33,774 nt of DNA, taken from IMG/VR virus record IMGVR_UViG_3300010148_000052, positions 1-33,774 of that record; one strand, written 5' to 3'. Below the pieces are notes generated by a model. It did not search any database and had not been told where the DNA came from. It saw nothing but the letters and a program-made list of their open reading frames with translations. This DNA comes from a virus. This document shows positions 1 through 33,774 of the stretch, piece by piece. Within the stretch, counting starts at the first letter, position 1. Every line of letters starts with the position of its first letter. The position numbers and the translations under genes were made by a program.

Positions 1-2
1 AT

Positions 3-368
3 CATCATCACCCATGCACTATTCAATGCGGTAATTCACTTGAAGATTTCATGTGGTTAGCAGAACATGCTATCGCATTATGTTATGAATACAGTATGAG
101 ATTCAACAAAACACATGCTTGTGAAGGTCCAATTAGACATATGAAAGATGTTATCCAAGGCAAACACTATGGTAAACAATTTGCACCTAACTGGGATTAC
201 GATAGCAAAACTCCGTTTGCTCAAGCCATGCCTGACGAATACAAAGATGAAGATGCAGTTAAAGCATACAGAGCGTACTACAAGAGCAAAGCAAGTAGTG
301 CGGGTGGAGTACATTACAGACATGTATCTGCGCCTGACTGGTGGCAAGGTGTAGAGGTGACAGCATGA
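3..368 (+). CDS. C-terminal part of a conserved phage protein (pyrimidine-dimer-glycosylase-like family)
   Basis: The reading frame is open from the window edge (first full codon at 3), so the protein is truncated at its N-terminus; the internal ATG at 51 is unlikely to be the true start. From memory, the visible part matches a family of roughly 170-200 aa proteins common in marine phages. The shared features are an H-P-C segment at the start, a 'W-L-x-E-H-A-I-A-L-C-x-E-Y' helix, 'K-T-H-A-C', the signature 'PFAQAMPDEYK', then 'A-Y-R-x-Y-Y' and a terminal 'P-D-W-W'. Members are often annotated as hypothetical or as pyrimidine dimer DNA glycosylase-like; I see no verified catalytic residue. It overlaps the next gene by ATGA, so the two are probably co-translated. 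Confidence 0.7.
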   Translation, partial: HHHPCTIQCGNSLEDFMWLAEHAIALCYEYSMRFNKTHACEGPIRHMKDVIQGKHYGKQFAPNWDYDSKTPFAQAMPDEYKDEDAVKAYRAYYKSKASSAGGVHYRHVSAPDWWQGVEVTA

Positions 369-565
369 GTGATGGAAGAGGTCAAGAATATCTTGATGAA
401 AACTTTTGCACACATGATGATGTGTATGTTAATGGTTTTGAGATTATCAATAACCAAGAAGATGTGCTTGTTAATATTACTTGTTGTAAATGCGGAGAAT
501 CGCAACAACACACTTTAGACTTAGGCGAGATAATATTGGATTTAGATTTGGGGTGGAATGAATGA
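365..565 (+). CDS. Small Cys-containing hypothetical protein
   Basis: A 66-aa acidic protein of unknown function. The ATG at 365 is chosen because it sits 4-6 nt after GAGGTGA, an excellent archaeal ribosome binding site, and overlaps the upstream TGA as ATGA; a longer GTG-started reading from 341 is less likely. Near residues 38-41 there is a C-C-x-C run followed by a polar stretch and an acidic C-terminus. One Cys cluster cannot make a complete zinc ribbon, so any metal binding is a guess. Its stop overlaps the start of the next small gene. Confidence 0.6.
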   Translation: MSDGRGQEYLDENFCTHDDVYVNGFEIINNQEDVLVNITCCKCGESQQHTLDLGEIILDLDLGWNE

Positions 566-669
566 ACTTGTATGAGTTATTGTGTGGTGTCTGTGGCGCA
601 ATAACCACATTTATAGCATTCTGCGGAGTAGTAATACTACTTGAAATGAGAAAATATTTGGTGATATAA
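562..669 (+). CDS. 35-aa single-pass membrane peptide
   Basis: A short frame reads from ATG 562 to TAA 669 and encodes about 35 residues. After a short N-terminus (MNLYELLCG) comes a hydrophobic segment rich in Ile, Ala, Phe, Val and Leu (about residues 8-27), then E-M-R-K-Y, consistent with one transmembrane helix. A GGGGTGGA-like ribosome binding site precedes it, it overlaps the upstream gene end, and its TAA shares an A with the next ATG (TAATG). Correct spacing on both sides is the main support. Function is unknown; a small viral membrane protein is an inference. Confidence 0.5.
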   Translation: MNLYELLCGVCGAITTFIAFCGVVILLEMRKYLVI

Positions 670-1373
670 TGAGCGATGATGCAGCAATAGAATTAGCAAA
701 AATGCTAGGATTGAAAATTGAAGTAAAGAAAGAAAAGGTTACGCATAAGAAGTCTACTTGTAGAATATGCGAGGAAGAGTTTTCTTACAAAGTAAAGAAA
801 GGTAAAGCACCAACTCTTTGTCAATCGGAAGAATGTAGAAAGACACATAGACGTAACATAAGAAAGCCCAAACCTAAAGTCATTCGTAAGAATGTATGTG
901 TGACGGAAGATTGTGAGAATGTAATCATACAAACAGGTAAGGGTAGAACCATTACTCACTGCGACAGTTGTAAGACTGAACTAAGAGCAAAACAAAATGC
1001 AGAGTATAGGGCTAAAACTTTCGTACCTTTACAGAGAATGGGAGTATGTATAGATTGTAATTGCCAATTAGAAACTATGACTGGTAGAGGTAAGATGAAA
1101 CTACGTTGTGCTGAATGTCAGAAAAAGAATCACGCTAAGATTGCTAGAGATTCTGCTAAGAAAAACTACAAGACAGTAGTAAGAACCTATGTTTGTAATG
1201 GTTGTAACAAGAACTTTGAGCAAACAGGTAGAGGCAAGTTAAGAAAAACTTGTCCTGATTGTAAGACTGTACCTGCTAAAGTAGAGAAGAAAAGTGCGGC
1301 AGAAGAACTATTCGATACACTGAATGAAGAACAACAAGAAGCCATTAAACTATGGGAATCTATGAGGAAGTGA
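669..1373 (+). CDS. Protein with four tandem zinc-ribbon-like modules
   Basis: A 234-aa basic protein started by a TAATG overlap and GGTGATATA ribosome binding site. It contains four repeated Cys modules, each a first Cys pair or near-pair (C-R-I-C, C-V-T-E-D-C, C-I-D-C-x-C, C-N-G-C), a G-R/K-G loop (K-K-G-K, GKGR, GRGK, GRGK) and a second Cys pair (C-Q-S-E-E-C, C-D-S-C, C-A-E-C, C-P-D-C). This is the pattern of tandem zinc ribbons or treble clefs, roughly residues 30-60, 77-101, 126-149 and 170-198. The Lys/Arg-rich linkers suggest nucleic-acid binding. An acidic helical tail (residues 210-234) follows. No named family was recognised. It is followed 4 nt later by another Cys-rich gene. Confidence 0.75.
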   Translation: MSDDAAIELAKMLGLKIEVKKEKVTHKKSTCRICEEEFSYKVKKGKAPTLCQSEECRKTHRRNIRKPKPKVIRKNVCVTEDCENVIIQTGKGRTITHCDSCKTELRAKQNAEYRAKTFVPLQRMGVCIDCNCQLETMTGRGKMKLRCAECQKKNHAKIARDSAKKNYKTVVRTYVCNGCNKNFEQTGRGKLRKTCPDCKTVPAKVEKKSAAEELFDTLNEEQQEAIKLWESMRK

Positions 1374-1377
1374 AAAC

Positions 1378-1962
1378 ATGAGTAATATAGTAGTCTGTAA
1401 AACATGTGGTAAGAACTTTAGAAAGAGAAGTAATTTAGAAGTACGCAGTCATTGTGATGAGTGTAGTACAAACTTTACTAAAAAACTAAACAAAAGAAAC
1501 GTCTACAATAGAAGTAAATCTTCTATTGAAAAAGAGACTAAGGAAGAATACAGGATACGTTTACTAGAAGAGGAAGTAAAAGAATTAAAATCCATTTTTG
1601 AAACTATTAGTGATAGCACAAAAAGACAGATAGCGAGAGAAGTAGGGGTAGCCATCGAAGAGACTATGAAAATAGCCACAAAAAACCTAGAGGAAGATTT
1701 CAATGAACATAGACTTCTAGTCGAGAGTGTAGTAGCCGATGAGTTCAAAAAACAAAACACAAAGTTTCAGAATCAATTAGCCATATTGAACACTCGAATG
1801 AAAAAATTAGATGAAAGTTTTACAGTCTTAGATTCAAAAATGGCGGAACATTTACATTACTACACCACTAAACTAAGTTTACATAAAAACCGCAAGGGTG
1901 GTAGTATACAAAAGAATCGGACTATTACTGGTAAAAAGAGGGATGTAGTTGACAATACATGA
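1378..1962 (+). CDS. Zinc-finger plus coiled-coil protein
   Basis: A 194-aa protein. The N-terminus has C-K-T-C ... H-C-D-E-C (residues 7-29), a single zinc-ribbon-like module similar to those of the preceding protein. Residues about 48-155 are strongly charged with heptad-like spacing (EEEVKELKSIFETIS, then a long E/K/L-rich helix), predicting a coiled coil. The C-terminus is basic (KNRKGGS, TGKKR). The ribosome binding site GAAGTGA precedes ATG 1378. The architecture suggests a DNA- or RNA-binding oligomer, possibly a regulator or scaffold, but no family is recognised. It overlaps the next gene by 14 nt. Confidence 0.7.
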   Translation: MSNIVVCKTCGKNFRKRSNLEVRSHCDECSTNFTKKLNKRNVYNRSKSSIEKETKEEYRIRLLEEEVKELKSIFETISDSTKRQIAREVGVAIEETMKIATKNLEEDFNEHRLLVESVVADEFKKQNTKFQNQLAILNTRMKKLDESFTVLDSKMAEHLHYYTTKLSLHKNRKGGSIQKNRTITGKKRDVVDNT

Positions 1963-2608
1963 TGCGTGGAACTTCTTGAAAGAAGAAGTAAGGCTGAGAG
2001 GCTCTACTGGTGCTGCATTGCGCACTTTACCTAGTGGTAAAAGAGTGGTAGTGAAAAGAGGCGGTTTCGCTGGAGGTGACCCTCAGGCCCACATTAACAA
2101 CGAGTATGACATGAATCGTTATCTGAATGAACTAGGTGTCGGTGTTCCTAATGCTCAAATGGTAGAAGAAAGAGGTAGACCCACCATGCTTACTGATTAT
2201 GAAGAAGGTGCTAGACCTATCAGTATGAATGATAGAAAGCAATTACGAGAAGATGTAGTACCCCAAGCCTTGATAGGTAATTGGGATGTTCTAGGTATGG
2301 AAATGGATAACGTATTACGTAGACCCAATAACACTCTCAGTTACGTAGACGTAGGAGGGGCTGGACCGTATAGAGCACAAGGTGCACCTAAAGGAGATGC
2401 TTTTGGCTCAGAGGTAGGAGAAATAGAATCATTTCAACAACACATGCCTAGTATCTATGGTAACCTAACTCAACAAGAACTAGGACAGTCTTACGATAAA
2501 TACGGCGGTAGTGATGCGATGGAGGCTGCTCTATCGTCGCTTAGAAACAGTCAGACAAGAAACGTATTACAACAAAGAATAGGCGATATAGCAAGACGAG
2601 TTGCATAA
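1949..2608 (+). CDS. Small protein-kinase-fold (HipA/lipid-kinase-like) protein
   Basis: A 219-aa protein. The start is TTG 1949 with a GAGGGA ribosome binding site in the end of the upstream gene; an in-frame TAG lies just upstream and no ATG fits. Motifs resemble a minimal kinase fold: a beta strand with K36 (KRVVVKRGG), a mid-region 'LTDYEEG' that could be the hinge, then 'A-L-I-G-N-W-D-V-L-G' with D113, 'D-N' at 120-121, and 'Y-V-D-V-G-G' with D134 followed by 'YRAQGAPKG'. This N-W-D ... D-N ... D-x-G-G pattern is seen in HipA- and PI-kinase-like phage proteins. Target unknown. It is the last gene before the first 25-bp promoter element. Confidence 0.5.
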   Translation: MTIHDAWNFLKEEVRLRGSTGAALRTLPSGKRVVVKRGGFAGGDPQAHINNEYDMNRYLNELGVGVPNAQMVEERGRPTMLTDYEEGARPISMNDRKQLREDVVPQALIGNWDVLGMEMDNVLRRPNNTLSYVDVGGAGPYRAQGAPKGDAFGSEVGEIESFQQHMPSIYGNLTQQELGQSYDKYGGSDAMEAALSSLRNSQTRNVLQQRIGDIARRVA

Positions 2609-2615
2609 AGTAACT

Positions 2616-2640
2616 TTGACTATATAAACCGAGATTGAAT
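2616..2640 (+). promoter_or_regulatory. TATA-box promoter element, copy 1
   Basis: A 25-nt sequence beginning TTGACTATATAAACCGAG and ending GATTGAAT, identical at three places in the window. It contains a good archaeal TATA box (CTATATAAA, about 2620-2628). Initiation about 25 nt downstream would fall near 2650, just before the start of the unit at 2665. It lies in one of the few intergenic gaps, right after the stop of the kinase-like gene. Confidence 0.8.
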
Positions 2641-2664
2641 GAAGAGAATGGAAAGGGATTGAAG

Positions 2665-2979
2665 ATGTGGATAGCATTTAACGACGCATGGTTGAGCATA
2701 GTAGAGAATAGAAATGATGAGGAAACGCTGTTAGTGAGGGCTAGGTCAAAGCAGCACTTACTAAACGTATTTCCTAAGTGTGAACTGTTTAAGGATGAGA
2801 CAGCAGACTATCCTTATCGGGCTTACATAGAGAGAGAACACGTGGCTAACGTAGTATCTAATAGGTTGATGAAAATTAATTATCCTAATTTTAAGGCATC
2901 AGTAAAAGACGATAAACTAGGCACTGCTTACTCTAATATATGGAGCGAGATTTACTTCTTCTATCACGATGAGAGATAA
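2665..2979 (+). CDS. Conserved hypothetical protein (phage/bacterial family)
   Basis: A 104-aa protein starting MWIAFNDAWLSIV. The ATG at 2665 is preferred to an in-frame TTG at 2635, because the latter lies inside the promoter element, upstream of the expected transcription start. From memory, the segments 'N-x-A-W-L-S-I-V-E-N-R', 'L-L-V-R-A-R', 'D-Y-P-Y-R-A' and 'Y-P-N-F-K-A-S-V-K-D' match a widespread small family in phages and bacteria with no established function. It is the first gene of a four-gene unit driven by promoter copy 1. No membrane segment or cofactor motif is visible. Confidence 0.7.
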   Translation: MWIAFNDAWLSIVENRNDEETLLVRARSKQHLLNVFPKCELFKDETADYPYRAYIEREHVANVVSNRLMKINYPNFKASVKDDKLGTAYSNIWSEIYFFYHDER

Positions 2980-2981
2980 GC

Positions 2982-3266
2982 ATGAGAGAAAAAGACATCT
3001 ATGCTTTAGGTATAGCATTCGGTATGAAGCCGTTACAGATTAACAAAGCGATTCTATCGTATACGCAAATAAGATTAGATTCAAATTGGTCTAATCAAAG
3101 AAGTAATAAGAATCTAATAATCGACTGTCTTTACTTGTATGCTAAGGAATACAAAAGCGGTATCACTGTAAAGAAAGTGGAAAGTATAACATTGGATATG
3201 TTAGGAACGGGTACGAAACCAAAGCCAAATAAGTGGCTCGCTACTCACAAGCATCTACTGGTTTAA
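2982..3266 (+). CDS. Small helical hypothetical protein
   Basis: A 94-aa basic protein starting 2 nt after the upstream stop, with GAGAGAT as ribosome binding site. The sequence is mostly helical with conserved-looking aromatic residues (LGIAFGM, ILSYTQIR, CLYLYAKEYKSG). An N-terminal helix-turn-helix is possible but not demonstrable by eye. The stop TAA overlaps the next ATG as TAATG, indicating translational coupling. No family recognised. Confidence 0.55.
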   Translation: MREKDIYALGIAFGMKPLQINKAILSYTQIRLDSNWSNQRSNKNLIIDCLYLYAKEYKSGITVKKVESITLDMLGTGTKPKPNKWLATHKHLLV

Positions 3267-4534
3267 TGTTATTTACAGATTTGGCGAATGCTTGGGAAAG
3301 AAGTCGCTTAGGAGATAGGAGTCTATCTTCTTTAGACTTCAATGAAGAATCGACTGCGCTTTATGCATACGAGATTCTGTTTTCTAATGAAACCTTGACT
3401 GAAAGAAAAGTCCTTTCTAAAGTGGCTAACGAATTAGAAGTACCGTATGAAATTGTTTTAGAATTACTTGACAAAAGAGTATCGACCTTACTCGCATCAG
3501 AGAGCAGTGCATCGAATCCTTGTGATTGGAGCATAGAAGATATGTTGAAAATAAGAAATGCTGTTATTGAAGGCGAGTATTCGTTTTTAGATTTAAGTAA
3601 ACAGATGAATGAAATAGACGCTAGATTATTTTGGTCATCTGTAATAGGTGAGCAACAACCTATTTCCCCCCTCAGATTTTTAAGAAGATTGAACACTAGT
3701 ATATCTCCTGACATCATATCATCTAGTAGGGGTTTCCTTACCGATAAAGAAATAATTCATGCAGTGTACAATGATGTTAATTTATTATACGACCCTAAGT
3801 TATGGTATCAGAAACCCACTGCTGCATTAAGAAAGCGTAGATGGATTCCGTGGAGTAAATACAAATCTGTGGATATAGAGGTATACCAATCTATACCTAA
3901 TAACGGGGTAGTGAGCGTTGAATACAACGAGGAAGAAGATGTTATCATAGAGAAAGCAGGTGATGTAATCACCGATGTAGCATACCCTAAGCATCCTAAA
4001 TTATCATTAAAAGAAAGGTTGCTTAAATATTCTGAATCGCATGATGAGGAAATTGCTTGGCCTCTACCTACACCTTCTTGGGATTCAATAATTAAACATG
4101 AGAACACGGTACGATTTCCTAACACTGGGGGATTCTCTCCTACTGAATATGGGGGCTATGTCTTAGTGAAGCAATCTCACATTCATAATTTAAGATTAGC
4201 AGCATACAAACACGGTGATGTCATGGAAATAAAATTACAGGCAATCGATGGGGTAGACGAGTTTTTGGATGTAGGATTTTGCGCAGTTTATATAGAGTCG
4301 GAAAAAAGTTCTATCGCATTCGATATTGAAAGAATACTTGGTGCTAATACGGAAGAAGTAAACAGGTGGAAGGTAATACCCGATGATGTTTGTATAGTAA
4401 TACGTGTGTCATCGCCGTTTGTTGATAGAAGGTCGGGCACTTTGAGTAAACCTTCGTTTGTAGAAATAGATAATGAAATGGGCATATCTGATGTGGCTCA
4501 GTACGTCGATTTAGTAGGTGTGGAAAATGAATAG
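3266..4534 (+). CDS. Possible degenerate ATP-dependent DNA-ligase-like protein
   Basis: A 422-aa protein. The ATG at 3266 is chosen because it overlaps the upstream TAA as TAATG; an in-frame GTG at 3233 would overlap that gene by 34 nt. Layout by eye: an N-terminal helical region (FTDLANAWERS ... VANELEVPYEIV), a middle part ending in a beta-rich segment around 'EYGGYVLVKQSHIHNLRLAAYKHGD', and a C-terminal beta-rich region with 'VIRVSSPF' and 'SGTLSKPSFVEID'. The order and the last motif remind me of archaeal DNA ligases (helical DNA-binding domain, nucleotidyltransferase, OB domain). The catalytic KxDGxR motif is not present; the nearest match is K-Q-S-H-I-H. It may be an inactive ligase relative or something else; confidence in function is low, in the gene high. 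Confidence 0.5.
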   Translation: MLFTDLANAWERSRLGDRSLSSLDFNEESTALYAYEILFSNETLTERKVLSKVANELEVPYEIVLELLDKRVSTLLASESSASNPCDWSIEDMLKIRNAVIEGEYSFLDLSKQMNEIDARLFWSSVIGEQQPISPLRFLRRLNTSISPDIISSSRGFLTDKEIIHAVYNDVNLLYDPKLWYQKPTAALRKRRWIPWSKYKSVDIEVYQSIPNNGVVSVEYNEEEDVIIEKAGDVITDVAYPKHPKLSLKERLLKYSESHDEEIAWPLPTPSWDSIIKHENTVRFPNTGGFSPTEYGGYVLVKQSHIHNLRLAAYKHGDVMEIKLQAIDGVDEFLDVGFCAVYIESEKSSIAFDIERILGANTEEVNRWKVIPDDVCIVIRVSSPFVDRRSGTLSKPSFVEIDNEMGISDVAQYVDLVGVENE

Positions 4535-4964
4535 TGAAGTGGATAGAAGAGAAGAGTGGATGGGTTTAGGTATCATACTGACCGAACTACGGATGAAAAC
4601 TTGGGTAGAGAATAGAAGTGATTCCAAATTAGGTATGAGAGTAAAGAAACAAATAAGTTGGCGCTCTCTGTTTACTAGTGGTACTTACATCCAGCAGACT
4701 TGTGTGAGCAAGTTTCTGAGTCCCTTTGGTATGGAGTTAAAAGAAAAATACCATAGCAAGAGTGACATTTTCAAGTGGTTGGTCTTATTAGATAAGTTAG
4801 AGAACATGTATGGGATACGCTCTGCTTTATCCGATGGTGCTGGCTGGCACATGTTATCTTGGGTTGTTGACAATCCTGTTCCAAAGACATGGGATGATTT
4901 TCTTGTTTGGGTAGAAGCACACGATACAGAATTAGATATGCTCTCATACGATGAAATTGGTTGA
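4527..4964 (+). CDS. Hypothetical Trp-rich protein
   Basis: A 145-aa protein overlapping the previous gene by 8 nt (ATGAATAG), with GGTGTGG as ribosome binding site. It is helical and Trp-rich (EEWMGLG, KTWVEN, SWRSLF, FKWLVLLDKLENMYG, GWHMLSWVVDN, KTWDDFLVWVEAHD). No family was recognised. It is the last gene of the first promoter unit, and its TGA stop lies within the second promoter element, so the gene end and the next promoter are fused. Confidence 0.55.
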   Translation: MNSEVDRREEWMGLGIILTELRMKTWVENRSDSKLGMRVKKQISWRSLFTSGTYIQQTCVSKFLSPFGMELKEKYHSKSDIFKWLVLLDKLENMYGIRSALSDGAGWHMLSWVVDNPVPKTWDDFLVWVEAHDTELDMLSYDEIG

Positions 4965-4985
4965 CTATATAAACCGAGATTGAAT
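4961..4985 (+). promoter_or_regulatory. TATA-box promoter element, copy 2
   Basis: The second identical copy of the 25-nt element, with TATA box CTATATAAA at about 4965-4973. The TATA-to-ATG distance to the RFC gene at 4993 is about 25 nt. A start of transcription at the usual archaeal distance would therefore fall on or next to the ATG, predicting a leaderless mRNA. It overlaps the stop codon of the preceding gene. Confidence 0.85.
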
Positions 4986-4992
4986 AAACAGG

Positions 4993-6027
4993 ATGATGAA
5001 AACTCCAAGTATTTTCGATTACTCAGTAATCAGTGAAATGGCAGGTTTAGATGCTCTCAAGCAAGATGTTCAATCTTGGTACAGGCAAGAGTATGAAACT
5101 GGTCAATCAGCATTACCACAGGCATTATTGTTCTACGGTCCACCGGGCACAGGTAAGACTAGTGCTGCTCACTGTATAGCAAGACAGTTTCTAGGCGACA
5201 ACTTCAACAGCATGAACTTCATTGAATCCAATGCAAGTGATGATAGAGGTATTGATTTCATTAGAGGTTCATTCAAAACCGCTATGAGAACAAAAGGTAT
5301 AGGTGTAAAAAGAAAGATAATCCTACTAGATGAAGCAGACGGGCTTACCACAGCAGCACAAGATGCTATGCGCCAGTTGATAGAGAAGTATGCTCACAAT
5401 GCAATGGTTATACTCACGTGTAATGAGATTGAGAAGATACGACCTGCTATACGTTCAAGGTGTAATGCATACGCTTTCTCACCAGTAGATGAAACAGTAG
5501 GCGCGTCTTGGATTTATGATAGATGCGTCGCGCACCAATTGATAAATCCAACCGAAGTTTATACGGATATGATGGATGAGTTAAAAAGACTTGTAAAACA
5601 TATGAACGGAGATATGAGAGCGACTATCATGTTTATGAAATCCATGAACACACAAGGATATGATATGGGACATAATGATGATTTCAATTCTGTAAGAATC
5701 GGTATACGTATAGACCAACTTGTATCATCCGGCGCAGAAGATTCGGTAGCATACGCAATTAACAATGAATGGTATAACCTAAGGCGAAACCTTCATGCAC
5801 AAATCAAATCCGGCAGAACACTCCCAGCCGTACTCAATGGTTTCTACGGAGACATATATTCCCACTTTGAAGATGAGGATACATTGGATATGATATGGGA
5901 CATAATGGCGGTATATGGTGATACTATGACACATAGATACACATGGCCCGGCGACGACTATTCCTTCCTTGACTGGATGGTATCAAAAATGAGAAAACAA
6001 GTAAATAGAGGTAACAAAAATGAATAA
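4993..6027 (+). CDS. rfcS: Replication factor C small subunit (clamp loader ATPase)
   Basis: A 344-aa AAA+ ATPase that opens the sliding clamp and loads it on primed DNA. Clear motifs: 'GPPGTGKT' (Walker A, residues 49-56), 'NASDDRGI' (an RFC signature), 'LLDEAD' (Walker B, D113-E114), 'LTCN' (sensor 1) and 'S-R-C' near residue 156, carrying the arginine finger. The length matches archaeal RfcS (about 320-330 aa). No large subunit is visible in the window, so the viral protein may work as a homo-oligomer or with the host RfcL. It is the first gene after promoter copy 2 and probably leaderless. A 22-nt repeat occurs twice in its C-terminal coding part, in two reading frames. Confidence 0.95.
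   Translation: MMKTPSIFDYSVISEMAGLDALKQDVQSWYRQEYETGQSALPQALLFYGPPGTGKTSAAHCIARQFLGDNFNSMNFIESNASDDRGIDFIRGSFKTAMRTKGIGVKRKIILLDEADGLTTAAQDAMRQLIEKYAHNAMVILTCNEIEKIRPAIRSRCNAYAFSPVDETVGASWIYDRCVAHQLINPTEVYTDMMDELKRLVKHMNGDMRATIMFMKSMNTQGYDMGHNDDFNSVRIGIRIDQLVSSGAEDSVAYAINNEWYNLRRNLHAQIKSGRTLPAVLNGFYGDIYSHFEDEDTLDMIWDIMAVYGDTMTHRYTWPGDDYSFLDWMVSKMRKQVNRGNKNE
5656..5677 (+). repeat. 22-nt direct repeat, copy 1 (inside rfcS)
   Basis: The sequence begins ggatatgatatgggacataa and is identical to the copy at 5886. Here it is read as G-Y-D-M-G-H-N. Confidence 0.85.
5886..5907 (+). repeat. 22-nt direct repeat, copy 2 (inside rfcS)
   Basis: An exact copy of the 22 nt at 5656, 230 nt downstream. Because 230 is not a multiple of 3, it is read in another frame, as D-M-I-W-D-I-M. 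Protein-level repetition cannot explain it. Confidence 0.85.
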
Positions 6028-7351
6028 TGCAAATGAGAATAACCCGTTCAAACAACGGGAAGAAAAGAAAGACGAATGGCCTGAAGAGGTAATGCTGCGT
6101 TTCAAGATGCAAGCGGAAAGAACTGGTGAAAGTGTGGAGAAAGTTATCGAAGCATACATCAAACATATCGCTGACACATGGAACTGCACCGATTGGACTG
6201 CCGAAGATGCAGATTTATTGGTAGATTGGGCAGAAGGAATGTACATCGAAGATAGAAGTAGCAACATAAGCGGTGGCGGTGGAGACACAGTTACTTTCGT
6301 AGGACACTGGATGGGTGTAGAAGAGAAATCAGCAGATAGAAACGGTTGGTCTGTAAGAAATGCTAGACAGAAATGGCAAGAAGACCCTAATGCGGCTATG
6401 TCAGACGGTGTTGTAGGACACTACTATGAAGAAGATGGCGTGTGGGCTATTAACACCGCTAACGGCGCTCTAGTAACCACAGACCCAGCAAACGCAGACC
6501 CTACTATGGGATTCAAACAAGGTGACGATTGGATTTGCCTACTTAGCAAAGCAGGTAGACCATATCCATACGAAAGAATGGGTAGGTATTACAGATTCTT
6601 CGGTAATGAGCCAAAGAAGTTCTTAGATGGTGACTTACAATTTTGGAGAGTAGATTTGACTAACGAAAACAGAAACATGAAGATAGACGTAGGTTCTCCT
6701 GTATCTATCCAAGTTAGACTACCTAATACTAAAAGTGAAGCATTCCAAGACGTTCTAAGCACCAATTACAACTTTAGCGAAACTATGCAATACACCGATG
6801 AATGGTGTCCTGAGCACATCAGACATCATCTACAACCTTTCAAGATGTGGACTAACGATGACTACATGGGAGATGCATACGTAAACCTAACAGAACTAGA
6901 AGATGCATACAACGCTGGTAAAAGACACTTTACTGGTAGAGATGGTAACGATGGTACGGTTGGGCCTGATGTAATTGTAAGAGGTAGTGTAATGAGAATG
7001 TCTACCGAAGGTAAACCTAGCGATTGGGATGAGACAGGACGTAACTTTAGCCTATCTGTATCTTCCTTGAATCTACAAAATCAACACGGTAAAGGTAGAA
7101 TGAGTGAAATCCCTTGTTGGGTTAGTGGTTCATGCAACGATATTGCAAGCCCATTCCACTTTAGAGACATAGACGATGAACTATGGGGCTATGGAGAGAA
7201 GAGTTCTGTACTAGTCTATGGTAGACTAAAGATGAAAGTACAAGACGGACAGAGTATGCCACAACTAGCAGTGTTTGGTGTATATACGAATCCATCAAGA
7301 GCAATTAGAAGAGTCGGTGGTGGGGACACCGATTCTTCACAATTTGAGTGA
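6020..7351 (+). CDS. Putative single-stranded-DNA-binding (RPA-like) protein
   Basis: A 443-aa protein overlapping rfcS by 8 nt. The N-terminus (residues 18-80) is charged and helical; a Gly-rich linker (SGGGGD, about residue 85) leads to a long beta-rich, Trp/Tyr-rich region that plausibly holds several OB folds (e.g. 'GDTVTFVGHWMG', 'GSPVSIQVRLP', 'DVIVRGSVMRMS', 'SSVLVYGRLKMKVQDG'). The tail ends acidic and aromatic (DTDSSQFE), as is common in SSB proteins. Position between clamp loader and RadA/clamp/PolB genes fits an ssDNA-binding role. I did not identify a canonical RPA zinc finger, so the assignment rests on architecture and context. Confidence 0.5.
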   Translation: MNNANENNPFKQREEKKDEWPEEVMLRFKMQAERTGESVEKVIEAYIKHIADTWNCTDWTAEDADLLVDWAEGMYIEDRSSNISGGGGDTVTFVGHWMGVEEKSADRNGWSVRNARQKWQEDPNAAMSDGVVGHYYEEDGVWAINTANGALVTTDPANADPTMGFKQGDDWICLLSKAGRPYPYERMGRYYRFFGNEPKKFLDGDLQFWRVDLTNENRNMKIDVGSPVSIQVRLPNTKSEAFQDVLSTNYNFSETMQYTDEWCPEHIRHHLQPFKMWTNDDYMGDAYVNLTELEDAYNAGKRHFTGRDGNDGTVGPDVIVRGSVMRMSTEGKPSDWDETGRNFSLSVSSLNLQNQHGKGRMSEIPCWVSGSCNDIASPFHFRDIDDELWGYGEKSSVLVYGRLKMKVQDGQSMPQLAVFGVYTNPSRAIRRVGGGDTDSSQFE

Positions 7352-7360
7352 GGTGAGAAA

Positions 7361-7633
7361 GTGGCAGATAAGAAAAGAACGAAGAAAGAATTGGAAGAAG
7401 AATTGGAGACAGCCGTATCAAACAATGCGAGCCTAGTAGAGCAATACAACACGCTTTACACAGAGGCTATGCAGATACAGAAAGTTGCAGGTGACAGACT
7501 GGTTAGCATTAGATTGCTAGAAGCGTTTGCTAATGAAGTGAATGCATCGTTAAACAAACTACGTAGTGATGTAGCAGAAGTAAACAGAACTAACCAAGCA
7601 GAAACACAGGCAGCAGAAGAGGAGCAGAATTAA
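7361..7633 (+). CDS. Small coiled-coil protein
   Basis: A 90-aa, highly charged helical protein. The start is GTG 7361 with GAGGTGA 4 nt upstream. The N-terminus is Lys/Glu-rich (DKKRTKKELEEELE), the middle has hydrophobic heptads, and the C-terminus is acidic (AAEEEQN), which predicts a coiled-coil oligomer. It lies between the putative ssDNA-binding protein and the RadA-like ATPase, so a replication accessory or mediator role is possible but unproven. Confidence 0.65.
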   Translation: MADKKRTKKELEEELETAVSNNASLVEQYNTLYTEAMQIQKVAGDRLVSIRLLEAFANEVNASLNKLRSDVAEVNRTNQAETQAAEEEQN

Positions 7634-7634
7634 G

Positions 7635-7889
7635 ATGGCAGGTTTTGGAGAGAGTAAGAAAGTGCAACAAAAGGCAAGCGAAGAACCTGCTGACCCTTTT
7701 GCAGACTTGAGAACGGAATTAGCAGACGTAAATGCTAACAGACCTAAGACACATATTTTCATGGCTTTAGTCGGTCAAGAAAATACAGGTAAAAGTGCTA
7801 TAATATTTGACTTCTATCAGAGGTACTGCGATTCGTTTGACACAGGCAGACAGACTAACTTAGTAGAGTTTACAGAGGTGAATAAATGA
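7635..7889 (+). CDS. RadA/Sak4-like ATPase, N-terminal piece with Walker A
   Basis: An 84-aa frame with GAGGAG upstream. After a polar N-terminus it has 'THIFMALVGQENTGKSAIIFDFYQRY', i.e. beta strand 1, P-loop G47-x4-G52-K53-S54 and the following helix of a RecA-fold ATPase. It then stops at TGA 7887, before strand 2. The stop overlaps an ATG as ATGA, with GAGGTGA at 7875. The remainder of the ATPase fold is encoded downstream in another frame. Alone it cannot form a complete ATPase core. Confidence 0.75.
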   Translation: MAGFGESKKVQQKASEEPADPFADLRTELADVNANRPKTHIFMALVGQENTGKSAIIFDFYQRYCDSFDTGRQTNLVEFTEVNK

Positions 7890-7996
7890 GCGATAAACCT
7901 AAGTAATTTTGGGTAATTGACTTTGACAACGGTGGCTCTGCTACTAAGTCTGCGTTTTATGCCAACAATGACAACATCAAGTGCTGGGAGCCGTGG

Positions 7997-8611
7997 GTGA
8001 TGAACAAGAACGATAGGACAGCCTATGACTATCCAGCAACACATGATAGGACAGTTAAGATAATGCAGTTCGCATTAGATTCACATGAAGATTTGTGGGG
8101 TGTCTTAGTTACTGGTATAGATTTGTGGGATTCGGTAGCGACCAACTGTATGAGGATACAGGATTTGGGATTATCCAAAGACGGTATCGAAGCGGCTGAT
8201 AACAGAGGTCAAGGAGAGAACAAGAGAGTGCAGTCACAATGGGACTGGTCTATTCGTACTACAAGATTCCATCAACTTACTGCTTTATCACGTGCACTTG
8301 TAAAGAGAGGGGTGAATGTCTTTTGGGAAACACACTTGAAAGATGTCTACAACAAGCAAGGTGAGATTACTGCTAAAGAAGGACAACCTGCATGGGAGAA
8401 AACAACAGCAGGTTACATGTACCAAATTATACATTGCAGACGTAGAGATTCCTACGATGATGATGGTGAGGTTACACGTTCTGAGTTTACTGCTACCTTT
8501 GAGAAATCTAAGACTGATGCGACACTACAAGGACAGCGTAGCACTATACTGATAACTGAGCAGGGCAAACAACCTTCATGGTTAGGTTTACCTGAATTAC
8601 AAAGGCTGTGA
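7997..8611 (+). CDS. RadA/Sak4-like ATPase, C-terminal piece
   Basis: The readable part with a start codon is 204 aa from ATG 7997, but similarity to the fold begins earlier in the same frame: from 7907 it reads F-W-V-I-D-F-D-N-G-G (strand 2 of RecA-type ATPases) and from 7886 M-S-D-K-P-K followed by TAA. The piece contains 'LWGVLVTGIDLWDSV' (Walker B-like strand) and 'ALVKRGVNVFWETHLKDVY' (strand 4 region with sensor-like H). Its ordinary start would drop strand 2. It is probably a recombinase or recombination mediator paired with the upstream Walker A piece. It is followed by a zinc-ribbon gene and the clamp. Confidence 0.75.
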   Translation: MMNKNDRTAYDYPATHDRTVKIMQFALDSHEDLWGVLVTGIDLWDSVATNCMRIQDLGLSKDGIEAADNRGQGENKRVQSQWDWSIRTTRFHQLTALSRALVKRGVNVFWETHLKDVYNKQGEITAKEGQPAWEKTTAGYMYQIIHCRRRDSYDDDGEVTRSEFTATFEKSKTDATLQGQRSTILITEQGKQPSWLGLPELQRL

Positions 8612-8615
8612 ATCA

Positions 8616-8906
8616 ATGGAATATCTGTATGTTGAGAATAACATTGATGAGGGCATGGATAATTGTTTCAATTGTGCTTCGGAAATGGTTGAAGAACATC
8701 TTGTTGAAGATTCAGATATAGAAGAACACAAATCAACAGTTATTAGTTGTATTGAATGTGGTGCTTTGTGGAATAACATCACCCGCCGAGTCATAAACGA
8801 GAGACACCGAATAGACAAAAAACTCTACGCCGAAGTAGTAAAAATAGTAGGCGTGGAAACTGCCGTACAAATATACAGAAAACTGATTAGGGAAGGAAGT
8901 GAGTGA
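8616..8906 (+). CDS. Small zinc-ribbon protein with helical tail
   Basis: A 96-aa protein with C-F-N-C (residues 17-20) and C-I-E-C (about 46-49), an interval typical of a zinc ribbon, with an acidic loop between. The C-terminal half is basic and helical (RRVINERHRIDKKLYAEVVKIVG), possibly a DNA-binding helix. The stop TGA abuts the clamp ATG directly. Function unknown; one of about nine Cys-rich small proteins in the early region. Confidence 0.65.
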   Translation: MEYLYVENNIDEGMDNCFNCASEMVEEHLVEDSDIEEHKSTVISCIECGALWNNITRRVINERHRIDKKLYAEVVKIVGVETAVQIYRKLIREGSE

Positions 8907-9674
8907 ATGGCTCAGATGACACTTGACAAGAAAGAATGGTTAAGCCATTTAGGTCAATTTGATAGCAACATGAATGATTTGAATGTAAACATCATGGTCA
9001 ATCCTACTTGTTTAGGATATAGTGCTGCTTACCAAACACATTTCTTGAAAGTGTACTACCACTACCCCGATGCACCTGCTAAAGAAGGTACGCTGAATAT
9101 ATCAGACTTGGGTAAAACTTGTGCTTTTATTAGCAAGTGCGCTGGACCTGTTACGATTAAACAAATTAAAGGTGGTAAGACTCTCTACATTACAAGCGGT
9201 AAGATGAAAATGAATATACCTGTAACCGATATGAAGAGTAGTCAATTAGTACCCACGTTTGAGAAGTTAGTAGCGAAGGCGGAGAAGGCTGAATGGGCAT
9301 CCTTCGGACAAGACACTTACACATTAAAAGGTAAAACTCAGATGACAGACATACTCAAGTTAGCGACATTGAAATCGATAGTTAACAAGGATTCTGACTA
9401 CAAATTGACTGCTGATGCAGATTCGTCTGAACTTACAATATCTGTGGGTAAAGCCCACGATGTCAAATTATTTGCTACAAGTGAACTGAGAGAGGCAGAA
9501 GGGCCAAAGCATACGGTGGCTTCTAATTTCGGCCCTTGGCTTCTTCCATGTTTAGGTTTAGTTAATCCTAAGATGGTATCAAGGATACACTTTGGTGATT
9601 CTGTGGGTTTAGTGGTAAGACAATCTGATAATATGGTAAAGCGCTTATTGATAATTATAGACCAACAGGAATGA
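8907..9674 (+). CDS. pcn: PCNA-like sliding clamp
   Basis: A 255-aa protein, the usual length of archaeal PCNA. It is divergent, but the beta-strand-rich two-domain pattern fits: 'LDKKEWLSHLGQF' start helix, 'GTLNISDLGKTCAFISKC' (second helix of domain 1), a mid connector near residue 120, and a C-terminal half ending with 'FGPWLLPCLGLVNPKMVSRIHFGDSVGLVVRQ', resembling the last helix and strands of PCNA. Context is strong: rfcS upstream in the same operon and PolB 5 nt downstream. It would tether the viral polymerase and bind PIP-type peptides. A different beta-rich replication factor cannot be excluded by eye. Confidence 0.7.
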   Translation: MAQMTLDKKEWLSHLGQFDSNMNDLNVNIMVNPTCLGYSAAYQTHFLKVYYHYPDAPAKEGTLNISDLGKTCAFISKCAGPVTIKQIKGGKTLYITSGKMKMNIPVTDMKSSQLVPTFEKLVAKAEKAEWASFGQDTYTLKGKTQMTDILKLATLKSIVNKDSDYKLTADADSSELTISVGKAHDVKLFATSELREAEGPKHTVASNFGPWLLPCLGLVNPKMVSRIHFGDSVGLVVRQSDNMVKRLLIIIDQQE

Positions 9675-9679
9675 GATGA

Positions 9680-12115
9680 ATGATAATTGATTATTACTAT
9701 CCCGAAGATGAATGGGAGGGTGTAGGATACCCTCACGTTTACATGAGGCATAGAGGGGCTGACGGAGAGTTAGTCGAGTTAACCATAGACCCTAACGATG
9801 CAGATATTGATTTTAGCACATATGTGCCATGTCACTGTTGGATTGCTGCTAATACACATGCTAGGAGAATAAGTAGAGTAGTGGCTAGGTATCCGGGCAC
9901 TAGAGTTAGGTACGATATCACTGCTACTGGTTTAGACGGTGTTCCTCTAATGAGATTCGATGTTCCTAATCCAGCGCATCTATATGATATTAGGAATGAA
10001 ATACGAACTTATGAAGCCGATATCAATTACAATGATATGTTAATCAAACATATGTATCCTAAGGCAAAGGACATACCTGACTTTCAACCTAGAATATGGT
10101 ATTTCGATATGGAATGGCAACCGGAAGGATGCCCTAATGAGGGCGCTACTACAATGATTGCTATTGATGATACACACGCAGAATATCCGGTAGTATTTGC
10201 TTGGAAGAGTGATGGGTCTGCGTTAGTAGGAGATGCATATGTGAAGTATGTGAGAAACAATCCTAAGATTGAAACACCGACCATTGATTTTATCGATAGA
10301 GAAAGCGGTTATATGTTGTATATGTGTAAAGATGAAGGTGCTATGCATGAGGCTTTCTTAGAACATTTAGAAGAGTGTGACCCCGACATGCTTGTGGCTC
10401 ACTCGATACTATGGGCTGATTTACCTCAGTTGGTTAGAAGATTGGGTAATGAATCTGAGAGGCTTAGTCCTGTTAGACAAGTGATAAGACCCCATAAGAA
10501 AAATGGATACAGAGAGAACAGTCAACCTATACTCGGTAGACTATGTTACGATACTGCACTGTCTTGGGAGAAAGGTAGCGGTCTTGAGGCTATGTGGCAG
10601 AAAAGCGGCAACGGCCAATTTAGGAATAAGAAGTTGGCTACTATTGCAGAAGATTTAGAGTTAGACAAAGAGTTTGGTGAAGAGGGTGCTAAGATGGATG
10701 CGGATGTATTCACGTGGTGGATAGATAACTTTGATGAGTTTGTCGATTACTGTGTGCGTGACACTACACTTCTTAGGAAATGTACTGAGAAGGTGAAGGC
10801 TATACCCTATCATCTCGCTATGCAGAAACACTGTGGTGTATCTTTTAGAAGTACGTGTAATGTATCCAATTATATCAGAGGATTAATTTCACGTGAAACT
10901 GATTTGAAGGCTTTAACAACATACAACAGGCAAAGAGAAGAGTATGCTGCTGCTAACGTACCCGACACTGTTGGAGGTAGACATAGAGGTGTTGCTTGTA
11001 TTGATTTCAAGGCTATGTATCCTATACTGATAGTAGACGCAAATCTCTGCGTCACTACTAAAATGAGGCACGGTGGCGATGGTATACGTAGCGTTCCTAA
11101 TGGTACTTACTGGTCTAATGAGAAGGGTGTAATACCAACTATTATCTCTAGTATGTTAGAACTCCGTGCAGAATATAAGGCTCTGTTGAAAGCAGCAAAA
11201 ACTGACGAAGAGCGACTACAATACAACATGATGCAGACGGCTGTTAAAGTGGCTACAAATGCCGTGTATGGGTATGTATCTCAGAAGGCTGTCGGCGGTG
11301 GGTGGATAGACCCCGACATAGGTGCTACGATTACATATTACGGTAGACAATGTATCAATACTTTACTCTTAGAAAGCGAGAAAGCGGGATACAGAGCGCT
11401 TGCTGGACACACAGATTCAGGCTACATACAGATACCATTCGATGAAATAGAGAACCATGTAAATGATTTGAATAAGATAATACGAGAAAGATTTGATTTA
11501 CCTTCTATGGAAATTGAACTAGAGGCGTATTTTGATTACTGGTTGACTGCCGATGTGAAGAATCAAAACTTCGGTATCTTTGTGTGGCCTCCTGAGAAGA
11601 AGGGGCAACTGAAAGTTACTGGCTTCTCATACAAGGCATCTAGCGTATCTCCTATCACCAAACAGATACAAGGACGAATCTTCAATATGATAGGCACTGG
11701 GGCTGAGGAAGATGAGGTTACAAGTTTCATCAGACCAATTGCTCTGTCTGTGATTAAGGGCGAGAAAGGCGCGGAAGAACTTGCACCATATGGTCGTATA
11801 GGTAAAGAAAAGTATGCGCGCGTGCCTCCTATGCCAGTAAGAGGTGCTTACTACTATAATGAACATATCAACCCTAGAGAGCCTTTTAAGGTAGGAGATA
11901 GCCTACAATGGGTCTACACGAAAGCATCCCCTGATGGTATGGTACATACTAACGTAGTAGGCTTTAGGTCAGTAGATGAGATTGATGATTTCGTTATCGA
12001 CTACAATACGTGTGTCGATAAGTTCATTACAAGGAAAATTAAGAATATTTACAGCGTACTAGATTGGGATTTAGATGCGGCTGTCGGGGCTAAAAGGCCG
12101 AAGAAACATTGGTGA
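9680..12115 (+). CDS. polB: Family B DNA polymerase with 3'-5' proofreading domain
   Basis: An 811-aa replicative polymerase. Exonuclease motifs: D143-x-E145 (WYFDMEWQ), Exo II 'HSILWAD' (D247) and Exo III Y357-x3-D361. Polymerase motif A is 'DFKAMYP' (D442), motif B 'KVATNAVYG' (K523-N527-Y530-G531), and motif C 'GHTDSGY' (D579). Motif C differs from the canonical YxDTDS: the first Asp is His577. Motif A has M-Y-P where S-L-Y-P is usual. The length agrees with archaeal and viral PolB. The start is ATG 9680, as an upstream ATG runs into a stop. It lies between clamp and MazG-like genes in the replication operon. Confidence 0.95.
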   Translation: MIIDYYYPEDEWEGVGYPHVYMRHRGADGELVELTIDPNDADIDFSTYVPCHCWIAANTHARRISRVVARYPGTRVRYDITATGLDGVPLMRFDVPNPAHLYDIRNEIRTYEADINYNDMLIKHMYPKAKDIPDFQPRIWYFDMEWQPEGCPNEGATTMIAIDDTHAEYPVVFAWKSDGSALVGDAYVKYVRNNPKIETPTIDFIDRESGYMLYMCKDEGAMHEAFLEHLEECDPDMLVAHSILWADLPQLVRRLGNESERLSPVRQVIRPHKKNGYRENSQPILGRLCYDTALSWEKGSGLEAMWQKSGNGQFRNKKLATIAEDLELDKEFGEEGAKMDADVFTWWIDNFDEFVDYCVRDTTLLRKCTEKVKAIPYHLAMQKHCGVSFRSTCNVSNYIRGLISRETDLKALTTYNRQREEYAAANVPDTVGGRHRGVACIDFKAMYPILIVDANLCVTTKMRHGGDGIRSVPNGTYWSNEKGVIPTIISSMLELRAEYKALLKAAKTDEERLQYNMMQTAVKVATNAVYGYVSQKAVGGGWIDPDIGATITYYGRQCINTLLLESEKAGYRALAGHTDSGYIQIPFDEIENHVNDLNKIIRERFDLPSMEIELEAYFDYWLTADVKNQNFGIFVWPPEKKGQLKVTGFSYKASSVSPITKQIQGRIFNMIGTGAEEDEVTSFIRPIALSVIKGEKGAEELAPYGRIGKEKYARVPPMPVRGAYYYNEHINPREPFKVGDSLQWVYTKASPDGMVHTNVVGFRSVDEIDDFVIDYNTCVDKFITRKIKNIYSVLDWDLDAAVGAKRPKKHW

Positions 12116-12119
12116 TTGT

Positions 12120-12305
12120 ATGAGTAAGATAGAAGATATAGTGATAGAAAAAATAACTGCAAGAGCAGAATTGGGTCACCGTAAATATAACACTACGATG
12201 GAAAGAAGCGATTTAACCCGTAAAGAATGGTTAATTCATGCTCAAGAAGAAGCGTTAGACCTAGCGGTTTATTTGCAGAAATTGATAATGCTGGAGGAAG
12301 AGTAG
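12120..12305 (+). CDS. Small MazG-like nucleotide pyrophosphohydrolase-type protein
   Basis: A 61-aa protein starting at ATG 12120, after GGTGATT that also contains the polB stop codon. The sequence 'A-E-L-G-H-R-K-Y-N-T-T-M-E-R-S-D-L' followed by 'E-W-L-I-H-A-Q-E-E-A-L-D-L-A-V-Y-L' matches, from memory, a small phage family related to MazG-type all-alpha NTP pyrophosphatases; the E-E-x-x-D metal-binding motif is present. It may cleave non-canonical or excess dNTPs during genome replication. The short length (a full MazG domain is about 100 aa) suggests a minimal helix pair that must oligomerise. Confidence 0.65.
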   Translation: MSKIEDIVIEKITARAELGHRKYNTTMERSDLTRKEWLIHAQEEALDLAVYLQKLIMLEEE

Positions 12306-12443
12306 ATGACTAGGTTTCAGATAGTAAAATGCTTTTGTGGATGGCAAGGTGAGAAGGGTATCTACATGGTAAAAGGTGTACCTACTTGTCCTATCTGTCA
12401 AAGAGCACTTTCAGCGTTAAAATGCGAGGGGTGTTCTGAATGA
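12306..12443 (+). CDS. 45-aa zinc-ribbon peptide
   Basis: A short frame from ATG 12306, immediately after the upstream TAG, to TGA 12443, which overlaps the next ATG as ATGA. It encodes C-F-C-G-W near residue 9, C-P-I-C (28-31) and C-E-G-C (40-43), three Cys pairs in 45 residues, like a rubredoxin-type or zinc-ribbon fold. Tight spacing on both sides and the motif support a real gene. Role unknown. Confidence 0.6.
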   Translation: MTRFQIVKCFCGWQGEKGIYMVKGVPTCPICQRALSALKCEGCSE

Positions 12444-13453
12444 GTGAGTTTATGAAGTTCAATCCTAACAAGGAGAGTCTAGGTGATAGAGGCGCTGAGG
12501 CTCATACTCCTGAGTTGTTAGAGTCTTACAACAATAGTCTGTATGCGTGGCAACCGGACATGGATAAACATTTGAGAGTTAGTAAATCATCTCTTAATGC
12601 ACACGGTTGGTGTGGCTATTCTTACAAAATGAAATACATCTATCGTTTGTCTGAGGCAGAAACAGAAGACATGGTAAGGGGTACTAACGTACACAATATT
12701 GTAGAATACTTTTGGGACTATGCGCCTGACAAGATAGATGAAACCTTGAGTCTTATCGACGACGGTAAAGAATTGTTAGCCAAAGACTTGATGTACAGTG
12801 TAATTCCTAAACCCCCTAAACCGTATTTGTTAGGAGAAGAAGAAATTATACAGCAATGGTTCGATTGGCAATGGGATAGGTTTCTTGTAACTAGAGGTGT
12901 TAACTGGGCAGCCAAAGGTAACGAGGTATCTGCACATGCTCTAATTCATGTAGAAGTAGACGGTGAAGAATACCCAGTACATCTACGTGGATTCATTGAT
13001 ACTATCTTCTCTGATGGTGAAGGAGGCTTTGTATTGATGGAATTAAAAACTGGTAAATGGAAGCAGAAAAAGACCGCAAAGAAGATGCGAGAAGAAATGC
13101 AATTTTACAGGCTGATGCTAGATGAAGGAGAGTTCTCAGATTGGTTGCCAGTAACGCATTGGGCTTGGGAGTTCCCTAGAGGATGGGCTAACGGTGGAGA
13201 TAAAGCCAACTGGGAAATAGAAGAGGTTGGCTCAAAAATAACTAGGTATGCACCTAGAACAGTACAAAACAAACTAAAGAAATTAGTAAAAGCGCACATA
13301 ACAGACTCATTTGAGCCTGAACCATTTAACTATACAGATTGGAAAGGAGATGTAGTTTCTAGTTGCCAATTTTGTAGTTTCATGGAATTATGCCCTGCGT
13401 GGGGCAACAACTTAGACAGTCAAACAGAAATAGACATGGAGGACATAGAATGA
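12440..13453 (+). CDS. Cas4/RecB-family nuclease with Fe-S cluster
   Basis: A 337-aa PD-(D/E)xK nuclease. Visible motifs are H85 (RGTNVHNIVEYF), D187 (RGFIDTIF), E201-x-K203 (LMELKTGK) and Q221-x-Y223 (EMQFYRL), the order expected for RecB/Cas4-type active sites. Four cysteines, C58 (HGWCGYS) and C309, C312, C318 (SSCQFCSFMELC), match the Cas4/AddB 4Fe-4S arrangement. It is likely a 5'-3' exonuclease for DNA end processing in recombination; no cas genes or CRISPR array are nearby, so a CRISPR role is not indicated. It overlaps both neighbours as ATGA. Confidence 0.88.
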   Translation: MSEFMKFNPNKESLGDRGAEAHTPELLESYNNSLYAWQPDMDKHLRVSKSSLNAHGWCGYSYKMKYIYRLSEAETEDMVRGTNVHNIVEYFWDYAPDKIDETLSLIDDGKELLAKDLMYSVIPKPPKPYLLGEEEIIQQWFDWQWDRFLVTRGVNWAAKGNEVSAHALIHVEVDGEEYPVHLRGFIDTIFSDGEGGFVLMELKTGKWKQKKTAKKMREEMQFYRLMLDEGEFSDWLPVTHWAWEFPRGWANGGDKANWEIEEVGSKITRYAPRTVQNKLKKLVKAHITDSFEPEPFNYTDWKGDVVSSCQFCSFMELCPAWGNNLDSQTEIDMEDIE

Positions 13454-13791
13454 AAGTATACAGAGAGAGTGATGAAATAACAGCAATAAGAAGAGCAATC
13501 AAAACGGAATTAACCAAATTGATTGATAGACCTGAAACTGAACTAACCGTAGTAGACGGTATGATAAAAGATAATTTATACAGAGTTGATATAGGTGAAC
13601 AGATGACGTTACGAGCATTTACAGAAGAAGATGGGGTAACCTCTTTTCCCGTAATAATAGTGACGTTAGATAAGCAAATATACAGGACTTTACTATATGA
13701 TAACCATACGGATATCGAAATAGTTGCTAATATGATATATGCTACGATACGCAATAAAATTGAGAGTCAAGGTCTAGATAAATACTGGTGA
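13450..13791 (+). CDS. Hypothetical alpha/beta protein
   Basis: A 113-aa protein from ATG 13450, chosen because it overlaps the nuclease stop as ATGA; the open frame extends further upstream but only inside the previous gene. Strand-like segments (YRVDIGEQMTLRAF, FPVIIVTLDKQIYRTLLYD) follow an N-terminal helix. No family is recognised. It ends W-TGA with GGTGATT serving as ribosome binding site for the primase. Confidence 0.6.
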   Translation: MKVYRESDEITAIRRAIKTELTKLIDRPETELTVVDGMIKDNLYRVDIGEQMTLRAFTEEDGVTSFPVIIVTLDKQIYRTLLYDNHTDIEIVANMIYATIRNKIESQGLDKYW

Positions 13792-13795
13792 TTGT

Positions 13796-14893
13796 GTGCC
13801 ATTCATACCACTCGACTTTCCAAGGGAAGTCTTGGAATTAAGCGCTCATGGGGGTCATGGCGGGCGTTACCTCGTAAGGAACTGGGAAGAATTAGAAAGA
13901 TACTGGAAAGGTAAAAATGGAAGCGGAAACGCTTACTTTACCGCTTACGGGTACAGACGAACTCAAGCACCTAGACACCATAGAGCGGAATACAACACGG
14001 CCATAGTTAGACACTTTGTCATGGACTTCGACTGTAAAGACTTCAAACAGAAAGGTAAGAGCGTAGAGTTTTCTTTCATGCATGAGCAGGTAAAGAGACT
14101 ACATCAGCATTTATTAGATAACGACTATCATCATTTTATTTATTTCTCAGGCGGAGGATTCCATATTTGGATTCCTTTTGAAGAGGCATTCCTCCCTACT
14201 GATGGATTAGAAGTTACTAGATTGAAAAGTGCAGGTAAGATGCTTATGATGAATTGGCACGATGCGTTAGACCTCTCTTGTAACGACCCGACAGTGGCGT
14301 TTGATTTAGCGGGTATGATAAGGATACCCAACTCATACAATATGAAACGTGGATGTTGGTCTACACCTCTTACCTCAGAAGAAGTATTGACTCTTGAACA
14401 TGAAGATTTATTAGATTTAGCACAAGAGCCTAGAGGTGGGTATATAATTCTAGGAGAAAAACCGATTAAACTTACACTACCTGAGAAAAAGACGGGCGTA
14501 TTCGCTGTAAATAAAAAGAAAGTGGGTGATTTACCCACTATCTCATTAGGTAAGATACAGGTACTACCTTGTCTAGCACAAGCGGCTTTAGGCGAAGGTA
14601 ACCCTATCCACAGGGCTAGGTATCATCTAGCCTCGTATCTAGCCCATAGACTAAGGTGGTTCTTTCCAATCGATAGAGTGGAGGAAAAAGAACTAGATAG
14701 CCATGTTGAACAGATAATTGAGATTTGTTCTGAGCAAGGCTGGGCTGATTATAATGAAGATACTACGAGAATGCAAACGGAGAGTATAGTTTACAAAGGA
14801 TACCCCCACGCCAAATGTAGCACTTTGATGGAAGAGGGCTTCTGCACAGGTAAGTGTAGATTCTACGATGGAACAGGAGAAGGATTAACGTGA
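13796..14893 (+). CDS. Archaeo-eukaryotic primase fused to a PriL-like Fe-S domain
   Basis: A 365-aa protein started by GTG 13796 with GGTGATT just upstream. Catalytic-core motifs of the AEP superfamily are D77-F-D79 (HFVMDFDCKD, metal-binding), S118-G-G-G-F-H123 (nucleotide binding) and R176-I-P178 (AGMIRIPNSYN). The C-terminal quarter has C311, C341, C350 and C354 within helical sequence ('AKCSTLMEEGFCTGKC'), the layout of the 4Fe-4S domain of the archaeal primase large subunit. One polypeptide thus seems to combine PriS-type catalysis and a PriL-type initiation domain. It makes primers for PolB. It overlaps the following gene by 4 nt (GTGA). Confidence 0.88.
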   Translation: MPFIPLDFPREVLELSAHGGHGGRYLVRNWEELERYWKGKNGSGNAYFTAYGYRRTQAPRHHRAEYNTAIVRHFVMDFDCKDFKQKGKSVEFSFMHEQVKRLHQHLLDNDYHHFIYFSGGGFHIWIPFEEAFLPTDGLEVTRLKSAGKMLMMNWHDALDLSCNDPTVAFDLAGMIRIPNSYNMKRGCWSTPLTSEEVLTLEHEDLLDLAQEPRGGYIILGEKPIKLTLPEKKTGVFAVNKKKVGDLPTISLGKIQVLPCLAQAALGEGNPIHRARYHLASYLAHRLRWFFPIDRVEEKELDSHVEQIIEICSEQGWADYNEDTTRMQTESIVYKGYPHAKCSTLMEEGFCTGKCRFYDGTGEGLT

Positions 14894-15111
14894 AACATAT
14901 ATTCAATTGCTTGCAATGTGGCGCTAAGTTAGGTACTAGAAATTACACTTCAAGAGGAAAAAGCATAACGCATTTTTGTCAACGTTGTTTTAGTAAACCT
15001 AGTGATGAACATAGATGTCATGGTACAACGGTAAAGAAAGAAAGGTGTAGGGCTAGAAAATTGAATGGTAGTGATTATTGTAGAGTTCATAAAAAAGGAG
15101 GATATAATTGA
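14890..15111 (+). CDS. Small protein with zinc-ribbon and DUF5763-like Cys/His motif
   Basis: A 73-aa basic protein from GTG 14890, overlapping the primase end. The N-terminus has C-L-Q-C (residues 7-10) and C-Q-R-C (30-33), a zinc ribbon. The C-terminus reads C-H-G-T-T-V-K-K-E-R-C-R-A-R ... Y-C-R-V-H, the pattern 'C-x-G-T-T-x-K-x-x-x-C ... Y-C-x-x-H' seen in small phage domains such as DUF5763. Two metal sites are likely. Function unknown; nucleic-acid binding is plausible from charge. Confidence 0.65.
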   Translation: MKHIFNCLQCGAKLGTRNYTSRGKSITHFCQRCFSKPSDEHRCHGTTVKKERCRARKLNGSDYCRVHKKGGYN

Positions 15112-15788
15112 TGGTTGATTTAATTATAGATAGTAATGAAAGAGGAAAACTCTGCGAATCTATTATTCGTAAGGCTGAAAAAGTAGGCTTGAGAATTGAA
15201 AGAAAGCCGCTAATAGTAGGCGATTATTTGTTAGGTGCTGCGTGTGTCGAAGCCAAGTCTGTCAGCGATTTCTTACAATCGTGCGATAGCGGCCATCTAT
15301 GGAAACAATTAGACAATATGGATGCGAACTATGAGCGTTTCTTTTTGCTTGTACATGGTAGTATATCACAATACGTGAAAATGGCAAAGACATCATACAG
15401 CAAAACGCAGAATAAGTTCTTAGGTTTATTAGCCCGTATAATGGCTGATTTCGACTGTCAGGTGATATTCACCCCTAACGTAAGCGAAGCGGCTCTATTT
15501 GTCGTTAAACTACACAATAAACTACACAAACCAGCGTCAGCACATGGCGCTCAAGCAATTCGTAGAGTAAGCACTAATGATGTGCGTAAAGATGTGCTAC
15601 TCACAATACCCGGTGTGGGTAGTATAATGGCAGACAGGTTATTGAAAACTTGCGGCTGTATAGAAGAGATGATGTATGAAGATTCCCTAAAGAAAGTGAA
15701 AGGTTTGGGTACGAAAACTGCGAGGAAGATTGCAGAAGTACTCACTAGCGAACAACCCGTTCATGTGGAAAGGACGGTGTTTCGCTGA
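15111..15788 (+). CDS. XPF/ERCC4-type structure-specific nuclease
   Basis: A 225-aa protein. ATG 15111 is preferred (TGATG overlap); GGAGG at 15097 also fits a TTG at 15108. The ERCC4 nuclease core is 'IIDSNERGK' (D7, E10, R11), 'GDYLLG' (G37-D38) and 'V-E-A-K-S-V-S-D' (E47, K49, D53), equivalent to the canonical ERKxxxD with Arg replaced by Ala48. Two helix-hairpin-helix elements follow (LLTIPGVGSIMADRLL and VKGLGTKTARKIAEVL, about residues 165-213). No helicase domain, unlike Hef. It likely cleaves forks, flaps or branched recombination DNA. It is the last gene of unit 2; promoter copy 3 begins 1 nt after its stop. Confidence 0.9.
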   Translation: MVDLIIDSNERGKLCESIIRKAEKVGLRIERKPLIVGDYLLGAACVEAKSVSDFLQSCDSGHLWKQLDNMDANYERFFLLVHGSISQYVKMAKTSYSKTQNKFLGLLARIMADFDCQVIFTPNVSEAALFVVKLHNKLHKPASAHGAQAIRRVSTNDVRKDVLLTIPGVGSIMADRLLKTCGCIEEMMYEDSLKKVKGLGTKTARKIAEVLTSEQPVHVERTVFR

Positions 15789-15813
15789 TTGACTATATAA
15801 ACCGAGATTGAAT
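15789..15813 (+). promoter_or_regulatory. TATA-box promoter element, copy 3
   Basis: The third identical copy of the 25-nt element, with TATA box at about 15793-15801. Predicted transcription start is near 15820, giving an untranslated leader of about 100 nt before the helicase ATG at 15920. This is the longest leader of the three units. Confidence 0.8.
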
Positions 15814-15919
15814 AGTCAGATATTCCGATGTATTATCTATACATAGTTACAATTATGTACTCTAGTATAGACGGACAATAGGAATATTCGGAAGGGTATG
15901 GAAAGGAGAGAAGGAGAAC
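15814..15919 (+). promoter_or_regulatory. Leader with dyad, upstream of the helicase gene
   Basis: A 106-nt AT-rich non-coding stretch. It contains a nested dyad at 15837-15870 (CTATAC ... GTATAG outside, TACATA ... TATGTA inside) and two related motifs, gatattccga (about 15817) and ggaatattcgg (about 15882). A purine-rich run with GGAGAGAAGGAG precedes ATG 15920 as ribosome binding site. It is the longest non-coding stretch in the + strand arm. It could hold an operator, a 5'-leader structure or a replication start; none is proven. Confidence 0.4.
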
Positions 15920-17338
15920 ATGAAACAAGCAATAGAATATGAAGCAGTAAAGAAATACAAGATTTTTGATGGGTATATCAAACATTTTGGTAATGTATCG
16001 ATAGATAACGACATCCCAGCGATGTTATCGTTTTTCTTCATACAGGGTCAGTTGGCAGTACCTTATGTGAGATTACCGTGGGGTGCAAGTCACCTAGACC
16101 CTAGAGTACATTCTTTTTGGATACAGTCGAGCAGAACGGGGAAGAGCATAGCGTGGGAGTTTGTAGGAGATATACTAGAGGATATAGGAGTTCCATCTGA
16201 TATGTACACCTCAGGTACAGATGCTGGTCTACTAGGTTCTTTTCACGTAGAGAAAGACGATAACGGACAAGAGAACTACATACACAAGGAAGGGCTACTA
16301 TCGGGGCGTAAGGCGCTTAATTTCGATGAAGGCTCTATCATACTGAACCCAAGCACCCACAGTCAGCAAACCGTATTGTATTTGCAATCGGCGTGCAATC
16401 CAGTGGGAAGCAATAACAACAAGTTAGTTCTACAACAGAGAGGCGGTAGAGCAGAAATTGAATCACTTGTTTCTCTATGGATTACAACTTATCCACCTGC
16501 TGGTGTGAAAGAGTATGTGCTGACGAAAGGTATCTTTCAAAGAGTACTTCTGTACTGGTCACACTGGGATATGAATAGAAGGAAGAACGTGAGTTTAGTG
16601 CGTTCAGAATCTGCATTGAAAGTGAAACCTAAAATGAAAATTACATACGAGGATATAGTCAATTATTTCAAGGACTTGGAAAAGAGGATGAGAAATAAGG
16701 TATTAGAAGTTACTGAGACATCTTTTGTAGAGTGGGATGCCATGGATAGAGAAGAGCAAGAAACACTATTACAGGATAGCATGACATCTATATTTACGGC
16801 AGACGATAATACATTCTATTCAGCCTTTGCTCAATCTATTGACGAGTATTATGAACTTATGAACGGGCTAGGACCGGGCATCAGTGACGTAGTAGCCTCA
16901 TTCATACCTGCCATGGAGAACTATACTCTGATATTCTCGGCACATCTTGCTATGCTTGATGAAAAATGGGAGATAAACGGGGAACACGTATCTATGGCAA
17001 CAGAGATATTATTCGATTTATTCCGTAACTTAATCTCATGGTTAGAAGGAGAGGTTGAGATTGGACCTAAGATTGCTGAAAGGGTAACGCAAAGAAACAG
17101 ATGGATTGTTTCTACTCAGGCTTGCGAGACATTTGAATTGGGTAACAAGGGCAACAAGTGGATTAAGAAACAAGAATTGGTGAAAGTCTACATGAATCAA
17201 ACAGGTGTGACTAGAGGTACTGCTTATGCTCATTATGGTAAATGGGCGGCTAAGATGTATGAGAACACAAAAGATGGTACTATTGCTTACTTAAGACTCA
17301 AGGAGGGTGTCGAAAATGTCGATGGAAAGAAAAAATGA
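15920..17338 (+). CDS. Putative replicative helicase (P-loop ATPase)
   Basis: A 472-aa protein. The Walker A-like loop is 'QSSRTGKS' (residues 69-76), lacking the usual first Gly; Walker B is 'ALNFDEGS' (D136-E137). 'YLQSACNPVGSNNNKL' could supply sensor 1, and 'GIFQRVLLYWSHW' an arginine finger. Residues about 390-460 ('RNRWIVSTQ ... KKQELVKVYMNQTGVTRGTAYAHYGKWAAKM') look like a winged helix. The architecture and its place in the replication region fit an MCM-like or phage DUF3987-like replicative helicase. The exact superfamily cannot be settled by eye. It is the first gene after promoter copy 3. Confidence 0.65.
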   Translation: MKQAIEYEAVKKYKIFDGYIKHFGNVSIDNDIPAMLSFFFIQGQLAVPYVRLPWGASHLDPRVHSFWIQSSRTGKSIAWEFVGDILEDIGVPSDMYTSGTDAGLLGSFHVEKDDNGQENYIHKEGLLSGRKALNFDEGSIILNPSTHSQQTVLYLQSACNPVGSNNNKLVLQQRGGRAEIESLVSLWITTYPPAGVKEYVLTKGIFQRVLLYWSHWDMNRRKNVSLVRSESALKVKPKMKITYEDIVNYFKDLEKRMRNKVLEVTETSFVEWDAMDREEQETLLQDSMTSIFTADDNTFYSAFAQSIDEYYELMNGLGPGISDVVASFIPAMENYTLIFSAHLAMLDEKWEINGEHVSMATEILFDLFRNLISWLEGEVEIGPKIAERVTQRNRWIVSTQACETFELGNKGNKWIKKQELVKVYMNQTGVTRGTAYAHYGKWAAKMYENTKDGTIAYLRLKEGVENVDGKKK

Positions 17339-17480
17339 ATTATCGTTATGTGAGGATTGCAGAGGTGTGGGATTTGTGTTTTATCAGAATGCGCAAGGAG
17401 AATACGATTGCGAAGCGTGTATAGGGTGCGCTGAATTATACTATGAAGGAGATGAAGAAGAATGTCAGATAGAAGAATAG
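17316..17480 (+). CDS. 54-aa zinc-ribbon protein
   Basis: The frame from ATG 17316 to TAG 17480 is preceded by AGGAGGG at 17301-17307, one of the best ribosome binding sites in the window. It overlaps the helicase end by 23 nt and the next gene start by 19 nt. The protein has C-E-D-C (residues 12-15) and C-E-A-C-I-G-C (32-38) with an acidic tail, forming a zinc ribbon or DnaJ-type zinc-finger-like unit. Function unknown. Confidence 0.6.
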   Translation: MSMERKNELSLCEDCRGVGFVFYQNAQGEYDCEACIGCAELYYEGDEEECQIEE

Positions 17481-17794
17481 ATGTAAGTTGGAAATGTGAA
17501 AGAGAAGGAAGCGGGTCATCAGGTATACCGTTAAAACACTCAGGTTTGAGTGAATTACAATTGATGGAACTAATCGCTCATCTAAGGGGCACATTAGAGG
17601 GGGCTATCTATGTAGAAGACGGTATACCACATTGGAAACTAGAGCGAATTAATTGGGAACATGAAAGGACTGACGCGGCGTGGGATGTATTATTGAAGTT
17701 TCACGAAAAAGAATTGGAATGGCAAGCGATAGATGATGGACACATAGACTGTGATGTAGAAGCGGGTACGGTAGGTGTGGAAGGTGATGAATAA
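17462..17794 (+). CDS. Hypothetical acidic protein
   Basis: A 110-aa protein starting MSDRRIDVSWKC, with GAAGGAGATGAAG upstream as ribosome binding site. Segments 'LKHSGLSELQLMELIAHLRGTLEGAIY' and 'WEHERTDAAWDVLLKFHEKELEWQAIDD' predict helices; the tail is acidic (VEAGTVGVEGDE). No family recognised. Its TAA overlaps the next ATG as TAATG. Confidence 0.55.
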   Translation: MSDRRIDVSWKCEREGSGSSGIPLKHSGLSELQLMELIAHLRGTLEGAIYVEDGIPHWKLERINWEHERTDAAWDVLLKFHEKELEWQAIDDGHIDCDVEAGTVGVEGDE

Positions 17795-17913
17795 TGCTGA
17801 AATCGAATGTAAAGATACCATGCCCTTCATGTAAGGGATATGCGTCAGCCAATCTAAACAGAGGCACGTGGAAATGTTCATGTGGTGATTTCGGGACGTG
17901 TGGTGTGAAATGA
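17794..17913 (+). CDS. 39-aa zinc-ribbon peptide
   Basis: From ATG 17794 (TAATG overlap; GGTGATGAATA ribosome binding site) to TGA 17913 (ATGA overlap with the exonuclease). The peptide contains C-P-S-C (residues 10-13) and C-S-C-G (28-31), with a further Cys, in a basic context (MLKSNVKI, LNRGTWK). This is a minimal zinc ribbon. Junctions on both sides match the coupling seen elsewhere. Function unknown. Confidence 0.55.
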   Translation: MLKSNVKIPCPSCKGYASANLNRGTWKCSCGDFGTCGVK

Positions 17914-18518
17914 GCGACATAATGGCATTAGATATAGAAACGAGTAATTACTCATGGGAAATAGGCGGTTGGGATAACAAGGCGTTGTTTGATGTATCAG
18001 TAGTCGCTACATGGGATGGTAAAGATGCACATATATTCACTAAAGAAGATGTTATGTTAGACGGGGCGACCACACACAAGTTACACCCGCGTGAACTTGG
18101 AAACCACATTACAGCACATGTACAGAAAGGCGGTAAGATACTAGGTCACAACATAATAGGTTTTGACTTCCCTGTACTAAAGCAATCTTTGGATTGTTAT
18201 GCAATCGGAGATGTAATGCAAAAGGCCGATAATGTAATCGATACCAAACTTCTTTTTCAGAAAGCATCATTACCTTATGGTAAATTAGAATCAAACTTAC
18301 AGTCTTTAGTTTCTCATACGCTAGGTAAGAGTAAGAGTATGAAAAGCGAAGATGCGCCCAAAGGGTGGAGAGCAGGTAAATACACGGAAGTGTGTGACTA
18401 TTGCGTAAAAGATGCGCAGTTAACGTATGACATATACCAATACGGTAAAAAGAACGGTATGTTAAAGTCGAGGTCTTTTGAGACTGGTGACATAATGGAG
18501 GTAGAAGTAGAATGGTAG
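17910..18518 (+). CDS. DnaQ-like 3'-5' exonuclease
   Basis: A 202-aa protein from ATG 17910; an in-frame GTG at 17898 is less likely, given the ATGA overlap. DEDDy exonuclease motifs are D8-x-E10 (MALDIETSN), 'HNIIGFDFPVL' (N81, F85-D86) and Y164-x3-D168 (DYCVKD), with spacing like PolB exonuclease or RNase D/Pol I-type proofreading domains. It is a stand-alone exonuclease in addition to the one in PolB, and may act in repair, primer removal or host DNA degradation. It sits in unit 3 between zinc-ribbon genes and the chaperonin. Confidence 0.85.
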   Translation: MSDIMALDIETSNYSWEIGGWDNKALFDVSVVATWDGKDAHIFTKEDVMLDGATTHKLHPRELGNHITAHVQKGGKILGHNIIGFDFPVLKQSLDCYAIGDVMQKADNVIDTKLLFQKASLPYGKLESNLQSLVSHTLGKSKSMKSEDAPKGWRAGKYTEVCDYCVKDAQLTYDIYQYGKKNGMLKSRSFETGDIMEVEVEW

Positions 18519-18718
18519 AATATAACCCAAGAGAAGGTGAATTGAAAGTGGATGACACGACGGAAGAAGAGATATGGAAATTGAAAAAAGCGTTAGATAT
18601 ACTCTTTGGTATGTTGCAAAGAGGTAACAACTTAGCAGATATACAAAGAGTAGCAAATAAATTATCGAAGCAAGTACAGTATCCTTTCGCGCGTAAGGTA
18701 ACGGAGGAAGAAGAATGA
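18512..18718 (+). CDS. Small charged helical protein
   Basis: A 68-aa protein overlapping the exonuclease end by 7 nt. It is rich in Glu/Lys with helical segments 'EEEIWKLKKALDILFGMLQRGNNLADIQRVANKL'. The pattern suggests a helical hairpin or coiled coil. No family recognised. It ends in Glu repeats and overlaps the next small gene as ATGA. Confidence 0.55.
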   Translation: MVEYNPREGELKVDDTTEEEIWKLKKALDILFGMLQRGNNLADIQRVANKLSKQVQYPFARKVTEEEE

Positions 18719-18810
18719 GAGATGAATTACAAGAGTTTGAAAGAGGTATGGCTAGATACAATGAAATGCTATTACATGAACATCTTAGAGAGAAGGAGGG
18801 AGAAGAATGA
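18715..18810 (+). CDS. 31-aa helical peptide
   Basis: From ATG 18715 (ATGA overlap, ACGGAGG upstream) to TGA 18810 (ATGA overlap with the chaperonin gene). It encodes MRDELQEFERGMARYNEML and a basic/acidic tail. The coding strand of its last codons also contains GAAGGAGGGAG, the ribosome binding site of the chaperonin. It may be a real peptide or mainly a translational coupler. Confidence 0.4.
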   Translation: MRDELQEFERGMARYNEMLLHEHLREKEGEE

Positions 18811-20312
18811 GTGAGCGAGATAGCGAGACAACATTGAGGAATAACATAGATGCAGTGAAGACGATAGTGAGAACAGTGAAGACCACATTAGGTCCACTAG
18901 GCCGTGATAAGTTAATGGTTGATGGTGGTGGAAACACCATAGTAACCAATGATGGGGCTACTATACTGAGAGAATTAGATGTCGCACACCCTGCTGGTAA
19001 AATGGTAATCGAGTGTGCTCAAACACAAGAGAGTCTATGTTACGATGGGACAACAACTGCTGTCGTACTTGCTGGTGAATTATTGTCTAACAGTGAAGGC
19101 TTGATGAATAAAGGGCTGCACCCTAATATAGTCTGTAAAGGTTATACTGAGGCAGCGAATATGGCGATAGACCGCTTAAGTTCGCTAAAGTTTACTAGGC
19201 ATCCTTCTACGGAAGATGAGTTCCTTATCCAAGTCGCAAAAACCGCTATGACTGGTAAAACACTAGATGCTGCAATTGATGATGTAGCGTCACTATGTGT
19301 ACAAGCGGTAAAGAAAGCGGGTAATGCAGAAAAAGTACGTGTGTTGAGTTTACCCGGCGGTGGACTAAGAGACTCATATTTATTCAATGGTGCAATAGTG
19401 AATAAAGACTTGACTATTGAAAAAGAGATAGATGGTGAACATAATATAATTCTGTTGAATAGCGGCTTAGAGCCACAGAAAACAGATGAGAATATACAAG
19501 TACAGTTAGACATGCAGGGATACACACAGTTCAAATCGTCAGCAAACGATGATTTACTTGAGCAAGCAAAATTAATTTTAGAGCAAATGCCCGAAGAAGG
19601 TGGAATGGTTTTTGTAAGAGATGGCGCTCTCGACCACGTGTGTACTTATCTACACAAACATAACGTTACGGTAGTCAGAAGATTACCTGAGAGTACTATG
19701 AGAGCACTCTCATCAACACTAGGCATACCGATAGCCCAATCACCTTCTGATATTGAGTGCGGTGCTATGGGTAAAGTGAGTAGGCAAAGACATTACGATG
19801 TGAACTATTTGTTCGTAGAGGGGATGATTAATTCAGACCAATCTACGCTAGTTCTTAGAGGGGCTACTACAACCACTTTAGATGAGATAGAAAGAGGATT
19901 TGACGATGCGCTAGGCGTTGTCTCCCTTGTCTTAAATGGAGATGATATAGTGTATGGTGGCGGTAGTGCTTTCGCTAGTATGGCATCATATTTACGTTCA
20001 GAAGCAGCGTCTGCTCAGGGTAGAAGTCAAATGGCAATCGAAGCGTTTGCAGACTCTTTAGAAATAATACCAGCCACTATTGCAGAAAATGGAGGGCACG
20101 ACCCTCTCGATTGTATACTTGCGTTACGACACAAAAACCAAGACGATGCGCTTGACTACGGCCCTGATTTGGAAAATGGTGGTATTACCTCTATGTTTGA
20201 ATTAGGAGTGTTTGAACCTATGAGTTTAGTCAGACAGGCGGTATTGAGCGCAACCGAAGTTACTACTGCAATCCTAAAGATTGACGATATGATAGCAAAG
20301 AAAGGCGCTTAA
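18807..20312 (+). CDS. Group II chaperonin (thermosome subunit)
   Basis: A 501-aa protein. Conserved segments are 'TLGPLGRDKLMVD' (26-38), 'NDGATIL' (48-54), 'DGTTTAVVLAGELL' (80-93, nucleotide binding, D80), 'MVFVRDG', 'ERGFDDALGVV' (catalytic Asp region) and 'YGGGSAFASMASYL'. Host thermosomes are about 540 aa, so this is somewhat shorter. The usual Gly before D80 is Tyr79. Chaperonins of this type fold proteins inside a ring with a built-in lid; a viral copy could form homo-rings or join host rings. The ribosome binding site is GGAGGGAG. Thermosome genes are reported in magroviruses, which supports the virus assignment. Confidence 0.95.
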   Translation: MSERDSETTLRNNIDAVKTIVRTVKTTLGPLGRDKLMVDGGGNTIVTNDGATILRELDVAHPAGKMVIECAQTQESLCYDGTTTAVVLAGELLSNSEGLMNKGLHPNIVCKGYTEAANMAIDRLSSLKFTRHPSTEDEFLIQVAKTAMTGKTLDAAIDDVASLCVQAVKKAGNAEKVRVLSLPGGGLRDSYLFNGAIVNKDLTIEKEIDGEHNIILLNSGLEPQKTDENIQVQLDMQGYTQFKSSANDDLLEQAKLILEQMPEEGGMVFVRDGALDHVCTYLHKHNVTVVRRLPESTMRALSSTLGIPIAQSPSDIECGAMGKVSRQRHYDVNYLFVEGMINSDQSTLVLRGATTTTLDEIERGFDDALGVVSLVLNGDDIVYGGGSAFASMASYLRSEAASAQGRSQMAIEAFADSLEIIPATIAENGGHDPLDCILALRHKNQDDALDYGPDLENGGITSMFELGVFEPMSLVRQAVLSATEVTTAILKIDDMIAKKGA

Positions 20313-20313
20313 G

Positions 20314-20478
20314 ATGGGTCGGTTGATGGATAGGCTAATTGTAGAGTGTCGTAACTGTAAACACAAGCATATCCCTCACCGCTTGTCTGCTCGTTTTCAT
20401 AACGAAGAGGCTAAAAGAATCCAACTGTGGAAGTGTAAAGAATGTGGTCATTTTTGGCAAGATTCTGTCTTTAAGTAG
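20314..20478 (+). CDS. 54-aa zinc-ribbon protein
   Basis: From ATG 20314, 1 nt after the chaperonin stop, to TAG 20478. It has C-R-N-C-K-H-K-H (residues 12-19) and C-K-E-C-G-H-F-W (41-48), a classical zinc ribbon with extra His and aromatic residues resembling TFIIS/RPB9-like C-terminal ribbons. The region between is basic. Function unknown; a transcription-related role is a guess. Confidence 0.6.
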   Translation: MGRLMDRLIVECRNCKHKHIPHRLSARFHNEEAKRIQLWKCKECGHFWQDSVFK

Positions 20479-20737
20479 GAACATCAATATAGAGGCGCTT
20501 TACTTATTGCACCATGTTGGATGTGGTGATGCTAGAAAGCATTACATCACAACCAATAAAAATAGAAACTGCTATGTTTCAAATCAAAATATTCTTTATG
20601 ATTGTTACCATGCAAATAAGCCATTTAGTCTACACTTTGAAAAACGAGGTGAGAATATAAGTAGACTAGATAAATGGTTTTGGTCTGTTTCTAATGACTT
20701 TTGGTTTTGGGTAGCGAAAAAAGGGGGGTTACAATGA
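20444..20737 (+). CDS. Uncertain Cys/Trp-rich ORF
   Basis: An open frame with no internal ATG. Candidate starts are GTG 20444 (overlapping the zinc-ribbon gene by 35 nt) or TTG near 20507. The C-terminal half is aromatic-rich ('YDCYHANKPFSLHF', 'DKWFWSVSNDFWFWVAKKGG'), with scattered Cys. Codon use looks more AT-rich than in its neighbours. Support: the 255 nt between two genes are otherwise empty, and its TGA overlaps the next ATG as ATGA. It could be a real small protein or a chance open frame in an accessory insertion. Confidence 0.35.
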   Translation: MVIFGKILSLSRNINIEALYLLHHVGCGDARKHYITTNKNRNCYVSNQNILYDCYHANKPFSLHFEKRGENISRLDKWFWSVSNDFWFWVAKKGGLQ

Positions 20738-20814
20738 AAAATAGAAAACACCACAATGGTGCTTGTAAAATGTGGCAAGCGTTTATGGCAGAATCATTTG
20801 AAGATTGGGATTAA
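20734..20814 (+). CDS. 26-aa peptide at end of the early arm
   Basis: From ATG 20734 to TAA 20814, with AAGGGGGG 5 nt upstream as a strong ribosome binding site. The peptide is MKNRKHHNGACKMWQAFMAE followed by SFEDWD: a basic start and an acidic, aromatic end. It is the last + strand gene, and its stop touches the stop codon of the opposing methyltransferase gene. Gene status rests only on ribosome binding site and junctions. Confidence 0.35.
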   Translation: MKNRKHHNGACKMWQAFMAESFEDWD

Positions 20815-20817
20815 TTA
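20812..20817. other. Zero-gap convergent junction of early and structural arms
   Basis: The + strand stop TAA (20812-20814) is directly followed by the - strand stop (TTA at 20815-20817). There is no spacer for terminators. T-rich runs that could terminate each arm lie inside the opposing genes: A6 at 20717-20722 (T6 for - strand transcripts) and T5 at about 20872 (for + strand transcripts). The mRNAs probably overlap at their 3' ends. Confidence 0.6.
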
Positions 20818-21378
20818 TTGAGGTTGGGGTATAGATTCCCAATTACCCATTGTTGTAACGTAATCTCCATATTTTTCATACATTAAGTCTTTGTATTGTC
20901 TCATGTTCATTGGATTATCTACTAACCAAGTATCAAACCAACCATAATCCCAATGACTATCTTCGGGTATTTCCCACGTTTCTATATCTGCTGTAATTAA
21001 AGTAAAGGTTTCATCTTTAGCACAATGTTCCCAAACTAAATCTATTACATCTTGACTGTTTTCTATTATAGTTACAGATGTTACATCGGGGTTATCCATT
21101 AATGTTTGATGCACTAATCCTATACCTAATCCACCTATCAATACATCTCCTGTTGCATTATCCCAAAGTTGTTGATGTTCTCTATATTCAGCATAAGAAT
21201 CTTGCATTATAGGCCACGGACAACTTTCTTTGGTTAATACAGTATATTCTTCTGCTGTTTCATTTTTCATCATCAAATATCTTTCCCAATTATAATCAGT
21301 AGTTTGACCGTTAAAATGTCTAATCGCAAAGTCTCCCGAAGTACCTTCCGGTATTATTACACGCTGTCTTATTGCCAT
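20815..21378 (-). CDS. Class I SAM-dependent methyltransferase-like protein
   Basis: A 187-aa protein from the ATG at 21378, chosen because AGTGAT lies 4 nt upstream; a GTG at 21387 overlapping the previous stop as GTGA is also possible. The Rossmann signature is 'GDVLIGGLGIGLVHQ' (residues 77-91, motif I G-G-L-G-I-G), 'VTIIENS' (E106, end of strand 2), 'TLITADIETW' and 'HWDYGWFDTW'. This order resembles spermidine synthase-like and other small methyltransferases. The substrate is unknown; being last in the structural operon next to a fibre-type gene, it might modify virion or host components. Confidence 0.7.
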   Translation of the reverse strand: MAIRQRVIIPEGTSGDFAIRHFNGQTTDYNWERYLMMKNETAEEYTVLTKESCPWPIMQDSYAEYREHQQLWDNATGDVLIGGLGIGLVHQTLMDNPDVTSVTIIENSQDVIDLVWEHCAKDETFTLITADIETWEIPEDSHWDYGWFDTWLVDNPMNMRQYKDLMYEKYGDYVTTMGNWESIPQPQ

Positions 21379-21383
21379 ATTAA

Positions 21384-21950
21384 TCACTCTACAAAGTCAT
21401 ATGTTAAAGTTACCGTACTAGCATTAGTAGTACCGTTAGAATTAGTAGCAGAAGCCGTAAACTTTAGCACAATCTCATCACCTGCTGCTGGAAAAGTTAA
21501 ACCGCCTCTACCTCCACCAAAGGCAATAAGTAATGTTAATCCTATGTCTCCGGTACTAGCATTAGTTTCATCTTGGTCTGTTGAACCGGAGACTATTACA
21601 GAAGCACTACAAGAATTACTTAAACTAGAACTGTGAAGCGAACCTCCCCATTGAAAACTTGTTGCACCTGTTGCACGAATATATCCTTTATATGTTTGAG
21701 TTACCCCGTTTGCACACCCGTTGTAATGATTACCAAACTGTGTTCTATCTACATTTACTGTTCCCGAACCACTAGAAAACTCAAGACCATCTACTGCCAT
21801 CCCTGCAAAATTACAATTTGCTACACCTGCCGATATAGCGTTATCATAATTACCGGATGCACTTGTAGCGATACTAACACTTGTAGGTGCGGTTGTTATT
21901 GCCCCCTGTGCTGCTTGTGCAACAACCCCAACCACACCAATAAAACTCAT
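21384..21950 (-). CDS. Small structural/appendage-type protein
   Basis: A 188-aa protein from the ATG at 21950, preferred because of a GGTTGATT ribosome binding site and because the longer reading (21974) overlaps the fibre gene. The N-terminus is hydrophobic (SFIGVVGVVAQAAQGAIT, residues 2-19), either a membrane segment or a signal-like helix, followed by a Ser/Thr/Gly-rich beta region with several Cys (N-C-N, N-G-C-A-N-G, N-S-C-S) and a C-terminus typical of virion beta domains (VLKFTASATNSNGTT). It could be a fibre tip or decoration protein. No family recognised. Confidence 0.55.
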   Translation of the reverse strand: MSFIGVVGVVAQAAQGAITTAPTSVSIATSASGNYDNAISAGVANCNFAGMAVDGLEFSSGSGTVNVDRTQFGNHYNGCANGVTQTYKGYIRATGATSFQWGGSLHSSSLSNSCSASVIVSGSTDQDETNASTGDIGLTLLIAFGGGRGGLTFPAAGDEIVLKFTASATNSNGTTNASTVTLTYDFVE

Positions 21951-21955
21951 TTGAA

Positions 21956-23755
21956 TCAACCTACCTGAATCCAAGTATTAGCAGTAACACAAACGAATGA
22001 GGCTAACTCATGGTCTGCTATTGCCGTTGTTGCGTTTGTTGCACTTGTAAAACCTGCTACCATAGAACAGTTACTACCATTAACTGCAACAGTAGCAGAA
22101 CCACCTGTATTATTAATTACAGTATATTGAGTTCCTACTGTTCCACTTGCAGGTAAAGTTAGTGTACCTGCCGTCCAATAAATGTAAGCACCTGTTTGTG
22201 CTAGTGTTAATGTTGTATTACCTGATACTGCTACAACTTCTGCTTTAGAATTAATACCACCGGATGAATTACCTGTAATCCAAGTAACGCCACCATCACC
22301 GGAACTTATTGATAATTGGTCTGAACCTGTTGCACTTGGAACATCTGCTTCACCAATAACTACATTGTTTGAACCTGTTGTGATGTTATTACCTGCATTG
22401 TCTCCAATAGCGATATTACTACTTCCTGTGGTTATACTACTTCCTGATGATTTTCCTAAAGCAATATTATTACTTCCCGTTGAATTACCATAAGAACCGT
22501 TAAGGGCTTGATAACCTAAAGCAATATTATCATTACCAGCCGTGTAATAATGACCTGCTCTATATCCTATTAGTGTATTTCTGCTACCTGTTGTTTCTGC
22601 CCCCGCTTCAAAACCGAGAAGAGTTGAACCCCAACCTGTTGTCAAAGCAGTTCCCGCCTTGTGTCCTACTGCTGTAATAGCAAAGCCGCTTGTTACTGCA
22701 TCAAGAGAATAGTTTCCAATCGCTATTGTTGTTGTCGAACCTGCAACTGGGCCACCTAAAGCATCGTAACCAATTGCGATGTTATCTGATTCTGTGTCTG
22801 CGTTATCGAGGGCTTGGCTACCGATGGCTATGTTTCTTGTTCCACTTGTATTTCCGTAAAGCGCACGATAACCAACAGCAGTATTGTTATTAGCAGTTGT
22901 ATTTGCTAATGCACTTGACCCAACACCTGTGTTTTGTGAAGAACTATTATTTGCACCTAATACTGATACGCCAATAGCGGTGTTATTGCCACCATTTTGA
23001 ATACCACCACCTGCAAAATAACCAACAGCAGTATTATTAGTTTGAGTAGTTACTTGATACAGGGTCATTCTTCCGAATCCTGAATTGTAACTACCTGTTG
23101 TGATTGCTTCTCCCGCCCTACTACCAACAAATGTAGTATAGTCGGCAGATGTTAATGCAGCCAATACATCTTTACCAATACCAATGTTTTCTGTTGCACT
23201 ATCTAGTGTTCCTGTTGTTGGTGCTGAACCATCACTATCCGGCTGTATTAGAAGACCATCAACAAAATTAGTAGCATCCATCAATACATCGTCTAAACCA
23301 CCAATAGCAGAAGCACCACCACCTGCTGCATCTTCCCAAGCAACACCGCTTCCTGTTGAAGTTAGGATTTGGCCGTCAGAACCTTGTCCTCCATTTACTT
23401 TGAAGTTTTCAGCATCAACTAATCCAAAAAAAGAATCTTTGAACTTGAGAGATGAAGTACCTAAATCAACATCGTTATCAGTAGGTGGGAATATCGCACC
23501 ATCGGAAATATGTAATTGAGTTGCTTGGTTAGCGTCAAATCTCAGTGTGTTATCACCATGGAAGTATTTTACTGCACCTGCATATTGGTCTGAGCCGTTG
23601 ATGAAATAAATAGCATCGTTATTTACATTCCCTGCCGCATTCTTTTTGAAATTAAGGCGACCATACAGCGATGACACATTTATGTCACCGGACACATTTA
23701 TGTCATCTGTTACTTGCAATCCTTTCTTTACTACAAAGTCTCTTTCTGTTCCCAT
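21956..23755 (-). CDS. Tail fibre with YadA-type head/stalk repeats
   Basis: A 599-aa protein with GGTGATGAATAA before ATG 23755. Residues 1-14 are 'MGTERDFVVKKGLQ', a module shared with the protein encoded at 26022-27638, probably the attachment end. After a phage-fibre-like region (VDLGTSSLKFKD, about residues 97-107) come about 17 tandem repeats between residues 190 and 470 of the form N-T/I-A-V/I-G-x-x-A-L (e.g. NTAVGYRAL, NIAIGSQAL), the left-handed beta-roll repeat of trimeric autotransporter adhesins and marine phage fibres. The C-terminal about 100 residues are a separate beta domain (GTLTLPASGTVGTQYTVINN). It is probably a trimeric receptor-binding fibre. Confidence 0.85.
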   Translation of the reverse strand: MGTERDFVVKKGLQVTDDINVSGDINVSSLYGRLNFKKNAAGNVNNDAIYFINGSDQYAGAVKYFHGDNTLRFDANQATQLHISDGAIFPPTDNDVDLGTSSLKFKDSFFGLVDAENFKVNGGQGSDGQILTSTGSGVAWEDAAGGGASAIGGLDDVLMDATNFVDGLLIQPDSDGSAPTTGTLDSATENIGIGKDVLAALTSADYTTFVGSRAGEAITTGSYNSGFGRMTLYQVTTQTNNTAVGYFAGGGIQNGGNNTAIGVSVLGANNSSSQNTGVGSSALANTTANNNTAVGYRALYGNTSGTRNIAIGSQALDNADTESDNIAIGYDALGGPVAGSTTTIAIGNYSLDAVTSGFAITAVGHKAGTALTTGWGSTLLGFEAGAETTGSRNTLIGYRAGHYYTAGNDNIALGYQALNGSYGNSTGSNNIALGKSSGSSITTGSSNIAIGDNAGNNITTGSNNVVIGEADVPSATGSDQLSISSGDGGVTWITGNSSGGINSKAEVVAVSGNTTLTLAQTGAYIYWTAGTLTLPASGTVGTQYTVINNTGGSATVAVNGSNCSMVAGFTSATNATTAIADHELASFVCVTANTWIQVG

Positions 23756-23783
23756 TTATTCATCACCATAATTTCACTATCCA

Positions 23784-26018
23784 TTACTTGATTACTAGCG
23801 TGTTTACTATATCATAGGTGTAGTCAACAGAAGCACCACTAGCATTCGTAAACTTGAGTTCTATGTTAGTGCCAGTCTTGATTGCGTCCCAAGATACTAA
23901 AGAAGCGTTACCTGATTTAGTAGACACTACCGCATATTGTGTAAGATAAATGTCGGTGCTTGCAGAAGGCGCAGATGCGCCCTTGTAATTTACAAGTATC
24001 TCCCCACTCTCGAAGTCTGTACCATCTGTTATTTGATACACAAACTTAGCAGTTCTATATGTTCCGTATGCGTATGCAACAGCAACATGAGCAGCGTTAT
24101 TGGCTACTGTCTGTGAATCTGCACTACTTGTGTCTATAATTGCAACAGCGTCTACACTAACAACGGCGGCTTGTACTGTACCATCAGAAGTAAGATTACC
24201 AATTGTTGCTAAATGTCTACTACCATCGACAACCAGTGCTTTGCTTGCTGTGACAGTACCTGCTGTTACACCATCTAAGACACCAATCTCAGCAGTAGAT
24301 ATTGTAGTACTATCAAGAGTCAACGATGTATCTCCGGTAATTGTACCACTGACGGCTAGACTAGTTCCGACAATTGCACCACCAGTTAGAGTACCCGATG
24401 TACTAATTGTCGATGAACCAGTGTCTATTGTACCGAAGCCTGATGTGATGCTACCACCGTTTAGAGCACCAACAGTCGTGAGACTTGATGTGAGAACACC
24501 AGTTCCAAGGGTATTGTTACTTAGCACATCCGTACCTGCAATCTTGAGAGTCTCGTTTGTTGTAGCCAAGTCTATGTCTACGTTTGATTGAAGTGCTGTC
24601 CTAGCATGTACGTACTTCCAGTGGATGTTATCAGTACCTCCGTCCGTACACTCGATTTCCATTCCACTACCGTTTGCATTAGTAAGAGTGTCATTGCCCT
24701 TCGAGACTGTAATCAAGTCATCGGTTACCTCTAATGTAGTGCTGGAGATTGTGGTCGTTGTACCATTTACTACTAAGTTTCCCGAAATTGTGGTTGTGGA
24801 TGCAGCACCAGCACCGATTGTAACGTCTACTTGACCATCAGTAGCGTGCTCTCCTTCAATAATCAAACCTGCTGTGAGTGCTGTATCTGTACCATCGCTC
24901 TCAGCAACGAGGAATGACATTTTACCTGCCTCATCCGAGTCGTCTGCTTCTGATACTTCAACAAGAATCTGACCGAAAGATGTCTGAGTCTGTGCCGCAT
25001 CGTCTCCTACGAAGGTAATCTTACCGACATCATCACCATCAGCACCAGCCGCACCCTTGTCCTTTACGAACTTCAATTCCGATGAGGCTGTATCGTTAAC
25101 GGTGTTTTTAATTTGCACTACTGCTGCATCTAATGAAACAAGAGGGGTTGTAGCCACTATTTTAGTAGTGGCATTCAAATTAACATCCGGTGCGGTTATA
25201 TTAGCGATACCGTCTGCAACGAACTCTAGTGTACCATCTGCTCTAGACTGAATCCTCGTATCTGCATCTCTAAATTGCAAGTCAATGTTACCCGATACAG
25301 CATTTTGAGTTAATAGTATACCAGTGTTATGAACATGGGTCATCTTAATTTCTTCGTTAGCACCGAAGTTCAATATTGCTCCATCCGATATAAGACTCAA
25401 ATCATCACCGACTGTTACATCTGCGTTGAATATCGCTTTGCCTTCCTCGCTACCATCGAGTGTAAGGAATGTAGTGTCGGTACTACCATCGGTTCCCTTG
25501 AAGATAATGTCGCTGTTACTGGCCTGAGCATCAATCGTAATGTTACCACTGGTGGTAGTCAGTGTTACAGCAGCATCTCCAGTACTTAGGTCATCGGCGG
25601 CTAAAGCGGATGCAGTACCACCACCGGATGCTGTTACTGTAATAGCGGGTGCACCGCTTGCAGATGCAGATGATGCTAACGATATCCCTGTTCCACCGAT
25701 TAACTCGAATGCCTCAGGTCCACCCGCTTGTATTACAGATTCATTCCATGTAGTAACAGTCGCCCCATTAGCAAGAGTGCCCGTTAGTGCTTTACTTATG
25801 TAAATATCATTACTGTCTATGTCAGTTATTCTAGTGCCTTTCTGTATACCGCTACCGGATATATAATTTCCCACCGCAAATGAACTGGGTGTGGCTGTAC
25901 TAAACTTAGATGAACCTGCGGTGAATTGTGCGTTTGTAGTTTCACTACCTTTTGCAATCAATATACCCTTGAACTTCGTAATAGCAGATGCTGCGTGTGA
26001 CAATCCCGGCTCCGCCAT
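23784..26018 (-). CDS. Long tail fibre / appendage protein
   Basis: A 744-aa beta-rich protein low in Cys and rich in Ser, Thr, Gly, Ala and Asp. The N-terminus differs from that of its neighbours (MAEPGLSHAASAITKFKGIL). Around residues 415-450 it has 'NLVVNGTTTTISSTTLEVTDD', a cassette typical of marine phage fibres and related to one in the gene at 27654. The segment 'ALNGGSITSGFGTIDTGSSTIST' is another fibre-type repeat. The C-terminal about 140 residues ('YRTAKFVYQITDG ... YTYDIVNTLVIK') form a distinct domain. GGTGGTT, within the previous gene's last codons, acts as ribosome binding site. Likely part of the host-recognition apparatus. Confidence 0.75.
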   Translation of the reverse strand: MAEPGLSHAASAITKFKGILIAKGSETTNAQFTAGSSKFSTATPSSFAVGNYISGSGIQKGTRITDIDSNDIYISKALTGTLANGATVTTWNESVIQAGGPEAFELIGGTGISLASSASASGAPAITVTASGGGTASALAADDLSTGDAAVTLTTTSGNITIDAQASNSDIIFKGTDGSTDTTFLTLDGSEEGKAIFNADVTVGDDLSLISDGAILNFGANEEIKMTHVHNTGILLTQNAVSGNIDLQFRDADTRIQSRADGTLEFVADGIANITAPDVNLNATTKIVATTPLVSLDAAVVQIKNTVNDTASSELKFVKDKGAAGADGDDVGKITFVGDDAAQTQTSFGQILVEVSEADDSDEAGKMSFLVAESDGTDTALTAGLIIEGEHATDGQVDVTIGAGAASTTTISGNLVVNGTTTTISSTTLEVTDDLITVSKGNDTLTNANGSGMEIECTDGGTDNIHWKYVHARTALQSNVDIDLATTNETLKIAGTDVLSNNTLGTGVLTSSLTTVGALNGGSITSGFGTIDTGSSTISTSGTLTGGAIVGTSLAVSGTITGDTSLTLDSTTISTAEIGVLDGVTAGTVTASKALVVDGSRHLATIGNLTSDGTVQAAVVSVDAVAIIDTSSADSQTVANNAAHVAVAYAYGTYRTAKFVYQITDGTDFESGEILVNYKGASAPSASTDIYLTQYAVVSTKSGNASLVSWDAIKTGTNIELKFTNASGASVDYTYDIVNTLVIK

Positions 26019-26021
26019 CTA

Positions 26022-27638
26022 TTAACCACCTGCCCCTGATAATGATAACCCATTACAATTAACTGAATAAGTTGTTGTATCGGCTGACGTATGTTGTATT
26101 TTACTTGTATATTTGAAAACTAAAGTCATTGTGTCGCTATTAGCGCCTAATCCAGCGCCTCCTAAAACCCAGTGAAAGTGTCCTACGTCTACATCACCTG
26201 ATTGAAATTGCACTATTGTGTCGATACTCGGTGTTGCTGCACTTCCGGTTCTATTTACCACACCATATATTTTGTTTACAACTCTGTATTGGATTTCACC
26301 ATTATTGTCTTTGATACTCATAGCGCAGAATGCTTCTGCTGCTTGGAAAGTATCAAAAGAAGCATTTTCTATATTTAGATTTAACACAGTTACATTCCCT
26401 ACGTTATTAGCACTAGTACCGTAAGTACTACTCGGTAGTTTATAGTTACCTGAAGTTTCTGTTACAGAAAGTGTTTCACTTGTGTAAAAGTTAGTACCAT
26501 CAACGTCTAAAACCGGATGAGTACCATTAGACCCATACCCTGCATTATCTTCTATACCGTCACTAGCACGCAATCTTGCATGTGCGGAATGTATAGCAGC
26601 GCTACCCTCAAGATGACCAGTAATATCCACACCAGTAGATTTAGTTTCTAATTTTGTAGCGCTAGTATATTTTAGTCTAACATTTCCATCTGCTTGTAGA
26701 TTTATGTGACCTGCTTGTGCATTGTCATCAATAGTAGCGATGGTAAACTCTGCATTTGTTGCTGCTGTAAGCGTAACAGTATCACTGGTAGATGGTGTGA
26801 ATGTTATCACGTCGTCAGTGATGACTGTGCTACCAACCGTGAAGTCAGTCGCAGCATCGACTGTGACAGCAATAACCTCAGAGAACGTACCTGCTACTGC
26901 GCTGTTAGCACCAATAGTCGTACCATCTATCGAGCCACCATCTATGTCGGCTGTGGTAACTGTACCCAAGTTAGCGATAGTCGTGCCAGCGAACGTGCTG
27001 TTCTTACCAAAGACAATTTGCTCACTGCTGTTAGTGGTTGTGAACTTCATGTAAGAGTTAGAACCCTCGGTGATGTTGAGTGCATCTGCTAGATTGTCAC
27101 CTAACGTCATTTTTGCTGTGGTTGTGTTAGCGCCACTGAAATCTATGTTGAGGCCAGTTGCTGCCGCATCGACGCTTATGCTGTCTGCGTTCAAGTCTCC
27201 TACGTTGGTGATGTCGTTGTCACCAAGGCTCAAGTCGCCAGCGAGTGCTGTAATTGTGACTGAGCCAATCGTGCCGCCATCAATTGCATCCCCGCTAATT
27301 TGGTCGGCTGCAAGAGTCAAAGTTCCACCCGATACGTCGAGTGTTTTACCCGTACCTACTGTAATGTCAGATGTAGCAATAGTAACTCCGTCAATTGTAC
27401 CACCGTTAATGTCTGTCGTTGTTAAAGTCGATTTAGAAATAACTACCGAACCTGTTCCGTGTGGTGTAATATTAATCGCTTCATTACCTGTTACGGTGGA
27501 AATCGTCTGACCATCAATCTTGATGTTATCTATGTCAATATGTCCTGAATTAACAAGGAGATTTCCGTTACTTAGAGTAACGTTACCTCCATCTACAACT
27601 AAACCTGTCTTGACGTGAAAATCTCTTGCTGTACCCAT
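26022..27638 (-). CDS. Tail fibre protein sharing the MGTxRDFxVKxGL module
   Basis: A 538-aa protein with GAGGTGA 7 nt before ATG 27638. The N-terminus 'MGTARDFHVKTGLVVDG' is paralogous to that of the fibre at 21956-23755. The rest is beta-helix-like, with repeated 'DINGGTIDGVTI', 'DIDGGSIDGTTI' and 'AIDGGTIGSVTI' units spaced through residues 70-240. The C-terminal half has 'VLDVDGTNFYTSETLSVTETSGNYKLPSS' and 'HFHWVLGGAGLGANSDTMTLVFKYTS'. Base composition varies strongly along the gene: the 27181-27300 stretch is about 52% G+C, the 26401-26460 stretch about 37% by hand count. This suggests recombined modules. Confidence 0.75.
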   Translation of the reverse strand: MGTARDFHVKTGLVVDGGNVTLSNGNLLVNSGHIDIDNIKIDGQTISTVTGNEAINITPHGTGSVVISKSTLTTTDINGGTIDGVTIATSDITVGTGKTLDVSGGTLTLAADQISGDAIDGGTIGSVTITALAGDLSLGDNDITNVGDLNADSISVDAAATGLNIDFSGANTTTAKMTLGDNLADALNITEGSNSYMKFTTTNSSEQIVFGKNSTFAGTTIANLGTVTTADIDGGSIDGTTIGANSAVAGTFSEVIAVTVDAATDFTVGSTVITDDVITFTPSTSDTVTLTAATNAEFTIATIDDNAQAGHINLQADGNVRLKYTSATKLETKSTGVDITGHLEGSAAIHSAHARLRASDGIEDNAGYGSNGTHPVLDVDGTNFYTSETLSVTETSGNYKLPSSTYGTSANNVGNVTVLNLNIENASFDTFQAAEAFCAMSIKDNNGEIQYRVVNKIYGVVNRTGSAATPSIDTIVQFQSGDVDVGHFHWVLGGAGLGANSDTMTLVFKYTSKIQHTSADTTTYSVNCNGLSLSGAGG

Positions 27639-27653
27639 ATTTTTTCACCTCGA

Positions 27654-30107
27654 TTATATTGTTAATGCTTGCCACGATACGCGCACCGTAACATCTTTGT
27701 TGGTTTCCGTAGGTGTTACCTGTAATTGAATGTTCTGACTACCGCTAGACCCCGTAACGCCAATTTGATACGCCCCCTGCTGTGACCCAACGCTTGTCAC
27801 TACACCGTATGTATTTAGGAATGCAGTTGTTGCATCTGTATCACTTCTCCCATCATGTGTAACAACCATCTCTGCTGTTTCGTATACTCTACCCCCGCTT
27901 CCCGTACTTGTGTTTTCAACAGATACTAACAATTTAGCAGCCTTAAACTTCCTGTCGTGAAATAAATCAATCGTTACTGGGGTAGAGCCGTTGTTATTAC
28001 TTGCAATAATATTAGCGCTACCGTAACCGAAACCTAACTCGCCTACTTGGAACGGTGCATCGGGTGCGCCTTGTAGTACTCCTACTCTATTGTTAGTAGA
28101 GTCTGTCTTTAGTAGATTTGCAGACGATTTTACAACCAAATCAGTGGTATCTAAATTATCAGCATACACATTAGCCCATCTGAGAGGGTTAGTTGAATCA
28201 GTTGCCCCTAGATTTAGTGCACTGTCACTACTAGGTAACCAGTGTTGGTTGACTTTCAATCCCTCTAGGGTCGCATCTGCATTGTTGCTAAAGAGTATAG
28301 TCTTGTCGCCATCAGTTGAATCAATGATAATACCCGCACCGTCGGTGGCAGCGTCATCACCACCTTTTGCTATGAGAATATGCAGGTCTTCAACCTCCAG
28401 TGTTCCAACATTCAATGTTGTAGACGAACCACTTACAAGTAAATTACCTGTTACAGTCAAGTCTTGATTCACAGTCAATGTACCTGCTGGACCTATACTA
28501 GTGATACCCGCTTGGTTAGGGTCAATATTGATTACTGCACTAGATGCGGTTAAACCTGTACCTGCAAACAATGTTGCCACATCGTCTATCGATTCTCTTC
28601 TTGTCGGGTCTCCACTTTCTCCTTCATCAGAAAATGCGATGTAATCGCCCGACGCTATTTGTACTTCTGTAAGCCCGTTAATATCTATTGTTGATGCGTC
28701 GCCTACCATTTGTACAGCAGTTGTATTGAAGTATAATTTACCATCATCTGAGTCTACCCATAGAGTTCGTGCATCCGGCCCTGAACCAGCAGGGTTGCTT
28801 GACACACTGGCTTTGAATGCTATACCACTAGCATCGGTAAGAAGTCCTCCCATAGTTATCGGACCGCCTACGTTGAGTGTGTTACTCGCGGTGGTGAATG
28901 TCAGTTGCGCATCGTTAGAGAATGAACTACCGTCACTTATCTGTATAGCACCTGCTGAACCACTCGCACCTACTGCTGATGATGTTGCGAATACTTTTAC
29001 CCACGCTGTACCATTGTAAACGAATATAGCAGAGGATGCCGCATTAACATTACCGTCAGTATCAGAGCCATTACTCAAACCATTGGGGTCAAATACAACT
29101 ATGTTACTATTTCCTGTTGCAGCATTGTTAACTATAATCATATGACTTGGAGGAAATGTACCAGTGGGTGTTAAATTAATAGTACCGCTAGGTGTTGTAT
29201 TGAAAATATTTGGACCATCAAATCTAACATCCTGTGCAGTATTCAATACACTAATTTTGTTTGGACCGATTCTGTGTGTTCTTCTCGTACCACCTTGTTT
29301 ACCGCTAAAGTACAACACATGGTCTCCATCTGAGCCATCCGTACCGTGACTGTAAGACATCCACATGCCACCAAAGTTGGATGTTGATAGTCCCCCGACT
29401 TCATCTCCACCACCATGCATACCGTCAAGGTCTGCTGTCGAGTCAATTCTACCTGTTTGGTTACCAAGAGAACCAGTAGTCATTGGGCTGAAATAAATAG
29501 GGCTAGGTTTTACGAATGTACGCACATCGTATACTTCGGTTACTTCCATATCTAAATCTCCAGCGCCCGCATTGAAAGCGCATTTCACAACTGCAAGGGC
29601 TGTGCTTTGTTTAGATGCAAGGTTCAGGCCACCATTTAGACCGCTTGTATCACTCAAGAAACTTTCAGGCGTTACTGGAAATCCGGTAGATACAGGAGAA
29701 CCCTGTTCTATGTGGATACCATATCTCGGAGATTCTGTATCACTACAAGCATAAACAACTAACAGACAAGTTTGACCGCTAGTTAACGCAGATGTACTAC
29801 CTTCAATAGTACTCTGTTGTAGTGTAATGGTGTGTGTTGCACCTGCGGCTATGTTACCGAAAGGTATGATTAACCCGTCTAATACAGCATATCCACCTCT
29901 TACTACGATAGAGTTAGTACCGTTATCAGAAACAAATCCGGGGCTTGTAGCCTTAGCGTTTCTATTGCTATCACCTGTTGCTGTATCTTCATACATCAAG
30001 ATTCCATTACCGTGTATGCCTTCAAATAAATTAGTTAAAGATGGAGAGAGAATATAATCTCCATCAGTCAATGTTGTCGTGTGCCCTGAAATGACGTTTT
30101 CTACCAT
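27654..30107 (-). CDS. Large fibre / tail appendage protein
   Basis: An 817-aa protein, the largest in the structural arm, with GAGGTAAAGTGAT before the ATG at 30107. The N-terminal about 200 residues ('SGHTTTLTDGDYILSPSLTNLFEG', 'GGYAVLDGLIIPFGNIAAG', 'VTEVYDVRTF') resemble a baseplate- or fibre-attachment domain. The middle contains 'RDIS-free' beta-rich sequence and the cassette 'NLLVSGSSTTLNVGTLEVED', related to one in the neighbouring fibre, then 'ALNLGATDSTNPLRWANVYAD', a common phage fibre motif. The C-terminal domain ends 'VRVSWQALTI'. Likely the fibre base or a long side fibre carrying the smaller fibres; the exact role is unknown. Confidence 0.7.
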   Translation of the reverse strand: MVENVISGHTTTLTDGDYILSPSLTNLFEGIHGNGILMYEDTATGDSNRNAKATSPGFVSDNGTNSIVVRGGYAVLDGLIIPFGNIAAGATHTITLQQSTIEGSTSALTSGQTCLLVVYACSDTESPRYGIHIEQGSPVSTGFPVTPESFLSDTSGLNGGLNLASKQSTALAVVKCAFNAGAGDLDMEVTEVYDVRTFVKPSPIYFSPMTTGSLGNQTGRIDSTADLDGMHGGGDEVGGLSTSNFGGMWMSYSHGTDGSDGDHVLYFSGKQGGTRRTHRIGPNKISVLNTAQDVRFDGPNIFNTTPSGTINLTPTGTFPPSHMIIVNNAATGNSNIVVFDPNGLSNGSDTDGNVNAASSAIFVYNGTAWVKVFATSSAVGASGSAGAIQISDGSSFSNDAQLTFTTASNTLNVGGPITMGGLLTDASGIAFKASVSSNPAGSGPDARTLWVDSDDGKLYFNTTAVQMVGDASTIDINGLTEVQIASGDYIAFSDEGESGDPTRRESIDDVATLFAGTGLTASSAVINIDPNQAGITSIGPAGTLTVNQDLTVTGNLLVSGSSTTLNVGTLEVEDLHILIAKGGDDAATDGAGIIIDSTDGDKTILFSNNADATLEGLKVNQHWLPSSDSALNLGATDSTNPLRWANVYADNLDTTDLVVKSSANLLKTDSTNNRVGVLQGAPDAPFQVGELGFGYGSANIIASNNNGSTPVTIDLFHDRKFKAAKLLVSVENTSTGSGGRVYETAEMVVTHDGRSDTDATTAFLNTYGVVTSVGSQQGAYQIGVTGSSGSQNIQLQVTPTETNKDVTVRVSWQALTI

Positions 30108-30111
30108 AATA

Positions 30112-30456
30112 TCACTTTACCTCTATCATTAATTGGATTACTACTTCGTTTGTCGATGTTTTTTTTATCGGATTGAAAACATGTCTTGTAATAGGGGTGA
30201 ATCCGCTTGAACCCCTTAATTGCACGAACACTTCTTTGAGCGTTTCGTCGAATGCGTTTGCTGTTGTTAAATTACCTTCTACAAGTAATGTTGAATTATC
30301 CATAATGCGTACAGTAGGCGTTATTGTTATCGCTGGTCTACCAGCACTACCATCGCTACTTGTAGCAGGTGTGCTATCAAAACCAATAACCATTTCATTG
30401 ATGTTATCTGCTATTGTTTCTATCACTAATCGTTTCAAATGGTCGTTTGCTGGCAT
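30112..30456 (-). CDS. Small tail/baseplate-type protein
   Basis: A 114-aa protein with GAGGGGGAAT upstream; its ATG overlaps the previous stop as TAATG. A helical N-terminus (ANDHLKRLVIETIADNINEMVIGFD) is followed by beta strands ('AITITPTVRIMDNSTLLVEGNLTT', 'EVFVQLRGSSGFTPITRHVFNPIKKT', 'NEVVIQLMIEVK'). Size, layout and position between hub-like and fibre genes resemble small baseplate/tail-fibre connector proteins of tailed phages. No family recognised. Confidence 0.55.
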   Translation of the reverse strand: MPANDHLKRLVIETIADNINEMVIGFDSTPATSSDGSAGRPAITITPTVRIMDNSTLLVEGNLTTANAFDETLKEVFVQLRGSSGFTPITRHVFNPIKKTSTNEVVIQLMIEVK

Positions 30457-31868
30457 TATGATTCCCCCTCTATTGTTGTAGATTCTTTTTCGATGAGTCC
30501 GATAGTTTCATTGTTCCCACCTAATACCCCTCTTTCGCTATTTCGGCCAATTAAGAAGCCAGCGTGTGATAATTCAGTAACTGTAATTGTCGGTGTTACT
30601 ATTATTTCTAGGCTATCAAAGAATGAAAAGTTCTCATCTGTAATTTGGTTTGTCTTATCCGGTCTTCTCTTAGACGATGATGACACACTTCCACTTTCTA
30701 TACCCTGTAAGACTCCTTCTAATCCCGATTCAACGCTGAGGAAAGTAAAATCACTCAAAGCACTACCTGCTCTATGTTGTGCTTCCAGTATAGTCAATCT
30801 TTTACCATCATATTCTATTATATCGCCCGGTCTCGCATCCCATAAATTAGGATGTCCTCTAGATTGTAGTGAGCCTGTTGTAGACGCATTTGCTTTCAAT
30901 ATCTGCCTTGCAACTGTTTTTGCACGTGATATACTCGTAATAGATTCATCAAATATAGGAGTTACACTTTCTAGTACATCTGTATTGTATTTACTCTGTT
31001 GTCTACTTCTATCATCCATTGTAAGAATCAAGTCTTCATTTAATGCTATTTGTTTACCTTGCACTGTGACGCGGTTTTCTATATTCTCAATAGGGTTAGT
31101 TTTCTTCTGACCAAAGCGTATGTTACCTGCTATTTTTCTACTCACGTCTGCATGATTAAAAGGCACATAATTTAACACACCGTATCTATTCATCATAGTC
31201 ACACGATTGTCATGTCTAGAAACAAAGCGTAAGGCTGTAATTAGATTAATGCCATAGAAATCAGACGCTAAGAATGTATTACTTATCTTACGTCTATTAT
31301 TGCTACCTCTAGTAGTTGTAATGTGTGAACCTGTTGTTACCGCAGTAATTGCATCAGGCACATTTTGTGCTAATCTAACCGCTAAATCGGTAGTTCTAAA
31401 TCCAATATCTATACCTTGTGCAAGATGTACTCTTTCATCTCTAAAACCTATATCTTTCAAAGTGCGACCTTTCATGTTGCGTAAATCTAATTGTAGACCA
31501 TTGCTGGTAGAAGTAACTGTACTCTTCATAATTCGGTTTACTGGGTTATCTTCGCTATACAATAAATCTGTAACCTTATTTTTACCATTACTAGACCATA
31601 TATCGCTTTTCAGCGAATGCCCGTCAGTTTCAGTATGCGTAATGATAATACTAGATTCAGATTCAACTAAAGAATATGTACGCTCTGTTGCTAAATCGTA
31701 ATTATCAGCGTTTATCGCTTCAATAGTAACTCTAGTCTTACCCGCACTTCTTGGTTCTACTTTTGCGTAATGTACAGCGTTATCTACAAACACTGGTTGT
31801 CTAATATCGTTCATTACATTTGTCAAGGTTTCATCAAACCTACCTTTTGACGATTGGATAAGACCCAT
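30456..31868 (-). CDS. Baseplate hub-like / late control gene D-like tail protein
   Basis: A 470-aa protein from the ATG at 31868; a GTG immediately upstream (31871) gives one residue more. Features recalling hub proteins (phage T4 gp27/P2 gpD superfamily) are a beta-rich N-terminal half, 'MMNRYGVLNYVPFNHADVSRKI', 'NRVTVQGKQIALNEDL', 'AKTVARQILKANASTTGSLQSRGHPNL' and 'PGDIIEYDGKRLTILEAQHR', the last being the typical late-control domain ending. The C-terminal about 100 residues are low-complexity and basic. It would form the tail-tip hub connecting tube and baseplate. Assignment by motif pattern only. Confidence 0.65.
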   Translation of the reverse strand: MGLIQSSKGRFDETLTNVMNDIRQPVFVDNAVHYAKVEPRSAGKTRVTIEAINADNYDLATERTYSLVESESSIIITHTETDGHSLKSDIWSSNGKNKVTDLLYSEDNPVNRIMKSTVTSTSNGLQLDLRNMKGRTLKDIGFRDERVHLAQGIDIGFRTTDLAVRLAQNVPDAITAVTTGSHITTTRGSNNRRKISNTFLASDFYGINLITALRFVSRHDNRVTMMNRYGVLNYVPFNHADVSRKIAGNIRFGQKKTNPIENIENRVTVQGKQIALNEDLILTMDDRSRQQSKYNTDVLESVTPIFDESITSISRAKTVARQILKANASTTGSLQSRGHPNLWDARPGDIIEYDGKRLTILEAQHRAGSALSDFTFLSVESGLEGVLQGIESGSVSSSSKRRPDKTNQITDENFSFFDSLEIIVTPTITVTELSHAGFLIGRNSERGVLGGNNETIGLIEKESTTIEGES

Positions 31869-33774
31869 CACGCACCATCTCCGCTATGGTCTGTGACATT
31901 GAAGTCCACATCACCTTTGTGCCCTTTATTGTGTAATGACTGGCTAAATCTAGGTTTTACAGCAAAGTCGCTTCTCTTGAGTTCATCGTCTGTGTCTTCT
32001 TCTTGCCTTCTTCTCGCTGCATCCGAGCGATGATGTTGTAGTGTGTTTTCACTTATGATAATTCTAGATACGCTAGTTTTCAAACTTGTGTTATCAAACC
32101 CGCTTACACCCGTACCTAGTAACTTTGGTCCATAACTGAGTGGTGTAGTGAATGCAGCAGTATGGTCGAATACAAATATAGGAAGATACGGGCCGTTACC
32201 GTCGGGTAGACCGCTTCTTGATAGATTCGTATTAGGTGTTCTACCGTTTTCCACTTCGTATGTGAATATACCATACTTGCCGCCGGATGTTGCGTGTAGG
32301 TAATTTTGAGTGTATTGAGGCGATGCGCTATTCAATGAATTGTGTATGCGATATACTTCCGTGTGTTTAGCGTCTAAAACTCTTACTGGTCTAACTAAGA
32401 ACTTTACAATATTATCGTTCTCATTATTTCTCACAGTATCTGTATTATAATTTGTAACACTCCCATCAGATGGACTTTGGTAAGGATTACTTGTGTGATT
32501 ACTACCGCTTAAAGTTGCAACACCCCAACCAGTATCGTCAAACAGTCCAGCATAACTCTTCGTCTCAATTATGTATGAACCTCCGTATGGTCTGAACACG
32601 TTAGTGTGTGAGTATCTATGAACGGCAGAAACCGTAGAGCCACTACCTTGTCTTGAGAAACTGATACTTGTATAATTTGCATCTGCCAAACTACCTTCAA
32701 TTTGCATTGCACCTTCTAGTATAACTCTCTGACCTACATTTCTATCAGTGTGTAAACTATGTGCTTCTGTGTTGATGACTACGTGATTTTGTTCTATACC
32801 TTCTACAACTTGTGCGTCTATTCCAATTCTCGGACTAGTGCGCGAAATAGCATCTGTGTGTACACTTGTACCAACTATCTCTTCTATTCTATCACTGACC
32901 GTTGCTTCCGATTTTAGTAGCCCATTATCATCTATACCAAGTTTAGAACTAATACCCCTCTTGACTTCATCGGCTTGCAGTACAGCGTTACGTGGGCGTA
33001 ACAACCCATCTCCGAACAATGGCTCAGCAGTATTATGACTGAGAACCACCCCAGTCTTATGTACTGGTGTCGATAGTTCTGTGAGAATCTCTTCGTTAAA
33101 CGCGGTTGGATATCTTACGCCTCTTCCATTACCCATATCACCTACACGCAATGAATGCACAGGGGCAAACACATCCACCAATTCATTTGTGTTAGCGTTG
33201 TTAACATTATTCAACACGCCCCCGAATCGAGGTATTGTGTAACCGTCAGTTATTGTTATATTTCCATTAGTCAAATTGGCTATACCTTTTAGATTGAATA
33301 GAGGCTTACCACCATTCCAAATACGCGCATGTGCAGTATTGCTACCGTTGTCATATGCGTCACCACAATCCCATGATGGTCTAATACCAAATCCGCGCAC
33401 TGGGGCACGTCTTACAGCCTCTCCACGCTCATTGCCCCACCAATCTATCAGATAGTACTGAGAGGCCACAGATAGGCTTGTTTCTCCTTTACCTTCTTCA
33501 TCGCCCCACCAATCTCTTTCAGTACGTGTTGGATTTCGTATTGTGCGCACTGGTGTACCAAACGGTCTTGTCATCCTTCTACCGTCACTATATCTTACTT
33601 GCCAACCCTCTTGGTCTTGATTTAACATTCCTGTGAAGTTAGTTTGCCTCTCCATAACTCCAACGTATGTCGTAGGTTTAGATGCGTTGCTACTACCATC
33701 GCTCCATGCATTGCTGTATGCCTCGGTCTGTACAAGTGGACCTGCATCGTAGTTCAGAGTGTTAGTACCAGCAG
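31868..33774 (-). CDS. Large structural protein, N-terminus cut by the window
   Basis: The frame is open from the right edge (first full codon 33772-33770) to TGA at 31868, about 635 residues visible. An ATG at 33655 exists, but 39 codons upstream remain open and read like virion protein (YDAGPLVQTEAYSNAWSDGS), so the true start is probably outside the window. The sequence is rich in Gly, Asn, Ser, Thr and Arg, with 'DWWGDEEGKGE' and 'DWWGNERGEAVRRAP' (a paired W-W-G motif). The C-terminus is charged (RRRQEEDTDDELKRSD). Position upstream of the hub suggests a tail-tip, baseplate or tape-adjacent component; no family recognised. Confidence 0.65.
   Translation of the reverse strand, partial: AGTNTLNYDAGPLVQTEAYSNAWSDGSSNASKPTTYVGVMERQTNFTGMLNQDQEGWQVRYSDGRRMTRPFGTPVRTIRNPTRTERDWWGDEEGKGETSLSVASQYYLIDWWGNERGEAVRRAPVRGFGIRPSWDCGDAYDNGSNTAHARIWNGGKPLFNLKGIANLTNGNITITDGYTIPRFGGVLNNVNNANTNELVDVFAPVHSLRVGDMGNGRGVRYPTAFNEEILTELSTPVHKTGVVLSHNTAEPLFGDGLLRPRNAVLQADEVKRGISSKLGIDDNGLLKSEATVSDRIEEIVGTSVHTDAISRTSPRIGIDAQVVEGIEQNHVVINTEAHSLHTDRNVGQRVILEGAMQIEGSLADANYTSISFSRQGSGSTVSAVHRYSHTNVFRPYGGSYIIETKSYAGLFDDTGWGVATLSGSNHTSNPYQSPSDGSVTNYNTDTVRNNENDNIVKFLVRPVRVLDAKHTEVYRIHNSLNSASPQYTQNYLHATSGGKYGIFTYEVENGRTPNTNLSRSGLPDGNGPYLPIFVFDHTAAFTTPLSYGPKLLGTGVSGFDNTSLKTSVSRIIISENTLQHHRSDAARRRQEEDTDDELKRSDFAVKPRFSQSLHNKGHKGDVDFNVTDHSGDGA

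Follow-up and report, generated by a model that had tools for sequence, protein, structure and literature searches.

A 25-base TATA-bearing element, TTGACTATATAAACCGAGATTGAAT, occurs in three exact plus-strand copies in the window (the whole 33,774-nucleotide stretch of DNA analyzed here, IMG/VR record IMGVR_UViG_3300010148_000052), and related viruses carry their own versions of it at homologous places, with up to 11 or 12 copies in the longer relatives, on the strand of the replication genes and ahead of gene clusters. We consider it probable that this element is a replication-side core promoter with a virus-specific tag that is read by a sequence-specific factor, the copies of one genome changing together. 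The window itself is a fragment of a magrovirus. It encodes an RFC-like ATPase, a family B DNA polymerase (PolB), a PD-(D/E)XK nuclease, an ERCC4 nuclease and a thermosome, with a primase-like match below the cut-off, and this gene content and the two oppositely transcribed parts fit the magroviruses, for which such a replication gene set and such a bipartite organization have been described (PMC12999244). The features to which we refer are the following:

2616-2640, plus strand: element copy 1, exact 25-mer (TATA box 2621-2628, five-base tag 2629-2633)
4961-4985, plus strand: element copy 2, exact 25-mer (TATA box 4966-4973, tag 4974-4978)
15789-15813, plus strand: element copy 3, exact 25-mer (TATA box 15794-15801, tag 15802-15806)
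2665-4964, plus strand: gene cluster behind copy 1, with the first ATG 24 nt past the element
4993-15788, plus strand: gene cluster behind copy 2, with the RFC-like ATPase first, and PolB, the nuclease, the primase-like gene and the ERCC4 nuclease
15814-15919, plus strand: 106 nt leader behind copy 3, with a possible hairpin
15920-20312, plus strand: gene cluster behind copy 3, with a 472 aa protein of no assigned function first and the thermosome last
669-1373, plus strand: four-module zinc-finger protein, a candidate reading factor that was not upheld as a universal one

The original prediction had recognized the same 25 nucleotides at these three sites, each at the end of one gene cluster and ahead of another, and both observations are borne out. 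The repetition is far beyond chance: with up to 3 mismatches allowed, the first 18 bases of TTGACTATATAAACCGAGATTGAAT match the window 3 times, where 100 shuffles averaged 0.04, and a search of both strands of the window recovered no variants that differ from the 25-mer at 1 to 6 positions. Copy 1 begins 7 nt past the stop of ORF 1949-2608, copy 2 supplies through its own TGA the stop of ORF 4518-4964, copy 3 directly adjoins the stop of ORF 15108-15788, and the genes after all three copies are on the same strand as the element. Behind copy 2 the first ATG follows after 7 nt, which is in the leaderless range. The gene content of these clusters suggests that they belong to an early class. In five of the six relatives folded, the long leader ahead of the 472 aa gene gives a hairpin (z between -2.0 and -3.9; -0.04 in G008), with compensatory change in only 2 of the 18 consensus pairs and an unfavourable covariation term; a motif like that of the leader is also found on the minus strand near positions 48600 of G001, 26179 of G005 and 60420 of G007, where it sits upstream of a late-strand gene.

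A scan of IMG/VR for exact matches to the 25-mer returned 15 stretches in six contigs. At up to 3 mismatches the whole records of these contigs hold 11 (G001), 10 (G003), 6 (G004), 5 (G005), 3 (G002) and 1 (G006) copies, confined to one strand in each record, with none for a reversed-pattern control. By its copy spacing G003 appears to be the same virus as G001. G002, by its coordinates, appears to be an extended record of the window's virus, and over the 75 overlapping bases that were compared the two are identical. Along the replication-gene strand of G001 the copies span 57.7 to 94.9 kb; they have 0-3 mismatches, and the next-best sequences have 7 and 8, so that there is no continuum. The 16-mer core TATATAAACCGAGATT gave 51 stretches, among them 30 single matches in other IMG/VR contigs, which by rough arithmetic could be due to chance. 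Elsewhere in G001, positions 1-15200 of the minus strand (L049) form one frame of 5066 codons without a stop, which belongs to a giant late-strand gene, and many proteins encoded in 60683-78010 end in three to five C-terminal glutamates, probably where the Shine-Dalgarno-like tract of the next gene overlaps the last codons.

A set of 22 loci found via PolB revealed different element sequences at homologous places: TTGACTACTTAAACAAAGAATGAAA in 12 copies in G007, TTTGGTATTTAAACGAAGATAGTAT in 9 and 7 copies in G009 and G018 respectively, and further own-version families of 9 (G010), 6 (G008), 5 (G021), 4 (G017) and 3 copies (G012, G013 and G022 each), with no opposite-strand matches to these families at up to 6 mismatches. 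The automatic criterion, a family of three, recovered none in G006, G011, G014, G015, G016, G019 and G020. Four of these hold one or two copies: the window version is present once in G006, the G009 version twice and exactly in G019, yet another version twice in G015, and the G012 version once in G011. A thermosome query of the genome contigs found no relative. Identity among the elements of one virus is 0.94 (230 pairs; 62 elements from nine representatives), a value that none of 2000 label shuffles reached and that is helped by the site finding, in which each virus's own consensus was used; between viruses it is 0.69 for orthologous sites (117 pairs) and 0.67 for non-orthologous ones (1544 pairs). 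As a check on this bias, with no consensus of its own as the starting point, the first genes of the 11 clusters of G001 were sought in every contig. In six contigs (G007, G008, G009, G010, G018 and G021) the own element lies upstream of 38 of 38 evaluable orthologous cluster starts, two partial matches being excluded from the count, and the first gene behind copy 1 keeps it in all six; for two of the 38, both at genes that do not have the long leader, the element is more than 60 nt away. The remaining contigs gave 12 negative rows, 8 of which come from G011, G014, G015, G016, G019 and G020, for which the script held no reference element and some of which show a version otherwise; the four true misses comprise three at the 472 aa gene (G013, G017 and G022) and one, again in G013, at the first gene behind copy 1. 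Thus, with exceptions in G013, G017 and G022, the position and orientation of the element are kept in related viruses. The expectation that the element should recur upstream of homologous operons in relatives accordingly holds for its place, where another version is found, and fails for its exact sequence, which is absent in the more distant relatives.

Beyond this set, a PolB profile provided the best 80 of 153 relatives, of which 20 were already known, leaving 60 further loci. Here we used a motif-free test for 18-mers common to start-codon upstream regions, in which a TATA box was not required. Families of three or more were found on the PolB strand in 10 of the 60 loci and on the other strand in none, the latter being an imperfect control with probably fewer gene starts. 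All 10 families are TATA-bearing and all are new versions, several of the positive loci looking like the same or near-identical viruses; the other 50 loci have no family of three, and two-copy families occur on both strands. Whole records from other clades hold 12, 9, 7, 6, 4, 3, 2, 1 and 1 copies at up to 3 mismatches, on a single strand in 9 of 9, and a second pattern accounts for 9, 6, 5, 2 and 1 copies in five of ten records. In G323 and G325, whose PolB proteins are 43% and 40% identical to that of G001, elements are again placed ahead of the RFC-like and 472 aa genes, with one opposite-strand match in G323 when up to 4 mismatches are allowed. Within the G319/G323 clade the tag differs inside one genome (TCGG, TTGG, CTGG). 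In L298, L310, L313, L314 and their relatives, from other magrovirus clades, the element passes directly into purine-rich sequence, in which GGTGA- or GGAGATGA-like tracts keep a nearly fixed distance to the ATG.

The anatomy of the element would suit a promoter. Measured from the end of the 25-mer to the first ATG of an open frame, the spacing in 62 elements is 6-10 nt in 25 (exactly 8 in 16), 13-27 nt in 30, 45 nt in 1 and 100-106 nt in 6; the mode of 8 nt places the start of the TATA box 28 nt ahead of the ATG. Judged from sequence, this spacing fits what would be expected of an archaeal TATA promoter, often a leaderless one. Shine-Dalgarno-like tracts are present in 7 of the 25 short spacers, 26 of the 30 medium ones and all 6 long ones, and in many clusters with 13-27 nt spacers the tract would lie partly upstream of the predicted RNA start, which counts against the promoter reading. 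In a set of 19 hand-chosen representatives, with one site each, variability was compared across all positions between the fifth base ahead of the TATA box and the 21st base past it; entropy is highest at the second and fifth post-TATA bases (1.96 and 1.90 bits). The five-base blocks following the box number 18 distinct ones among these 19, counted by eye, and are constant or nearly so within several viruses (11/11 in G001, 9/9 in G009, 9/12 in G007).

In the model that we propose, the element would serve as the core promoter for gene clusters on the replication side (early or middle). Its TATA box (bases 6-13) would be bound by the TBP and TFB of the host, with transcription beginning about 25-28 nt past the first base of the box and in many cases directly at the ATG. 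The bases that immediately follow the box, in particular the first five, would constitute a virus-specific tag common to the promoters of one genome and read by a sequence-specific factor, most likely virus-encoded, and the copies would have to change together whenever the specificity of this factor changes. The position of the tag, in the region of RNA polymerase recruitment, makes a repressor or modulator our first guess for how the reader acts. A more speculative extension, to which we give only limited credence, is that the tag is a barcode by which a virus-encoded regulator silences or times only promoters of its own type; competition between magroviruses in co-infection would then drive fast barcode turnover, and the versions would define transcriptional immunity groups among archaeal viruses. 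The co-regulated early class with a virus-specific factor that had originally been predicted is supported as regards the class, given the position, strand, ATG spacing and conservation in relatives, and the concerted virus-by-virus change makes the factor likely, while the candidate for it failed.

The uniformity of the copies within a genome might also result from recombination, or from promoter cassettes being copied, without any factor dedicated to reading the tag. Two elements of G007 (79996 and 86740 of the oriented contig) indeed have 8 nt upstream and 15 nt downstream in common, as if a promoter cassette had been copied. This account, which we deem improbable, has to contend with the sharp edges of the element at about 25 nt and with close strains that retain site-specific end letters (identical at 7/7 sites in G009/G018 and 6/6 in G001/G004). 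G001 and G005 are 0.99 identical over 4 sites. Across 11 sites of G001 and G007 the identity of the element is even, at 0.60-0.80 with a mean of 0.75, and that of the upstream and downstream flanks ranges from 0.40 to 0.90. Together these observations favor a shared reader over continuing homogenisation, the apparent cassette copy in G007 notwithstanding. The placement of elements at cluster borders might likewise suggest homology blocks that allow related viruses to exchange operon modules, as the original prediction had offered as its other explanation. We find hardly any room for it: the window, G007 and G009 versions occupy non-overlapping sets of IMG/VR contigs (exact matches), the block is not common to different viruses, 25 bp is short, and the borders lie at the same genes in relatives.

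A different view of the tag is that a host factor reads the post-TATA bases, for instance one of two TFB paralogs through a downstream TFB element, and that the versions follow host lineage. The most variable positions do come directly after the TATA box, all eight Poseidoniales genomes G023-G030 encode two TFB-type proteins (about 308-327 aa and 337-363 aa; G027 has an additional 229 aa copy on another contig), and no virus TFB or TBP that could be the reader was recovered above the cut-off in 22 virus contigs, the one weak TFIIB-like match being in G013. Yet 20 or more fixed bases are more than a general factor would require, and genomes of Poseidoniales, the presumed hosts, to which the original prediction had looked for the motif, are without the element: the 25-mer at up to 3 mismatches is found in 0 of 292 (a further scan gave 0 of 5), and its 14-mer core at up to 1 mismatch is not enriched, with 9 matches in 115 genomes, none of them exact, against 57 for a reversed control in our tally. 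On balance we rate a host reader as unlikely. No usable signal for a host promoter consensus emerged when 160 upstream regions from one host, together with 10 regions upstream of tRNA genes, were analyzed in a naive way. Still further from our expectation, and in our estimate very improbable, is a non-promoter site ahead of the clusters, acting like a stoperator or in RNA-level control by processing or translation. The mycobacteriophage stoperators are genome-wide one-orientation sites with virus-specific versions in the portion of the report available to us (PMC6550527), and the tracts in 26 of 30 medium spacers might suit translational control, but the register of the TATA box is nearly fixed and 25 of 62 spacers are in the leaderless range.

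For the promoter with a virus-encoded reader, the candidate considered was the zinc-finger protein (window 669-1370), whose 16 cysteines are invariant in all 10 window-type sequences aligned and which is also present in L291 and L292. Comparison of its structural model (pLDDT 82, pTM 0.37) with the PDB gave nothing significant by fold (best E 0.64), nor did comparison of its sequence (best E 0.27), and no PHROG or Pfam family was matched above the cut-off. It was rejected as a universal reader because it is missing in 10 of 10 records of other clades. No virus RNA polymerase was detected among 40 proteins, a genome subset, compared with Pfam. The replication strand of G001 also has genes for an ArdC-like antirestriction protein and a SNF2-family helicase (60683-61630 and 61974-64670), the latter present in G323 and G325 as well; one idea is that the helicase might be a further regulator, because eukaryotic SNF2 proteins can strip TBP from DNA.

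In the literature searched we found no description of transcription control in viruses of Poseidoniales, which according to the magrovirus literature are among the most abundant archaea of the surface ocean. A search pairing magroviruses with promoters had no match, one for concerted evolution of archaeal virus promoters had a sole match, by its title on tRNA introns, and the word 'promoter' is absent from the available part of the text of PMC10160649. A promoter set that switches versions would allow the early regulon to be mapped from sequence data only and contigs to be sorted by virus type, and versions that switch together would be a natural experiment for finding the reading factor.

The phages T7, T3 and SP6 have many near-identical promoters per genome that differ between relatives and are read by a phage RNA polymerase. 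The magrovirus element is similar in forming a near-identical set; however, its TATA box points to the host enzyme. A nearer parallel is offered by the class I and II intergenic repeats of the archaeal tailed virus HF2, likewise repeated TATA-bearing elements ahead of gene clusters, for which promoter activity was measured by reporter assay in Haloferax volcanii with the TATA box beginning at -26 from the measured start, and whose authors propose virus-encoded factors, as we suggest here for the magrovirus element (PMC8707807, in the sections accessible to us). The two share the feature of several near-identical TATA-bearing repeats between gene clusters. The class I repeats differ in being 56-58 bp long, against 25 bp here, in having another sequence and in including the RNA start (same sections of PMC8707807), and our comparison with six of them showed the magrovirus element to be unlike them in sequence and length; moreover, HF2 promoter activity is measured and that of the magrovirus element predicted. 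As far as the accessible text goes, HF2 also has a late class, whereas the late-strand upstream gaps of G001, G007 and G009 have no common 11-mer, except for two overlapping ones common to one site pair in G007. In the parts of the reports at hand the position and sequence of the HF2 repeats are kept within the genus (PMC8707807, PMC7230728), in contrast to magrovirus versions, which switch between relatives (ortholog identity 0.69). HJTV-1, a member of that genus, carries the same class I core as HF2 and was hence rejected as a second halovirus version. The stoperators of cluster A mycobacteriophages are alike in being spread over the whole genome, for the most part in a single orientation, with versions that vary from phage to phage in correlation with the repressor; they differ in being 13 bp long, in a bacterial host and with a known repressor, compared with a TATA-bearing element at cluster starts of an archaeal virus (PMC6550527, in the portion available). 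Thus, the closest known systems are the HF2 intergenic-repeat promoters and the cluster A stoperators, and the switching of versions between relatives is what sets the magrovirus element apart from HF2.
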